A stretch of 55,667 bases of DNA from an uncultured Acidimicrobiaceae bacterium (GTDB lineage Bacteria; Actinomycetota; Acidimicrobiia; Acidimicrobiales; MedAcidi-G1). The stretch spans positions 1-55,667 of the forward strand of contig CAJWFS010000006.1 of the NCBI GenBank assembly GCA_913030665.1, in the 5' to 3' direction. Under the pieces are notes generated by a model. It saw nothing but the letters and a program-made list of their open reading frames with translations. It did no database searches and had not been told where the DNA came from. Positions 1 to 55,667 of this stretch are shown here, one piece after another (within the stretch, counting starts at the first letter, position 1; each line of letters starts with the position of its first letter). Position numbers and translations under genes: made by a program.

Positions 1-122
1 GAGGAGACCATTGCCGGGAACCACGTGATCTGCCGGGCGGCATCGACCACGACGTCCCAGACCACGTCGACGTCCGAATCGGTGACGATCCCGCTTCGCA
101 CGTCGATCGCATATTGCGCCAT
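1..122 (-). CDS. N-terminal fragment, possible SRPBCC/START-like protein
   Basis: The first 40 codons of a minus-strand gene are visible; the rest lies beyond the left edge. Translation starts at ATG 122 and continues open to base 1. The segment DVDVVWDVVVDAARQITWFP alternates hydrophobic residues and has the conserved Trp spacing seen at the start of many SRPBCC (START/polyketide cyclase) folds, but 40 residues are too few for a firm call. It diverges from menB, with 45 bp between the two start codons, so the promoters must be compact or overlapping. Confidence 0.5.
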   Translation of the reverse strand, partial: MAQYAIDVRSGIVTDSDVDVVWDVVVDAARQITWFPAMVS

Positions 123-167
123 GGGGCAATCCTGGAACCGGACCGGGGCCGGGAGGCGGCGGGCCGT

Positions 168-1091
168 ATGATCGCCTCCATGCTGGATGGCGTTGTTTCG
201 GAGATCTTCGATGCTGACAGGTGGGCTCCCGTGGATGGCTTCGACCTGTCTGACATCACCTACCACCGCGCTGTGGACCAGGGCACGGTCCGGGTCGCCT
301 TCGACCGCCCGGAGGTGCGAAATGCCTTCCGGCCTCACACGGTCGACGAGCTGTACCGGGTACTCGACCACGCCAGGATGACGCCCGACGTCGGGACCAT
401 CCTGCTGACGGGCAACGGGCCGTCGCCCGTGGACGGAGGCTGGGCGTTCTGCTCGGGAGGCGACCAGCGGATCCGGGGACGTGACGGATACCGCTACGCC
501 GATGGCGAGACCGCTGAGTCGGTGGACCCGACCCGTACCGGCCGCCTGCACATCCTGGAGGTCCAACGGCTGATCCGCTTCATGCCCAAGGTGGTCATTG
601 CCGTCGTCCCAGGATGGGCGGCCGGTGGCGGTCACAGCCTTCACGTCGTCGCCGACCTGACCCTCGCCAGCCGCCAGCACGCCGCCTTCAAGCAGACCGA
701 CGCTGACGTGGGCAGTTTCGATGCCGGCTTCGGATCGGCGTACCTGGCCCGCCAGGTGGGTCAGAAGTTCGCCCGGGAGATCTTCTTCCTGGGTCGCCGG
801 TACACCGCAGAGCAGGCGCACGCCATGGGGATGGTCAATGAGGTCGTGGACCACGCCGACCTGGAGTCCGTGGCTATGGAGTGGGCTGAGGCCATCAACG
901 CCAAGAGCCCCACGGCTCAGCGGATGCTCAAGTTCGCGTTCAACATGATCGACGATGGATTGGTCGGCCAGCAGGTCTTCGCCGGTGAGGCCACCCGGCT
1001 GGCCTACGGGAGCGACGAGGCCCAGGAGGGTCGGGACGCATTCCTGGAGAAGCGCCCGCAGGACTATTCGGACTTCCCGTACCACTTCTGA
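168..1091 (+). CDS. menB: 1,4-dihydroxy-2-naphthoyl-CoA synthase (MenB), carboxylate-containing type
   Basis: Crotonase-fold enzyme that cyclises o-succinylbenzoyl-CoA to 1,4-dihydroxy-2-naphthoyl-CoA in menaquinone synthesis. The protein is 307 aa, close to actinobacterial MenB. It carries CSGGDQRIRGRDGY (MenB-specific, acyl-CoA/oxyanion region), PGWAAGGGHSLH and QTDADVGSFD. In the last motif an Asp stands where bicarbonate-dependent MenB proteins have Gly, so this should be the subgroup supplying its own catalytic carboxylate. ATG 168 is chosen because GGGAGG (151-156) sits 11 nt upstream; ATG 180 is the alternative. No other men gene is in the window, so the gene is isolated from its pathway. 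A nearly adjacent same-strand flavodoxin-fold gene follows after 60 bp. Confidence 0.95.
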   Translation: MIASMLDGVVSEIFDADRWAPVDGFDLSDITYHRAVDQGTVRVAFDRPEVRNAFRPHTVDELYRVLDHARMTPDVGTILLTGNGPSPVDGGWAFCSGGDQRIRGRDGYRYADGETAESVDPTRTGRLHILEVQRLIRFMPKVVIAVVPGWAAGGGHSLHVVADLTLASRQHAAFKQTDADVGSFDAGFGSAYLARQVGQKFAREIFFLGRRYTAEQAHAMGMVNEVVDHADLESVAMEWAEAINAKSPTAQRMLKFAFNMIDDGLVGQQVFAGEATRLAYGSDEAQEGRDAFLEKRPQDYSDFPYHF

Positions 1092-1151
1092 GTGGGGACC
1101 ACGTCCTCTACATGATGACCACCACGGCGGCAACCGGTCGGGTGGGACGCG

Positions 1152-1637
1152 ATGCCTGAAGCTCCGCGACTCCTGGTCGTCTGGCATTCGACCTCGGGCG
1201 GCACACGGGAGCTCGTGGAAGCCGCGGTCGAGGGCGCCACTGATCCGAGGATCGCCGAGACGCTCGGGTCGGTGGTCGACGTACGGGTCATGGGAGCCTT
1301 CGATGCGGGTGTCGCGGATGTCCTGGCGGCTGACGGCTACCTGCTGGCCACGCCGGAGTACTTCGGGTACATGTCGGGAGCCATGAAGGACTTCTTCGAC
1401 CGGACGTACTACCCCTGCCTGGAGCACACCCGGGGCCGTCCCTACGGCCTCCTGGTGAAGGCGGGTGGCGACGGAAGCGGCGCAGTGGGAGCGGTCGGCC
1501 CGTTGGCGACCGGTCTGGAATGGCGACAGGTACTCGAACCGCTGGTGGTCCCTGGCGATGTCACCAATGAGCACCTGGACGCCGCACGGGAATTGGGCGG
1601 ATCGCTGGCAGCCGGGCTCGCCGGTGACCTCTGGTGA
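1152..1637 (+). CDS. Flavodoxin-fold NAD(P)H-dependent oxidoreductase-like protein
   Basis: A 161-aa protein beginning LLVVWHSTSGGTRELVEAA, the classic flavodoxin-like phosphate-binding loop (S-T-S-G-G-T-R) at residues about 12-19. The motif TPEYFGYMSGAMKDFFDR follows at about 70-85, resembling the second FMN-contacting loop of WrbA/flavodoxin-type reductases. It probably binds FMN and may reduce quinones or other small acceptors, but the substrate is unknown. It lies 60 bp after menB on the same strand. A role near menaquinone would be only a positional guess. It converges on the TauD-type gene downstream. Confidence 0.7.
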   Translation: MPEAPRLLVVWHSTSGGTRELVEAAVEGATDPRIAETLGSVVDVRVMGAFDAGVADVLAADGYLLATPEYFGYMSGAMKDFFDRTYYPCLEHTRGRPYGLLVKAGGDGSGAVGAVGPLATGLEWRQVLEPLVVPGDVTNEHLDAARELGGSLAAGLAGDLW

Positions 1638-1712
1638 GGGCCTGATCCGGGCCGTTCGCGCCGGCCGGTATCCGTACGCCGTGCCCTCCGGGAGCAGCGG
1701 CCTTCCGACCGT

Positions 1713-2675
1713 TCAGGCAGAGGGACGGTCGCCCACGATGCTGGCCCGCTCCATGATCCGCACGTCGGGCCAGTAGTCGCTGTTGGCGTAGTGCTGGACG
1801 GCCCGGTTGTCCCAGAAGGCGACCGATCCCGGCTCCCACTGGAAGCGGCACTGGTACTCGGGGTAGTCCGCCTGACGGCACAGCCGGTCCAGGATGTCGA
1901 TGCTCTCGGCCCGGGTCCTGCCGGATATTCGGTCGACGAATAACCGGTTCACGTAGAGGTGACGCCGCCCGGTGCGTTCGTGGGTGCAGACCACCGGATG
2001 GGCCACCTCGGGGTACAGGGCTCTGGCCTCTTCCATTCGCTCAGGCGGGACCTGCCTGCCGAGGGAGCGCTGGAAGTCGTGGATGGCCGTGAGCCCGTTG
2101 ACCTCGGAGCGCAGGTCCGGGGACAGCCCGTCGTAGGCGGCACACATGTCGGCGAAGAGGGTGTCACCGCCGAGGTCGGGTACCTGGACCGCTCTTAGGA
2201 TCGTCGAGCGGGACGGTCGTTTACGCCAGGTCACGTCGTGGTGCCACTGGTTCTCGTATCCGCCGGTGTCGACTCCCTTCGTGAACTTCACCAATTCGGG
2301 CTGCATCTCGTTGGATGGGAAGAACGGGTGGACCTCGAGCTCTCCGAACCTCCTGGCGAAGCCGAGGTGCTGCTCGGCTGTCATGTCCTGGTCCCGGAAG
2401 AAGACCACCTTGTAGGAATCCAGGGCCAGTTGGACATCCCGGATGGCCGGTTCTGGAAGGGCACGGGAGAGGTCGATTCCGGACAACTCTGCACCCACGG
2501 TGCTTCCCAGCATCCGGGCGTCGAAGTGCTCCCACGAGAGGCCGTGGAGCCGGGTGCGTTCCTCGGCGAGGTGGGTCACGGGCCCGAGATCGATCGGGTA
2601 GTCCGGGACCCTGTGCCTCGTGACCTCCAGGCCGGTACCCGGGTCGTCGACTGCCAGGATCTCAGTTTCTCCCAT
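1713..2675 (-). CDS. TauD/TfdA-family Fe(II)/2-oxoglutarate dioxygenase (copy 1)
   Basis: A 320-aa oxygenase. The iron ligands are visible as H-x-D in NQWHHDVTW (about residues 142-150) and the distal His in NRAVQHYAN near the C-terminus; the 2-oxoglutarate Arg lies in VRIMERASIVGD. Family members hydroxylate taurine, alkyl sulfates, chlorophenoxyacetates, carnitine precursors and others, so the substrate cannot be named. The N-terminus is about 50 aa longer than typical TauD, and the core fold starts near GLSWEHFDARMLGSTVGAEL, so a start downstream of ATG 2675 is possible. It is divergent from the metal-ABC ATPase gene and convergent with the flavodoxin-like gene. Confidence 0.85.
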   Translation of the reverse strand: MGETEILAVDDPGTGLEVTRHRVPDYPIDLGPVTHLAEERTRLHGLSWEHFDARMLGSTVGAELSGIDLSRALPEPAIRDVQLALDSYKVVFFRDQDMTAEQHLGFARRFGELEVHPFFPSNEMQPELVKFTKGVDTGGYENQWHHDVTWRKRPSRSTILRAVQVPDLGGDTLFADMCAAYDGLSPDLRSEVNGLTAIHDFQRSLGRQVPPERMEEARALYPEVAHPVVCTHERTGRRHLYVNRLFVDRISGRTRAESIDILDRLCRQADYPEYQCRFQWEPGSVAFWDNRAVQHYANSDYWPDVRIMERASIVGDRPSA

Positions 2676-2758
2676 TCGAACGAGGATAGGGACCGCCGTG
2701 GTGGGCGACTAATCCAGCGACGCACATCTACCGGGGTTGCGGCACTGGTTGAATCTAG

Positions 2759-2773
2759 CGAGAATGATTCTCA
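2759..2773. promoter_or_regulatory. Zur/Fur-like 7-1-7 palindrome
   Basis: The 15-mer CGAGAATGATTCTCA contains a perfect inverted repeat, GAGAAT-G-ATTCTC. It matches the remembered actinobacterial Zur-type consensus TGAAAATGATTTTCA at 12 of 15 positions and has the architecture of Fur-superfamily boxes. It lies immediately 5' of ATG 2776 of a metal-transport-type ATPase and covers an earlier in-frame ATG at 2764. An operator in that place would block transcription or use a near-leaderless mRNA. Which metal regulator binds is not determinable here. Confidence 0.6.
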
Positions 2774-2775
2774 TC

Positions 2776-3555
2776 ATGGAACAGAAGGATGGACGAGGGC
2801 GATCTGGCATCAGCCTGCGGGACGTGACGGTTGTCAGGGGTGGACACCGGGCCCTCGACTCCATCCGGGTCGACTTCGAGATCGGATCCTCGACAGCCCT
2901 GGTGGGTCCCAACGGTGCCGGCAAAACCACCCTGCTGGAGGTTCTGGCCGGCCTCAGGCAGCCGTCGACCGGGCATATAGAAGGTGGTCACCGATCGGTT
3001 GCATTCGTGGCCCAGACGCACTCCAGGACCTGGCTTCCGCTGAGCGTTGGTGAGGTGCTCCGGATGGCGCGCTTCCGCCCGACGCTCCTTCCCAGGCGGC
3101 TGGGCCCCGACGACCATCGGGCGGTGGACACGGCCGCTGGACGACTGGGGGTCCGCGACCTCATGGACTCGCCGCTGGACCGCCTCTCATTCGGGCAGCG
3201 CCAGCGGGTCCTTGTGGCACAGGCGCTGGCACGCGAGGCCGACGTCCTCCTCCTCGACGAACCGATCACCGGCCTCGACCTGATCAGCCAGGAACGAATC
3301 CTCGCCGTGATGGAATTCGAGCGCGACGCTGGGCGGATCGTCGTCCTGTCCACCCACCACCTGGACGAGGCAAGGCACTGTGACCGCGTCCTGGTCGTGG
3401 ATGGCCGCCTCGTGGCCGCCGGCGGACCGGAGGAGGTCCTGGTCCCCGATGTACTGCGAGAGGCCTACGGGGAGAGGGTGTTGGGCGACCACGCCCACCA
3501 CGACCACGGGCACGCCCTCCTACTGGTCGACGACCACGGACACGGGCAGCACTGA
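2776..3555 (+). CDS. Metal (zinc/manganese-type) ABC transporter ATP-binding protein, orphan
   Basis: A 259-aa ATPase. Walker A is GPNGAGKTT, the signature loop is LSFGQRQRV (a variant of LSGGQ), Walker B is VLLLDEP, followed by the switch His in STHHLDEA. The layout fits ZnuC/TroB-like ATPases that energise uptake of Zn2+ or Mn2+. The C-terminal 22 residues, DHAHHDHGHALLLVDDHGHGQH-like, contain eight His and could bind metal. No permease or substrate-binding protein is encoded nearby: the next gene is on the opposite strand. ATG 2776 is preferred over ATG 2764 because the latter lies inside the operator-like palindrome. Confidence 0.85.
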   Translation: MEQKDGRGRSGISLRDVTVVRGGHRALDSIRVDFEIGSSTALVGPNGAGKTTLLEVLAGLRQPSTGHIEGGHRSVAFVAQTHSRTWLPLSVGEVLRMARFRPTLLPRRLGPDDHRAVDTAAGRLGVRDLMDSPLDRLSFGQRQRVLVAQALAREADVLLLDEPITGLDLISQERILAVMEFERDAGRIVVLSTHHLDEARHCDRVLVVDGRLVAAGGPEEVLVPDVLREAYGERVLGDHAHHDHGHALLLVDDHGHGQH

Positions 3556-3566
3556 CTGTCGGACCC

Positions 3567-3589
3567 GCTGGACATCTGGGAAGTCCAGC
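3567..3589 (+). terminator. Hairpin after the metal ATPase gene
   Basis: GCTGGAC (3567-3573) and GTCCAGC (3583-3589) form a perfect 7-bp stem around a 9-nt loop. The hairpin starts 11 nt past the ATPase stop codon and sits between convergent genes. There is no T-run after it, so it is at best a U-tract-less terminator of the kind proposed for GC-rich actinobacteria. Confidence 0.4.
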
Positions 3590-3643
3590 CCTGTCACCTG
3601 ATATGAACAGAGGCCAATTTCGGATTGGCTGACGGGAACGCGC

Positions 3644-4318
3644 TCAGTCGAACAGTTCGGACGGACTCTCCGTGGCCGCTATGCATCGGGTGATGCCAGC
3701 CATGATCTCCTCGAGGGCGACGCTGGGTTGATCGCCCACCATGACACCCAGCACCTCGTGCCGGATTCTCAGGGGAAACCGCCGCCATGGCGAGATACGT
3801 GGGAGGTTCCGGCCCCGCGGCCAGAAGCGCTCTGTGCCGCTCACCCCAATTGCGACCACCGGGCGACCTGTGGCCAGCGCAAGACGACCGACTCCCGGAC
3901 GTGCCGTACCCACACCGGTAGGTGCCCATTCGGCTTCCGGCACCACCCTGCCCTCTGGCATGACCGCCACAGACCAGCCATCGGCCATCACCTCGGCCGC
4001 GATGTCCAGAGCCTCTGAACCATGGACCGGGATGCAACGAAGGCGCCGCAGTAGGCCGCCGATGCCCGGCCTGTCGAAGTAGGAACCGGCCACGAGTGGA
4101 CGGATCGGCCAGCCCCACTCGCTGAAGATCGCCGCTGCCAGAAACAGGTCCGCCATGGATCGGTGGTTCGCAGCGAGGATCACCGGCTCCTCGGACACCT
4201 CGGGCCTAACGCCGACGTCAAGCGTGGCAAGGAGCCCCAAGCCGCGGGCGACCCGTCGATGAACCCCCGCAAGGGCGGCGGCTTCAGTCGGATCCGGCGA
4301 GTTGAGAAATTCACGCAT
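3644..4318 (-). CDS. PlsC-family 1-acylglycerol-3-phosphate acyltransferase-like protein
   Basis: A 224-aa acyltransferase. The HX4D catalytic motif is NHRSMADLF (about residues 51-59), and the glycerophosphate-binding motif appears as MPEGR (about 118-122), in place of the more common PEGTRS. GVGRLALATGRPVVAIGV resembles the family's later block. It would acylate lysophosphatidate or a related acceptor at the membrane. ATG 4318 is chosen because the region upstream has no family similarity. It follows the polysaccharide deacetylase gene by 29 bp on the same strand, with upp ahead of both. Hydrophobic segments are weak, so membrane attachment is probably peripheral. Confidence 0.75.
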   Translation of the reverse strand: MREFLNSPDPTEAAALAGVHRRVARGLGLLATLDVGVRPEVSEEPVILAANHRSMADLFLAAAIFSEWGWPIRPLVAGSYFDRPGIGGLLRRLRCIPVHGSEALDIAAEVMADGWSVAVMPEGRVVPEAEWAPTGVGTARPGVGRLALATGRPVVAIGVSGTERFWPRGRNLPRISPWRRFPLRIRHEVLGVMVGDQPSVALEEIMAGITRCIAATESPSELFD

Positions 4319-4347
4319 GGGCCCCGAGCGTAGGGAGCCGACGGCGC

Positions 4348-5427
4348 CTAACGCTGCTGATCCACGACGAGCTCCGGAAGGTGGCAGCCCAGGGACGTGT
4401 CGTGACGCTCTCGGCCAGCGTTGCGCGCCCAGAGACATATCGGTCCACCCTGGTCCCCGCCACCCACCACGAGGTGGAAGTCATGGTCTCCCGAGGTCAC
4501 TCCGAGCACCATCGGTCCCGTGGCTGCGGCCACCAGGATCTCCAACCCGCCCGCAGCAAGGTCTGCGTCGAATGCCCAGCCGCTGAGGTGTACAACTCCA
4601 TCTGACGACCAGGACCTCTCCACCAGGCCGACGGGAACGTCGCCCGGCCCACGGGTCGCCATTCGATCCCGGCGCTCACTGTCGGACCGGCAAGCTGGCA
4701 ACGCCTCGAATCGCCATCCCTCGGCGTTGAACGACTCCAGCACCTCGGCCACGATGTGCAGGGTCAACCACTTGCGGTCGTGGAGCAGGATCACGGAGCC
4801 GTCGTGGCGCTCGCCGGTCAGGTATTCCAACACGACCGGGACCCAGGGATCCCGCCACTCCTGAGGATCGGCGGTCCAACCCACATGGACCATTCCGAGG
4901 CCCGACGCAACCAGGTCGACCAACTCGTCATGGTCGCCGTAGGGGGCCCGGAAGCAGGTCGGACGAAAGCCCGCCAGTGACTCGATCAGGATCGATGCGG
5001 TTTCCAAATCCGCAGCGACGGCCCAGGGGTGCATGTCGGTCATGCGTCGGTGGTCGAGGGAATGGTTGCCGACCGTATGACCGCTGCTGAGGAGGTCCTG
5101 CACCTCCTCCCCACCCCAGCGGGGTTCCAGGTTCCGACCCAGGGGAAAGAAGGAGGCCTTCGCCCCGTATCCATCCAGGAGGTCCAAGAGCAGCGGGGTG
5201 AACAACTGGTCGGGACCATCGTCGAACGTGAGGTGGACTATGCCGGGGTCCCTACCTGCTGTCTCGTAGGGGCCGGACGCGTCCAGGGAACCACCTGTCA
5301 ACGCGGCGGGCGCCGCACTACCGGTGCCAGCTCCGGTCAGGAGCGCCGCCGCCAGCATCAGGGCGACCAGCCGGAGGGAGCGGCCTATGTCAGGTCGTCC
5401 CGTAGATGCGGTCGCCTGCGTCGCCAA
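4348..5427 (-). CDS. Secreted polysaccharide deacetylase (NodB domain) with C-terminal extension
   Basis: A 359-aa protein with a signal peptide: Arg near residue 16, hydrophobic stretch at about 20-36 and an Ala-rich cleavage region (GSAAPA). The NodB catalytic blocks are in order: LTFDDGPD (metal/catalytic Asp), [10 protein letters not shown] (His metal ligands), [18 protein letters not shown] and VILLHD (catalytic His). It should remove N- or O-acetyl groups from a cell-wall or extracellular polysaccharide. About 100 residues follow the NodB domain, including [17 protein letters not shown], a probable beta-sandwich of unknown role. The start overlaps the end of upp by 38 bp, which suggests translational coupling; no later start leaves a normal signal peptide. 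Confidence 0.85.
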
Positions 5428-6013
5428 GGCCCGGGACGATGTACCCCACCTCGTTCAGGCGTTCGTCGACCGCTGCCGTCCAGATCGCCACGTCGGGATG
5501 TGCAGCGTGGAGGGCGGCAATTCCTTCGGGGGACGCCAGGAGACAGAGGAACCGTATGGCCGATGGCCCGTCGGCCGCCACCCGGTCTAGGGCAGCGATG
5601 GCCGAGTTCCCGGTAGCCAGCATCGGGTCCACCACGATGACCATCCGATCCTCCAGGGGTGGGAATTTGCAGTAGTACTCGACCGCCTCCAGGGTCTCAT
5701 GGTCGCGGTAGAGCCCCACGTGGCCCACCCTGGCGGACGGAAGCACCTGCAGCACCCCGGCCAGCAAGCCGTTGCCGGCCCTCAGGATGGAGACCACCAC
5801 CGGATCCTCGACGAGTTCCGGTTGGTGGGTCTCGACCAACGGGGTGGTTATGAGCACGTCGTGGAGGGCCAGTTCGCGGGTCACCTCGTAGGTCAGAAGA
5901 AGGCTGGTCTCGGTGAGTAGTTGCCGAAACCGTTCGCTAGACGTGCTGACACGGCGCATCTGGGTCAGCTTGTGGGCCACCAGGGGATGGTCGATGACGT
6001 GGAGTTCGGGCAT
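5390..6013 (-). CDS. upp: Uracil phosphoribosyltransferase
   Basis: Converts uracil and PRPP to UMP in pyrimidine salvage. At 207 aa it has the usual UPRTase length. Visible blocks are [14 protein letters not shown] near the N-terminus, [16 protein letters not shown] (about 74-89), the PRPP loop [20 protein letters not shown], and the uracil-binding C-terminal [17 protein letters not shown]. It is a cytosolic housekeeping enzyme. It heads a minus-strand run with a polysaccharide deacetylase and an acyltransferase, with which it shares no obvious function. Confidence 0.97.
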
Positions 6014-6052
6014 CGACCCACCCTAGGTCCCAGTGTCGTGGGGAAGGAGCCC

Positions 6053-6973
6053 TCAGGCGTGGGCCACCAGCCAGTCCCTGAGGGCGGTGGCAGCCGAGGT
6101 GAGGGCCCTTCCCGCTGGGGCGTTCAACCAGATCGGCTCGTCCGTGGTCACGGATTCGACGACCGGCTGGACGAGGAGTCCCCGGTCCATGAGGTCCACG
6201 ACGAGGTGGTGCCAACCCAGACCGACGCCGTGGCCCTCAATGGCTGCGTGCAGTAGGACGGTGTAGTCGTTGGTGATACCCGACCCGGCGCCATCGGGTG
6301 CGGTGGTTCCAACCGCCCGGAACCATTCGGACCAGCGCATTCTGGTCCGGTGCCTCTCCTGGAGGGTCAGGAGGTCGGCGCCCAGCAGCACCTCCATTGA
6401 CCAGGGGCGTGGTGCGATGGAGTCGGCGTACCTGGCACTGCAGACCGGGTAGACCGTCTCGGTCATCAGGGCCCACCGCTGACATCCTGGCCATCGGGCC
6501 CTCCCCACCGGCACGAAGAGGTCCACGGTGCCGGTGTCGAAGTTCCTGTCCGAGTCGGTCGTGACGCAACGGACGTCGATCTCGGGATGGTCCGCCTTGA
6601 AACCGGCCAACCGTGGCATCAGCCAACTGGCTGCGGTGGCCGTGGACACCGAGATGGTCACCACCTCAGTTATCCCATCATGCATGTGTTGTACGTCCCG
6701 TACCGCCTGATGTACCCGGGTGAGACCTGCTCCCACGCCATCGGCCAGGATCCGCCCACCGTCGGTCAGACGGATTCCACGGTGGTCCCTCTCAAAGAGG
6801 GCGCATCCGAACCACCGCTCTAGTTGACGGATCGCGTGGCTTACGGCGGGTTGGCCCACCTCGAGTTCCTCGGCAGCGCTGGAGAAACTTGCGTGGCGGG
6901 CCACGATGGCGAAGGTCGCCAACCCCTGGATGGAGGGAAGGTCGGTGGAACCAGCAATATCAATCTGTTTCAT
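6053..6973 (-). CDS. LysR-family transcriptional regulator
   Basis: A 306-aa LysR-type regulator. The winged HTH is at the N-terminus: ATFAIVARHASFSSAAEELE followed by GQPAVSHAIRQLERWFGCALF and FERDHRGIRLTDGG. A type-2 periplasmic-binding-like effector domain follows (VTISVSTATAASWLMPRLAGF onward). ATG 6973 (MKQIDIAG) gives the typical LysR length; an earlier in-frame ATG at 7045 would add 24 unrelated residues. It is divergent from the Rieske-sox operon, with 90 bp between the starts and a dyad in that gap, the normal arrangement for a regulator of the adjacent operon. The likely effector is glycine betaine, dimethylglycine or sarcosine, by context only. Confidence 0.9.
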   Translation of the reverse strand: MKQIDIAGSTDLPSIQGLATFAIVARHASFSSAAEELEVGQPAVSHAIRQLERWFGCALFERDHRGIRLTDGGRILADGVGAGLTRVHQAVRDVQHMHDGITEVVTISVSTATAASWLMPRLAGFKADHPEIDVRCVTTDSDRNFDTGTVDLFVPVGRARWPGCQRWALMTETVYPVCSARYADSIAPRPWSMEVLLGADLLTLQERHRTRMRWSEWFRAVGTTAPDGAGSGITNDYTVLLHAAIEGHGVGLGWHHLVVDLMDRGLLVQPVVESVTTDEPIWLNAPAGRALTSAATALRDWLVAHA

Positions 6974-6996
6974 GGTCCCATGAGAGTACTGGTCCT

Positions 6997-7011
6997 TTAC
7001 ACAGAGTGAAA
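6997..7011. promoter_or_regulatory. LysR-type dyad (T-N11-A) between divergent genes
   Basis: TTACAC-AGA-GTGAAA is a 15-nt imperfect dyad (five of six arm positions pair) containing the T-N11-A core typical of LysR recognition sites. It lies 24 nt upstream of the LysR start and 52 nt upstream of the Rieske start. A role in autoregulation and operon control is inferred from position. Confidence 0.45.
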
Positions 7012-7063
7012 GTGGGCCTACCGTCGCGCCAGTCGTTGCAGCCATGTCACGGCACCCGCTTCC

Positions 7064-8338
7064 TTGAGCACCTCCAACCTCGCGCTGAGCGCCGTAGACG
7101 AGTCACCCTGGACCTCCAAAGAGGCCTGGGTGGGTACCCGTCGCCCCATCCTGGAGGCGCACGCCCTACCTGCCGCCGCCTACGCCGACGAGCACTTCTT
7201 CGACGTCGAACGCGAGGAGGTCTTCGCCACCTCATGGGTGTGCGTAGGCATCCACGACGAGTTGTCCAAACCGGGTAGCGCTATCGTCCGCCTGGTAGCC
7301 GGCAGGTCGGTGATCCTCACCCGTAATACATCCGGCGAACTCCGTGGCTTCCTGAACGCCTGTCGACACCGGGGCACCCGGCTCCTCGACGGGGACTGCA
7401 CCTTGGGATCCACGATCAGGTGCCCATACCACCGTTGGGGCTACGACCTGGATGGGAACCTGGTGTCCACGCCCCAATTCGCCGATGCCGGCGTGGACCG
7501 TTTCGACACGGCCGACTACGGCCTCCACACCGTCCGGGTGGCGGTCTGGCAGTGCCTCGTGTTCGTCTGCCTCTCTGAGGAGACGTTGCCGATCGAAGCC
7601 TGGTTCGGTGACCTTGACCAACGCCTGGCTGGCTACAGGCTGGCCGACTGGCATAGCCACCAGACCCTGCCGGTGGAGATCGAGGCGAACTGGAAGCTCA
7701 TCTCCGAGAACTTCCAGGAGTATTACCACCTGTGCTGGGTCCACCCGGAGCTCGCCAGGGTCTCCCGGGTCAGGGACCACTACCGCTACCAGGGCCCCGG
7801 CATGTACTGCGGCCAGACCACGACGCCCATATCCAGCGACGAACGCGGCGACTGGGCCACCATGCCGCCAGCGGAGGGCCTGGACCCATCCGACTCGGCC
7901 AGCGGGCGATTCATCGCCCTCTTCCCGAACGTGCTGCTCAGCATCCTCCCCAACCACATCTGCGTCATGCGTCTCGAAGCGATCGCCCCCGGCGTCACCC
8001 ACGAGACATGTACGTGGTTGCTGCCCCCCTCTACCGGCCACGTGCCGGACGAGGACTTCGCGGTCACCCGGGACTTCTGGTTGGACCTGAACGCCGAAGA
8101 CATCGACATCGTCCAACGAGGCCAGCGGGGCCTGGCGACCGGCGGCTACACCCCCGGTCGCCTCTCCCCACGCTTCGAGGAACCACTGCACCGGTTCCAC
8201 AACATGCTCGCCGACCGGTTCAACGGGGTCCCCAGGATCCCCGACGGTGATGAATCAGACGACCAGCCGCTCTACGGCACCGGGGTCAACCCGTTGCCGT
8301 GGCGCATGGTCGAAAGCCAAACACGGGAGGGAAACTAG
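7064..8338 (+). CDS. Rieske non-haem iron oxygenase alpha subunit, GbcA/betaine demethylase-like
   Basis: A 424-aa oxygenase. The Rieske [2Fe-2S] ligands are C100-x-H102 (CRHRGTRL) and C120-x2-H123 (CPYHRWGY). The mononuclear iron site lies in ENFQEYYHLCWVHPEL with an H-x4-H pair. The layout matches glycine-betaine or stachydrine demethylases and choline monooxygenase-like proteins, which oxidatively remove an N-methyl group as formaldehyde. The start is taken as TTG 7064; GTG 7130 is an alternative that leaves the conserved core intact. The stop codon is 3 bp from soxB, so it leads a five-gene operon. Its product chain (dimethylglycine, then sarcosine) fits the downstream enzymes. No reductase (GbcB-like) gene is present. 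Confidence 0.85.
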   Translation: MSTSNLALSAVDESPWTSKEAWVGTRRPILEAHALPAAAYADEHFFDVEREEVFATSWVCVGIHDELSKPGSAIVRLVAGRSVILTRNTSGELRGFLNACRHRGTRLLDGDCTLGSTIRCPYHRWGYDLDGNLVSTPQFADAGVDRFDTADYGLHTVRVAVWQCLVFVCLSEETLPIEAWFGDLDQRLAGYRLADWHSHQTLPVEIEANWKLISENFQEYYHLCWVHPELARVSRVRDHYRYQGPGMYCGQTTTPISSDERGDWATMPPAEGLDPSDSASGRFIALFPNVLLSILPNHICVMRLEAIAPGVTHETCTWLLPPSTGHVPDEDFAVTRDFWLDLNAEDIDIVQRGQRGLATGGYTPGRLSPRFEEPLHRFHNMLADRFNGVPRIPDGDESDDQPLYGTGVNPLPWRMVESQTREGN

Positions 8339-8341
8339 CCA

Positions 8342-9631
8342 ATGGGGAAGCGACCCCCGAAATACTCGGCAGCAGCGCTGGTCAAGCACGGCCTGACTCG
8401 AGGCGACTGGCCACGGATGTGGCGTCGCCCCGAGATGCGCGACTCCTATGACGTCGTCATAATCGGCGCCGGGCTGCATGGACTCGCCACGGCCTACTAC
8501 TTGGCCGAGAACCATGGCATCACCAACGTGGCCGTGATCGACAAGGGCTACGTGGGGGGTGGCGGCTCGGGCCGCAACACCGCCATCGTGCGCTCCAACT
8601 ACCTCACGCCTGAGGGGGTGGCCTTCTATGACCGCTCGTTGTCCCTCTACAAGACGATGGCCAACGACCTGAACTTGAACATCATGTTCTCCGAGCGGGG
8701 CCACCTCACGCTTGCCCATACCGACTCGGCGCTGCGCACGATGCACTGGCGTGCCGAGGTGAACAAGCTCCAGGGAATCGACTCCAGCGTCATCGATCCG
8801 CAGGAGGTCAAGGAGCAGGCCCCCAGCCTCGACGTCTCGGAGAACACCCGCTACCCGATCCTCGGAGCACTCCACCACCCGCCGGGCGGCATCGTCCGCC
8901 ACGACGCCGTGGTCTGGGGCTATGCCCGCGGTGCGGACCACCACGGCACCCACATCATCCAGGAGACCGAAGTCCTCGACATCAACGTCGAGGGCGGATC
9001 CGGCCCCGGCGGCAAGGGTGCCGGCGGCAAGGTCACCGGGGTCAGGACCACCCGAGGGGACATCAGCGCCCCGATCGTCGTGAACTGCACGGCCGGCTGG
9101 GCATCGCTCATCTCCAACATGGCCGGCGTGCCACTGCCCATCACCACCCACCCTCTGCAGGCAGCCGTCACGGAGCCCTGCAAGGTATTCCTGCCGACAG
9201 TGGTCGTCTCCGGATCGCTGCACGTCTATGTCAGCCAGACCGACCGTGGCGAGCTGGTGTTCGGAGCGTCGGTGGACCCCGTGGGCACCTACAGGGTAAA
9301 CGGCACCCTCGAGTTCACCGAAGAACTGGCCGGACACGTGCTGGAACTCATGCCGGGTATTTCCAAGATGCGCCTGCTGCGACAGTGGTCTGGCCTCTGC
9401 GACATGACCCCGGACTACTCACCTGTGATGGGCTTCACCCCGGTCGAGGGCTACCTGCTCGATGTCGGCTGGGGTACATACGGATTCAAGGCCGGCCCGG
9501 TGGCTGGCGAAACCCTGGCGGAGACGATCGCCACCGGCCGCACTGCGGACCTGATCTCCTCGTTCGGAATAGAGCGCTTCACCCACGGGGACCTCGTGGG
9601 CGAAAAGGGTGCTGCAGCGGTGGGTCACTGA
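8342..9631 (+). CDS. soxB: Sarcosine oxidase beta subunit
   Basis: A 429-aa flavoprotein subunit of heterotetrameric sarcosine oxidase, which oxidises sarcosine to glycine, passing the methyl group to tetrahydrofolate or releasing formaldehyde. The FAD Rossmann motif is VVIIGAGLHGLATAYYLAE (about 38-56), followed by GGGGSGRNTAIVRSNY, the region that places covalent FMN in family members. The C-terminal part carries WSGLCDMTPDYSPVMG and WGTYGFKAGPVAGETLAE, both typical of soxB. A Gly-rich insertion (GGSGPGGKGAGGK) near residue 220 is unusual and may be a flexible loop. The stop overlaps the soxD start by one base. Confidence 0.93.
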   Translation: MGKRPPKYSAAALVKHGLTRGDWPRMWRRPEMRDSYDVVIIGAGLHGLATAYYLAENHGITNVAVIDKGYVGGGGSGRNTAIVRSNYLTPEGVAFYDRSLSLYKTMANDLNLNIMFSERGHLTLAHTDSALRTMHWRAEVNKLQGIDSSVIDPQEVKEQAPSLDVSENTRYPILGALHHPPGGIVRHDAVVWGYARGADHHGTHIIQETEVLDINVEGGSGPGGKGAGGKVTGVRTTRGDISAPIVVNCTAGWASLISNMAGVPLPITTHPLQAAVTEPCKVFLPTVVVSGSLHVYVSQTDRGELVFGASVDPVGTYRVNGTLEFTEELAGHVLELMPGISKMRLLRQWSGLCDMTPDYSPVMGFTPVEGYLLDVGWGTYGFKAGPVAGETLAETIATGRTADLISSFGIERFTHGDLVGEKGAAAVGH

Positions 9632-9879
9632 TGATCATTGTTCCTTGTCCAAACTGTGGTCCCCGGAACTCTGGCGACCTTCAGAACTGCGGAGAGAACA
9701 TCTCTCGCCCCGACCCCTCGACGGCCTCACTGGTCGAGTGGCGTGAATACCTCTACATGCGGGAGAACCCCGCAGGCTGGGTCACCGAGACCTGGTACTG
9801 CCGGGGCGGATGCCGCCGTTACTTCACCATCCAGCGCAACACCGTGACCAACGAGATCCGTGGTCAGGAGGCGTCATGA
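9631..9879 (+). CDS. soxD: Sarcosine oxidase delta subunit
   Basis: An 82-aa subunit of heterotetrameric sarcosine oxidase, the usual size. It has the zinc-binding pattern: C6-x2-C9 in VPCPNCGPRN and C57-x3-C61 in WYCRGGCRRYF. WREYLYMRENPAGW is the family core. It supports assembly of the SoxB/SoxA complex and is not itself catalytic. ATG 9631 overlaps the last base of the soxB stop, and its own TGA overlaps the soxA ATG in an ATGA arrangement, so the three are translationally coupled. Confidence 0.95.
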   Translation: MIIVPCPNCGPRNSGDLQNCGENISRPDPSTASLVEWREYLYMRENPAGWVTETWYCRGGCRRYFTIQRNTVTNEIRGQEAS

Positions 9880-12728
9880 GCAACCGACTCCCCGCCCAGC
9901 CGGGCGAAGTGATCGACAGGGCCACCAGCCTGTCCTTCACCTGGAACGGAAAGGCCGTAACCGCCTACGAGGGTGACACCATCGCCTCGGCGATCGCCGC
10001 CAACGGCGACGACGTGTTCTCCCGCAGCATGAAGTATCACCGTCGGCGCGGAATCATGACGGCGGATCACTGGGATCCGAACCTGTTCGTGCAGGTCGGT
10101 GACGAGCCGAACGTCCGGGCCGGCAGCCGCCGACTGGAGGCCGGGATGGTCGTCAGTTCCCAGAACGTGTGGCCGAGCCTCCGCTTCGACCTGGGTGCCG
10201 TCAACCAGCTGGTCGGCCGGTTCCTGTCGTCAGGCTTCTACTACAAGACGTTCATGCGTCCCGCGTTTCTTTGGCCGGTGTACCAGAAGGTCCTGCGTAA
10301 GTTCGCCCCGGGTGGCGAGATCCACTGGAAGACCAGCACTCACGGTGCCTACGACAAGAGGTACGTCCACCCGGACGTCCTCGTCGCCGGGGGCGGTCCT
10401 GCCGGCATGGGGGCGGCTTTGGCTGCCGCCAACGCCGGCGCCTCAGTCCTTCTAGTCGAGCAGTATGACGACCTGGGTGGTCACCTCCTATGGGGCGACG
10501 ACGACCAGCGGGCGAAGGCTGCCGAGTTGGCAGCCGCCTGCCGGGCACACGCCGGCATCGAGGTGCTCGTCGACTCCACGGTGACCGGTCGCTACGACCA
10601 CAATTGGGTTGCCATCATGCAGCGGAGCCACTCCATCGCCCCCGAGCGCCTCGTCAAGGCACGGGCCGGCGTGCTGGTCGTGGCCCCCGGACTGGTCGAG
10701 CGCCCGTACGTGTTCGCCGGCAACGACACCCCCGGCGTCATGCTCTCCGGAGCGGTTCGTCGACTCGTCAACATGTGGGCGGTCAGGCCCGGGACCAGGG
10801 CCGTGGTCCTGACAGCCAACGCCGATGGTGACGCCGCTGTGGCCGACCTGGAACGTATTGGCGTGGAGATCGTCGCCGTCATAGATGCTCGTAGGGGCGA
10901 GACCATCGTGTCGGTCGAGGGCGGTGGCCGCGTCTCGAAGGTCACGGCCAGCGACGGACGGACGTTAGATGCCGACCTGGTCGTGACGGCCACCGGATGG
11001 ACGGCTCCCACCTCCCTGCTGAACATGGGGGGCGACAGGCCCGTCTACGACGCAACGGCGGCCCGGTACTTCTCCAACTCGCTTCCAGCCAACATCCTGG
11101 CCACCGGTGGCATCACCGGCGATGGGTCCACCGCTGAGTTGACGGCGCACGGTCGTGCCACTGGCGAGCTGGCGGCCAACCGTGCGCTTCGACGCCGGCA
11201 CGACCGCGTGTCACAGACCGCCCGAGCTGCCACCCCCACATGGGAGAAGCCGGCCGAGCGGGTCGACAACCGGACGCCCCTGGCCCGTGCACCCCATCCG
11301 GAGTGCTACCGCAGCTCAACCCACGGCATGGTCGACCTCTCAGAGGACGTGTCCTCCAAGGACCTCATCCAGGCCTCCAAGGAGGGCTTCGACTCGATCG
11401 AGCTAATGAAGCGCTACACCACCGTGACCATGGGCCCGTCCCAGGGCAAGTTGGAGACGGTAAACGCCGCCTCCGTGCTGGCCGAGGCCAACGGCGTCAC
11501 CATGGCCGAGATCGGCACCACCGTGTGGCGCCCGCCCTATGCGCCCATCTCGCTGGGTGCTCTAGCCGGTCGCATCCACGAGCCTGTGCGTCGCTCCGCC
11601 CTCCAGGACTGGCACGACAGCCATGGCGCCGTTCCACTCCTGGCGGGCCAGTGGGTCCGCCCGGACCACTACGGCGACGCGATCCACGAGGCTGCCAACG
11701 TGCGGAACAACGTCGGCCTGATCGACGTCACCCCCCTCGGCAAGCTGGACCTTCGCGGCCCGGACGTCTCCAAGCTCCTGGAGTTGGTGTACGTCAACAA
11801 GTGGTCGAAGCTGGCCGTCGGCAGGGTGCGCTACGGCACGATGGTGGCCGAGGACGGCGTCGTCTCCGATGACGGCGTCACCGCACGCCTCAGCGAGGAC
11901 CACTGGCTCATGACCTGCACCTCATCGGGTGCCGGCGCGGTCTGGGAGATGCTCGAGGACTGGCTTCAGACGGCCCACCCCGAGTGGGACGTCCACGTCA
12001 CCGCCGTGACCGGCGGCCTCACCAGCATCAACGTTGCCGGCCCGAGTTGCCGAACACTCCTGGAGCGCATCGTGGAGGGCGTCGACCTTTCCGGCGATGC
12101 CTTCCCATACTTCAGCGTGCGCCGTGGCACGGTGGCCGGCGTTGCCGACTGCATCATCTGGCGGATCGGCTTCACCGGGGAGCTCTCCTACGAGCTGCAC
12201 GTCCCATCGGGTCACGCACTCCACGTCTGGGAGACCCTCCTCGAGAAGGGGGCGGACCTGGGATGTGCGCCGTTCGGTGTAGAGGCACAGCGGATCCTGC
12301 GTCTCGAGAAGGGCCACTACATCGTGGGCCAGGACACAGACGGGTTGAGCAAGGCCCCGACGGCCGGCCTGGGTGGCCTCGTGAAGCTGGACAAGCCCGA
12401 CACCATTGGCCTACCCGAGCTGAAGGCCGCCTACGAGAGGGACGACCTTCCCATCCTGGTTGGCCTTCAGACCGATGATCCGACGATCGTCCCGACAGAG
12501 GCCTCTCAGATCGTGGACGGAGACACTGCCACGATCATGGGCAGGATCACGTCCAGCCGGATGTCGCCGAACCTCGGAAGGTCGGTCTGCCTCGCACAGG
12601 TCCATCCCTCGCTGGCAGCCGCCGGCACATCGGTAACCGTGCTGCTCATAGACGGCAGGCGGGTCACCGCTACCGTCCAGGAGCACCACGCCCATCTGGA
12701 TCCGGAAGGAGCACGCCAGCGTGTCTGA
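9876..12728 (+). CDS. soxA: Sarcosine oxidase alpha subunit
   Basis: A 950-aa subunit, close to known SoxA length. The N-terminal 100 residues form a ferredoxin-like fold without cluster Cys (YEGDTIASAIAANG). A dinucleotide-binding domain follows with VLVAGGGPAGMGAALAAANAG near 170 and VVVTATGWTAPTSLL later. The C-terminal third is GcvT/aminomethyltransferase-like and binds folate (LRGPDVSKLLELVYVNK, IGFTGELSYELHVPSGHALH, RLEKGHYIVGQDTDG). It accepts the one-carbon unit from sarcosine as 5,10-methylene-tetrahydrofolate. ATG 9876 is set by the ATGA overlap with soxD; it also removes 22 upstream codons that lie inside soxD. Confidence 0.95.
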   Translation: MSNRLPAQPGEVIDRATSLSFTWNGKAVTAYEGDTIASAIAANGDDVFSRSMKYHRRRGIMTADHWDPNLFVQVGDEPNVRAGSRRLEAGMVVSSQNVWPSLRFDLGAVNQLVGRFLSSGFYYKTFMRPAFLWPVYQKVLRKFAPGGEIHWKTSTHGAYDKRYVHPDVLVAGGGPAGMGAALAAANAGASVLLVEQYDDLGGHLLWGDDDQRAKAAELAAACRAHAGIEVLVDSTVTGRYDHNWVAIMQRSHSIAPERLVKARAGVLVVAPGLVERPYVFAGNDTPGVMLSGAVRRLVNMWAVRPGTRAVVLTANADGDAAVADLERIGVEIVAVIDARRGETIVSVEGGGRVSKVTASDGRTLDADLVVTATGWTAPTSLLNMGGDRPVYDATAARYFSNSLPANILATGGITGDGSTAELTAHGRATGELAANRALRRRHDRVSQTARAATPTWEKPAERVDNRTPLARAPHPECYRSSTHGMVDLSEDVSSKDLIQASKEGFDSIELMKRYTTVTMGPSQGKLETVNAASVLAEANGVTMAEIGTTVWRPPYAPISLGALAGRIHEPVRRSALQDWHDSHGAVPLLAGQWVRPDHYGDAIHEAANVRNNVGLIDVTPLGKLDLRGPDVSKLLELVYVNKWSKLAVGRVRYGTMVAEDGVVSDDGVTARLSEDHWLMTCTSSGAGAVWEMLEDWLQTAHPEWDVHVTAVTGGLTSINVAGPSCRTLLERIVEGVDLSGDAFPYFSVRRGTVAGVADCIIWRIGFTGELSYELHVPSGHALHVWETLLEKGADLGCAPFGVEAQRILRLEKGHYIVGQDTDGLSKAPTAGLGGLVKLDKPDTIGLPELKAAYERDDLPILVGLQTDDPTIVPTEASQIVDGDTATIMGRITSSRMSPNLGRSVCLAQVHPSLAAAGTSVTVLLIDGRRVTATVQEHHAHLDPEGARQRV

Positions 12729-13302
12729 GATCACCTTCAAGAGCCCGGTGGACGTCGGCCCGCTCACCTCCCCCGACGGGAGCGTGACGGTCGCCGACGC
12801 CGCATCCACGACCAAGGTCCAGGTCCGGGCAGGTGCCGGTACGGCTGCCGCAGCGGCCCTTGACGTGTCCTACGGCAGCAGCCGGCGTCGGGCCGACGAC
12901 GCCCTGGTGTGCGGTACCAGACCCGACGAGTGGACCATCTACGGCACTCCAGGACAGGCGGCTGCTATCTCCGCCACGGTTCCCACCGACGGCTTCGTGA
13001 CCGTCATCGACATCACCCATGGTCGGGCCATGCTGCGGATCAGCGGATCCAATGCCTCCGCTTCGCTGAACAAGATCTGCAACCTGGACCTGGGCGAAGA
13101 GCTCACCCCGAACGGTGCTGTCTTCTCGGCATCGGTCGGCAACGTGGGTTGCGACCTCGTTCGCGACGACCAAAACGGCCAGACGTCGTTCCTGATCGCC
13201 TGCGAGCGGTCATTCGGCAAGTTCCTTTTCATCGCCGTAGCTGACGCCTGTACCGAGTTCGGCGTGCAGATCCCGGCAGGCTGGGAACTGCACGGGCACT
13301 AG
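12721..13302 (+). CDS. soxG: Sarcosine oxidase gamma subunit
   Basis: A 193-aa protein with the SoxG/GcvT-like small-subunit features: GTRPDEWTIYGTPGQAAAI (compare the usual LGPDEWLL block), VIDITHGRAMLRISGSNAS and SLNKICNLDL. It packs against SoxA in the tetrameric enzyme. The GTG start at 12721 overlaps the end of soxA by 8 bp. It closes the Rieske-soxBDAG operon. The inserted DLVRDDQNGQTSFLIACERSF segment corresponds to the family's final beta strands. Confidence 0.88.
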   Translation: MSEITFKSPVDVGPLTSPDGSVTVADAASTTKVQVRAGAGTAAAAALDVSYGSSRRRADDALVCGTRPDEWTIYGTPGQAAAISATVPTDGFVTVIDITHGRAMLRISGSNASASLNKICNLDLGEELTPNGAVFSASVGNVGCDLVRDDQNGQTSFLIACERSFGKFLFIAVADACTEFGVQIPAGWELHGH

Positions 13303-13310
13303 CCACATCA

Positions 13311-13324
13311 GGATCATCTGATCC
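13311..13324. repeat. Short perfect inverted repeat after soxG
   Basis: GGATCATCTGATCC, 8 nt past the soxG stop, folds as GGATC/GATCC around ATCT; ATCAG/CTGAT is an alternative overlapping fold. There is no T-run. It may be a weak end-of-operon hairpin; function not established. Confidence 0.3.
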
Positions 13325-13384
13325 GCTGCCTCGGCGTCGTACGGCGACAGGTCCGTAGTCGAGGTGCCCTAGGGTGCGCCGGCG

Positions 13385-14788
13385 ATGGACCTCGCCGGTT
13401 TCCCCGCCACCGAACAGAAGGCCCTGCTGGCCTCCGGCCGGGCATCCTGTCGCGAGTTGCTGGCCGCCTGCAGGACCCGGGCAGGGCTGACCGAACCGGT
13501 GGTGAACGCGATCCCCACCGTCGACTGGGAAGCTGCTGAGGCGCTGGCCGGCCGCCTGGACGACGACACGATGCTGATGGAGGGTGCCCCACTGAGGGGC
13601 CTCGTCACCGCCCACAAGGACCTTTTCGACACGGCCGGAATGCGAACGACCTACGGGTCGCCCGTCTTCGCCGACCATGTGCCGGCTGCCGATGCTCCCC
13701 TTGTCGCCCACCTCCGCCGGTGTGGGCTCGTTTCCGTCGGCAAGACCAACACGCCGGAGTTCGGGAAGGGCTCCCACACCTTCAATCCGGTGCACGGCCT
13801 GACCCGCAACCCGTGGAATCCTCACCTGAGCGCCGGGGGTTCCAGCGGCGGAGCCGCCGTGGCGCTGGCTTGTGGGTCGGTATCGGTTGCCTGCGGTTCC
13901 GACCTGGGTGGGTCGCTACGCAATCCGGGCTCCTTCAACGGCGTGGTCGGCTTTCGTCCCACCTCCGGCTCCATATCCCATGACGTGGTGCAGGACCCCA
14001 GGATCCGAATGCCCATGTCGGGCCCGATGGGACGCACGGTGGCAGACATGGCCGTACTACTGGGCGCCATGACTGACGTCGAGGTGTCCGCCACCCCTGT
14101 CGCCGGAAAACCCCGCGTGGCTTTCTCCCCCGACCTCGGAGACCTCCCTCTGGACCCCGAGGTGCGTTCGGCCACCCAGCGGGCAGCCGATGTCCTGGCC
14201 GACGCCGGTTGGGACATCGTGGAGGCGTACCCCGACCTATCCGGTGCCGACCTGTGCTTCGAGGACCTGCGCGGCCTCTCCATGGCGCTCACCTCAGCCG
14301 ACCTCGCCGACGACGAGCGGGTGAAGGCCACGGCCCGCTACGAGATCGGCCTCGGACTGGCGCTGGGTGCCGACCGGCTCAGCGAGGCTGCGGCCGCCGA
14401 GGATCGCCTGCGGGACAACTGGGATCGATTCTTCGCCGTCGGCCGATTCGACATGTTCCTCAGCGCCACCAGCCAGGTCCCGCCCTTCCCCGTCGGCCTG
14501 GAGTGGATCTCCGAGATCGACGGCGTGCGGCTGGACCACTACACGCACTGGATGCGTTCCTGCTCCCGGATAACCGTGCCGGGTGGACCATCCATGTCGC
14601 TGCCGGCCGGGTTCACGGCCAACGGCCTCCCGATCGGAATCCAGCTCTCCGGGCCGAAGGGTCACGACCACTCCCTGATCGCCCTGGCCGCCGCCGCAGA
14701 GGAGGTGTTCGGTCCGTGCCCGCCCCCCGACGTGGGCGCACTTGCAGTGCTGGATCTGTCCAGCCTCCCGCCCGGGCCCCTCGGTTGA
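13385..14788 (+). CDS. Amidase-signature family hydrolase
   Basis: A 467-aa serine amidase. The Ser-cisSer-Lys triad is visible as Lys78 (VTAHKDLF), cis-Ser at about 154 (SAGGSSGGAAVAL) and nucleophile Ser177 (GSDLGGSLRNPGSF). Family members hydrolyse amides of carboxylic acids, including carnitine amide, or act in Glu-tRNA amidotransfer. The substrate here is unknown. It follows the sox operon after 82 bp, on the same strand, and precedes a betainyl-CoA-type thioesterase. A quaternary-amine amide substrate is therefore an attractive but unproven idea. No gatB or gatC lies nearby, which argues against GatA. Confidence 0.85.
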   Translation: MDLAGFPATEQKALLASGRASCRELLAACRTRAGLTEPVVNAIPTVDWEAAEALAGRLDDDTMLMEGAPLRGLVTAHKDLFDTAGMRTTYGSPVFADHVPAADAPLVAHLRRCGLVSVGKTNTPEFGKGSHTFNPVHGLTRNPWNPHLSAGGSSGGAAVALACGSVSVACGSDLGGSLRNPGSFNGVVGFRPTSGSISHDVVQDPRIRMPMSGPMGRTVADMAVLLGAMTDVEVSATPVAGKPRVAFSPDLGDLPLDPEVRSATQRAADVLADAGWDIVEAYPDLSGADLCFEDLRGLSMALTSADLADDERVKATARYEIGLGLALGADRLSEAAAAEDRLRDNWDRFFAVGRFDMFLSATSQVPPFPVGLEWISEIDGVRLDHYTHWMRSCSRITVPGGPSMSLPAGFTANGLPIGIQLSGPKGHDHSLIALAAAAEEVFGPCPPPDVGALAVLDLSSLPPGPLG

Positions 14789-14819
14789 CCCCCGTGTGTC
14801 CCATGACCCCGGGCGATGA

Positions 14820-14849
14820 TTGCCGCTGGCCACAGACGGGGCATAGATT
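14820..14849 (+). promoter_or_regulatory. Possible sigma70-type promoter for thioesterase-MFS pair
   Basis: TTGCCG (14820-14825) and TAGATT (14844-14849) are separated by 18 bp; each matches four of six consensus positions. The predicted start point near 14856 would lie just before a perfect 15-nt inverted repeat and about 90 nt ahead of the thioesterase. This is pattern-based and weak on its own. Confidence 0.3.
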
Positions 14850-14861
14850 GCGCGCATCAAG

Positions 14862-14876
14862 ACCACCTCTGGTGGT
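14862..14876. repeat. Perfect inverted repeat ACCACC-TCT-GGTGGT
   Basis: A 6-bp perfect dyad with a 3-nt centre lies in the 154-bp gap before the thioesterase gene, directly after the candidate promoter. It could be an operator for a small dimeric repressor or a 5'-UTR hairpin. No regulator gene adjoins it, so its partner is unknown. Confidence 0.4.
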
Positions 14877-14942
14877 TCCACCCCACCGCCCCCGCCTCTC
14901 CGGATGCGGCGACGGGACGGCCCGTCTGTGGAGGTCAGGTCG

Positions 14943-15428
14943 ATGGCAGCGTCACCCCAGCCGATCCGGACCTGGCACACGGTCGTTCCACCGGCGTGGA
15001 TCGACTACAACGGTCACCTGAACGAGGGGTACTACGGGGTGGCGTTCGGCGATGCCTCTGATGCCCTTCTGGACCACCTCGGATTTGACGGGGACTACCG
15101 AGAGGCGCACGGGACCTTCTACACGGTCGAGACCCGCATCCGCTTCCTCCGGGAGGTACACGAGGGTTCCGAGATCCACGCAGCGACCCTGCTTCTGGGT
15201 GCTGACGAGAAGCGCCTGCACGTCCATCACGACCTGCTCGCCGGCGACTCTCCGGATCCGGTGGCCACCCAGGAGGCGATGATGCTCCACGTGGCCCGGG
15301 GTCCAGACGGCCCCGGTGTGGCACCCATGTCCGAACCCCTGCTGGGACGGGCGCTGGCCCTCGCGGCGCTTCACGCCACGGTCAGGGTGGGCGACCACGT
15401 GGGGAGTGGTGTGAGGACCCTGCGGTGA
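14943..15428 (+). CDS. Betainyl-CoA thioesterase-like (4HBT hotdog) protein
   Basis: A 161-aa single-hotdog thioesterase. WIDYNGHLNEGYYGVAFGDA (about 19-38) is the acyl-CoA thioesterase active-site block, and EKRLHVHHDL plus EAMMLHVARG follow the pattern I recall from CdhB-type thioesterases of carnitine degradation, which release betaine from betainyl-CoA. ATG 14943 is chosen because GGAGG (14930-14934) lies 8 nt upstream; ATG 14904 would add 13 residues. The stop overlaps the start of an MFS transporter gene (GTGA). Together with the Rieske/sox genes it fits a betaine-producing and betaine-consuming island. Other short-chain acyl-CoA substrates cannot be excluded. Confidence 0.75.
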   Translation: MAASPQPIRTWHTVVPPAWIDYNGHLNEGYYGVAFGDASDALLDHLGFDGDYREAHGTFYTVETRIRFLREVHEGSEIHAATLLLGADEKRLHVHHDLLAGDSPDPVATQEAMMLHVARGPDGPGVAPMSEPLLGRALALAALHATVRVGDHVGSGVRTLR

Positions 15429-16798
15429 GCCTCCCGGCCCCCGGCGGAGCGTCCGGCACGGGTCGGGCCTCGACCATCTCGTCCCTGTTCGGTGTCTGGG
15501 CCCTGTTCCTGGCATTTGTGTTCCTGCAGGTCGGAAATGGCCTCCAGCGGGTCCTCCTGCCGATGCGGGCCGAGTCGGAGGGCTTCGGAGCCGGCTCGAT
15601 GGGCATGGTCATGGCCGTCCACTTCGCCGGTTACCTGGTGGGCGCTAAGGGAATCACCAGGGCGCTGGCGTCGGTCGGACACATCCGGGTGTTCGCAGCT
15701 CTGGCCTCGACGGCGTCCGCCGCCGTGCTGATCAACGCCGTGCTGGTCTTGCCGGTCACCTGGGCAGCCTTCTACTTCGTGAGTGGAGTGTGCAGCGCTG
15801 GCGTCTTGGTCATCATGGAGAGTTGGTTGAACGACCGGGCCAGCAACGAGACCCGGGGCAGCATCCTGGGCGCCTACATGATGTTCTCAATGGGTGGGAC
15901 GGCCATCGGCCAGTTGCTCCTGAACGTCGGTTCCGCCGACGGCTTCGAGCTGTTCGTGCTCTCATCGGTCCTGATCTCGCTGGCGGTGGTGCCGGTGACA
16001 CTCTCTGCGTCCACGGCCGCTCCCATACCGAGTAGCGACGCGATGCCCCTCCGGGAGTTGTACCGGACCGTTCCGGCCGCCGTGGTCGGCATCATCCTGT
16101 GCTCGTTCGTCCAGGCAGCATCCACTTCGATGGCTGCCGTCTTCGGTGTGGAGTCGGGCCTGGGTACCGGCCGCATCACGCTGTTCACCTCGGCTGCCGT
16201 CATCGGCGCCATCACGCTCCAGATCCCGCTGGGGCGGCTCTCGGACGACCATCCTCGGCGGGCCGTAATCATGGTCGTGGCTGCCGCTTCCTGTGGGCTG
16301 GCCGTAGTCGGGGCGCTCACACCGGCATCAAGTCTGATGATCATCTTCGTGAACCTGGCATTCGGTGCGTTCGTGTTCCCGCTCTACGGCCAGTTCATCG
16401 CTTTGGCCAATGACTGGGTGCCACCGGAAAAGCGCGTGGCCGCCGCCTCGACTCTGGTGCTGGCGTCAAGCTTCGGTGCGGTGGCGGCCCCCCTCAGCAT
16501 CGGCCTGGCCATAGAGGCCTTCGGCCCCGGTGCCTATTTCTGGTCGTTGGCCATCTGCCTGGCCATTCTGACCCTCTACATGTCCTACCGGGTACGGGTT
16601 CGTCAGGCCGTGCCAGTCGAGCGCCAGTCGACCTTCCAGCCGATCCTGGCCCGTTCGGGCGAGATTGCCCACTCTGTGGGCAGATGGATGTTGCATCCGC
16701 TGGCCGGGTGGCACCACCACCACGACCAGCACGATTGCGAGGTGGACCAGCGGCATCCCAGCCACGGCGCGTGGCCGACCGACGGTGCCGGCGGCTGA
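15425..16798 (+). CDS. Major facilitator superfamily transporter
   Basis: A 457-aa polytopic membrane protein with about 12 hydrophobic helices, for example VWALFLAFVFLQVGNGLQ, VLISLAVVPVTLSAS and IIFVNLAFGAFVFPLYGQF. SDDHPRRAVIM resembles an MFS loop motif between helices. The C-terminal 60 residues are hydrophilic and His-rich (WHHHHDQHD). It starts at GTG 15425, overlapping the thioesterase by 4 bp, so both are probably translated together. Its N-terminal half resembles the YcaD/DUF-type MFS branch with LPMRAESEGF after helix 1. The transported solute is unknown; betaine, carnitine or a breakdown product is suggested only by context. Confidence 0.8.
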   Translation: MSLPAPGGASGTGRASTISSLFGVWALFLAFVFLQVGNGLQRVLLPMRAESEGFGAGSMGMVMAVHFAGYLVGAKGITRALASVGHIRVFAALASTASAAVLINAVLVLPVTWAAFYFVSGVCSAGVLVIMESWLNDRASNETRGSILGAYMMFSMGGTAIGQLLLNVGSADGFELFVLSSVLISLAVVPVTLSASTAAPIPSSDAMPLRELYRTVPAAVVGIILCSFVQAASTSMAAVFGVESGLGTGRITLFTSAAVIGAITLQIPLGRLSDDHPRRAVIMVVAAASCGLAVVGALTPASSLMIIFVNLAFGAFVFPLYGQFIALANDWVPPEKRVAAASTLVLASSFGAVAAPLSIGLAIEAFGPGAYFWSLAICLAILTLYMSYRVRVRQAVPVERQSTFQPILARSGEIAHSVGRWMLHPLAGWHHHHDQHDCEVDQRHPSHGAWPTDGAGG

Positions 16799-16820
16799 AC
16801 GACCCACGCTGTCCGGCTGG

Positions 16821-17369
16821 TCAGTGGATACGCGTCCAGCTTTCCAACCTGATGCCGGAGACCACATCGGCAGATAGGTCCTCAGCCAGCCACAAGCCGG
16901 CCGGCCACTCTCCGTCCAGCACCCAGGCGATCTCACCCACGGAACCTTCGGCGTTGGTCCAACGGGTGCCCCCCTCGCACGGTGACGATGTGCCCCCCGG
17001 AGCCGTGGCCTGGGAGAAGATCTCACCGAGTACCCAGCCTGTCGGTACTCCGGCCGTGCAGTCCCAACGCTCGAAGGCATCCTCGCCGAACGTCAAGGCC
17101 AAAGTGGCATCGTTGACAGGGCCGTAGTCGGCCAGGGTCTGGAGACGAGCCACCTCGGTCAGGAACCAGGCATGGTGGTCGTAGGTGGTGGTGGCCAGGA
17201 CCGCCCCCGGATGGTCGCCGTCGTTGCGCCGCCAGCCCGCCATCTCCAGGCCCGTCTGGTCGTTGATCCAGGCCAACTGGTGGATGAAGGCCTGGAGGCC
17301 TTCGCCCACCCGGTCTGGCTGTATCCACCGCCGTCGCTGGAAGAGCTGCATCCGAGCAGTCTCACCCAT
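16821..17369 (-). CDS. Hypothetical protein, no recognised family
   Basis: A 182-aa soluble protein that I do not recognise. It is rich in Trp and Asp/Glu: ATTTYDHHAWFLTEVARL, LALTFGEDAFERWDCTAG, TRWTNAEGSVGEIAWVLDGE. It has no signal peptide, membrane helix or known catalytic motif. Only three Cys residues or fewer are visible, none in a metal-like cluster. The start is ATG 17369 with ATG 17351 (MQLFQRRRW) as an alternative. It converges on the MFS gene, with 22 bp between stops. Codon use looks like its neighbours, so the frame is probably real. About 185 bp upstream, before the glpD stop, hold no recognisable feature. Confidence 0.55.
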   Translation of the reverse strand: MGETARMQLFQRRRWIQPDRVGEGLQAFIHQLAWINDQTGLEMAGWRRNDGDHPGAVLATTTYDHHAWFLTEVARLQTLADYGPVNDATLALTFGEDAFERWDCTAGVPTGWVLGEIFSQATAPGGTSSPCEGGTRWTNAEGSVGEIAWVLDGEWPAGLWLAEDLSADVVSGIRLESWTRIH

Positions 17370-17554
17370 GGCCAGTGAAAGGACATCACGGACGCGATAA
17401 GCGTCGATGCCACAGCTACCGGAAGCTGCGGACTATGGAAGCGGTTCTCGGCGATTCCGACGACGCTCGCCATCCATGCCCCGTTGGGTTATCTCGTCGG
17501 AGAAGACACCGAAGTCCTCTCCGAGCGCTGAGACCCCAGGTTTGTCGAAGGACC

Positions 17555-19111
17555 TCAGCTGACGCCCAGGATCCCGAGGGCCCGGCGCACGGCGTCATCG
17601 TCGGCCAGGGCTTCGTCGCGTTCCACCTGGGCCAGCATCGTGCGACGCCGCAGGAAGTCCTCGGGCTGGGTGATCCGCTCGTGGTCGGCCATGACCCTCA
17701 CTTCGGCTTCGGTGAGCGGCACCAGCCCGCCCATGGGGTCACCGAGGGACCTGTCCTCCCCGACCAGGTCCAGGGCCTCGAAGGCCCGCATGCCCTGCCT
17801 GCGCCACAGGGTCGCCGCCACACCGGGCTCCATGCCCAGATCCGCCGAGCGCCCGGTAAACCGTCGCCTGGCCGTCCGTCCGGGTTCGCCGTACCAGCGT
17901 GTGGGCGGCGTCATCGGCCTCAGGCCACAGGACGCGGCGGCTTCGACCACCTCCTCCCCCACGTTCAGGCAGTCCGAGAGCTTGCCGCCAAGGATCGAGA
18001 CCACGCCCAGCCCCCGGTGGACCTCCACTGCGTGCTTACGGGACAACTCAGTCCAGTCCCGTCCCTCCGAGGCCTCACCCGGTTCCACGACCAGGGTCCG
18101 GACCCCGCACCGCTCGCCTATCACGTCGTCCGAGCAGAGCGGCCGGGGCAGGTCGACGCGGGTGTTGATCTGCTCGAGCAGGAACGCCTTGTCCTCCTCA
18201 GTGACGGACACAGCCGGGTCCTCGACCGGCGTGTCGGTCGTCCCGATGACGGACCTCTCCCCCATCGGCAGGACGTAGAACAGGCGCTCGTGGTCATCGA
18301 AGAAGGCCAGGATCCGGCCCGAGTCGGTGATGCGGGGAACCACTAGATGGATGCCCTTGGAGAAGACCAGGCGGTGCTGTGTGGTCGTGCCTGTCAGTCG
18401 GCCCACGTCCGGCACGTACGGTCCGCCGGCATTCACGACCATGGTCGCTGTGACCTCCAGGTCACGGTCGCCTATGAGGTCCCGAAGGGCGATCCGCCAG
18501 CCCTCCGTGGCGTGCGATGCGGCGAGCACCTCCACCCTGTTGGCTATGACGGCGCCATGGCGGGTGGACTGCAGCGCCATCTCGGAGACGAACCGGGCGT
18601 CGTTGTCGACAAGCAGGTAGTCGGAGTACTCGATGCCGCCCCTAACCATCGAAGTATCCACGGTGGGTTCGAGTCGTTCGATCGTCGCCGCGGACCGGTG
18701 CCGTGGCGGCTGGGTGGCAAGCCTTCCCAGGCCCCAGTAGGCCACGGCCCCCAGTGAGGCGAACCAGGGCGGGAACGGCGCCCCGTGGTCCATGGCGGCC
18801 AGGAAGCGGGTCTCGGCCAGCCGGGTCGGGAAAGCCTTCGCAAGGCGGTTCCGGGAATCGCAGAGGCCGGCCACGAGCTTTAGGTCGCGGCTCTCTAGGT
18901 ACTTGAAGCCACCCCACACCATGCACGAGGACTCCTGGCTGGTTCCGGATGCGAAGTCGTGTCGCTCTACGAGGGCGACCCGCAGGCCGTGTGATGACAA
19001 CGCAAGAGCTGAGACGGCGCCGTTAATGCCGCCACCCACCACAAGGGCGTCGAAGGTCCCGCCATCCAGGGCATCGAGTGCCCCAACACGTCTGTCCGGT
19101 GCTCGTTCCAC
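17555..19111 (-). CDS. glpD: FAD-dependent glycerol-3-phosphate dehydrogenase
   Basis: A 518-aa flavoenzyme that oxidises sn-glycerol-3-phosphate to dihydroxyacetone phosphate and feeds electrons to quinone at the inner membrane. The FAD-binding fold is ALVVGGGINGAVSALALS (about 23-40), followed by SGTSQESSCMVWGGFKYLE, the GlpD R/K-rich loop equivalent. VINAGG-type text appears as VVNAGGPYVPDV and GTTDTP marks the catalytic domain. The C-terminal RRRFTGRSADLG and helical tail are also family-like. It starts with GTG 19111, 30 bp after the esterase stop. Glycerol kinase is encoded about 18 kb away on the same strand, so the two steps are not in one operon. Confidence 0.9.
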   Translation of the reverse strand: MERAPDRRVGALDALDGGTFDALVVGGGINGAVSALALSSHGLRVALVERHDFASGTSQESSCMVWGGFKYLESRDLKLVAGLCDSRNRLAKAFPTRLAETRFLAAMDHGAPFPPWFASLGAVAYWGLGRLATQPPRHRSAATIERLEPTVDTSMVRGGIEYSDYLLVDNDARFVSEMALQSTRHGAVIANRVEVLAASHATEGWRIALRDLIGDRDLEVTATMVVNAGGPYVPDVGRLTGTTTQHRLVFSKGIHLVVPRITDSGRILAFFDDHERLFYVLPMGERSVIGTTDTPVEDPAVSVTEEDKAFLLEQINTRVDLPRPLCSDDVIGERCGVRTLVVEPGEASEGRDWTELSRKHAVEVHRGLGVVSILGGKLSDCLNVGEEVVEAAASCGLRPMTPPTRWYGEPGRTARRRFTGRSADLGMEPGVAATLWRRQGMRAFEALDLVGEDRSLGDPMGGLVPLTEAEVRVMADHERITQPEDFLRRRTMLAQVERDEALADDDAVRRALGILGVS

Positions 19112-19141
19112 GGCTTAGTTGTAGCCGCTTTCGCTACGTGG

Positions 19142-20077
19142 TCAGCCCACCGCCGTCGCGTCTGGCTCCTTTGCCGTGGATGTCCGGCTCTGGATGAACG
19201 CGGCAGCCCGGTCGAGCGCTGTCCGGGACTCGGGAAGCATCGGGGCCAGGAACTGCCAGACGTGCCACATGCCGTCGGCCACCTCCAGCTCGACTTCCAC
19301 TCCGGCCGCCTCGGCGCGGGCGGCCAGCATCGTCGAGTCGGAGAGCAGTGTCTCGTCGCTTCCGACCTGTAGCAGCAGCGGCGGAAGACCCGCCAGGTCG
19401 GCGAAGAGCGGTGAGATGCCCGGATGGCCCGCATCTTCGACGCCCCGGTAGCCGTCTACCAGGTCGTCCAACAACTGGAGGTGGGACTCAACGCCCCCCT
19501 TGGGAATGAGGGGGTCGACTGACCTTTTCGTCTGGTGTGACTCACCAGAGAGCGTGAGGTCGGTCCACGGTGACAACAGGTAGAGGCAGGCCGGGAGCGG
19601 TACTTCGGCGTCCCGGGCGGCGACCATGGTCGCCAGCGTGGCGCCACCGCCGGCCGAGTCCCCCGCAACCACCAGTGATGCCTGGTCGACCTCCTCAAGG
19701 AGGGCCCGGTAGGCCGCAGTGCAGTCTTCGATCGCCGCCGGGTAGGGGTGTTCGGGGGCCAGGCGGTAGTCGACCACGGTGGCCGTCGCACCGAGGCGCA
19801 TGACGATCTGGGATACCAGACCGAGGTGACTGGACGGCGAGCCCATGTTGTAGGCGCCGCCGTGCAGGTAGAGGATGTGGACACCCGAGGGCTCCGACCT
19901 GGCCGTGACCCGCAGGGCGGGAATCCCTCCGACGGTGACCTCCGACCAGTCGGCCACGTTGCGTCTCGTGAACCGCCCGAACCTCTCGAGGCCAGTACGC
20001 ATCTTCTCGAGGGAGTTGTCCGGCCCGAGGACGAACCATCGCAGGGTCGGACTTAGGAGCCTGGATCGAATGCTCAT
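19142..20077 (-). CDS. Hormone-sensitive-lipase-type alpha/beta hydrolase
   Basis: A 311-aa esterase of the HSL (GDXG) class. HGGAYNMGS supplies the oxyanion hole, GDSAGGGATLA the nucleophile Ser, GSDETLLSD the acid Asp and MWHVWQ the catalytic His. It should hydrolyse short- to medium-chain acyl esters. The start ATG 20077 is supported by GGGAGG about 7 nt upstream. It precedes glpD by 30 bp on the same strand, and a glycerol-ester substrate whose glycerol feeds GlpD is a reasonable inference but unproven. Confidence 0.85.
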   Translation of the reverse strand: MSIRSRLLSPTLRWFVLGPDNSLEKMRTGLERFGRFTRRNVADWSEVTVGGIPALRVTARSEPSGVHILYLHGGAYNMGSPSSHLGLVSQIVMRLGATATVVDYRLAPEHPYPAAIEDCTAAYRALLEEVDQASLVVAGDSAGGGATLATMVAARDAEVPLPACLYLLSPWTDLTLSGESHQTKRSVDPLIPKGGVESHLQLLDDLVDGYRGVEDAGHPGISPLFADLAGLPPLLLQVGSDETLLSDSTMLAARAEAAGVEVELEVADGMWHVWQFLAPMLPESRTALDRAAAFIQSRTSTAKEPDATAVG

Positions 20078-20232
20078 GGGATCCTCCCTTGGATCTCAAC
20101 CGCCGGACAACCCTAACCACGATGGTTTCCGGGCACGGGTGTCGGGCCCGGATGGCGCGCACACAGGAAGGCACGGGTGCAGGTCCGGTGGCGCTGCCGT
20201 TGTGACGTCCTGCCTTACCAGCGCCGTACCCG

Positions 20233-21798
20233 TCAGGGAGCGCGCAGGATCCGGGTCTTGCCGAAGATGCTGCCGAATACGACCCGACCCTCCTCGTCCA
20301 GGTGGACGCCGCCTCCGAGGGTGTTGAACCTGGAATCGCCGAGTACCCAGTGCCCACGGGACCCACCGGTCGACCAGTCCAGCGCCTCGATGGTCCAGAG
20401 GCCCTCGCGTGTGCCGCATGTGTAGACAGTGTCGGAACCTTGGCTGACGTACGGCACCGAGTTGGGCGAGCTCACCGTGGTGTTCACCCAGGCTTCCCGG
20501 AACTCCCGGGCCTCCGGGTCCCACTCGTACTTGTGCAGGCCGAACGGCGTGTACCGCCCGTGGTGGCCCAGGAAGAAGCACAACAGTCGCGCGCCGCGGA
20601 CCGGTAGCCAGTCGGGTCGGGAGCCGGGCTCGTTGTTGACCGTCATGGCTCCGTACCCGGACACGGTGATCGACTGCTCGGTCTGGATGGCCGGCAGGTT
20701 CGGGTCGCCCATGTTGGCCGGGCCGAGTCCGGCGATCCGCCTTGATGGAGCGCCGGGCAGCTGCTCCCAGTCGTCGGGAATCTGGTCTCGCCAGAACAGC
20801 GTGATGTTCACGACGTCGTCGCCGTCGCCGATCACGACGAATCGGTCCTCTTCGGGGCCGAAGCCCATGAGCGACGGTGTGGTGCCCGAGCCGCTGCCGG
20901 TCCCGTTGCGGTATGGAGCACTCCAGGCTCCGTCGGCCTCGTTCAGGGAGAACCCCTCGCCTGTCCAGACCACACGGTGGGTGTGGTCCACCGAGCTGGC
21001 ATAGACCCCTCCAGAGTCGTCGCAGCAGAGGCTTGTCCGGACCCAGCCGTAGCCGGTGTTGCCTCTCTCCGCTTCCATCCGGGCGCAGTGCTCGGCCGCC
21101 TCCTCGGCGGCGCCGGGAATTCGGATGGCCACGTGGTCGGAGAAGTCCCGGGCCAGGCTGACGAGCCAGCCGTGGTCGGTCGAAAGCACGAGGCGGCCAT
21201 CGGGGGTCATGTTCACCCCGACGAAGAATCCTTCGATCTCGGATGGCTTCTCCCAACGGGCCACCTCGACAATGGCCGAGCTGCGCTCCGTCGGGTCCGC
21301 CTCGGCGTAGGCGACGGCACATGTCTTCCTGCCCAGGAACAGGGTGTGGTCGACGTCCAGCAGGGCGTAGACGCCGTCCAGTCCCGTCATGAATCGGCTT
21401 GCCAGGTCCACGGCATGGCCGATGGCCTCGTCCCCGGAGATGTCGTCCAGCCCGGCGACACCCGCCTCCCAATCCGCCCTCGTGGACGGCTCCCCGCCTC
21501 CGACGTCGAGGGTGGACAGCACCTCGAGGGTGTCGTAGTCCAACTTCACCAACCGCTCGCGACCATTGCTCCAGATCACCCGCCGACCGTCGGGGTACTC
21601 CCCGGAGATGAGGCCGCCGAAGTGTCCTGGGCCCAGCCATGTGTGTTGCACGTCGGCGGCACCAAGGGTCTCCCCGTGGTGTGGGCCGCCGGACGGCAAC
21701 GCGCCGGTGATGGGTGTGCAGTCCTGTTGGTCGCAGCGACCGTGTGCGATCGGGTTCTGGCTGCCGGCTAGGAACGGGTTGCGGTAGCCGACCGTCAC
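20233..21798 (-). CDS. Hypothetical protein with beta-propeller-like repeats
   Basis: A 521-aa protein with no family I can name. Its sequence reads as repeating beta-strand blades: GEYPDGRRVIWSNGRERLVK, VNMTPDGRLVLSTDHGWLVS, CCDDSGGVYASSVDHTHRVV, HLDEEGRVVFGSIFGKTRIL. Blades with D-G-R turns suit a six- or seven-bladed propeller such as a lactonase, PQQ-like or quinoprotein-like fold. There is no signal peptide at the N-terminus. An internal run of Gly/Ser (NGTGSGSGTTPS) is flexible. Its ATG at 21798 overlaps the TauD stop (ATGA), making a MarR - TauD - propeller operon. It may bind or process the dioxygenase's substrate or product. Confidence 0.6.
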   Translation of the reverse strand: MTVGYRNPFLAGSQNPIAHGRCDQQDCTPITGALPSGGPHHGETLGAADVQHTWLGPGHFGGLISGEYPDGRRVIWSNGRERLVKLDYDTLEVLSTLDVGGGEPSTRADWEAGVAGLDDISGDEAIGHAVDLASRFMTGLDGVYALLDVDHTLFLGRKTCAVAYAEADPTERSSAIVEVARWEKPSEIEGFFVGVNMTPDGRLVLSTDHGWLVSLARDFSDHVAIRIPGAAEEAAEHCARMEAERGNTGYGWVRTSLCCDDSGGVYASSVDHTHRVVWTGEGFSLNEADGAWSAPYRNGTGSGSGTTPSLMGFGPEEDRFVVIGDGDDVVNITLFWRDQIPDDWEQLPGAPSRRIAGLGPANMGDPNLPAIQTEQSITVSGYGAMTVNNEPGSRPDWLPVRGARLLCFFLGHHGRYTPFGLHKYEWDPEAREFREAWVNTTVSSPNSVPYVSQGSDTVYTCGTREGLWTIEALDWSTGGSRGHWVLGDSRFNTLGGGVHLDEEGRVVFGSIFGKTRILRAP

Positions 21799-22649
21799 GC
21801 GATGGCGTCCCTGCCGCCGTCCCCGTCCCCATCGTCGGCACTCGTGCAGTGGGCCTCCATCGGGCCACCAGTCAGGTGGACCCGCTCGACCACCCGCTGG
21901 CCTTCGAAGTCGAACAGGGCATAGTGCTGTGTGCTGCGGTTGTCCCAGGCCACCACATCGCCCTCGGTCCAGCTGTGCCGGTAGGTGAACTCCGGTCGGG
22001 TCACGTGTCGGAGCAGGAACGAGAGGATGGCCTGCCCCTCCTCTGGCGGCAGGTTCATTATCCCTCGGGTGAAGATGTCGTTTACGAAGAGGATCGGGTG
22101 TCCCGTCTCCGGATGGGCCACCACCACCGGATGCACCGCCTTGGCGTCCGGCCCCTGTTCATGAAGCGCCTTGCGCCTCTCCAGCAACGCCTTCATGCCG
22201 TTGGAGAGGTCCTCGTAGGCGGCGCAGCAGTTCGTCCACATCGTGTCGCCACCCGTTCCGGGCGAGGTGCGCATGCAGAGCACGGCGGCGCTGGGGATCA
22301 CGTCCCTGAAGGTGCCGTCTGTGTGCCACTTGTCGGCCTTGTAGCCACCGGCGCTGTCGAAGCGGCAGATGATCGGGTGGTCGGGGTGCTTAGGCAGGTG
22401 CTCCTCCGGTTGGATCGGATCGCCGAATGCACTGGCCAGGGCGATGTGTTGCTCCGGCGTCGGATGCAACCCCCGCATGACCACCACGTGGTGGTCGAGC
22501 ATCGCGCGGTGGACCTCCCGGCGGGCGGCCCCATCCTCCAGCAGGACCTCGAGGTCGGCATCCAGCACCTCGACGCCGATGCGGCCCGAGAGTGGCCGGA
22601 GCCGAATCGAGGTGGTGGTGCTGCCGGTGATGTGCGCTCTGCTGGTCAA
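21795..22649 (-). CDS. TauD/TfdA-family Fe(II)/2-oxoglutarate dioxygenase (copy 2)
   Basis: A 284-aa oxygenase. Iron ligands are H-x-D in DKWHTDGTF and the distal His in NRSTQHYAL; the 2-oxoglutarate Arg is in GQRVVERVHL. HPVVVAHPETGHPILFVND is a typical TauD block. The start is TTG 22649: GGAGGT lies 6-7 nt upstream, and the TTGA overlap with the MarR stop implies coupling. An ATG farther up would run inside the MarR gene. The immediate MarR partner suggests control by a small aromatic or carboxylic ligand. Substrate unknown. Confidence 0.85.
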   Translation of the reverse strand: MTSRAHITGSTTTSIRLRPLSGRIGVEVLDADLEVLLEDGAARREVHRAMLDHHVVVMRGLHPTPEQHIALASAFGDPIQPEEHLPKHPDHPIICRFDSAGGYKADKWHTDGTFRDVIPSAAVLCMRTSPGTGGDTMWTNCCAAYEDLSNGMKALLERRKALHEQGPDAKAVHPVVVAHPETGHPILFVNDIFTRGIMNLPPEEGQAILSFLLRHVTRPEFTYRHSWTEGDVVAWDNRSTQHYALFDFEGQRVVERVHLTGGPMEAHCTSADDGDGDGGRDAIA

Positions 22650-23140
22650 GTTCTTACCTCCACAGCTTCCGTCATGTTCCGATCGGCGCGGTGCTTCCAC
22701 CAGGCGCTCGAGGCGAGTCCCTGAAGGCTCTCAAATCCCTGCATGAGGTCTCGCACGGCGCTGAGTCCCGCCGCTGCGTCCACCTCGGTGAAGACCATGC
22801 GGTAGGTCTCCACGAGGTCTTCGAACTGGGCGTCGTGTGCAGCGGTGCCGGCAGCGGTCAGGGTGACTAGGCGACCACGCCCATCGGCCGGGTCGGGTAG
22901 GCGACGGATCCAGCCGCGCTGCTCCAGACGACGCAGTGTTGCGGTGAGGCCGCCCGAGGTCTGGACGATCCACTCGCCGATGAAGGTGGGGCTGACGGCC
23001 TGCGTGTCGTGGTTCGCCAGCAGCATCAGGACTGCCGCCTCTGCCGATGTGCAGTGGTGTCGGCGGTGGTGGTCGGCCAGGAACTGCTCGTTCAGACGCC
23101 CGAGGCGGGTCAGGAGGAGCCCGAGGGTCGCCGTTGTCAT
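22646..23140 (-). CDS. MarR-family transcriptional regulator
   Basis: A 164-aa winged-helix regulator. CTSAEAAVLMLLAN starts the DNA-binding domain, followed by VSPTFIGEWIVQTSGGLTAT (HTH) and LRRLEQRGWIRRLPDPADGR (wing), with terminal dimerisation helices. ATG 23140 is chosen; the 20 codons upstream run into the operator-like palindrome. It is divergent from an alpha/beta hydrolase, and its own operon continues with a TauD dioxygenase. The palindrome at 23162-23179 lies 22 nt upstream of its start, consistent with autorepression and joint control of both directions. Confidence 0.9.
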   Translation of the reverse strand: MTTATLGLLLTRLGRLNEQFLADHHRRHHCTSAEAAVLMLLANHDTQAVSPTFIGEWIVQTSGGLTATLRRLEQRGWIRRLPDPADGRGRLVTLTAAGTAAHDAQFEDLVETYRMVFTEVDAAAGLSAVRDLMQGFESLQGLASSAWWKHRADRNMTEAVEVRT

Positions 23141-23161
23141 GGCCCGAGGATATCTCGATAC

Positions 23162-23179
23162 TATCTTGCTGGCAAGGTA
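23162..23179. promoter_or_regulatory. MarR-type palindromic operator
   Basis: TATCTTGC-TG-GCAAGGTA is an 18-nt dyad with seven of eight arm positions paired and a perfect CTTGC/GCAAG core. It sits between the divergent MarR and alpha/beta hydrolase genes, a position and length typical of MarR operators. Binding by the adjacent MarR is inferred. Confidence 0.55.
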
Positions 23180-23280
23180 TATGGGAATGGACAACGTCAT
23201 CGTCCTGATTCCACTCGCCAGGGCAGCCCCCGGTACGGTCGAGGTGTACTCCCGACATAACCAAACCCAGGAGGTCCAAG

Positions 23281-24069
23281 ATGCCCTTCGCCGACGTGAA
23301 CAGCCAGAACATCCACTACCAGGACACCGGAGGTGACGGGCCGGCCATCCTGCTCAGCCACGGGTTCGGAATGGGACATGAGATGTGGGTCCACCAGATC
23401 GAACCCCTGACCGGTGCCGGATGGCGGGTCATCACCTACGACGAGCGTGGTTGGGGCCAGACGACCCACACGGAGCCTTTCAACTATTGGGGCTTGGCCG
23501 CCGACGTACTCGGCCTGATGGACCACCTGGGCATCCATCGGGCCGTCCTCGGAGGCATGTCACAGGGCGGCTTCCTCTCCATGAGGGCCGCCCTCACCGC
23601 CCCGGACCGGGTGCGGGCCATGGTCCTCGTCGACACCGAGGCCGAGGCTCTGTCCGATGAGGACCGTGCACAGTTCCAGGCGCTGTTCGACGCCGCTACC
23701 GCCATGGGCCTCACCGGTGAGGTCGGGGACGCCCTCGAGATGACCCTCTTCGCTCCCGGCTACGCCGACGCCCGCTACTGGAGGGGCAAGTGGACAGCCA
23801 AGCCGATCGCCGCATGGCTGGGCGCCAAGGAATGCCTCTTTGAGCGTGACGACATCCTTGACCGCCTCAGTGAGATCACGTGCCCGAGCATCGTCTTCCA
23901 CGGCGATGCCGACATGGCCATCCCCCTGGAACGGGGGAAGCGGGTCTTCGACACGCTGGCAGGACCCTCATCGTTCGTGGTCGTGCCCGGCGCCGGGCAT
24001 TCTTCAAATCTCGAGGCACCTGATCTGGTCAACCCGGCCATGCTGGAGTTCCTTGCCGGCCTGGACTGA
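23281..24069 (+). CDS. Alpha/beta hydrolase (Ser nucleophile)
   Basis: A 262-aa alpha/beta hydrolase. LSHGFGMGHEMW provides the oxyanion region, GGMSQGGFLSM the nucleophile Ser, HGDADMAIP the acid and GAGHSSNLE the base His. Sequence around YDERGWGQTTHTEPF is common in enol-lactone hydrolases, esterases and C-C hydrolases. The ATG is preceded by AGGAGG about 8 nt upstream. It is divergent from MarR - TauD - propeller across a palindromic operator, so it probably joins the same inducible pathway, perhaps cleaving an ester or lactone before or after the dioxygenase step. Exact substrate unknown. Confidence 0.85.
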   Translation: MPFADVNSQNIHYQDTGGDGPAILLSHGFGMGHEMWVHQIEPLTGAGWRVITYDERGWGQTTHTEPFNYWGLAADVLGLMDHLGIHRAVLGGMSQGGFLSMRAALTAPDRVRAMVLVDTEAEALSDEDRAQFQALFDAATAMGLTGEVGDALEMTLFAPGYADARYWRGKWTAKPIAAWLGAKECLFERDDILDRLSEITCPSIVFHGDADMAIPLERGKRVFDTLAGPSSFVVVPGAGHSSNLEAPDLVNPAMLEFLAGLD

Positions 24070-24155
24070 CCAGCACCCGTTCCCACTCGTGCTCCCGGCT
24101 GGCCGTTCCTACTGGTGTCCGTTGACACCGAGGCCGAAGCGGGACCGGACCGACC

Positions 24156-24428
24156 TCAGGTGCCGAGAACCGGCTTGAACCCGGTGATGGTGACGCGCTC
24201 GAACAGGCCCGCAACGGCGTAGGGGTCACTGGAAGCGAACTCCTCGGCCGCCTTTCGGGTATCGACCTCCAGGACTATGAGCGACCCGCACATGGCACCG
24301 TCGTCGTCCAGCAGCGGCCCGCCGTAGAGGATGTCGAACCCCCCGACGTAGGCCAGGTGCTCGGACCTGGTGCGGGTCCGGAGGTCACCGGCATCGCTCC
24401 GGTCCAGGGCGTGGATCACGTACGGCAT
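24156..24428 (-). CDS. YciI-like protein
   Basis: A 90-aa ferredoxin-like alpha/beta protein: MPYVIHALDRSDAGDLR, then RSEHLAYVG and GGPLLDDDGAMCGSLIVLEV, followed by EEFASSDPYAVAGLFERVTI. This arrangement, with His24-like SEHLAYV and D-P in SSDPY, is characteristic of YciI proteins, some of which act as small dehalogenases or lactonase-like enzymes while most have unknown roles. GGGAG lies about 7 nt before ATG 24428. It follows the 65-aa gene by 46 bp and ends the minus-strand MFS run. Confidence 0.8.
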   Translation of the reverse strand: MPYVIHALDRSDAGDLRTRTRSEHLAYVGGFDILYGGPLLDDDGAMCGSLIVLEVDTRKAAEEFASSDPYAVAGLFERVTITGFKPVLGT

Positions 24429-24474
24429 TGTCGGCTCCCGTTGTAGCGGTTTAGGAAGTGGCACAGGTGGCGGC

Positions 24475-24672
24475 TCACTCGGCCTCCGGATCCCGCGATA
24501 GTGCCTGCAGGGTGGCCAGGTCGAAGCCTGCCAGCTGTTTGTAGGCGTTCGCCTCGCGCTCCAGATCGCCGGTGGCACCCTGCAGGTACAGCAAGCGTAG
24601 ATCGGCCTCGGCCAGTGGCAGATCGCCCGCCACAAACCGGAACCTAGACCCGGTCGTGAGCCGCTCAGTCAC
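24475..24672 (-). CDS. Small hypothetical protein
   Basis: A 65-aa protein starting with GTG 24672, with GGAGG 9 nt upstream and an 8-bp overlap with the MFS stop. LPLAEADLRLLYLQGATGDLE and ANAYKQLAGFDLATLQAL look like two amphipathic helices. No membrane segment, Cys or metal motif is seen. It lies between MFS and YciI-like genes in the same run. The overlap and RBS argue that it is translated; its role is unknown. Confidence 0.5.
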   Translation of the reverse strand: MTERLTTGSRFRFVAGDLPLAEADLRLLYLQGATGDLEREANAYKQLAGFDLATLQALSRDPEAE

Positions 24673-25888
24673 GCGTCGGAGGATCCGACGTCTCGCCAAC
24701 CACCAGGACCAACCAGAGTACGCCGAGGGCCATAACCGCGGCTAGGGCGACGGCCGCCCACGCCAGGCCGGCCGACGCGGCCACCAGGCCTACGAGGAGG
24801 GGCCCCAGCATCCGTCCACTGTCCGTGGCCACCGTGGCCACCGACAGGAACGACGCCGTGCCCTCGGCAGGCGACACGTCGCTTTGCAGGGTGAACAGCG
24901 AGCCCGAGCTGAGTCCGTTGCCGACCCCCATGACCAGCCCGGCCACCAGCACGCCGGTCGTGGTGTCCGCCGACGCCAGGAGTAGCAGGCCGACGGCCAG
25001 CAGTCCGTATGCCGGAACCATCGCCGACAGGCGCCCCAGACGGTCCATCACGTATCCCGACACCGGAAAGAGGAGCAGGTCCGCGGCATAGCCGGCCGCC
25101 ACGAGCACCCCGATCGCCGACGGGCGAAGGTCCAGGGACACCCCTACCAGTGGCAGCAGGACCATGCGCCCCTCCCGGGTCGCCATCGCTAGCGCCCCGA
25201 ACACGCCCACCCGGACCAACTGTCGGTGGTGGCGGCGGACAACCACTGCCAGTCCGGGGCCCCCGCTGCCAGTCGGTGCAACCTCCCGCTCGGGCCGACG
25301 TGCCGTCGGTATGACGGCCGGAAGGCCGATGGCTGCTGCCAGGCCAGCAGCGGCGAAGGTCCAGCGGCCACCCACCGTCTCGACCAGTACCCCACCGGTA
25401 GCGGTGCCCACCATTACCGACAGGCGCATGGACCCACCCATCATGGACATGGCCCGGCCCCTCAAATAGATGGGAACCCGGCGCGTCAGGTCGGTATGGC
25501 GGGAGAGCATCACCCCGATTGACCCCATACCGAACGCCAAGTGCCCGAGCCCTAGCACCATGACGTGTGCGACCAGGGCCATGGTGGTTGAGGCCGCGAC
25601 CATCAGGATGAGGGACCCTGTCGCCACACGCGCCGGGCCCAGACGATCCACCAGATAGCCGGCAAGGAGTGCGCCACCGGCCGCCCCAGCGGCGCCGGCG
25701 CCGGCAACGATGCTGGTCACCACGTACCCGTACCCCCCGGAGAGCAGCCAAATCGGAATGGCAACTAGCAGGGTGCTCATCGCGAGGCTGGACGCCATCC
25801 ACGGGGCGTAGATGGGCCAGACATGGGGCGAGAGCGATCGGAAGCCCATCCGGGCTGAGGCTAGGCGCGGGTCCCCCGTGTCTGTCAC
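24665..25888 (-). CDS. Major facilitator superfamily transporter
   Basis: A 407-aa polytopic membrane protein with about 12 hydrophobic helices. GYLVDRLGPARVATG is the classic MFS loop 2-3 motif (G-x-L-x-D-R-x-G-R-R type), and YVMDRLGRLSAMV repeats it in the second half. The start is taken as GTG 25888; ATG 25849 (MGFRSLSPHVW) is an equally possible start. It is a drug/metabolite exporter or solute carrier of undefined specificity. The small gene and YciI-like gene follow on the same strand. It is divergent from the SMP-30 gene with 233 bp between starts; I see no distinct regulatory motif in that gap beyond a weak 5-bp inverted repeat. Confidence 0.85.
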   Translation of the reverse strand: MTDTGDPRLASARMGFRSLSPHVWPIYAPWMASSLAMSTLLVAIPIWLLSGGYGYVVTSIVAGAGAAGAAGGALLAGYLVDRLGPARVATGSLILMVAASTTMALVAHVMVLGLGHLAFGMGSIGVMLSRHTDLTRRVPIYLRGRAMSMMGGSMRLSVMVGTATGGVLVETVGGRWTFAAAGLAAAIGLPAVIPTARRPEREVAPTGSGGPGLAVVVRRHHRQLVRVGVFGALAMATREGRMVLLPLVGVSLDLRPSAIGVLVAAGYAADLLLFPVSGYVMDRLGRLSAMVPAYGLLAVGLLLLASADTTTGVLVAGLVMGVGNGLSSGSLFTLQSDVSPAEGTASFLSVATVATDSGRMLGPLLVGLVAASAGLAWAAVALAAVMALGVLWLVLVVGETSDPPTRD

Positions 25889-26121
25889 AAAGCGGTGCGG
25901 CGCTACTCACATGCCAGTCATCTAGGTAGAGAGCGTCGTCTCTGGTCCCAACCCCGCGGGCCAGCGGCACTGGAGGTTGAAGGGCGGCTAGGGGCATCGT
26001 CTCAGCGGTGACTTTCGGCAAGGGATCGTCGGCATCTCGGCCTAGACATCTGATCCTCGTGCCCACCTTTTCCCAGCACCGCCGCGGCCCGTAACGTCGC
26101 TACAGCCGGCCTGCACTGGTC

Positions 26122-26997
26122 GTGTCGGCGCTGAACTACTCGGAGGTCACGGTGTCAGGACTCGAACTGCTGGTAGACGGTCTCGACTTCGGGGAGGGGC
26201 CACGCTGGCATGACGGTCGCCTCTGGTACAGCGACTTCTACCAGCACAATGTCTACGCCGTATCCCCCGGCGGAGCACGCGAGAGCATTCTGGACTTGGG
26301 TTCGGAACAGCCATCAGGCCTCGGCTGGATGCCGGACGGCAGCCTGCTCGTGGTCGCCATGACGGCACGCCGAGTGCTACGGGTGGCCGACGGCGAGGTG
26401 GCGATCCACGCCGACCTCTCCGAGATCGCCACCTGGCACTGCAACGACATGGTGGTGGCCGCCGACGGAACGGCCTACGTGGGCAACTTCGGCTGGGACA
26501 TCGAACACGACCGCGGGCATCCCCAGGCTGCCACCCTCGCCGTCGTCCGGCCGGACGGATCCGTCCAGTCCGGGCCGGGCGACCTGCTCTTTCCGAACGG
26601 CTCGGTGATCACACCCGATGGCTCCACCCTCGTCATCGCCGAGACCTTCGGAGGCAGGTTCTCCGCATTCCCACTTGATGCCGACGGGTACCCCGGTGAA
26701 GGCCGCGAGTGGGCACCGGTGCCTGGTACAGCTCCCGACGGCTGCACCCTGGACTCCGCTGGGGGCATCTGGTTCGCCGACGCTGCCGGCTCGGGTGTAG
26801 TCCGCGTGCTCGAGGGAGGCACCATCACCGACCGTCTGCCCACGCCCCAACCGGCCTACGCCTGCATGCTGGGAGGCGACGACGGTCGGACCCTGTTCAT
26901 CCTCACCGCACCGGGTGCAGGAGCCGACCGGGCCGGCACCGGTGAGGGCTGTATCTGGACCACCACCGTCGAGCAGGCCGGAGCCGGCCTCCCATGA
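26122..26997 (+). CDS. SMP-30/gluconolactonase-family lactonase
   Basis: A 291-aa six-bladed propeller hydrolase. ELLVDGLDFGEGPRWHDGRLWYSDF contains the metal-binding Glu (EGP), NDMVVAADGTAYVGNFGWD supplies the Asn ligand and PDGCTLDSAGGIWFAD the Asp ligand. Such enzymes hydrolyse sugar or other lactones with a divalent metal. The start is GTG 26122 (GTG 26152 is an alternative). Its stop overlaps the next ATG (ATGA), pairing it with a TauD-type dioxygenase. A lactone formed or opened next to the oxidation step is plausible. Confidence 0.88.
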   Translation: MSALNYSEVTVSGLELLVDGLDFGEGPRWHDGRLWYSDFYQHNVYAVSPGGARESILDLGSEQPSGLGWMPDGSLLVVAMTARRVLRVADGEVAIHADLSEIATWHCNDMVVAADGTAYVGNFGWDIEHDRGHPQAATLAVVRPDGSVQSGPGDLLFPNGSVITPDGSTLVIAETFGGRFSAFPLDADGYPGEGREWAPVPGTAPDGCTLDSAGGIWFADAAGSGVVRVLEGGTITDRLPTPQPAYACMLGGDDGRTLFILTAPGAGADRAGTGEGCIWTTTVEQAGAGLP

Positions 26998-27887
26998 CCC
27001 GCAGCATCACGATTTCGCCCATCACCCCGATCCTGGGTGCCGAGGTACACGGAGTTGACCTGTCCGAGGGGATTGATGACGCCACGTTCGCCATCCTCCA
27101 CGGGGCGTTCCTTGACCACGGCGTCCTGGTGTTCCGGGAGCAAGGAGCGATGGCTCCCGACGTCCAGGTGGAGTTCGCCCGTCGCCTAGGGCCACTCCAC
27201 GAGCATCCGGCGGCGCCGACCGACCACGAGAACCCCGCCGTGTTCCTCATCAGGACCCACAGCGCCTCCCCGATCTCCAACGGCAATGGTTGGCATTCCG
27301 ACGTCTCCTGCGACGAGCGGCCACCCTCGGCGACAATGCTCCAGGTCCACGTGCTTCCGGAGGGAGGGGGCGGAGACACCCTCTTCGCCGACATGGAGGC
27401 CGCCTACGCCACCCTTGAACCGGAGTTACGACACCGCCTCCGCGACCTCTCGGCCCGCCACGCCTCGGAGCACGTCTACCGCGGACGCTATGCAGATCGG
27501 GGCACCGAGGACGAAGGCACCACATATCCCGAGACGGTGCATCCTGTGGTCCGAAGCCACCCGGAGACGGGCCGACGGAGCCTCTTCGTGAACCCTTCCT
27601 TCACCGTGGCCATCGAGGGCCTCGATGAGGCCGAGAGCGACGGGTTGCTGACCGACCTGCACGCACACAGCGTTCGACCGGAATTCCAGATCCGGCTTCG
27701 CTGGAACCGCAACGACGTGGCCCTATGGGACAACCGTCGGGTTCAGCACTTCGCCATCTGGGACTACTGGCCGGACGAACGGTGCGGCCACCGGGTAACG
27801 GTGCAGGGCGACCGTCCGTTCTTCGACCCCAGTGGCGACGACCCACCGCCCTCACCGCTGCGAATGTCCATCGGGCACCTGGCCTGA
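26994..27887 (+). CDS. TauD/TfdA-family Fe(II)/2-oxoglutarate dioxygenase (copy 3)
   Basis: A 297-aa dioxygenase. H-x-D is in GNGWHSDVSCDE (about 100-111), the distal His in NRRVQHFAIWDYW, and the 2-oxoglutarate Arg in CGHRVTVQGDRP. LGAEVHGVDLSEGID is the N-terminal TauD signature. This copy is closest in layout to taurine dioxygenase, but no taurine transporter is near, so the substrate stays open. It is translationally coupled to the SMP-30 gene and converges on a DUF385 gene with 20 bp between stops. Confidence 0.88.
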   Translation: MTRSITISPITPILGAEVHGVDLSEGIDDATFAILHGAFLDHGVLVFREQGAMAPDVQVEFARRLGPLHEHPAAPTDHENPAVFLIRTHSASPISNGNGWHSDVSCDERPPSATMLQVHVLPEGGGGDTLFADMEAAYATLEPELRHRLRDLSARHASEHVYRGRYADRGTEDEGTTYPETVHPVVRSHPETGRRSLFVNPSFTVAIEGLDEAESDGLLTDLHAHSVRPEFQIRLRWNRNDVALWDNRRVQHFAIWDYWPDERCGHRVTVQGDRPFFDPSGDDPPPSPLRMSIGHLA

Positions 27888-27907
27888 ACGCGCCCGACCA
27901 GCCCGCC

Positions 27908-28414
27908 TCAGTCGGTAATGGCCTCGGTTTCAGCCAACCGCACGAGGGGAATCACCCGTTCGGTCTTCGCTTGGTAGTCGGCGTACCAGGCCCGGTCCTC
28001 CAGCATCGCCACCCACAGGGCGTCGCGCTCCGGCCCGGCGTCCAGGACCTCCTGCTCCGACCAGAACATGCCTCCCTGGATCCGAACCCGAACCCGGGGG
28101 TTGGCCGTCCGATCCCGCAGGTTCAGGACCCATGACGGATCCCGGGTCGCCCCGGCGAAGGAGCCGACCACGATGCGATGCCCTTCGGCGTCGCGCCAGA
28201 ACGGCAACGCCACCTTGTGTTCGTTGCCGGACCGGCGCCCGATGGTGTGGAGCAGGACGTGGTGCATGCCGGCCACACACCAGACCGCGTCGTCGTCGGA
28301 CATCTCCAGGCCCATGACGTGGCCCCTCGAGATCTCGATGATCTCCTCGTGGGAGGGGGTCTCCCACTCCATCTCGACCTTCTGGCTGGGGCCCTGCGGG
28401 GAATCGTCGCTCAT
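27908..28414 (-). CDS. DUF385/nitroreductase-family F420-type oxidoreductase
   Basis: A 168-aa protein of the deazaflavin-dependent (Ddn/Rv3547-like) family. VLLHTIGRRSGNEHKVALPF is the diagnostic motif, followed by GHRIVVGSFAGATRDPSWVLNL and an Asn-Pro-x-Val block (TANPRVRVRIQG). Members use reduced F420 to reduce quinones or other substrates. At 168 aa it is a usual length. It is divergent from a sulfatase gene, and a 21-nt perfect inverted repeat lies in the gap. Its use of F420 is inferred from family membership; no F420 biosynthesis genes are present in the window. Confidence 0.85.
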   Translation of the reverse strand: MSDDSPQGPSQKVEMEWETPSHEEIIEISRGHVMGLEMSDDDAVWCVAGMHHVLLHTIGRRSGNEHKVALPFWRDAEGHRIVVGSFAGATRDPSWVLNLRDRTANPRVRVRIQGGMFWSEQEVLDAGPERDALWVAMLEDRAWYADYQAKTERVIPLVRLAETEAITD

Positions 28415-28446
28415 GCGGGAGGACCGTACTCCCGGCTCGGTCCGAT

Positions 28447-28467
28447 GACCTGACCCGACGTCAGGTC
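28447..28467. promoter_or_regulatory. 21-nt perfect inverted repeat between divergent genes
   Basis: GACCTGAC-CCGAC-GTCAGGTC is an 8-bp perfect dyad with 5-nt spacing, between the DUF385 start (28414) and sulfatase start (28555). The symmetric arms and divergent position suit an operator for a dimeric repressor, but no regulator gene adjoins it. A hairpin in the leader is the other reading. Confidence 0.5.
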
Positions 28468-28554
28468 CCGGCAGAGCGAGCGACCTGGCAGCCCGGTTCC
28501 GACTGGGCTACCGACTTCTCCGGCCGCGACAATCATCTCGACCCTGGAGGCACG

Positions 28555-29991
28555 ATGTCCCGTCGACCTAACGTCATCCTCATCAACTGCGACGACCTGG
28601 GTTACGGCGACCTGGGTTGCTACGGGTCCACGCAGCACCACACCCCCGCCCTGGACCGGATGGCCGATGAAGGGGTCAGGTTCACCGACTTCTACATGGC
28701 GTCACCGGTCTGCTCGCCCAGCCGGGCCGCGATGCTCACCGGGAGCTACCCGCTGCGCGTCGGATTCGGAGGTCGGAGCATAGACAACGCACCGGTGCTG
28801 TTCCCCGGCCAGGCCCAGGGGCTGAACCCCGAAGAGATCACCATTGCGCGACTCCTCCAGGACGCTGGCTACGCCACCCGGCTGATCGGCAAGTGGCATT
28901 GCGGCGACCAGCCCGAGTTCCTACCTACCCGGCACGGATTCGACGGCTGGTTCGGGCTGCCGTACAGCAACGACATGGGCCGTCAGGTAGGGCCCGAGGA
29001 GGGCCTCTCCTACCGGGAAATCATGGCCCAACTCGGAACCACCCTTCCGGACGATGCCCCGATGCTCGCCGAGCGGCCGCCACTGCCCCTCATGCTGGAC
29101 AACGAGGTAGTGGAACATCAACCGGACCAGGCGGCCCTGACCGAGCGTTACGTCGAGGATGCCGTGGAGTTCATCCGGACCAATCGGGCCGGGCCATTCT
29201 TCCTCTACCTGGCACACATGTACGTCCACCTGCCGATCTACGTGCAGGACCGCTTCGTCCGGGATTCCAGCAACGGCCGCTACGGCGCTGCCGTGCACTG
29301 CATCGACTGGTCGACTGAGGTGCTGTTGGCCGAACTCAGGACCCTTGGCCTAGACGAGGACACCGTGGTCATTTTCACCAGCGACAACGGTGCCCTGATC
29401 CGTGAAGGTGGTGGGAGCAACGGTCCGCTGCGGGCCTCCAAGGGCACCACATGGGAGGGCGGCCAGCGGGTCCCCTGCATCGTCAGATGGCCCGGCACGG
29501 TGCCTTCGGCCAGGGTGGTGTCCGACGTCGCCAACGCCATGGACTTGTACCCGACGATCGCAAGGTGGTGCTCCGTTGACATCCCGGAGGACCGGACCCT
29601 GGACGGACGGGACTTGGGCGGGTTGCTCTTCGGCGGCGACGGTCCTGGAGCGAAACCGTTCTTCTACATCCTGGGGGGCAACATCGAGGCCGTGCGCCTG
29701 GGGCGTTGGAAGCTGCACGTCCGCAAGTGGAACAAGGAGCGGGTGAGGCTCTACGACCTGGAGGCCGACATCGGCGAACGCCACGACGTGGTAGACGAAC
29801 AGCCTGGGATCGTGGCCGAACTACTCGCCCTCATCGACGCCGCCCGGCTGGATCTGGGAGATGACGCCTCGGACGTTTCCGGCGCAGGGGTACGCCCGGT
29901 CGGCCGGGTCGCCAATCCGGTAACCCTCACGACATTCGATGCCGACACCCCGTACTTCATGGCTGAATACGACCTACCCGAACGGGGCTGA
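28555..29991 (+). CDS. Cys-type sulfatase
   Basis: A 478-aa type I sulfatase. Metal ligands are in NVILINCDDLGYGDLG (Asp13-Asp14). C53-S-P-S-R (CSPSRAAMLTG) is the formylglycine-conversion motif that sets the catalytic residue. IFTSDNGALIREGG and KWHCGDQPEFLPTRHGFD are further catalytic blocks. It removes sulfate from aryl or sugar sulfate esters. No transmembrane segment is visible at the N-terminus, so it may be cytosolic. It requires formylglycine-generating enzyme, which is not encoded here. GGAGG precedes ATG 28555 by about 6 nt. The downstream ADH/SDR genes may process the desulfated product, by context. Confidence 0.93.
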   Translation: MSRRPNVILINCDDLGYGDLGCYGSTQHHTPALDRMADEGVRFTDFYMASPVCSPSRAAMLTGSYPLRVGFGGRSIDNAPVLFPGQAQGLNPEEITIARLLQDAGYATRLIGKWHCGDQPEFLPTRHGFDGWFGLPYSNDMGRQVGPEEGLSYREIMAQLGTTLPDDAPMLAERPPLPLMLDNEVVEHQPDQAALTERYVEDAVEFIRTNRAGPFFLYLAHMYVHLPIYVQDRFVRDSSNGRYGAAVHCIDWSTEVLLAELRTLGLDEDTVVIFTSDNGALIREGGGSNGPLRASKGTTWEGGQRVPCIVRWPGTVPSARVVSDVANAMDLYPTIARWCSVDIPEDRTLDGRDLGGLLFGGDGPGAKPFFYILGGNIEAVRLGRWKLHVRKWNKERVRLYDLEADIGERHDVVDEQPGIVAELLALIDAARLDLGDDASDVSGAGVRPVGRVANPVTLTTFDADTPYFMAEYDLPERG

Positions 29992-30075
29992 GAAGAGCCG
30001 CCCGTACGCGCAGGCCGACCCGTACAGGCCGATCCAGACCTGATACAACGAGCCGGACACGACGAGCGGAGTCCA

Positions 30076-30834
30076 ATGCCCAAGGTGTTTGTACACGGAA
30101 ACCCGGAGACCGATGCGATCTGGTCCGAGCTCGTCGGCGAGTTGGCCGATCGGGGCGCAGATGGGATCGTTCTCCTCTCACCCCCGGGGTTCGGTGCACC
30201 TGTTCCGGACGGCTGGGGCGCCACCCGGTTCGAATACCGCGACTGGCTGGTGCGCGAACTGGAGGCGATCGTGGAATCCAGCGGCCCCGTGGACGTGGTG
30301 GGCCACGACTGGGGTGCCGGTCACGTCTTCGGGGCCCTGCTTGCACGCCCGGACCTGTTCCGGACCTGGTCCACCGACTGCGCCGGGCTACTGCATCCGG
30401 ACTACGTCTGGCATGACATGGCCCTGGCCTGGCAGATGCCGGAGATCGGCGAACAGGTCGTCGAGGCCATGCGGTCGGCCGACCCGGAGGACAACGTGGC
30501 CGGCCTCGTCGCCCTCGGGATGAGCCAGCATGCCGCCGAGGCCACCACCGAGGCCATGGATGCCGTCATGGCGGATTGCATCCTGGGCCTCTACCGCTCG
30601 GCATCACAGCCCACTATGAGCAAGCTCGGAGACGACCTGGTCCGAACGGCACTCCCTCCGGGCCTGGTGCTGGTGCCCACCGCCGATCCCTACGCAGGAA
30701 CCCCGGAGATGGCGATCCAGACAGCGGAAGGACTGGCAGCAGGAACGCTCCAGTTGGACGGCCTCGGCCACTGGTGGATGATGGCGGGGGCCGACCTGGC
30801 CGCTGATGCCCTGGTCTCCCACTGGAGCCGCTGA
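30076..30834 (+). CDS. Alpha/beta hydrolase (Asp nucleophile, dehalogenase/epoxide hydrolase-like)
   Basis: A 252-aa alpha/beta hydrolase whose nucleophile elbow is GHDWGAG, with Asp instead of Ser. That is the pattern of haloalkane dehalogenases and epoxide hydrolases. HGNPET gives the oxyanion region, PTADPYAG a second Asp and LGHWWMM the base His. The WDW-type Trp sits next to the nucleophile. GGAG precedes ATG 30076. It lies 85 bp after the sulfatase on the same strand; distinguishing dehalogenase from epoxide hydrolase needs the halide-binding residues or assay. Substrate unknown. Confidence 0.8.
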   Translation: MPKVFVHGNPETDAIWSELVGELADRGADGIVLLSPPGFGAPVPDGWGATRFEYRDWLVRELEAIVESSGPVDVVGHDWGAGHVFGALLARPDLFRTWSTDCAGLLHPDYVWHDMALAWQMPEIGEQVVEAMRSADPEDNVAGLVALGMSQHAAEATTEAMDAVMADCILGLYRSASQPTMSKLGDDLVRTALPPGLVLVPTADPYAGTPEMAIQTAEGLAAGTLQLDGLGHWWMMAGADLAADALVSHWSR

Positions 30835-30966
30835 CCCACCAGCCGACCACCGGGCCCGACTGCACCGACGTCTCTGCGGGCACACGTTGGCCCCGACGCC
30901 CGCCGGGGTGGACAATGCGCCTGCCCGCTGCACCGCGGGCGCCGACGACACAGGAGTCACCAGACG

Positions 30967-32049
30967 ATGCTTGGGCTGATCCAGGAGGGGAACGGCGAGG
31001 AGCACGTCCGCCTTTCCGAGAACCTCGACCACGCCGGTGCGGTCGAACCACGGCAGGTCCGGGTGGAGATCATGGCCGCCGGTGTGTGTGGCAGCGACCT
31101 GAGCTGCGTGCATGGCAAGTACTACATGCCCACCCCACTGGTGCCCGGACACGAGGCAGCCGGGGTCGTGGCCGAGATCGGCTCGGCCGTCACCTACTGC
31201 GCCGTCGGAGACCATGTGGTTCTCTCCACGTTCGGCAACTGCGGACACTGCCCGACCTGCGAGGCCGGAGACCCCGGCAACTGCGGATTCGGAGGCCTCC
31301 GCCACACCCACACCGAGGGCGAAACCCAGCTCTGGGGCTTCGCCAACCTTGGCGCCTTTTCGCAGGAGACGATCGTCCACGAGAACCAGGCTGTTCCGAT
31401 CCCGAAGGAGGTGCCGCTCACTTCGGCGGCGCTCATCGGCTGTGGCGTGATGACCGGGGCCGGTGCCGTGTTCAACCGTGCCCGGGTGGAACTGGGCGAC
31501 ACGGTGGTCGTGATCGGCGCCGGCGGCGTCGGCCTGAACGTAATCCAGGCGGCCCGTCTATGTGGTGCCTCCCAGATAATCGTTATCGACCGGATCGCAT
31601 CCAAGGAACGGATGGCCGTCGAGTTCGGGGCCACGGATTTCATACTCGCCGAAGGCGATGACTTCGACTCGATCAAGGCAGTCAACGAGACCAGCACCTG
31701 TGGCGTCGACCACGCCTTCGAGGTGGTGGGCAGCACGAAGCTGCTGGCCGACGCCATCTCCATGGTTCGACCGGGTGGGAACATCTGCGCCGTGGGCGTG
31801 CCCGACCTGACCGCCAGCGTGACCTACCCCTTTCAGGCGCTGCACCAGAACAAGAACCTCCTGGGCATCCGGGCAGGTGGCGGCAAGCCGCGCTCAGACT
31901 TTCCCCTGCTGGCCGACCTCTACCTGAAGGGCAGCCTCAAGCTCGACGAGCTGGTGTCCAACACCGCTGGCCTGGACGGCCTCCAAGGCGCCTTCGATGC
32001 CCTCAGGGCCGGTGCAGAGGCCCGCACCGTGCTGCTCCCGCACGGCTGA
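30967..32049 (+). CDS. Zinc-dependent medium-chain alcohol dehydrogenase
   Basis: A 360-aa MDR dehydrogenase. The catalytic zinc ligands are in AGVCGSDL (Cys) and PGHEAAG (His-Glu). The structural zinc motif C-x2-C-x2-C-x7-C is CGHCPTCEAGDPGNC. The Rossmann dinucleotide loop is VVVIGAGGVGLNVIQ, followed by Asp for NAD. It oxidises an alcohol or a thiol-adduct of formaldehyde (S-hydroxymethyl-mycothiol dehydrogenase is a related branch). Since N-demethylation upstream makes formaldehyde, a role in formaldehyde clearance is possible, although the genes are 18 kb apart. AGGAG precedes the ATG by about 12 nt. A SDR gene follows after 53 bp. Confidence 0.9.
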   Translation: MLGLIQEGNGEEHVRLSENLDHAGAVEPRQVRVEIMAAGVCGSDLSCVHGKYYMPTPLVPGHEAAGVVAEIGSAVTYCAVGDHVVLSTFGNCGHCPTCEAGDPGNCGFGGLRHTHTEGETQLWGFANLGAFSQETIVHENQAVPIPKEVPLTSAALIGCGVMTGAGAVFNRARVELGDTVVVIGAGGVGLNVIQAARLCGASQIIVIDRIASKERMAVEFGATDFILAEGDDFDSIKAVNETSTCGVDHAFEVVGSTKLLADAISMVRPGGNICAVGVPDLTASVTYPFQALHQNKNLLGIRAGGGKPRSDFPLLADLYLKGSLKLDELVSNTAGLDGLQGAFDALRAGAEARTVLLPHG

Positions 32050-32102
32050 GCCGGACCAGCCGGAAGCACACCAGACCGATCCAGACCAGCAGGAGGTCCC
32101 AA

Positions 32103-32882
32103 ATGTCTCGCATGAACCTCGAAGGCAGCTCATCGATAGTCACCGGCGGCGCCTCCGGCATCGGCGAGGCGAGTGCCCGCCAACTGGCCGGTGCCGGTAG
32201 TCGGGTCGTCGTCGCCGACCTAAACGAGGAGCGCGGCCAGGCCGTAGCGTCAGAACTGGGAGGCCTATTCGTCCGCTGCGACGTGACGAGCACGGACGAC
32301 GCCGACACGGCTGTGGCAGCAGCCTCGGAGATGGGCCCGCTGAGGGCTCTCGTCAACTCGGCGGGCCTCGGCCACCCGGGTCGCACCATCAGCCGTGACA
32401 ACGAACCGATGGACCTTTCAAAGTTCGAGTTCGTGCTCCGGGTGAACCTGATCGGAACCTTCAACATGCTCAGCCGAGCTGCCGGCGCCATGGCATTTAC
32501 CGATCCCCTCGACGACGACGGCCAACGTGGTTCGATCGTGAACATGGCTTCGGTGGCAGCGTTCGACGGCCAGATCGGCCAGGCCGCCTACTCGGCGTCC
32601 AAGGGCGGAATCGTCGGGATGACTCTGCCTATCGCCAGGGACCTGGCTGTGTCCGGCATCCGCGTCAACACGATTGCTCCGGGACTCATCGACACGCCCA
32701 TCTACGGCAAGGGCGAACAGGCCGATGCATTCAAGGCGCACCTGGGGCAGTCGGTCCTGTTCCCGAGTCGGCTCGGGTCCGGCGAGGAGTTGGCCTTCAT
32801 GGTGATGGAGCTCATCACCAACCCGTACATGAACGGCGAGGTGATTCGTGTGGACGGTGGCATACGGATGCCACCCAAATAG
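32103..32882 (+). CDS. Short-chain dehydrogenase, HSD10-like
   Basis: A 259-aa SDR. The cofactor loop TGGASGIG (about 15-22), NSAG in VNSAGLGHPG, catalytic Ser in NMASVAAFDG and YSASKGG (Y-x3-K) are intact. The C-terminal IAPGLIDTPIYGK and VIRVDGGIRMPPK follow the 3-hydroxyacyl-CoA dehydrogenase type 2 pattern, suggesting a fatty/acyl-CoA or 3-hydroxyacyl substrate. AGGAGG lies 6-7 nt before the ATG. Enoyl-CoA hydratase follows after about 98 bp, so both may act on an acyl-CoA intermediate. Specificity is not fixed by sequence. Confidence 0.9.
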   Translation: MSRMNLEGSSSIVTGGASGIGEASARQLAGAGSRVVVADLNEERGQAVASELGGLFVRCDVTSTDDADTAVAAASEMGPLRALVNSAGLGHPGRTISRDNEPMDLSKFEFVLRVNLIGTFNMLSRAAGAMAFTDPLDDDGQRGSIVNMASVAAFDGQIGQAAYSASKGGIVGMTLPIARDLAVSGIRVNTIAPGLIDTPIYGKGEQADAFKAHLGQSVLFPSRLGSGEELAFMVMELITNPYMNGEVIRVDGGIRMPPK

Positions 32883-32979
32883 GAATCCTGGCCCCCTCCG
32901 GCCGAGTCCCCCAGTCCCCCCGAACCGACGTGTCGAGAGGCCGTCATGCACGACCAACCGGCCCGATAGGAGCCCTGTC

Positions 32980-33753
32980 ATGAGCGATACCAACGAGCCA
33001 GCCCAGCCAGCCGTACTGACCGAGCGCCGCGACCGCGTGCTTGTCATCATCCTCAACCGCCCCGATGCAATGAACGCCATCAACGGCGACCTGTCCAATG
33101 GGCTCTGGTCAGCGATCCAGGACCTGAACTGTGATCCCGGGCTGACCGCCGGTGTACTCACCGGTGCCGGTCGGGGTTTTTGTGCCGGCATGGACCTGAA
33201 AGCCTTCTCCCGCGGGGAGGACATAGGTCCGATGATCAAGTTCATCCGAGCCGGATCGGAAAAGCCCCTGATCTGCGCCATTGAGGGGTTCGCCCTGGCC
33301 GGTGGCCTGGAGTTGGCCCTGTCCTGCGACCTCCTGGTGGCCGCCAGGGGGGCGAAGCTCGGGATTCCCGAGGTCGGAGTCGGACTCCTGGCGGCCGGAG
33401 CGGGTCTGTTCCGCCTACCCGGACGGGTCGGCTACGGCAAGGCCATGGAGATGGCCATCACGGCTGATCCCATTACCGCGGAGGAGGCCGCCGAGCACGG
33501 ACTGGTGGCCCGCCTGACCGATCCCGGCAGCGCCCTACAGGAGGCCCTGTCTCTGGCCGAGCGCATAGCTCGTAACGCGCCGCTGGCTGTCGCCGCCTCT
33601 AAGCAGCTCATACGGGCTACCCAGGGCAGCACGGAGGAGGAGTTGTGGGCGCTGCAGCGACCCCTCCAGGAACGGGTCTTTGCTTCCGACGACGCCAAGG
33701 AGGGCCCCCTGGCCTTCGCTGAGAAGCGCCCACCGGAGTGGTCCGGAGCCTGA
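32980..33753 (+). CDS. Enoyl-CoA hydratase/isomerase-family protein
   Basis: A 257-aa crotonase-fold enzyme. The oxyanion block is CAGMDLKAFSR and GFALAGGLELALSCDL, with catalytic Glu in LELAL and IPEVGVGLL. Both acid/base Glu positions of true hydratases appear present. ATG 32980 is chosen since GGAG lies 8-9 nt upstream, and the codons before it have no family match. It is placed with the SDR, so together they could hydrate and oxidise an enoyl-CoA in beta-oxidation. It converges on a thioesterase gene. Confidence 0.92.
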   Translation: MSDTNEPAQPAVLTERRDRVLVIILNRPDAMNAINGDLSNGLWSAIQDLNCDPGLTAGVLTGAGRGFCAGMDLKAFSRGEDIGPMIKFIRAGSEKPLICAIEGFALAGGLELALSCDLLVAARGAKLGIPEVGVGLLAAGAGLFRLPGRVGYGKAMEMAITADPITAEEAAEHGLVARLTDPGSALQEALSLAERIARNAPLAVAASKQLIRATQGSTEEELWALQRPLQERVFASDDAKEGPLAFAEKRPPEWSGA

Positions 33754-33843
33754 GGGACCCGACCTGGACGACTGGATTCCATTCCAGACCGGATGCGGCC
33801 TCGGACTGGAGGCCTCTACTAGGCCCGCTGTTCCGCCGACACC

Positions 33844-34704
33844 TCACTCACCGGCATCCGGCAGCAGCATTGCCAGTTGGCGGGAACGGGCGATCAGGGT
33901 TCCCTCGGAATCCCAGAGGCACCCGTCCTCGACCATGCGACCGTCCCGCAGGTCTTCGGTCACGAACCTCCCCAGCATCCAACCCGGGGATGGCCTTGCC
34001 CTCACGTGCACGGTCAGCTCGATGGTCGGGACCCAGCCGACACGGCCCAGGAGGGCGAAGATGGAAGGGGCGAATGCATCAGAGAACAGGACGGCCGCCA
34101 TGGTGTCAGGTGGCCTACCGTCCACTAAGCGGATCCAGCCGAGTGTCTCGGCCCGCTTGGAGCCGCCGGCGACCGACATCTCCGGGTGCACGCGGAGGTC
34201 CACCCGGCTGGAGATGAACAGCTTGACCCCCTGCTCGAGGAGGTCGCGCTCGACGCACTCCTCGACCGGTGGCATGTCGGGCGGCGGGATCGTAAGGCCG
34301 TGTCCTACCGCGGGAACGGCATCAAGGTCCCCCATAGCCGCCACGACCTCGAGGCGCTGCGTGCCGTCCTGCACGAGGGTGGCATGGCCGGTCGTGACCG
34401 CTCGCCCGGAGCGAACGAGCGAGGTGTGGACCTCTCCGGGGCGACCCCCTGATCCGGGCCTCAGGTAGTGGGTCGTGACCGACATCGGATCCTGGTGAAG
34501 GTCCAGACTCCGGAGGCCCTGCAGGGCCATGGCGGTGAGATAGCCCCCGTTGGGGTTGTCCCCGATGTTCCAGCGGTCGCTTACGTCCACGGCGAACCGA
34601 CCGTCGCCAAGGGGGGTGAGTTGGGTTTCCCGATCGAGATGAAACCCGGCTGCTGCAGGAGCGGACGGTTCCGGATCAGGAACCGTCGTGTCGGGCGAAC
34701 TCAT
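33844..34704 (-). CDS. Double-hotdog acyl-CoA thioesterase
   Basis: A 286-aa protein of the TesB-like superfamily: WNIGDNPNGGYLTAMALQGL is the first hotdog's catalytic-helix region and LRPGSGGRPGEVHTSLVRSGR follows; a second hotdog begins near GWIRLVDGRPPDTMAAVLFSDA, with VHVRARPSPGWMLGRFVTED at the end. It should release free acids from acyl-CoA. Its ATG overlaps the M20 stop (ATGA). Substrate chain length cannot be read off the sequence. Confidence 0.8.
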   Translation of the reverse strand: MSSPDTTVPDPEPSAPAAAGFHLDRETQLTPLGDGRFAVDVSDRWNIGDNPNGGYLTAMALQGLRSLDLHQDPMSVTTHYLRPGSGGRPGEVHTSLVRSGRAVTTGHATLVQDGTQRLEVVAAMGDLDAVPAVGHGLTIPPPDMPPVEECVERDLLEQGVKLFISSRVDLRVHPEMSVAGGSKRAETLGWIRLVDGRPPDTMAAVLFSDAFAPSIFALLGRVGWVPTIELTVHVRARPSPGWMLGRFVTEDLRDGRMVEDGCLWDSEGTLIARSRQLAMLLPDAGE

Positions 34705-36044
34705 CCCAGCATGTCCCTGCAGACGTCCAGGTACATGCCGGTCGTGAGGCGCAGCGACTCTACGTCTATCCGCTCGTCGTGGCCGTGGAACCGTCTGGAG
34801 AACTCGCCACCGCTGATGGACGGGCTGAGCAGGCCGGCGCCGTATGCCACCGCACCCATCTCCCGGTAGACGCGGGCATCGGTGAACCCCACGATGAACT
34901 GCGGGTTCAACCGTGCCGACGGGAAGGGCTTCGTGACGGCCCTCTCGAGCGCGTCCCAGAGAGGCGTGTCGATCCGGCTAGACGACGCAGAATCGTCCAT
35001 GATCACCTCGGTCTCGACGTGGTCGGCCAGGTCACCGAGGGCTTCTCGGAGGTGGGCGGCCACCTCCTCGGTGTGGTCGCCGGGCATGGTCCGGATGTCG
35101 ACGTCGATGCTCACCCGGTCGGGAATCACGTTGGTCTTGCCGGGGCCGTCCCCGACGTTGGGCGAGAAGGTCGTGTGCGTACATGCATGCAGATGGCCCG
35201 CCGTTCCCACGTGTGGGACATCCGCCAGGAACCCATCCACACGGTCCTCATCCAGGAGTTGGTCACGGGCATCGTCAGGGAGGTCCATCGACTCGACCTG
35301 TGCCCGCCAGAGTTCGTGGAACCTAGGCTGCGGCCTGTACTCGGCGAGGCGTTGGACCACGGCGGCAGCCTTCACGAGGGCGTTGTCGGACCTGTACGGC
35401 ATCGAGCCGTGCCCCGGCGTTCCCCGCACGGTCAGCCGCCTCCAGGAGGCACCCTTCTCGGCTACGTTCACGCTGATGACGGGCGCGACCTCCGTGCCGG
35501 AGTGGAGGCCGCCGTTCTCGGTCAGGACGTAGTCGGCCCTGATGGCGTCAGCCTCGTTGTCGGCCATCCACCGCGCTCCATGGACGCTCCCGGACTCCTC
35601 GTCGGCCACAGCGAAGAAGATCAGATCCCCCCTGGGGCGGAACCCAGTGTCCGCCAATGTCCTCATCACGACCGCCTGGGCTGCCGTCAGGTTCAACATG
35701 TCGACAGCTCCACGGCCCCAGACCTCGCCGTCCACCAGATCGCCTGCGAACGGGTCCCGGCTCCAGCCATCCGGGTTGACGGGGACCACGTCGGTGTGCC
35801 CCATCAGGCAGAGCGACGGCGCCGACGAATCGAAGCCCTCGATCCTCGCCACCAGGGAGGTCCGCCCGGGGGTCGGCTCGAAGCTCTGGACGTCCAGTCC
35901 CGAGCCCACCAGGTAGGACGCCAACAGGTCAGCGTTGCGTACCTCCTGGCCTGATTCGGGTGTGCCGTCGTTAACGCAGGCGTTGCGGATCATGGCCTGG
36001 AGCAGATCGACGGTCTGGCTTGTCAGGTCGTCGCTACCGGTCAT
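34701..36044 (-). CDS. M20-family metallohydrolase
   Basis: A 447-aa M20 peptidase/amidohydrolase. Metal ligands and catalytic residues are visible: MGHTDVVPVN (His, Asp), WGRGAVDML (bridging Asp), ADEESGS (Glu-Glu), VLTENGG (Glu) and RFHGHDERID (His). The lid domain carries GTPGHGSMPYRSDNALV. It would hydrolyse a dipeptide, N-acyl amino acid or carbamoyl compound. ATG 36044 is chosen; upstream codons run into the sulfatase relic. Only 7 bp separate it from that relic, and its own stop overlaps the thioesterase start. Confidence 0.9.
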   Translation of the reverse strand: MTGSDDLTSQTVDLLQAMIRNACVNDGTPESGQEVRNADLLASYLVGSGLDVQSFEPTPGRTSLVARIEGFDSSAPSLCLMGHTDVVPVNPDGWSRDPFAGDLVDGEVWGRGAVDMLNLTAAQAVVMRTLADTGFRPRGDLIFFAVADEESGSVHGARWMADNEADAIRADYVLTENGGLHSGTEVAPVISVNVAEKGASWRRLTVRGTPGHGSMPYRSDNALVKAAAVVQRLAEYRPQPRFHELWRAQVESMDLPDDARDQLLDEDRVDGFLADVPHVGTAGHLHACTHTTFSPNVGDGPGKTNVIPDRVSIDVDIRTMPGDHTEEVAAHLREALGDLADHVETEVIMDDSASSSRIDTPLWDALERAVTKPFPSARLNPQFIVGFTDARVYREMGAVAYGAGLLSPSISGGEFSRRFHGHDERIDVESLRLTTGMYLDVCRDMLG

Positions 36045-36051
36045 CAAAATG

Positions 36052-36291
36052 TCACTGCATCTCAGCGGAGGCAACCAACTCCATGGCTGCCTCCTCTTCG
36101 GGCCGGAAGTCTCTGGAGGTTCCGATCTCCACCCGGGCCAGGTGGCCGGCGAAGCCAGTGTCGTCAAGGAGCACCACGACCACGTTCGGCGTACCGGTAG
36201 CCGGCAGGACGGGTTCAGGCCACCATGGGGTGGACCCGCTCGTGGCTCGACCAATGCCCTGTTCAGCGAGGGACGAAGCAGGTTCGCTCAT
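36052..36291 (-). pseudogene. Arylsulfatase relic with large internal deletion
   Basis: A 79-aa reading frame. The first 47 residues are a normal arylsulfatase N-terminus: STPWWPEPVLPATGTPNVVV and LLDDTGF with the metal-binding Asp-Asp. The remainder, FAGHLARVEIGTSRDF and a terminal AEMQ, resembles the extreme C-terminus of long (about 750-aa) actinobacterial arylsulfatases. The catalytic C-x-P-x-R region and everything between is missing. The simplest explanation is an in-frame internal deletion with the junction near 36145-36156. The protein cannot be a sulfatase. An intact, unrelated-length sulfatase is present at 28.6 kb. Confidence 0.65.
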
Positions 36292-36349
36292 GGCCCGAGC
36301 GTGGCCCATTTACTCTGGGGATACGTCACCGGGAAGCCCGGGTCTCAAT

Positions 36350-37372
36350 TCAGTCCAGCTGGTCGGCGCGACGCCGACCTTTGAGTTGCTGGTGGGCGGC
36401 CTTCGTACCGTCGTGCCAGGTACCGGTCCACCGATCTATTGGCATCTGGGTATTGCCGTAGTTGACCTCAAAATAGCGGTGGTGAAGTTGATGGAAGAGG
36501 TCCCCGGCCGGGGCCTCCCAGCGACCAATACGCACCCGGGCGAAGCCGGAGTGGGACGGGGCTGGACCGGGCCCCTCGTACATGGCGAACATCAGAATGA
36601 CCAGAGGGTGGACGGGAAGCACCCAGAAGACCAGGAATCCCGAGAAGTAGACGAGGTGCTCGAGGGGGTGCATGGAGATGCCAGTCCACGGCGTGGGGTT
36701 CGGGTTGCGGTGGTGCAGGGCGTGAACCCTCCGGTACACCGGCACCCAATGTATGAGCCGATGATTTGCCCAGAAGTGGGCCGTGGACACGAACACCACG
36801 CCCAAGGTGGCCATAAGGAGTACCACGACCGGGTTGGCGGCCCAGCCGGGCCGGGCCACCAAGCCGCTGGCGTAGGCCCAGTGGGTGAGTGCCTCGTAGA
36901 TCGAAAGGAAGGCCACCCCGCTGGTCATCGTCCAGAAGGCGTTGTCTCTGATCTGGCTGCCGAAGGTGAACTTCGACCCGGTGCCCGGCCACCGCGGGTT
37001 GAACTTGAAATCGTCGCCCTGGGCACGCCGAACGTACAGCCACCAGTGCAGTCCGCCGACAATCAGGCCGACGACCAGCAGGTTGCGGAACCAGATCCCC
37101 GCGATCCACCACGGTTGGAGGGTGGCCATGGTGGCCTCGCTGGGCAGGAACCACCGCCAGATCAGGATCGATAGGACCAGGTAGAAGAGGATCCACGGGT
37201 ACAGGATCATGCGGACCGCCCAGACCAGTGCGGCGAGCGGTCGAGGTGGCCAGGCGAACAAGGCCGGGACCTCGATGGGGACAGGCGGCTCGTAAGCGCC
37301 GTTGGCAACGCCCCGGTATCCATCTGCGGGCTGTTCGATTGGTGGATGCTCGGGCAATTGGTTCTCAGGCAT
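36350..37372 (-). CDS. Sterol desaturase/fatty acid hydroxylase-family membrane protein
   Basis: A 340-aa membrane di-iron enzyme. The His motifs are FWANHRLIHWVPVYRRVHALHHRN, SMHPLEHLVYFSG and FHQLHHRYFEVNYG, matching the H-x3-H, H-x2-HH and H-x2-HH set of the FA-hydroxylase superfamily. About five hydrophobic helices are visible (for example LYPWILFYLVLSILIWRWF). It probably hydroxylates or desaturates a sterol, carotenoid or fatty lipid at the membrane. ATG 37372 (MPENQLPEH) is chosen because the upstream frame overlaps glpK. It follows glpK by 17 bp on the same strand, so co-transcription is likely. Substrate unknown. Confidence 0.85.
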   Translation of the reverse strand: MPENQLPEHPPIEQPADGYRGVANGAYEPPVPIEVPALFAWPPRPLAALVWAVRMILYPWILFYLVLSILIWRWFLPSEATMATLQPWWIAGIWFRNLLVVGLIVGGLHWWLYVRRAQGDDFKFNPRWPGTGSKFTFGSQIRDNAFWTMTSGVAFLSIYEALTHWAYASGLVARPGWAANPVVVLLMATLGVVFVSTAHFWANHRLIHWVPVYRRVHALHHRNPNPTPWTGISMHPLEHLVYFSGFLVFWVLPVHPLVILMFAMYEGPGPAPSHSGFARVRIGRWEAPAGDLFHQLHHRYFEVNYGNTQMPIDRWTGTWHDGTKAAHQQLKGRRRADQLD

Positions 37373-37389
37373 CGGCTGCGCTCCGGGGC

Positions 37390-38877
37390 TCAGACCCAAT
37401 CGAGGGTGCGTTCGACGGCCTGACTCCAGCGGGCAGTAAGCCTGGAACGTTCCTCGGGACCCATACTCGGCCGCCAGCGCCATCCCTCACACCAGTTGGC
37501 CCGAAGGTCGGACAGGTCTGACCACACGCCCTCGGCCAACCCTGCGGCGTACGCCGCACCCAACGCCGTGGTCTCGGCCACCACGGGCCGCACCACGTCG
37601 ACGCCCAACACGTCGGCCTGGAACTGCATCAACAGATCGTTGACAACCATTCCACCGTCGACCCGTAGCCCGGTCAGGACCACCCCGCTGTCGGCTCGCA
37701 TGGCGTCAATCAGATCCCGAGTCTGAAACGCGGTTGCCTCCAACGCGGCGCGAGCCAGGTGCCCCCGGTTGGCGAACTGAGTCAGACCGACGACCGCCCC
37801 TCTCGCGTCGGAGCGCCAGTGGGGGGCGAACAGGCCGGCGAATGCGGGCACGAGGTACACGTCACCGTTGTCGTCGACGCTGCGGGCCAAGGCCTCGACC
37901 TCGGCCGCATCGTCGATGATGCCAAGCTCGTCACGTAGCCACTGGACTGTGGCGCCGGCCATGGCGACCGATCCTTCCAGGGCATAGGTGGGAGGTTGGC
38001 CGGCGACTTGGACGGCCACAGTGGTGAGCATGCCGTGGGTAGAGGGGACGGCCTCAGCGCCTGTGTGCATCAGGAGGAAGCATCCGGTGCCGTAGGTGTT
38101 CTTGGCCTCGCCCGCTGCGTGGCAGCCTTGGCCGAACAGCGCCGCCTGCTGGTCGCCGAGGATGCTCGAGATGGGCACACCGTCCAGCGGGCCGATACCT
38201 GCGCCCAGCCGACCGATGGACGGCAGGATCTCAGGAAGCATGGCCGGCGGCACCCCCATGGCCGCCACCAGTTCTGGGATCCAGTCGAGCGTGGCCAGGT
38301 CCATCATCAGGGTCCGTGACGCGTTGGTGACGTCGGTGGCATGCCGCCCACCATCAGGTCCGCCAGTCAGGTTCCAAAGGAGCCACGAATCGATGGTGCC
38401 GAGTAGCGCCCGACCGCTCTCACCTCGGGTCCGAAGACCTTCTACGTGGTCGAGCAGCCACGTGGCCTTGGGTCCGCTGAAGTAGGTGGACAACGGCAAT
38501 CCGGTGGCGGCTCGAAAACGGTCCGGGTCGCCATTGCCCAACTGTTCAACGATGCCGTCGGTCCGTGTGTCCTGCCAGACAATGGCGTGGTGCAGCGGTT
38601 GACCCGTTGTTGGATCCCAGACCACGAGGGTCTCACGCTGATTGGTGATGCCGACGGCCGCGAGGTCGCGAGCTGACAGCTCCGCCGAGGCCAGTGCCTC
38701 GTTGATCACCGTCCAGGTGTTGGTCAGTATCTCGGCTGCGTCATGCTCGACCCAGCCGGGCTTGGGAAGATGCTGGGCGTGGGCGCGCTGGGCACTGGCC
38801 ACCACGCCACCGGTCTCATCAAAGACCATGAAACGGGTACTGCTGGTGCCCTGGTCGACGGCACCGACGAGAGGCAT
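37390..38877 (-). CDS. glpK: Glycerol kinase
   Basis: A 495-aa FGGY-family kinase that phosphorylates glycerol to sn-glycerol-3-phosphate. [17 protein letters not shown] is the N-terminal ATP loop, [13 protein letters not shown] and [14 protein letters not shown] are diagnostic for GlpK, and [18 protein letters not shown] is the catalytic-domain block. Length matches E. coli GlpK. It lies 3 bp downstream of the PPOX gene and 17 bp upstream of the desaturase-like gene. No glpF is nearby; its product is the substrate of GlpD encoded at 17.6-19.1 kb. Confidence 0.96.
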
Positions 38878-38880
38878 GAG

Positions 38881-39600
38881 TCAGTCCGGTTCTCCGCCAG
38901 AGGCGGTGTCCAATGGGGCCCTGCCGTTGAGCTGGCCCGGGCCTCGGCTCCAGAAGGCGACATGGCCGGGTACCGGGTCACCGGTCGAACCCTCGTCGGG
39001 CTCCGGTTCGCCGACAGCCACACCGATCGGGATCAAGCCCCCCCACGACGGCTCGTCAAGGTCGTCGGGGTCGTCGTCAACCCCCTCGGCCCGGGACTTC
39101 ATAGAACACTCGGCTAGTGACAGGGTCAGGACCGTCGTGCCCTTCACCTCGATATCGTGCGCTGCACGGATCTGGGCACTGCGCCCCGGGATGGCGTGGT
39201 TCACCAACCGGTCGAGGGCGGCCACCTTCTCTGCGTGCTCGGTGATCTCGGTGGCCCGACCCATGACGACCACAGACCGGTAGTTCATGGAGTGGTGTAG
39301 GCCGGAACGGGCCAGTACCAGGGCGTCGAGCAGAGTCACGGTCACGCAGACGTCGACGCCGTCCTTGGCGGTGCGCAGCAAGCGACTAGCCGGTGAGCCG
39401 TGCAGCAACAGGTGATCACCGTCGCGGGCGTACAGCATCGGGATGACCACCGGATGGCCGGCGTCTCTCTCACCAGTCGCACCTCTTCCGGCAACAAGCC
39501 CGACGTGGGCCAGGAGCCCTTCGTCGAGGGCGGCGTGGACGGCGTCGAGGTCGGCCACCCCGCGCTCGGGCACCCGGCGGAGAGTGGTCCGTTCACTCAT
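38881..39600 (-). CDS. Pyridoxamine 5'-phosphate oxidase-family flavin protein
   Basis: A 239-aa split-barrel protein. HPVVIPMLYARDGDHLLLHG (about 49-68) is the PPOX-type core, with NYRSVVVMGRATEI later and a Cys/Met-containing AECSMKSR segment. These folds bind FMN, F420 or haem, and the sequence does not decide which. The acidic, Pro-rich C-terminal tail (DEPSWGGLIPIGVAVGEPEPD) is typical of many actinobacterial members. It overlaps the PhzF stop by 4 bp and leads directly into glpK. Confidence 0.8.
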   Translation of the reverse strand: MSERTTLRRVPERGVADLDAVHAALDEGLLAHVGLVAGRGATGERDAGHPVVIPMLYARDGDHLLLHGSPASRLLRTAKDGVDVCVTVTLLDALVLARSGLHHSMNYRSVVVMGRATEITEHAEKVAALDRLVNHAIPGRSAQIRAAHDIEVKGTTVLTLSLAECSMKSRAEGVDDDPDDLDEPSWGGLIPIGVAVGEPEPDEGSTGDPVPGHVAFWSRGPGQLNGRAPLDTASGGEPD

Positions 39601-40391
39601 ACCAGAAGCCTCCCACGGACCACGGTCACGGCACGGCCAGTGAGGTGCACACGGTCACCCATGAGGGCAACATCCAGCTCGCCGCCGCGGGGCGAGGCCT
39701 GTTCGGCCCGGAAGGTCGCTCCGAGCCGGGGTGCCCACCAGGCGGCCAGCGTGGTGTGGGCAGAACCAGTCACCGGGTCCTCGGGGATGCCGACGTTAGG
39801 ACCGAACACCCGGGAGACGATCCCGACGTCCTCGCGATCGTCACACGCCGTGGTCACGATCACTGCCCGATCGGCGATCCCAGACAACAGCCCCATATCC
39901 GGGGCACACGACCGAACGGTGGCAGCCGAGTCGACCTCCAGTAACAGGTCGGTGGCCCCCACTGCGGCGGCCACCACCGGACAGCCGATGGCGGTCGACA
40001 TTTCGTCGTCTACCGCCAGGTCGGTCAAGTTGTCGACTGGAAAGTCCAAGCGGATACCACGGTCGACAGCCACCGCGGCGAGTCGGCCTGACCGAGTGTG
40101 GAAACCAATCTCGCCGGTCGCCCCGTGCTCGGTGATCAAAGTGTGGGCGGTGGCCAGGGTGGCATGCCCACATAGGTCCACCTCGGCGATGGGGGTGAAC
40201 CAGCGGAGGTCCCACTCCCCCGGCCCGGTGTCCGACCGATGGCAGAAAGCGGTCTCTGACAGGTTCATCTCCAGGGCGACTGATTGCATCCAGCCCTCAC
40301 CAACAGGGCCGTCGAGGATCACCACTGCGGCAGGGTTGCCCCGGAATGGCTCGTCGGTGAAAGCATCGACCTGAATGAACTCGGTTGGCAT
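39597..40391 (-). CDS. PhzF-family isomerase/epimerase
   Basis: A 264-aa PhzF-fold protein. QVDAFTDEPFRGNPAAVV is the N-terminal signature with the catalytic Glu region around MNLSETAFC, and FTPIAEVDLCGHATLATAH is the diagnostic middle block. EDPVTGSAHTTLAAWW belongs to the second half. The family includes phenazine isomerase and diaminopimelate-epimerase relatives, but most have unknown substrates. It heads PhzF - PPOX - glpK - desaturase. It is separated from the six-gene operon by 199 bp, so joint transcription is possible but not shown. Confidence 0.9.
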   Translation of the reverse strand: MPTEFIQVDAFTDEPFRGNPAAVVILDGPVGEGWMQSVALEMNLSETAFCHRSDTGPGEWDLRWFTPIAEVDLCGHATLATAHTLITEHGATGEIGFHTRSGRLAAVAVDRGIRLDFPVDNLTDLAVDDEMSTAIGCPVVAAAVGATDLLLEVDSAATVRSCAPDMGLLSGIADRAVIVTTACDDREDVGIVSRVFGPNVGIPEDPVTGSAHTTLAAWWAPRLGATFRAEQASPRGGELDVALMGDRVHLTGRAVTVVRGRLLV

Positions 40392-40459
40392 GCCGTGGGC
40401 CTCGATCAGGCGGGTTGGACCGAAGCGGCGAGACTACCGATATCGACAGCTGCTCCCAG

Positions 40460-40547
40460 TGTCGTGGCCGGTCTTGGCGTCTGCCAGGAGGACGCTCCGG
40501 GCCTGCTCGTAGCCGAAATCAGGCAGTTCATCCAGGCCAACCCTTAA
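40460..40547 (+). pseudogene. Relic of an alpha/beta hydrolase C-terminus
   Basis: A 29-codon plus-strand stretch, VVAGLGVCQEDAPGLLVAEI and RQFIQANP with TAA, resembles the last residues of haloalkane dehalogenase-type hydrolases (compare G-x-H-x-x-QEDAP-x-x-I-x-x-x-I-x-x-F). The catalytic His position appears as Val or Gly. Nothing upstream in the frame shows the remaining domain. It lies in the 199-bp gap between two minus-strand genes. The match is short, so chance is possible. Confidence 0.35.
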
Positions 40548-40590
40548 AGCAACCGTTGGATTTGCCGGGGGGACCGGTCAACTGGCTTAC

Positions 40591-41544
40591 CTACGGGTCG
40601 ATGGTGCCCAGATGAGTGTCTGCATCCGAGGGCGCCTCGTCCGGCCAGTTGGTGCGCCAGACCTCGGTCGTTACGGCCCCGACGGGAACCGACCTGGGCT
40701 CGAAGCCCGGTAGCGGCTCCAGCAGCGGCTTCACGACCACCAGGTGGTTGGGCACCACGAAGAACGGGGCGCTGTAACGCTCAACTCCCGGCGGGTTACT
40801 GACCCGGTGCGGAGTGGACACCAGCCGCCCTCCCGACCAGACCTCCAGCAGGTCGCCCACGTTGACCAGGAGAGCGTCGGATGGACAGACGGCCTCCAAC
40901 CACTCTCCGTCCCGGGTCCGCACCTCGAGCCCACCCACCGGGTCGGGATCCAAGATGGTCACCACGGTGATGTCCTTGTGGGCGTGGAACCCTGGCGATG
41001 GGTCATCAGCCTGGTGTGGCAAATAGTGCAGCAGTGTGGTGTTGGTCAACGGCGCATCCATGGCCCTCGCCAACACGTCGGCGTCCATGCCGACGGCGGC
41101 GGCAAGTGCATCGATGATCCGGCCGGACAGTGTGTCCATGGCCACCCACCAGGAGGCCACCACCCCCGGCATATCGGGGAGCTCGTCGGGCCACCGGTTG
41201 GACCCGTACAGCTCGCATTCGCCGCGCACCGGATGGCCTAACGGGCACTCCCAGTGCATCTTGTAGCCCTCGTAGGCGTCAACGAGGGCCCCTTTATCCC
41301 GGTTAGGAGTGAAATATCCGATAGGGATGAAGCCGCGGTAGTCGTCGCGGGTGATCGTCAGCCGATCTTTGGTCTCATCATCGATGGTGAATAGATCGAC
41401 CAACAGCCGCCGCATGGCTGCAAGGTCCTGCAGCGGCACACCGTGCCCGCGGACAGCCACGAAGCCGATGTCCGAAAGTGCGGTGACGATCCCGGCGTCG
41501 TCGTCGAGGTCGACGACCGGCACACCCAGTGGTCGCGTGCTCAC
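40591..41544 (-). CDS. Isopenicillin-N-synthase-type Fe(II)/2OG oxygenase
   Basis: A 317-aa DOXC-like oxygenase. VPVVDLDDDAGIVTALSDIG is the typical IPNS N-terminal start, GFVAVRGHGVP the second block, and the core carries FHAHKDITVVTIL (His-x-Asp), a distal His in STPHRVSN and RYSAPFF (Arg-x-Ser). Such enzymes oxidise small molecules using 2-oxoglutarate; some are involved in ethylene, antibiotic or purine pathways. It starts at GTG 41544, overlapping the M24 stop, and is the last gene of the six-gene operon. Its proximity suggests it acts on an intermediate there. Confidence 0.88.
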   Translation of the reverse strand: MSTRPLGVPVVDLDDDAGIVTALSDIGFVAVRGHGVPLQDLAAMRRLLVDLFTIDDETKDRLTITRDDYRGFIPIGYFTPNRDKGALVDAYEGYKMHWECPLGHPVRGECELYGSNRWPDELPDMPGVVASWWVAMDTLSGRIIDALAAAVGMDADVLARAMDAPLTNTTLLHYLPHQADDPSPGFHAHKDITVVTILDPDPVGGLEVRTRDGEWLEAVCPSDALLVNVGDLLEVWSGGRLVSTPHRVSNPPGVERYSAPFFVVPNHLVVVKPLLEPLPGFEPRSVPVGAVTTEVWRTNWPDEAPSDADTHLGTIDP

Positions 41545-42731
41545 CCGAGGATGGGCAGTTCGGCTGGCGCCCGGCGGGACAGTAACTCCGGTCCGTCGGC
41601 ACGCACCACCAGGTTCTCCTCGTGAACCATCATCCGACCTGGCGCCCAGGTCAGCGACGGCTCGAGGGTCATGACCATCCCCTCGACCAGCATCGTGCCG
41701 TCGTCAGCGGTGTTGGAGGGCCACTCTGTGACCTGCATGCCTAGTCCGTGGCCGAGACGCCCCACCGAGTTGCCCAACGAACCACTCGCCGGCCCTCCGC
41801 CATCAAGGACCTCAGCCATGGCGCGCCACAGGTCGCTGGTCGTCGCTCCGGGGAGCACCGCTGTCAGCCCGGCCTCGGTGGCGGCCCAGACCGTCTCGTA
41901 GGCCCGCCGGGCGTCGTCGTCGGCCTGACCGAAGGCCACGTAGCGGTCGAAGTCGCTGGAGTAGCCGTCGAAAATCGAACCGGTGTCGAACATGAGCAGG
42001 TCGCCCGTCCGGATCTCGCGGTCGGAAGGCTGCCTGATGATGTCATCGAAACCCGGTCCTGAGGCCCCCACCAGATACGGGACATCGTCGGCTCCGCGCC
42101 GAAGCAGGTCGATGCGAAACGCTGCGAACGCCTCACGTTCCGTCATGCCCGTGGACAGCAGGTCACCCAGTCCCTCGAAAGCGCCTGAGACCACATCGCA
42201 GATGTGTGCCACCTTCTGAACTTCTCGTGGAGACTTGACCATTCGCAGGGAGCGAACGACGTCCGTGGCATCCACGAAGACCGTTGGAGCGATGCGGTCC
42301 CGCAGGGCGTCCAGATCTGACAGCGGCATCCGGACGTGGGTCTCATGACCCATCGGGAGGCCGATCCGTCCCGACGGATCAACTAGTCGGTCGGCAACCT
42401 CCGCCAGGGTGTCAGCCAGCAGCTCCAGGCCGTCGTCGACCGGGCGGGGCGCCGGCCACGTACGCACGTCGTCGATCCATGTGGCGGTCATGGAAGAGGC
42501 GCCGATAGCAGGGATCACAGCGATCGGCTTGCCATCGACTGGAAGCACCACGAACCACGGGCGCGTCGGGCTCTGCCAGAACGGTGTGTGGAAGCCGGTC
42601 AGGTAGCGCACCTCCGGTTCGGTGCAGACCAGCATGGCGTCGAGGCGCCGTTCCGCCAGCATCTGCTGTGCCCGCTTCGTCCGTGACTCAAATTCTTCTA
42701 CGGGAAAACCCCGGTCGGGTACGACGCTCAC
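41541..42731 (-). CDS. M24B metallohydrolase (Xaa-Pro peptidase/ectoine hydrolase-like)
   Basis: A 396-aa pita-bread-fold enzyme of creatinase/aminopeptidase P type. Metal ligands appear intact: MFDTGSIF (Asp), SSDFDRYV (Asp), GHGLGMQVTEWPS (His), MTLEPSLTW (Glu) and HEENLVV (Glu). Ending in SRRAPAELPIL recalls the DoeA/EutD-type ectoine hydrolase clade, whose members have about 399 aa; intact ligands argue against the metal-free creatinase. GTG 42731 overlaps the EutA-like stop by 4 bp. Neighbours (EutA-like, PhyH-like, demethylase) support an amidine or cyclic-amide hydrolase role, without proving it. Confidence 0.85.
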   Translation of the reverse strand: MSVVPDRGFPVEEFESRTKRAQQMLAERRLDAMLVCTEPEVRYLTGFHTPFWQSPTRPWFVVLPVDGKPIAVIPAIGASSMTATWIDDVRTWPAPRPVDDGLELLADTLAEVADRLVDPSGRIGLPMGHETHVRMPLSDLDALRDRIAPTVFVDATDVVRSLRMVKSPREVQKVAHICDVVSGAFEGLGDLLSTGMTEREAFAAFRIDLLRRGADDVPYLVGASGPGFDDIIRQPSDREIRTGDLLMFDTGSIFDGYSSDFDRYVAFGQADDDARRAYETVWAATEAGLTAVLPGATTSDLWRAMAEVLDGGGPASGSLGNSVGRLGHGLGMQVTEWPSNTADDGTMLVEGMVMTLEPSLTWAPGRMMVHEENLVVRADGPELLSRRAPAELPILG

Positions 42732-43525
42732 CTTGGATCCATCCCCAGTCCGAGGGTGAAGAGGCGCCCCATTCCGTTGATCGCATCGTCGATGCCAGCG
42801 AGGCGCAGTAGGTGCCAACCGAAGGCGAGGTTGCTGGATACCACCGCCACGCCCAACTCGGCCTCCAGTGCTCCGGCGATGCCGTAGGCCCGCAGGCTGG
42901 TGCACGACACGAACACAGCATCAACCCGGCGGTCGGGGCTGGCATCAGCAGACGCGACCAACCCGCGCACTGCGTCGGCCACCGAGGCCTCGGTGATGCG
43001 GGCCACGTTGGCATCGCTCTCCTCAAGGAATGATCCGGCGGCCACTACCTCCAGCCCACGGCTGGTCAACAGATCCACGATGCCGCCGGTGACCTCTGCG
43101 TTGTAGGGCGTCACCACGGCGACTCGAACGGCCCCGAGGGCGGCCATGGCGGCCAGAACGGCGGTGATCGGGTTGGTGTTGGGTACATCGGGGTGGGCTC
43201 GCCGGATTGCCGCGGATACCCGGTCCTCACCTATCAGTGTGGCGGCCGACGTGCAGCCGTAACCAATCACGTCGAAGTCCATGAGCCCGGGTAGCAGCGC
43301 CGCCGCCTCAGGGATCCGGACCTCCATGGCTCGCAGAGTTTCGGCGGTGACTCGATCCTCCATAGGGATGCGGGTGGCGAAGGCCGCCACCCCGTCGGGC
43401 CACAGTGACGAGAGCTCGGCCTCGACGGTCTGGTCGTTCTCGAGCACCACGATCCCGATCCGGGCGCGCTGGCCGAATCCGTCGTCAGTGACAAACGGCA
43501 ACTGCTGCAGGTCGATCGACGTCAC
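42728..43525 (-). CDS. EutA/maleate-isomerase-type Asp/Glu racemase-superfamily protein
   Basis: A 265-aa protein. Two catalytic Cys are visible as in the Asp/Glu racemase/maleate cis-trans isomerase superfamily: VIGYGCTSAATLIG and VFVSCTSLRAYG. ITAVLAAMAALGAVRVAVV with TPYNAEVTGGIVD is typical of the EutA/arylmalonate-decarboxylase branch. EutA-like genes accompany ectoine hydrolase (EutD/DoeA) in ectoine degradation clusters. GTG 43525 overlaps the PhyH stop by 4 bp, and its stop overlaps the M24 start. The substrate could be a dicarboxylic intermediate; the exact reaction is open. Confidence 0.82.
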   Translation of the reverse strand: MTSIDLQQLPFVTDDGFGQRARIGIVVLENDQTVEAELSSLWPDGVAAFATRIPMEDRVTAETLRAMEVRIPEAAALLPGLMDFDVIGYGCTSAATLIGEDRVSAAIRRAHPDVPNTNPITAVLAAMAALGAVRVAVVTPYNAEVTGGIVDLLTSRGLEVVAAGSFLEESDANVARITEASVADAVRGLVASADASPDRRVDAVFVSCTSLRAYGIAGALEAELGVAVVSSNLAFGWHLLRLAGIDDAINGMGRLFTLGLGMDPR

Positions 43526-44403
43526 ACCGGGTCCCCCTGGGCCTGCTGATCGAAGAACGACGCGGTGGTCGGCTTCTCTCCGAGGGCCATCTCGTAGGAC
43601 GATGCCCTGACCCGACCGGTGGCCACACCCCGAACCACCTCGCCCTCGTAGATGCTCGGCAGGTGGTTCGGGTGCAGGATCCGGCTGTCCTCGGACCGGT
43701 AGCTGAAGATGGCCAGCGTCCGAGGGTGCTCGGCCAGATTGGCTGCAGAACCGTGCACGAGGCGGGTGTGCATCAGGCATGCGCTGCCGGCCGGACCGAA
43801 GCAGGCCACCGGCTCGCCCAGGCCAGCCAGGTCCCTGTCAGCGATAGTGCCGGTGAATACGCCGTCCTGCCAGTGGTCGAAGATGGGGCCCCGATGGGTG
43901 CCCGGCACGACCTCCAACGGCCCGTTGTTCAGCGTCACGTCGTCGACGAACAGCAGCGCTGCCAGCATGTCGTCGTTGCTGTGCGCCTCGTAGGCGAAGT
44001 CCTGGTGGAACCGCACGGTGGTGCCGACCCCCGGCTGCTTACAGTTGGTCTTGACGTTGTTCACCACCAGGTTGGGGCCCACTAACTGGGCCGCCGCGTC
44101 GACCAGCAGACTGTCACGCATGATCCGCAGGTGCACGTCGCACACCTCCTGAGGTGAAGCCACCCGGCGCAGAGCCGGATACTCGGCGCTGTGGCCGGGC
44201 TGGACGTCGAACCGGCCCCGTCCATCCATGGTCGTTCCCCACGGGCCGTCGTGGTCCCGGCTCTCCTCGACCCAGCCCGCGACCGCACCCCGCAGGGCGG
44301 CAAGCTGCCCGGTCGACACGGCCCCATCCATGAGGACGTAGCCATCCCGCCAGAAGGCCGTCACCTGGGTCTCGGTCAGGGGCCCTGCCGGCAGGTGTTC
44401 CAT
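43522..44403 (-). CDS. Phytanoyl-CoA dioxygenase (PhyH) family oxygenase
   Basis: A 293-aa Fe(II)/2OG oxygenase. Iron ligands are H-x-D in VRFHQDFAYEAHS and the distal His in RLVHGSAANL; SYRSEDSRIL supplies a possible 2OG-binding Arg. EVVPGTHRGPIFDHW is the PhyH-type loop. Compared with ectoine hydroxylase EctD, which carries F-H-S-D-F-E-T-W-H, this enzyme reads F-H-Q-D-F-A-Y-E-A-H, so it is not a standard EctD. It lies 48 bp after the 337-aa PhyH-like gene and overlaps the EutA-like gene by 4 bp, so it is part of the six-gene operon. Substrate unknown. Confidence 0.87.
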   Translation of the reverse strand: MEHLPAGPLTETQVTAFWRDGYVLMDGAVSTGQLAALRGAVAGWVEESRDHDGPWGTTMDGRGRFDVQPGHSAEYPALRRVASPQEVCDVHLRIMRDSLLVDAAAQLVGPNLVVNNVKTNCKQPGVGTTVRFHQDFAYEAHSNDDMLAALLFVDDVTLNNGPLEVVPGTHRGPIFDHWQDGVFTGTIADRDLAGLGEPVACFGPAGSACLMHTRLVHGSAANLAEHPRTLAIFSYRSEDSRILHPNHLPSIYEGEVVRGVATGRVRASSYEMALGEKPTTASFFDQQAQGDPV

Positions 44404-44451
44404 GGCGCGGATCCTTTCACGCCGGCTGGCCTCAGACAGCCCCGTCGGTGG

Positions 44452-45465
44452 TTACGTCTCGTAGTGCTCTATCGGCGGCGGCTCGGTCCGCATGTCCCGA
44501 ATGGCCCGCTCCACGTCGCAGACAGCCTCCTCGAGGCGATCGGCGGCCTCGGCCGCGCCCAGTCCGAAGGGCAGGTCGTCCACGAGTCCCTGTAGGCGGC
44601 CGACACCGCGCCAGGCGACGTGCCGGGCCCACTCGGTCGCCAGCACGGCAGGATCATCTACTCCTCTGAGGTCCCGCGATCGGGACTGGTCGTCACGGCT
44701 CCGGTCAAGGGCCACATAGCCGTTGACCATGGTGATCCTCTCGGCCGGAGCATCCAACGGAGCGCCACGGTGCACGACCATGTTCCCGTGCAGTGCGATC
44801 GCCCACCCGGGGCCGCCGAATTCAGGAGCGAGCACCCGCTCCGGCGGAGGCCGCTCTCCGGTTGCGGCGAGGGCAGCGGCATCCGCCTTCGTGCCGAGGA
44901 ACACCTCGAATCGGCCACCGGGCAGGCCCGCCGGGTCGCTGACCATCATGACGAAGTCCAGCGGCAGGGTGTCGTGGTGCCACTTGTCAACGGCCTCCCC
45001 CACCTCGGTGGGCTCGAAGTTCAGGTGCCCGAGGTGGAGGGGCATGGTGTGGGGTGCCACGTCGGTGCCGTAGATCCCGGCCATCACGTCGGTCACCTCC
45101 GGACTCAGGCACAGGTCCCGTAGCCATCGGGACCGGTAGCAACCTCCGCGGACGGTGTGCTGGATCCGATCCCCGGCTCGGGCGGCGAACGGTCGGAGCC
45201 GGCGGGCCACGTCCAGGAGCACGCCGGCACCCACATCGGACAGGATCCGGAACGGCTCGGAGAACGCCGCCGCCGTGGCCGTCGGGCAGATCTCGTCTTC
45301 TGAGTAGCCCAACTCGGCAAGCGTCGTCACCGCTGCCGGCGGCCGGATCTCCAGGTGTGCAGCCGGGTCGAAGGTCGGCTCGTCGTCCAGCCATTCATAG
45401 CCAGGCGGCTGGACCGCAGGAAACGCAATGGCGCTGGCCATGGCCGGTGGCTCCGATCTGCTCAC
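44452..45465 (-). CDS. Divergent PhyH-like/2OG-oxygenase-type protein
   Basis: A 337-aa protein that is only distantly like PhyH. A plausible iron site is VDKWHHDTLPLDFVMMVSD (H-x-D) and a distal His in HGNMVVHRGAPLD, followed by APAERITMVNGY with an Arg. GGRFEVFLGT and GWAIALHGN are cupin-like strands. I cannot name the family with confidence; a jelly-roll oxygenase is the best reading. GTG 45465 overlaps the demethylase stop by 4 bp, and the PhyH gene follows after 48 bp. Adjacent oxygenases imply a two-step oxidation or two paralogous activities. Confidence 0.6.
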   Translation of the reverse strand: MSRSEPPAMASAIAFPAVQPPGYEWLDDEPTFDPAAHLEIRPPAAVTTLAELGYSEDEICPTATAAAFSEPFRILSDVGAGVLLDVARRLRPFAARAGDRIQHTVRGGCYRSRWLRDLCLSPEVTDVMAGIYGTDVAPHTMPLHLGHLNFEPTEVGEAVDKWHHDTLPLDFVMMVSDPAGLPGGRFEVFLGTKADAAALAATGERPPPERVLAPEFGGPGWAIALHGNMVVHRGAPLDAPAERITMVNGYVALDRSRDDQSRSRDLRGVDDPAVLATEWARHVAWRGVGRLQGLVDDLPFGLGAAEAADRLEEAVCDVERAIRDMRTEPPPIEHYET

Positions 45466-47525
45466 AGGTGCTGCAGAAGTCTGCGGGCATCGAGCAGGGC
45501 CGATGCTACGTCGCGAGAGGCAACGCAGTCCCCCACGCGATACAGCAGGTGGCCACCTTCCTCAATATCGGCGAACGCCGGTTGGGGGTGGCCCCCGACC
45601 AGCGCTTCGAGGTCGACCACACCGCCGTTTGCCGACCCGTCGCACATGGTCAGGAACAGGCCCTCGTCCGGTACAACGCCGTGCTCGGTGACCACCGCAT
45701 CGACCTCATGGGCCACCTTGTCGCCGGTGTACTCGTTGCGCAGCACGGCCCGTAGCGCCGAAGAGTCTCCCTCTACGGGTTCGACCCGGACCAGCCGATG
45801 GTCAGAGATCATTACCACCCCTGAGCCGTAGAGCATTCGGAGGTAGGCAGGCCCAAGCGGGGTGGCCAGGTCAAGGCCGACGTGCCGGTCCGGGGTGACC
45901 AGTTCCAGACCGGACACCCGGCGATCGAGAGACTCGGTGGCCAACAACTCCACCACGGCCAAACCCCGCTCGTCCCCGTGATCGTCATAGACCAGAACCC
46001 GTCCCTCGGGTCGGACCTGCCCACTGAGGACATCCCATGACGTGGCCACCAGTTCAGCGCCTGACTCCAGATAGGTCACCTCAGGACTACCCCCGGTAGC
46101 CACGACGACCACATCCGGCGCTTCGACCAGTACAGCATCGGCGTCAACCGGCGTGCCGAGCCTCACGTCGACCCCGACGAGCTCCACCTCGGAGATCAGC
46201 CAGTCAACGAGGCCGGCCACCTCCCGCTGGCGCTCGGCGGCCCGAGCCATGAGCGCCAACTGTCCACCGAGACGATCCTGGGCCTCGAACAGGACCACGT
46301 CGTGGCCCCGTTCGGCACACGTCCGGGCCGCCTCCAGGCCAGCCGGTCCACCACCCACCACCACGACTCGCCGACGCGAAGCCGTCGAACGCACCACCAA
46401 TTGAGGAACTGTTGCCTCACGCCCGGTCGCCGGATTCTGGATACATACCGAGTCCAGGCCCAAGTGCAGTCGGTTGATGCACAGCGATGCGCCCACACAG
46501 GTGCGGATGCGGTCGGCCTCCCCCCGTTCCAACTTGGCCACAAGGTGGGGATCGGCGAAGTGGGCCCGGGTCATCCCCACCAAGTCCACGGCACCGGACT
46601 CCACAGCGTGACGGGCGGTAGCCAGGTCGGCGATTCGAGTGGCGTGCAGGATGGGTACGTCGACCACCCCGCGGACAGCGGCGGCCACAGGTAGGTACGG
46701 CGCCAGCGGCGTTCCGGCTGGCGGTATGGCCTTCGAAAGCCCATCCTCGGTGGCCAGCGCTGGTCCGGCGACATTTAGGAAGTCCAGCAGGCCTGAGGTG
46801 GCGAGAGTCACGGCTATCTCGCAGCAATCCTCCTCATCAAGGCCGCCCGGCTGATCCTCAGTGCCCAACATCCTCAGGCCGACCAACAAACGGCCATCAG
46901 CCGCTGTCTGGACTGCTTCGAGAACTTCCATGGTTAATCGAAGTCGGTTGCCTAAAGACCCTCCGTACCCGTCGGTACGAAAGTTCACCAGCGGTGACCA
47001 GAACTGATCCAGCAGGTGGCTGGTGGCCAGCAACTCGATCCCGTCTAGGCCTGCATCAACCGCTCGACGGGTGGCGGTGGAGAAGTCTGCTACCACCCTT
47101 CGCAGGTCCGAAAGCTCTGCCTGCTTAGGCCAGAAGCGGTGCATGGGCTCGCGAACCGGCGATGGGGCGATTGTGGGCAGCCAGTCACCGTCGTTGGAGA
47201 CGTTACGCCTCCCCATGTGGGTGAGCTGGCACATGATGGCTGCACCATGGCCGTGAATCCGGTGGACCATTTCGGCCAGGGGACTGACCACAGCGTCGCT
47301 GCCGAAGTTGAGCTGGCCCCACAATGAGGCCGAATCGCGCGAGACATTGGACGACCCACCGATCATGGTCAAGCCAAGGCCGCCCGCCGCTTTCTCTTCG
47401 TGGTAACGGACGTAACGGTCGCTCGGTGTGCCATCGACGTTGTAGCCGGGCGAGTGGCTACTGGAAAATATCCGATTACGGAGCTGCAACCCAGCCAGAT
47501 CGAATGGCTCTAAGAGCGGGTCCAT
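45462..47525 (-). CDS. DgcA/StcD-type FMN/FAD oxidoreductase (N-demethylase)
   Basis: A 687-aa two-part flavoprotein. The N-terminal Old Yellow Enzyme barrel carries LLEPFDLAGLQLRNRIFSSS, QLTHMGRRNVSNDGDW, then DQFWSPLVNFRTDGYGGSLG. The C-terminal FAD/NAD domain begins RRVVVVGGGPAGLEAARTCA. Length matches DgcA (dimethylglycine) and StcD (N-methylproline) demethylases, about 680 aa. The Fe-S motif is TCVGASLC followed at 11 residues by another Cys, so one of the four canonical Cys (C-x2-C-x3-C-x11-C) is Ala here. It heads the six-gene operon. Dimethylglycine, N-methylproline or similar N-methyl compound is the likely substrate, and DgcB-like partners are absent. Confidence 0.82.
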   Translation of the reverse strand: MDPLLEPFDLAGLQLRNRIFSSSHSPGYNVDGTPSDRYVRYHEEKAAGGLGLTMIGGSSNVSRDSASLWGQLNFGSDAVVSPLAEMVHRIHGHGAAIMCQLTHMGRRNVSNDGDWLPTIAPSPVREPMHRFWPKQAELSDLRRVVADFSTATRRAVDAGLDGIELLATSHLLDQFWSPLVNFRTDGYGGSLGNRLRLTMEVLEAVQTAADGRLLVGLRMLGTEDQPGGLDEEDCCEIAVTLATSGLLDFLNVAGPALATEDGLSKAIPPAGTPLAPYLPVAAAVRGVVDVPILHATRIADLATARHAVESGAVDLVGMTRAHFADPHLVAKLERGEADRIRTCVGASLCINRLHLGLDSVCIQNPATGREATVPQLVVRSTASRRRVVVVGGGPAGLEAARTCAERGHDVVLFEAQDRLGGQLALMARAAERQREVAGLVDWLISEVELVGVDVRLGTPVDADAVLVEAPDVVVVATGGSPEVTYLESGAELVATSWDVLSGQVRPEGRVLVYDDHGDERGLAVVELLATESLDRRVSGLELVTPDRHVGLDLATPLGPAYLRMLYGSGVVMISDHRLVRVEPVEGDSSALRAVLRNEYTGDKVAHEVDAVVTEHGVVPDEGLFLTMCDGSANGGVVDLEALVGGHPQPAFADIEEGGHLLYRVGDCVASRDVASALLDARRLLQHL

Positions 47526-47587
47526 TAGTTACCTGGTCCCAACGGGTACTGCCTCCACTGGAAGCCGCTCCCAAGGATGGGCACCCG

Positions 47588-48220
47588 TCAGCCCCCCCTA
47601 GGGGCGCCGCCGTCTGAGAGCAGTGCATCCAAAACCTCGGTAACACACTCATCCAGGGGTCGACTGGTGTCGATGCACAACTCGGGGGCAAGGGGCGTCT
47701 CATAGGGCGCTGAGATACCGCTGAACTCGGTGATCTCGCCGGCCCTGGCCTTGGCGTACAGACCCTTCACGTCGCGCTCCTCGCATACCGCCAACGGGGT
47801 ATCCACGAAAACCTCGGTGAAGGCACCATCCGGGTGGAGGGCACGTACAGCATCGCGATCGGCCCGGTACGGCGAGATGAAGGCCGTCAGCACTACGAGC
47901 CCGGCGTCCTGGAACAGCCGACAGACCTCGCCGATGCGTCGCACGTTCTCGGTGCGGTCCGCCGGTGAGAACCCGAGGTCCCGGTTCAGTCCGAACCTGA
48001 CGTTGTCGCCGTCGAGCACGTAGGCAGCCGCGCCCAGGGACACGAGGGCTTCCTCGACCGCAAAGGCCAACGTTGACTTTCCCGAGCCAGACAGGCCGGT
48101 AAACCACACGGTCCGGCCACCGTGTCCCAGTAGGGCCGCCCGGTCGGTCCCACCGACCCGGCCCTCAGCCCGGACGATGTTCCTCGAAACGGGCTCCGTG
48201 GCTTCCGGTCGGTCAGGCAT
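47588..48220 (-). CDS. cysC: Adenylylsulfate kinase, stand-alone
   Basis: A 210-aa kinase that phosphorylates APS to PAPS. The P-loop is GLSGSGKST (42-50), [15 protein letters not shown] binds [16 protein letters not shown] holds the active-site Ser, and [13 protein letters not shown] plus [15 protein letters not shown] complete the substrate site. All canonical blocks are intact. ATG 48220 overlaps the CysNC stop by 8 bp, so cysD - cysNC - cysC form one operon. It sits immediately downstream of a bifunctional CysNC whose kinase domain looks degenerate. Confidence 0.92.
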
Positions 48221-50132
48221 CCAGGACTCCGCGGGCGGCAAGCAGGTCCATGATTGCATCCACGCATTCGTCGACGGCCTGAACTGAGGTGTCCACCCGA
48301 AGGTCCATATCGGTCGGTCGATCGTAGGTGGCCGACACTCCGGGGAAATGCGGTACCTCACCCCGGTCGGCGGCTTCGTACATGCCGTTCACATCCCGTT
48401 CCCGACACACCTCCAGCGGAGTATCGACAAACACCTCCACGAACCGGTCTTCGCCCACCAGTTCCCGGGCCCTAGCCCGAACCTCGTCTTTGGGTGCCAC
48501 CAGGGCGGCGATTGCGATAAGGCCATGGTTGTTGACGAGCTGTGCAACCTCGGCGACGCGGCGGAGGTTCTCGGAGCGCTCCTGCGAGCTGAAGCCGAGG
48601 TCACGGCTGATGCCCATTCGGACGTTCTCTCCGTCCAGGCGGATAGCCGCCCTGCCCCTATCGAACAGGCGTCGTTCCAGGGCCGTGGCGATGGTGGACT
48701 TGCCAGCCGCCGTCAGGCCGGTCAGCAGAACTGTGCAGGGCTGCTGACCGAACCGCGCTGATCGTTCACCCTGGCTGATCGACGATGCCTGTCGGAGAAG
48801 GCCCGCGTCAGGCTGACGGTTCCAGGACGACGCCGCACCGATGATCATCCCGGCGCCCACCGTGCCGTTCGAGAGCCGGTCGACCAGCACGAACGAGCCC
48901 GTACTCCGATTCACGCCATAAGCGTCGAAGAGGAGTTCCCTGTCAGCGCTGATCGAGCAGCGGCCAATGTCGTTCAACCCCAGCGAGGTTGCTGCCCGTT
49001 CCTCCAGGGTGTCCACGTCGACCCGGTGTCGGATTGATGTGACCGACGCGTTCCTGACGCCGTTGGCCGACTGCAGCAGGTACTGCCGCCCGGGTTCCAA
49101 CTCCTCGGTGTCCATCCACACCAGCATCGCGTCCACCTCGTGGGCCCTGGTCGGGGCCTGCTCCACGTCGACCAGCAGGTCGCCTCGGCTGAGGTCGATC
49201 TCATCAGTCAGGGTCACGGTGACCGCCCGACCCGGCCCCGCCACCTCCAGATCGCCGTCGAAGGTGACTATGCGCGCCACCGTCGAACGCATACCGGAAG
49301 GCAGCGCCACCACCTCGGCGCCGGGCCTCAGCACGCCGGAGGCCACCGTGCCGGCGAAGCCCCGGAAGTCGAGGTCAGGTCTGACCACCATCTGGATCGG
49401 GAGGCGTAGTCGCTCCAGATCGACGCCCACGTCGACGTCGACGGTCTCGAGGTGCTCCATGAGGGCTGGCCCATCGAACCAGGTGAGGTTGTCGCCCGGC
49501 TCGACCACGTTGTCGCCCAGCAGCGCCGACATCGGGAGGAAGTACGGATCAATCTGGGCCAAGCCCTTAGCGAAGATGCGATAGTCGGCGCAGATCTCGT
49601 CGAAGCGTTCTTCCGACCAGCCCACGAGATCCATCTTGTTGACGGCCACCACCACGTTGCGAATGCCCAGCAGGCTGGCGACATAACTGTGGCGTCTGGT
49701 CTGGGCCAGGACGCCCAGTCGGGCGTCGATGAGTATTACGGCCAGTTGGCAGGTCGAGGCACCGGTGACCATGTTGCGCGTGTACTGCTCGTGTCCTGGC
49801 GTGTCCGCGATGATGAATTTTCTTCGTGCAGTTGAGAAGTAGCGGTAGGCCACGTCGATCGTGATCCCCTGTTCCCGTTCAGCCTTCAGCCCGTCCATGA
49901 GGAGAGCCAGGTCGACCTGGTCGCCTGCAGAGCCAACGGTCGTGGACTCGGCCTCCAGGACGGCCAGGTGGTCCTCGTAGATCATCTCGGAGTCATGCAG
50001 GAGCCGCCCGATGAGGGTGGATTTGCCGTCGTCAACGCTGCCGCATGTAAGAAGTCGCAGCAGGTCTTTGCGTTCATGTTCAGCCAGGTAGGCCTCTATG
50101 TCGCTGGCGATGAGGTCGGAGGTGTGTGCCAT
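48213..50132 (-). CDS. cysNC: Sulfate adenylyltransferase large subunit fused to a divergent APS-kinase-like domain
   Basis: A 639-aa fusion. The N-terminal GTPase (CysN) part has GSVDDGKST (31-39), DTPGHEQY and NKMDL; it activates sulfate with CysD. The C-terminal domain from about residue 464 is APS-kinase-like with GLTAAGKST (472-480) and [15 protein letters not shown]. However, the catalytic block reads [13 protein letters not shown] where stand-alone CysC has [13 protein letters not shown], and [11 protein letters not shown] where CysC has [11 protein letters not shown]. The active-site Ser and substrate-binding Lys/Arg are therefore missing. The ATG at 50132 abuts the cysD stop. Confidence 0.92.
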
Positions 50133-51065
50133 CTAGAAGTACCCCTCCCGCTTCTTCTCCTCCATGGAACCGGACTGGTCGTGGTCGATGACCCGGCCCT
50201 CGCGCTCCGACCTGCTGGCCAGGAGCATCTCTTGGATGATCTCCGGAAGCGTGGTGGCCGTGGACTCCACCGCACCCGAGAGCGGGTAGCAACCCAGGGT
50301 CCTGAAACGCACCGCCCGCATCTCTGGCTCTTCGCCGTCCTCGAAGCGGAACCGGTCGTCGTCGACCATGATCAGTGTTCCGTTGCGCTCCACGACCGGC
50401 CGGATAGCCGAGCGGTAGAGCGGGACGATCGGTATCTCCTCGAGGTGGATGTACTGCCACACGTCCAGCTCGGTCCAGTTGCTGATCGGGAAAACCCGGA
50501 TGCTCTCACCGCGGTCGACCCGGCCGTTGTAGATGTCCCAGAGCTCCGGACGTTGGTTCTTCGGATCCCAGCGGTGGTACCGGTCCCTGAAGCTGAAGAT
50601 CCGCTCCTTGGCCCGGGACTTCTCCTCGTCGCGGCGTGCACCACCGAACGCTGCATCAAAGCAACCGGCCTCCAACGCCTGCTTGAGGGCCTGAGTCTTC
50701 ATGATGTCCGTGTAGTTCTTGGAACCGTGGTCGAAGGGGTTGATTCCGGCCGCCATTCCATCCGGGTTGGAGTGCACGATCAGGTCTATGCCCAGGTCGG
50801 CGACCGTACGGTCGCGGAACTCGATCATCTCCCGGAACTTCCAGGTGGTGTCCACGTGGAGCAAGGGAAATGGAATTTTCCCGGGGAAGAAGGCCTTGCG
50901 GGCCAGGTGCAGGAGGACCGTTGAGTCCTTGCCGATGGAGTACATCATCACCGGTCGCTCGAACTGGGCGACCACCTCGCGCATGATGTGGATGGCCTCG
51001 GCCTCCAGTTGACGAAGGTGGGTGAGGCGCAGCTCAGGTGGCAGCGTGGTTGTCGGGGCGCTCAC
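50133..51065 (-). CDS. cysD: Sulfate adenylyltransferase small subunit
   Basis: A 310-aa PAPS-reductase-like ATP-PPase that adenylates sulfate to APS with Cys[18 protein letters not shown] is the PP-loop motif, [20 protein letters not shown] the sulfate/APS-binding segment, and [11 protein letters not shown] and [11 protein letters not shown] are diagnostic. The start is GTG 51065; a longer frame has unrelated N-terminal residues. It leads cysD - cysNC - cysC. The 155-bp divergent region towards the EthA-like gene shows no recognisable riboswitch or operator. No APS/PAPS reductase is encoded here, so reduction genes lie elsewhere or PAPS serves sulfation. Confidence 0.96.
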
Positions 51066-51220
51066 GAGATCAAGGCTACGGCGGACCGGCCCGTGCTGAG
51101 AAGATCCGAGCCGGCAGGCGGTCGACCCGGGCAACCGGCCTGCACGAGGCACGAACCAGGATCGTCGCCGGTGGCCTGGACGATTAGCAGTCGACGCCCC
51201 GCCTTCCTAGGGTCCGGTGA

Positions 51221-52732
51221 ATGGCAGGCCCCTCCCCGGAACACGTCGACGTCCTGATCGTAGGCGCCGGGATATCCGGCATCGGCGGCGCCGTCCACCT
51301 GCAGGAACGTCGCCCGGGTACGACCTTCGCCCTGCTCGAGGGCCGGCCGGACATCGGCGGCACCTGGGACCTGTTCCGGTACCCGGGCGTCCGATCCGAC
51401 AGCGACATGCACACCCTTGGTTTCCGCTTCAAGCCGTGGAAACACGAGAAGTCGATCGCAGACGGCCCGGTCATCCTGGACTACCTGCGCGAAACGGTCA
51501 CCGAACACGACCTGGAACGTCACATCCGCTTCGGGCACAGGGTCTCCAGGGCCGAGTGGTCGAGCGACAACTCCCAATGGACTGTCACGGCCAGCCGCAC
51601 CGTCCTTGGCACCGGGGTCGAGCAGACGGTCACGATGACCTGCGGGTTTCTGTACATGTGCTCCGGGTACTACAGCTACCGCGAGGGATACACGCCGGAC
51701 TTCAAGGGCCGGGATCGCTATGGGGGGACGGTCATACATCCCCAGGAATGGCCTGAAGACCTGGACTGCGGCGGAAAGAGGGTGGTCGTGATCGGGTCGG
51801 GTGCGACGGCCATGACCCTCATCCCAGCAATCGCCGATGATGTGGCGCACATAACGATGCTCCAACGCTCCCCCACCTACGTGGTGGCCCGGCCATCCCG
51901 GGACGCCTTCGCCAACTACCTCCGTCGCCTCCTGCCCGACAGGCTCGCCTACGCAATCACCCGGAAGAAGAACGTCCTCCGGCAGGGTCTCGTCTACCGC
52001 AAGACCCGAACCCAGCCCGAGAAGATCAAAGAGCTCCTCATCGGCGGTGTGCGGGCGGGTCTGGGACCCGACTACGACGTGGACACCCACTTCACTCCCA
52101 CATACAACCCATGGGACCAGCGCCTCTGCCTCATCCCGGACGGAGACCTGTTCAAGGCGATCCGCTCCGGGAAGGCATCGGTGGTGACCGACCACATCGA
52201 CACCTTCACCGAGACCGGAATCCGCCTCCAGTCGGGAGAGGAGCTGGAAGCTGACATCATCGTGACGGCGACCGGCCTGAACCTGGTCACCCTCGGGGAG
52301 ATGAACTTCGTGGTGGACGGCGAGCCGGTCGACTTCGCCCGGACCTGGACCTACAGGGGTCTCGCCTACTCCGGCGTTCCCAACCTCGTGGCATCGTTCG
52401 GTTACGTCAACGCCTCGTGGACCCTGAAAGCGGACCTCACGTCCGAGTACGTCTGTCGGCTCCTGAAGCACATGGCGAAGGCCGGTGCAACCCGCTGCGT
52501 GCCACTGCTCCGCCCTTCGGACGCCGACATGCCGGAACGCCCCTGGATAGACGACTTCCCGGCCGGCTATATGAAACGGTCCATGCACCTGCTGCCCCGT
52601 CAGGGCGACCGGACCCCGTGGCTGAACACCCAGGACTACGCCCGTGACGTGAAAATGATTCGCCGTGCGGCCATCGACGACGGCGTCATGGCCTTCGATG
52701 CACCGGACCGGGAGTTCGTCGAGACAAAGTAG
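51221..52732 (+). CDS. Flavin-containing Baeyer-Villiger monooxygenase, EthA-like
   Basis: A 503-aa NADPH-dependent monooxygenase. VLIVGAGISGIGGAVHLQ is the FAD loop, GTWDLFRYPGVRSDSDMHTL is the BVMO-specific fingerprint region, and VVVIGSGATAMTLIPAIAD the NADPH loop. NPWDQRLCLIPDGDLFKAIR and TLKADLTSEYVCRLL are closely similar to what I remember of mycobacterial EthA. It converts ketones to esters or oxidises S/N atoms of xenobiotics. ATG 51221 has only a weak upstream RBS. It is divergent from cysD. Orthology to EthA itself is likely but substrate range is not established. Confidence 0.9.
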   Translation: MAGPSPEHVDVLIVGAGISGIGGAVHLQERRPGTTFALLEGRPDIGGTWDLFRYPGVRSDSDMHTLGFRFKPWKHEKSIADGPVILDYLRETVTEHDLERHIRFGHRVSRAEWSSDNSQWTVTASRTVLGTGVEQTVTMTCGFLYMCSGYYSYREGYTPDFKGRDRYGGTVIHPQEWPEDLDCGGKRVVVIGSGATAMTLIPAIADDVAHITMLQRSPTYVVARPSRDAFANYLRRLLPDRLAYAITRKKNVLRQGLVYRKTRTQPEKIKELLIGGVRAGLGPDYDVDTHFTPTYNPWDQRLCLIPDGDLFKAIRSGKASVVTDHIDTFTETGIRLQSGEELEADIIVTATGLNLVTLGEMNFVVDGEPVDFARTWTYRGLAYSGVPNLVASFGYVNASWTLKADLTSEYVCRLLKHMAKAGATRCVPLLRPSDADMPERPWIDDFPAGYMKRSMHLLPRQGDRTPWLNTQDYARDVKMIRRAAIDDGVMAFDAPDREFVETK

Positions 52733-52864
52733 CTACTGGCCACCGGACCAGCAAGATCTAGTCCGAAGTTCGGCGGTCGCGCGATGGTCAGCCGGTTTCA
52801 ATGACGGCACCGAGGTCACCTTCGGCGCCGTCCGACACCGACACACGGCGTAGGGTCGCCGGCC

Positions 52865-53998
52865 ATGCGACCGCCGACCCGCTCGCTCGCGGGATGCGTG
52901 CTCCTGAGCGGTGCTCTCGGAAGCATCCACGCGTACAGCCTGTTCATCGAGTCCTTCGAATCCGACCTCGGCGTAGGACGCGGCGAGGTGGGTACCCCCT
53001 ACTCCGTGGCCCTGGCCAGCCTCACCGTCGTGGTGTTGGTCAGCCACCCATTGTTCCGGGTAGTGCCAGGCCCCCTGGTTGCCCTGATCGCTTCAGGGGG
53101 CGCCACCATCGGACTGCTGCTTGCTGCGTCAGCCAACTCCCTGACGGGCGTTGTCCTTGGGTACGGCGTCGTGTTCGGTGCCTTCAACGGCCTTGGCTAC
53201 GCCTTCTCACTCCAGCGGGCCTCCGAGTCAAACCAGGACCGTCGCGGATTCGCACTCGGCCTTGTCACTGCGGCCTACGCCCTCGGTGGCGCATCCACCG
53301 CCCTGGTCCTCGACAGGCATGTCGCCGCGAGCGGCGCTACCAGTGCCCTTCGCTGGCTCGCCCTCGCCATTGCTGTGACCGGGATCATCGCATCTGTCCT
53401 GCTCGCCAACGGCGGCTCTCCGACCCATGGATCGTCGGCAGGCCTTTCGTGCGTGAATCTCCGAATGCTCGCGCCCCTCTGGACGGCCTACCTGCTTGCC
53501 GTGCTCGCCGGTCTGATGGCACTCGGGCATGCCGCTGCCATCGTCGACGATGCCGGTGGTCCAGGTGGCGCCGCTGTCGTGGCCGCCGGGCTGGCGAGCG
53601 CTTCGGGAGGCGTATGGATCGCGCTTGTCGCCGACCGGACAGCGACAGATCGTCTGCTACGCCTGCTTCCGCTCGGGTCGGCCGCCGTGCTCGTCGTCGC
53701 TGCCATGGCGTCTCATGGTGTCGTATTGGTGGTCGCCGTATCCGGAATCGCCTTCACGTACGGAGCGCTAATAGCCATCTACCCGCTCGCCGTCGCCCAG
53801 AGATTCGGTCAGGACGGTTACCCCCAGGCCTACGGCCGTGTCTTCACCGCCTGGGGTACCGCTGGTTTGGTCGGGCCCGTCGGGGCCGGCCACCTATTCG
53901 AAATGACCGGCTCCTACCGGATCCCCTTGTTCCTGGCCGCTGCAGCGGCCATAGGTTCAACTGTCGTCGCCAGACAACTGTCCGCCGACAAGAACTGA
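52865..53998 (+). CDS. Major facilitator superfamily transporter, OxlT-like size
   Basis: A 377-aa hydrophobic protein with about 11-12 helices: GCVLLSGALGSIHAYSLFIE, SLTVVVLVSHPLFR, LAGLMALGHAAAIVD, VSGIAFTYGALIAIYPLAV, and RVFTAWGTAGLVGPVGAG near the end. The absence of long loops and the GRVFTAW-G-x-A-G-x-x-G-P pattern suggest the oxalate/formate antiporter or monocarboxylate branch. A short N-terminal motif (MRPPTRSLAG) precedes the first helix. The start ATG 52865 has only a weak RBS. It follows the EthA-like gene by 132 bp on the same strand; transport of an organic acid is a guess. Confidence 0.8.
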   Translation: MRPPTRSLAGCVLLSGALGSIHAYSLFIESFESDLGVGRGEVGTPYSVALASLTVVVLVSHPLFRVVPGPLVALIASGGATIGLLLAASANSLTGVVLGYGVVFGAFNGLGYAFSLQRASESNQDRRGFALGLVTAAYALGGASTALVLDRHVAASGATSALRWLALAIAVTGIIASVLLANGGSPTHGSSAGLSCVNLRMLAPLWTAYLLAVLAGLMALGHAAAIVDDAGGPGGAAVVAAGLASASGGVWIALVADRTATDRLLRLLPLGSAAVLVVAAMASHGVVLVVAVSGIAFTYGALIAIYPLAVAQRFGQDGYPQAYGRVFTAWGTAGLVGPVGAGHLFEMTGSYRIPLFLAAAAAIGSTVVARQLSADKN

Positions 53999-54122
53999 GA
54001 CGACTGGTAGGTCGCCATCAGTTCGGCGATGACGATCAGAGGCACAATGGCGAGATTGGCTACACGCATCATTCCGAACGGAGCCTCCGCCTAGTTCCGG
54101 ATCAAGCGATTACCGTCACCTC

Positions 54123-55295
54123 GTGGATCTCCAGATCACTGCTACGGCCCGGGACTGCGCCGGCATCGCCCGAGATTCAACCGGCAGGGTCGTATTCGTC
54201 GAAGGGGCACTCCCGGGCGAGACAGTGAACGTCGAGTTGGTACGTGTTGAGAAGCGCTGGTCGAGGGCGCGGATCGTCAAGGTGCTGGATCCGTCCCCGC
54301 TACGTGTCCCCGTCTCGTGCATCCACCGTCTCGCCGGTTGCGGCGGTTGTGACCTCCTTCACGTGGCACCCGAGTACCAGCTAACAATGAAGGCCTCAAT
54401 AGTGATCGAGCAACTGGGACGGTCTGACGTGGCCGCACCAGAGCCGGTTCTCAGGACCCTCGAGGACGACGGAGGACGTACAACGGTTCGTTCTGCGGTG
54501 TTGAACGGCAAGGCCGGCTACCGGGTAGGCGGATCCCATGAAGTCGTGCTCCCGGAGTCCTGTGGGGCGGTAGATCCCGCAGCAGAGCAGCTCTTGCTTG
54601 AAGGTCGGTACGGCGAAGCCACGGAGATCACCATTCGGGTCGGCAGCCGTACCGGTGAACGCCTCGTCCTTGTAGATGGTCCGGCCCCCGAAGTAACCGT
54701 CCCCGACGACGTCCTGGTCGTCAGCACTGACGAGTTGGACGCAGGCCGGCGAGCATGGATACACGAAGAGGCTGCTGGTCGCCGCTGGCGGATCTCGGCC
54801 CGTTCGTTCTTTCAGAACCGTCCGGCCGGCGTGGACGCTCTCGTGGAAGTGGTCGGCGGGATGGTCGACGACCTGGGTGCCAACGGCCCGATGGTCGATG
54901 CCTACGCCGGGATCGGAATCTTCGCCGGCACAATCGGGCAGGGTCGGGACGTCCACGCAGTCGAGCGCGGCAGGGACTCGCTCGCCGACGCCCGTATCAA
55001 CCTCGACGCAGATCGGGTGAAGATCGTCGGGTCGGCGGTCGAGAACTGGAAGGCGGTACGGGCATCGCTCGTGGTTGCTGATCCGGCCCGCGAAGGCCTG
55101 GGCCAGCGCGGCGTGGAGGTCCTCACCGCGTGCGACCCGGAACTGTTCGTGCTGGTCGGCTGCGACCCCGGGTCTTTCGCCCGGGATGCGGGCCTACTTG
55201 CTGGCGCCGGGCTACGACTCGACCGCATGACGGTGGTCGACCTGTTCCCCGGAACGTCCCATGTGGAAACCGTCGGCGCCTTCCTGCCTGGGTGA
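54123..55295 (+). CDS. TRAM-domain RNA m5U methyltransferase (TrmA/RlmD family)
   Basis: A 390-aa SAM-dependent uridine-C5 methyltransferase. An N-terminal TRAM domain (GRVVFVEGALPGETVNVELV) precedes CIHRLAGCGGCDLLHV, an Fe-S type Cys cluster. The SAM site includes VDAYAGIGIFAGTIGQ, while the catalytic region shows VVADPAREGLG (in place of DPPR-x-G) and LVGCDPGSFARD with the nucleophilic Cys. It methylates U54 of tRNA or a 23S rRNA uridine; the short length fits the actinobacterial subset. GTG 54123 is the start used, with a weak RBS. Target RNA cannot be fixed from sequence alone. Confidence 0.9.
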   Translation: MDLQITATARDCAGIARDSTGRVVFVEGALPGETVNVELVRVEKRWSRARIVKVLDPSPLRVPVSCIHRLAGCGGCDLLHVAPEYQLTMKASIVIEQLGRSDVAAPEPVLRTLEDDGGRTTVRSAVLNGKAGYRVGGSHEVVLPESCGAVDPAAEQLLLEGRYGEATEITIRVGSRTGERLVLVDGPAPEVTVPDDVLVVSTDELDAGRRAWIHEEAAGRRWRISARSFFQNRPAGVDALVEVVGGMVDDLGANGPMVDAYAGIGIFAGTIGQGRDVHAVERGRDSLADARINLDADRVKIVGSAVENWKAVRASLVVADPAREGLGQRGVEVLTACDPELFVLVGCDPGSFARDAGLLAGAGLRLDRMTVVDLFPGTSHVETVGAFLPG

Positions 55296-55429
55296 AGGTC
55301 CGCTCGAGAACGAACAGGCAACTGGGAAGGCTCCGGGTTCAAACCCCTTCGGAGTGTTGCCCCCTCCAGGAACCGGTTCGGCCAAACCAGTTCAGGGAAG
55401 CGTGAGCCGTCGCGAACTACCGTCGAGTC

Positions 55430-55667
55430 ATGGACATCGAGGAAGTCAGGGCCTACCTGGCTAAGGAGAATGGTCTCGCCACAGTCAGCACAACACAAGC
55501 CGACGGACGCGTCCTGTCCAGCGTCGCCAACTGCGGAGTGATCGAGCACCCCGTCACCGGTGCGCCCTGCGTGGCCCTTGTCTCAGTCGGTGGCGCCGCC
55601 CGGTTGGGCCACGTCCGTCGCGGCTCCCAGGTAACCATCGCGATCCGTCGCGACTGGACGTGGCGGT
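55430..55667 (+). CDS. N-terminal part of a PPOX/F420-type split-barrel protein
   Basis: The first 79 codons of a plus-strand gene, ending at the right edge. MDIEEVRAYLAKENGLATVS, TQADGRVLSSVANCGVIEHP and GAARLGHVRRGSQVTIAIRR resemble actinobacterial F420-dependent PPOX-family (Rv1155-like) proteins, with the R-x-x-H/x-V-T-I-A-I cofactor strand. The ATG is at 55430. It lies 135 bp after the RNA methyltransferase. The C-terminal cofactor-defining residues are outside the window. Confidence 0.7.
   Translation, partial: MDIEEVRAYLAKENGLATVSTTQADGRVLSSVANCGVIEHPVTGAPCVALVSVGGAARLGHVRRGSQVTIAIRRDWTWR

Follow-up and report, generated by a model that had tools for sequence, protein, structure and literature searches.

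A stretch of 55,667 nucleotides from an uncultured Acidimicrobiaceae bacterium (the window) contains a minus-strand operon of six genes, and we give a probability of about 0.5 to the reading that the six together encode a single route for the catabolism of a small N-methylated solute derived from an amino acid, of betaine- or ectoine-like type. Uncultured Acidimicrobiia occur widely in the sea, and little is known of their diet; should the N-methyl reading be true, the operon would represent an extra route for the turnover of methylated nitrogen osmolytes. It also supplies enzyme families and marker genes for ocean data, namely M24-X, marked by the stretch FWxSPTRxWF, and PhyHdiv. We recognised no description of this gene set in the open-licence PMC literature.

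Organization of the operon

The six open reading frames all lie on the minus strand and follow one another as the first-pass annotation had listed them:

45462..47525, minus: OYE/TMADH-type flavoprotein, putative N-demethylase (Oxidored_FMN and Pyr_redox_2, a pyridine nucleotide-disulphide domain; DgcA/HpbA superclade, own clade)
44452..45465, minus: PhyHdiv, divergent PhyH-fold protein, putative Fe(II)/2OG oxygenase (structure model; invariant H163xD165...H232...R243)
43522..44403, minus: PhyH-family putative Fe(II)/2OG oxygenase, distantly EctD/proline-hydroxylase-like (PhyH match)
42728..43525, minus: EutA/maleate-isomerase/arylmalonate-decarboxylase-type protein (Amdase/Asp_Glu_race; two candidate catalytic cysteines)
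41541..42731, minus: M24-X, creatinase/prolidase-family putative hydrolase, separate clade (Creatinase_N and Peptidase_M24; GTG start at 42731)
40591..41544, minus: IPNS/ethylene-forming-enzyme-type 2OG oxygenase, variably present (DIOX_N and 2OG-FeII_Oxy)

Four junctions are 4-bp overlaps (flavoprotein/PhyHdiv, PhyH/EutA-like, EutA-like/M24-X and M24-X/IPNS-type) and the remaining one, PhyHdiv/PhyH, is a 48-bp gap; cysC lies upstream of the operon at a distance of 62 bp. The order on the minus strand, the overlaps and the short gap bear out the earlier claim of one tight gene set, with the correction that six genes have five internal junctions and not six. Eight window-type loci are uncut within the operon, a count from which L020, L022 and L075 were excluded, since a contig ends inside their operon, and L019 starts within gene 1. 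All six genes are present in six of the eight, including L028, where 1.2 kb separates genes 1 and 2; L026 and L027 are window-type loci without the IPNS-type gene. There is no transporter gene among the six genes or their immediate neighbours, the window contains no Rfam match at gathering score, and the scan for promoters and terminators gave no signal above that of shuffled sequences.

The flavoprotein belongs to a demethylase superclade

DgcA, HpbA and StcD are N-demethylases acting on dimethylglycine or N-methylproline. In a tree of 36 rows the flavoprotein falls inside the superclade of these enzymes and apart from the 2,4-dienoyl-CoA reductase FadH, the only outgroup, which lies outside on a very long branch. 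The window clade (15 rows, support 97/100) is separate from the HpbA clade (15 rows), and the HpbA/StcD clade has Acidimicrobiales members of its own, so that the tree rules out an HpbA/StcD identity. The cluster motif reads CVGAxxC and not CxxCxxC, a form common to DgcA and HpbA and unlike that of FadH and TMADH. The likeness to DgcAB, HpbA and StcD further extends to the domain layout, the identity (45.7–47.9%) and the active-site stretch HL(I/L)xQFWSP, whereas the separate clade, the distinct operon context and the lack of a DgcB or ETF gene among the scanned neighbours set the flavoprotein apart. No DgcB homologue was matched in its own genome, which is 88% complete, in a search that had no positive control. 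The closest reference, at 47.9%, occupies the DgcA position in a betaine-type locus comprising Rieske, hybrid-cluster reductase, flavoprotein, Fe-S protein, ETF and ProVW genes (L140, whose DgcA label was assigned from these neighbours). Of the "DgcA/StcD-type" label proposed earlier, for which phylogenetic placement had been a named check, the superclade is supported by tree and fingerprint and the StcD part is lost; the protein is a member of this superclade, as its own clade, with a putative N-demethylase activity.

The M24 and EutA-like proteins

The M24 protein had been credited with an ectoine-hydrolase ending, and its grouping with DoeA had likewise been named as a check. It is only 23.6% identical to one annotated DoeA and scores far below the cut-offs of the ectoine hydrolase models (47.8 of 613 bits for TIGR02993, 66.4–66.8 of 575 bits for NF038259). 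Residues D248, D259, H327, E356, E370 and E371 are invariant in 36 sequences, and among them we take D, D, H, E and E to be the five metal ligands of the M24 Xaa-Pro peptidase type; most of these ligands, kept in M24-X, are missing from the annotated DoeA. In the tree M24-X forms its own clade (support 96/99), the DoeA branch being very long and its position unsure. Identity, ligands, score and tree together rule out DoeA/EutD, and the score of 18.6 of 600 bits rules out the DMSP lyase DddP. After the GHG motif, M24-X reads QVTEWP where 1wy2 has EVHEWP, and T334 is invariant in the 36 sequences; the histidine of VHEWP, presumably the second-shell histidine of M24 Xaa-Pro peptidases, is thus missing.

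The EutA-like protein shares 42.7% identity with an annotated EutA, and its best NCBIfam match is TIGR02990 (EutA) with 179.5 of 318 bits, below the equivalog cut-off. Its translation contains two cysteines that are candidates for the catalytic pair of a two-cysteine mechanism.

The oxygenases

PhyH scores 55.2 of 336.5 bits against the EctD model and is on that score not an EctD ectoine hydroxylase. Its nearest solved structures (EctD 49, proline hydroxylase 48, leucine hydroxylase 46 bits) are so close in score that they do not decide its identity, and its structure model, with a mean pLDDT of 44, was not used for searches. At E 0.001 neither Pfam nor NCBIfam yields a match for PhyHdiv. The structure model of PhyHdiv, with a mean pLDDT of 92.4, places it nearest in the PDB to GriE, BesD/HalD, the proline hydroxylase H11 and EctD, which suggests a Fe(II)/2OG oxygenase, and H163, D165, H232 and R243 are invariant in 47 homologues.

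Among 50 other PhyHdiv loci, some of them short, 39 show no gene of MttB, DddP or DMGDH type within 4 kb of PhyHdiv. In six of the 50, belonging to two lineages only, an MttB gene lies 10–486 bp downstream, against about 0.65 loci expected within 4 kb, an expectation derived from 156 MttB copies in 29 genomes, which were picked by way of PhyHdiv loci and do not coincide with the set of 50 loci. In L063 a gene that scores as DddP (873 bits against a cut-off of 600) stands within 80 bp upstream of PhyHdiv. Genes for DddP DMSP lyases and MttB quaternary amine methyltransferases thus adjoin PhyHdiv in other loci and are absent from the window operon. An MttB fragment that lies divergently beside PhyHdiv in L072 was left out of the count.

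Joint presence across the order

Of 298 genomes of the order, the 29 that hold M24-X (E <= 1e-60) are precisely those that hold the EutA-like protein (E <= 1e-40). They represent 14 of 171 genera, and 28 of the 29 have PhyH. The one genome missing PhyH, G025, has a contig that begins inside an apparent PhyH end. As read from draft contigs, the trio is contiguous in 20 of the 29, in all three possible orders, and apart in six. Scattering of the genes in related genomes had been named as evidence against a shared pathway; in these six the trio is indeed scattered but complete, a pattern that speaks in favour of a shared pathway. M24-X, the EutA-like protein and PhyH therefore very probably act in one pathway, and their joint distribution, even where they lie apart, is the mark of a definite metabolic ability.

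The other three families are tied to the trio to differing degrees. M24-X is found in 13 of 14 genomes with the window-clade demethylase (a match of 57% or more), in 15 of 18 with the IPNS-type oxygenase and in 18 of 33 with PhyHdiv, 15 of the 33 lacking it; conversely, only 13 of the 29 M24-X genomes hold the window-clade demethylase and 15 the IPNS-type gene. An earlier demethylase count at E <= 1e-100 (17 of 23 with M24-X) was discarded, as the tree revealed that it included HpbA-clade matches of 43–46%; the stricter definition reduced the genomes with all six families from eight to six, in four genera. The joint occurrence in relatives that had been anticipated is thereby supported. Few candidates were scored per genome, so absences may be misses, and genomes with one accessory gene in common tend to have others in common too: among 40 genomes, a control gene of the window (pyridoxamine-oxidase-like, 38881–39600) was found in 20 of the 20 with M24-X and in 11 of the 20 without, which points to a general background of gene sharing. 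The L-numbered loci and G-numbered genomes cited here partly overlap, and their counts are not additive.

Demethylase-type genes in the window and in related genomes

Outside the operon, the window holds Rieske and Sox genes of demethylating type, together with amidase, thioesterase and MFS genes, and one possible further member of the set:

7064..8338, plus: alpha subunit of a Rieske oxygenase (highest-scoring NCBIfam model GbcA, glycine betaine monooxygenase, with 172 of 670 bits)
8342..9631, plus: SoxB-type sarcosine oxidase subunit
9631..9879, plus: SoxD-type subunit (inferred start codon ATG at 9631; the longest ORF begins at 9385)
9876..12728, plus: SoxA-type subunit (inferred start codon ATG at 9876; the longest ORF begins at 9810)
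12721..13302, plus: SoxG-type subunit
13385..14788, plus: amidase of the Sox block
14904..15428, plus: thioesterase (match to the carnitine 3-dehydrogenase model in its C-terminal part)
36350..37483, minus: fatty-acid-hydroxylase superfamily protein, possible further member (homologue distribution)

The Sox genes at 8–13 kb run in the order B, D, A, G, and all four subunits score below the NCBIfam subfamily cut-offs (492/529.45, 833.8/1164, 88.3/116.5 and 61.7/143.95 bits). A block of SoxBDAG, amidase, thioesterase and MFS genes lies 5.1–10.4 kb from M24 in five genomes of two other genera (G019, G021, G024, G025 and G029), two of which, G019 and G024, have the Rieske gene there as well. In G019 an MttB-domain gene directly precedes the trio, its ORF combining a truncated MTTB match with an enoyl-CoA-hydratase match, and in three of ten genomes outside the genus (G178, G249 and G304) such a gene stands beside the window-clade demethylase. 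The proximity of MttB-, DMGDH- and Sox-type demethylases to these families is in line with the N-methyl theme proposed at the outset.

Proposed pathway and alternatives

In the proposed pathway, PhyH, PhyHdiv and, in some genomes, the IPNS/EFE-type Fe(II)/2OG enzyme would oxidise the substrate, and the DgcA-like flavoprotein would release one N-methyl group in the form of formaldehyde. Any further methyl groups would be left to the products of the Rieske and SoxBDAG genes, which lie on the same contig at a distance of about 25 kb. Inversion or isomerisation at a carbon centre may be the task of the EutA-like protein, and the M24 enzyme may use a two-metal site to hydrolyse an amide- or amidine-type bond. 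What the analysis shows is the gene structure, the family and clade assignments, the conservation of metal and Fe ligands and the joint presence across genomes; we infer the action on one molecule, the order of the reactions and the chemical class of the substrate. The pathway reading also draws on seven Proteobacterial relatives of M24-X (49–56%), which lie near genes for diaminopropionate ammonia-lyase (6/7), Lrp/AsnC (5/7) and EutA-like proteins (3/7), several with amino-acid/Ehu ABC or BCCT transporters. Against it count the lack of a transporter gene in or next to the operon, the PhyHdiv genomes without M24-X, the M24-X genomes without the window-clade demethylase or gene 6, the behaviour of the control gene and the missing DgcB match. 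A more specific version is tentative: ectoine-type chemistry (EutA-like inversion and metal-dependent M24 hydrolysis) might be combined with betaine-type stepwise N-demethylation on one N-methylated, amide- or amidine-bearing amino-acid solute that has yet to be recognised among the substrates of marine Acidimicrobiia, and PhyHdiv might be a new family of free-amino-acid or onium oxygenases common to DddP-, carnitine-dehydrogenase- and MttB-type loci. The first-pass interpretation thus stands in its tight gene set, demethylase type, joint occurrence and N-methyl theme, and is unsupported in its ectoine hydrolase and StcD.

The alternative that survives best, although unlikely, is a divergent ectoine or 5-hydroxyectoine route, in which PhyH and the EutA-like protein would act on (hydroxy)ectoine, M24 would open the ring and the demethylase would be incidental. 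Like the eutABCDE/doeAB systems, the operon places an EutA-type protein, here with EutA as its best model, beside an M24-family hydrolase. The loci of the Proteobacterial relatives, with M20-type, PALP and Lrp/AsnC genes and transporters of Ehu or BCCT type, resemble eut clusters in content (PMC5924519, PMC13188858). PMC13188858 also reports putative, by its own account tentative, ectoine clusters in Actinomycetota, and Bacillota examples without eutE. In G304 (L188), DoeB-like (50%), M24 (24%) and PhyH (34%) genes lie near an HpbA-clade flavoprotein. However, M24-X, the EutA-like protein and PhyH remain far below the DoeA, EutA and EctD cut-offs, the annotated DoeA differs in its metal ligands, and no family match to EutB, EutC or DoeB/EutE was found among the six genes or the scanned flanking genes; the operon differs further in its additional oxygenases and demethylase, and the demethylase and the Sox block are left unexplained.

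It is improbable that the locus serves glycine-betaine catabolism only, with the Rieske, DgcA-like and SoxBDAG enzymes stripping three methyl groups and the other five genes forming an unrelated pathway that shares the operon. The betaine-type closest reference of the flavoprotein and the presence of Rieske and SoxBDAG genes in the same window would fit, but the Rieske protein scores 172 bits against a GbcA cut-off of 670, and M24-X accompanies the demethylase in nearly all of its genomes, on different contigs in all nine such genomes outside the genus, which is not expected of a mere neighbour.

A biosynthetic or tailoring set for a small natural product is still less probable: three oxygenases of tailoring types and the predicted fold neighbours of PhyHdiv, GriE and the BesD/HalD halogenases, point that way, but neither the six nor the scanned flanking genes include an assembly-line, ligase or carrier family, the demethylase and Sox-type genes are catabolic families, and the Proteobacterial relatives often stand beside uptake systems.

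Degradation of a methylated head group attached to a glyceryl unit or a lipid (e.g., a betaine lipid), with the fatty-acid hydroxylase and glycerol kinase/GlpD included, is the least probable: homologues of the hydroxylase (E <= 1e-30) occur in 15 of 28 M24-X genomes and none of 52 others (80 genomes), and GlpK, GlpD and a Cys/Met-type PLP gene are found nearby, but GlpK and GlpD are common genes, the hydroxylase was not found in 13 of the 28 and nothing ties it to a head group, and the six genes include no lipase family. GlpK adjoins the hydroxylase gene in the window, GlpD lies 3–9 kb from M24 in G021, G025 and G029, and the PLP gene is near the trio in several genomes (Pfam check in L083 and L120).

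Organization of the operon and its flanks

The host genome of the window (1.94 Mb, 88% complete) carries the following set of genes:

47525–45462, minus: gene 1, flavoprotein (Oxidored_FMN and NAD(P)-binding)
45465–44452, minus: gene 2, PhyHdiv, a divergent PhyH-fold protein without Pfam or NCBIfam match
44403–43522, minus: gene 3, PhyH
43525–42728, minus: gene 4, EutA-like (arylmalonate decarboxylase/maleate isomerase/EutA family)
42731–41541, minus: gene 5, Creatinase_N and M24
41544–40591, minus: gene 6, DIOX_N and 2OG-FeII_Oxy

Neighbouring genes overlap by 4 bp at four of the five junctions and are 48 bp apart at the remaining one, which bears out the tight six-gene minus-strand set described in the first-pass annotation. 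Putative cysC, cysN and cysD genes, named by their look, lie 62 bp upstream; 199 bp downstream of gene 6 follow PhzF, a pyridoxamine-oxidase-like protein, glycerol kinase and a fatty-acid-hydroxylase-superfamily protein (36350–37483, minus). Homologues of the latter, possibly a seventh member of the system, occur in 15 of 28 genomes containing M24-X (the separate clade of M24 proteins that includes gene 5) vs. none of 52 others. The nearest named relatives by gene 2 belong to Acidimicrobiales/Acidimicrobiia and are almost all metagenome-assembled.

Joint occurrence of the six families

The gene set is real and conserved. A survey of 298 genomes from the order (171 genera), used alike for every family, reveals that M24-X and the EutA-like protein are found in an identical set of 29 genomes from 14 genera, 28 of which also contain PhyH, present in addition as 49–53% copies in three other genomes. 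The flavoprotein of the gene 1 clade is found in 14 genomes (13 with M24-X), gene 6 in 18 (15 with M24-X) and gene 2 in 33 (18 with M24-X), and all six families are present in 6 genomes from four genera. The M24, EutA-like and PhyH genes adjoin in 20 of the 29 genomes, with three different arrangements (10, 8 and 2 genomes); a pair of them is still together in two further genomes, and G025 is interrupted by a contig end. Scattering in relatives, which had been considered an argument against a common system, is seen in part: the three genes lie apart in 6 of the 29 genomes, but all remain jointly present there. Since the Fisher tests on co-occurrence ignore phylogeny and a control gene of the window is itself enriched (20/20 M24-X genomes vs. 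11/20 others), more weight than on the p-values falls on the exact match between the M24-X and EutA-like genome sets and on the retention of all three genes where they are scattered. Among eight window-type loci uncut inside the operon, six hold the complete set and two miss gene 6; within the genus, 16 genomes yielded gene 2 in 11 cases, and genome G001 is without it. The evidence that the genes belong to one set is good for genes 3–5, fair for genes 1 and 6 and weakest for gene 2.

Assignment of the individual proteins

The best reference for gene 1 (47.9%) is the flavoprotein of a betaine-type locus, taken as DgcA by its neighbours, followed by annotated HpbA (45.7%). A CVGAxxC motif is common to these three proteins, with CxxC at the same place in FadH and TMADH. 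In a 36-row tree with FadH as the outside, gene 1 falls within a clade of 15 Acidimicrobiales proteins (support 97/100), set apart from the HpbA/StcD clade that itself has 11 Acidimicrobiales members; the position of DgcA is not settled by this tree. The initial designation is retained, as a putative DgcA/StcD-type demethylase, on the basis of tree and motif; membership in StcD itself is rejected because of the separate clade.

The predicted model of gene 2 (mean pLDDT 92.4) resembles amino-acid oxygenases, i.e. the leucine hydroxylase GriE, the halogenases BesD/HalD, the proline hydroxylase H11 and EctD, with TM-scores by query of 0.38–0.49, and H163, D165, H232 and R243 are unchanged across 47 homologues. 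The closest PDB entry to gene 6 is an ethylene/succinate-forming enzyme. Genes 3 and 4 score below the cut-offs for EctD and EutA, respectively, and are not assigned to these families.

An ectoine-hydrolase character had been attributed to the M24 protein and has to be abandoned. DoeA from a named eut locus shares 23.6% identity with it and is without most of the residues conserved in M24-X (D248, D259, H327, E356, E370 and E371, unchanged in 36 relatives), NCBIfam scores for DoeA, PepQ and DddP are well under the cut-offs, and the M24-X clade stands against DoeA plus DddP with a support of 96/99, the reference branches being long. Membership in either DoeA or DddP is thus rejected.

Seven Proteobacterial M24-X relatives (49–56% identity) were fetched. 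Nearby are a gene annotated as diaminopropionate ammonia-lyase (6/7), an Lrp/AsnC regulator (5/7), an EutA-like gene (3/7) and, by annotation, an M20-type, amidohydrolase or Zn-hydrolase gene (6/7, or 7/7 counting 'Zn-dependent hydrolase'; M20 was Pfam-tested in L085 only), with amino-acid/Ehu ABC or BCCT transporters close by in several. The Proteobacterial plasmid clusters L084–L089 combine M24-X with the PLP gene annotated as diaminopropionate ammonia-lyase, and some add an amidohydrolase and an EutA-like gene, resembling an ectoine cluster.

Neighbouring demethylation-type genes

A sarcosine-oxidase-type block and a regulator gene are located elsewhere in the window:

6053–7045, minus: LysR gene (229 of 325 bits for the choline-sulfate utilisation regulator)
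7064–16798, plus: Rieske (GbcA-like), SoxB, SoxD, SoxA, SoxG, amidase, carnitine-dehydrogenase-type thioesterase, MFS transporter

The SoxBDAG-amidase-thioesterase-MFS block lies 5.1–10.4 kb from the M24 gene in G019, G021, G024, G025 and G029, of which G019 and G024 have the Rieske gene as well. The block was not seen in the inspected partial stretches of G022, G001 and G012. Three window-type loci (L024, L028, L119) have a Rieske gene within about 2 kb after gene 6. An MttB-domain gene immediately precedes genes 3–5 in G019. Of ten loci from outside the genus that carry a flavoprotein of the gene 1 clade, three (G178, G249, G304) have an MttB-family gene adjoining it. Within 4 kb of gene 2 in 50 loci other than window-type, MttB is found in 6, DddP or a DddP-like gene in 5 and a DMGDH-type gene in 2, both inside MttB/DddP loci; 39 of the 50 contain none of these.

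One of these DddP-type genes, in a Granulosicoccaceae genome (L063, 7483–9919), is a DddP DMSP lyase by score (873 bits) and lies within 80 bp upstream of PhyHdiv. The Alphaproteobacterial loci L076, L077 and L081 (5.8–12.8 kb) present a row of DddP-like M24, carnitine-dehydrogenase-like, another, hydroxyacid-dehydrogenase-type and PhyHdiv genes, with a GbcA-like Rieske gene nearby on the opposite strand. L188 (G304), with an HpbA-clade flavoprotein near DoeB-like (50%), M24 (24%) and PhyH-like (34%) genes, is a further demethylase-plus-ectoine-type neighbourhood.

Proposed pathway

Parts of the gene set show likeness to betaine demethylation and to ectoine catabolism. No description of the six-gene set was found in the open-licence PMC literature searched. 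A 2026 paper (PMC13188858) presents tentative ectoine clusters with extra eutD homologues in Actinomycetota and Bacillota; should M24-X be among these, part of the set has already been pointed at. The set is probably catabolic. The observations are the genes themselves, the families and clades to which they belong, their ligand residues and their presence together in genomes. From these a pathway may be drawn in which genes 2, 3 and 6 would carry out oxygenation, gene 1 an N-demethylation completed by the Rieske and Sox proteins, and gene 4 an inversion or isomerisation, while gene 5 would hydrolyse an amide- or amidine-type bond in a metal-dependent step. Because DgcA-like, MttB-like and Sox/DMGDH-like demethylase types recur near the same families, the substrate may belong to the N-methylated amino-acid-derived solutes.

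Other genes of the window point to a broader sulfur/osmolyte region:

1713–2675, minus: TauD-type dioxygenase
21795–22700, minus: TauD-type dioxygenase
26994–27887, plus: TauD-type dioxygenase
28555–29991, plus: choline-sulfatase/arylsulfatase-like gene (120 of 433 bits for choline-sulfatase)

In the genus, cysDNC is found upstream. A sulfotransferase-like gene lies between cysC and the flavoprotein in L028 (4259–5014) and L026 (3064–3813) and ahead of gene 2 in L049 (9228–9989; PF19798 tested in this locus only).
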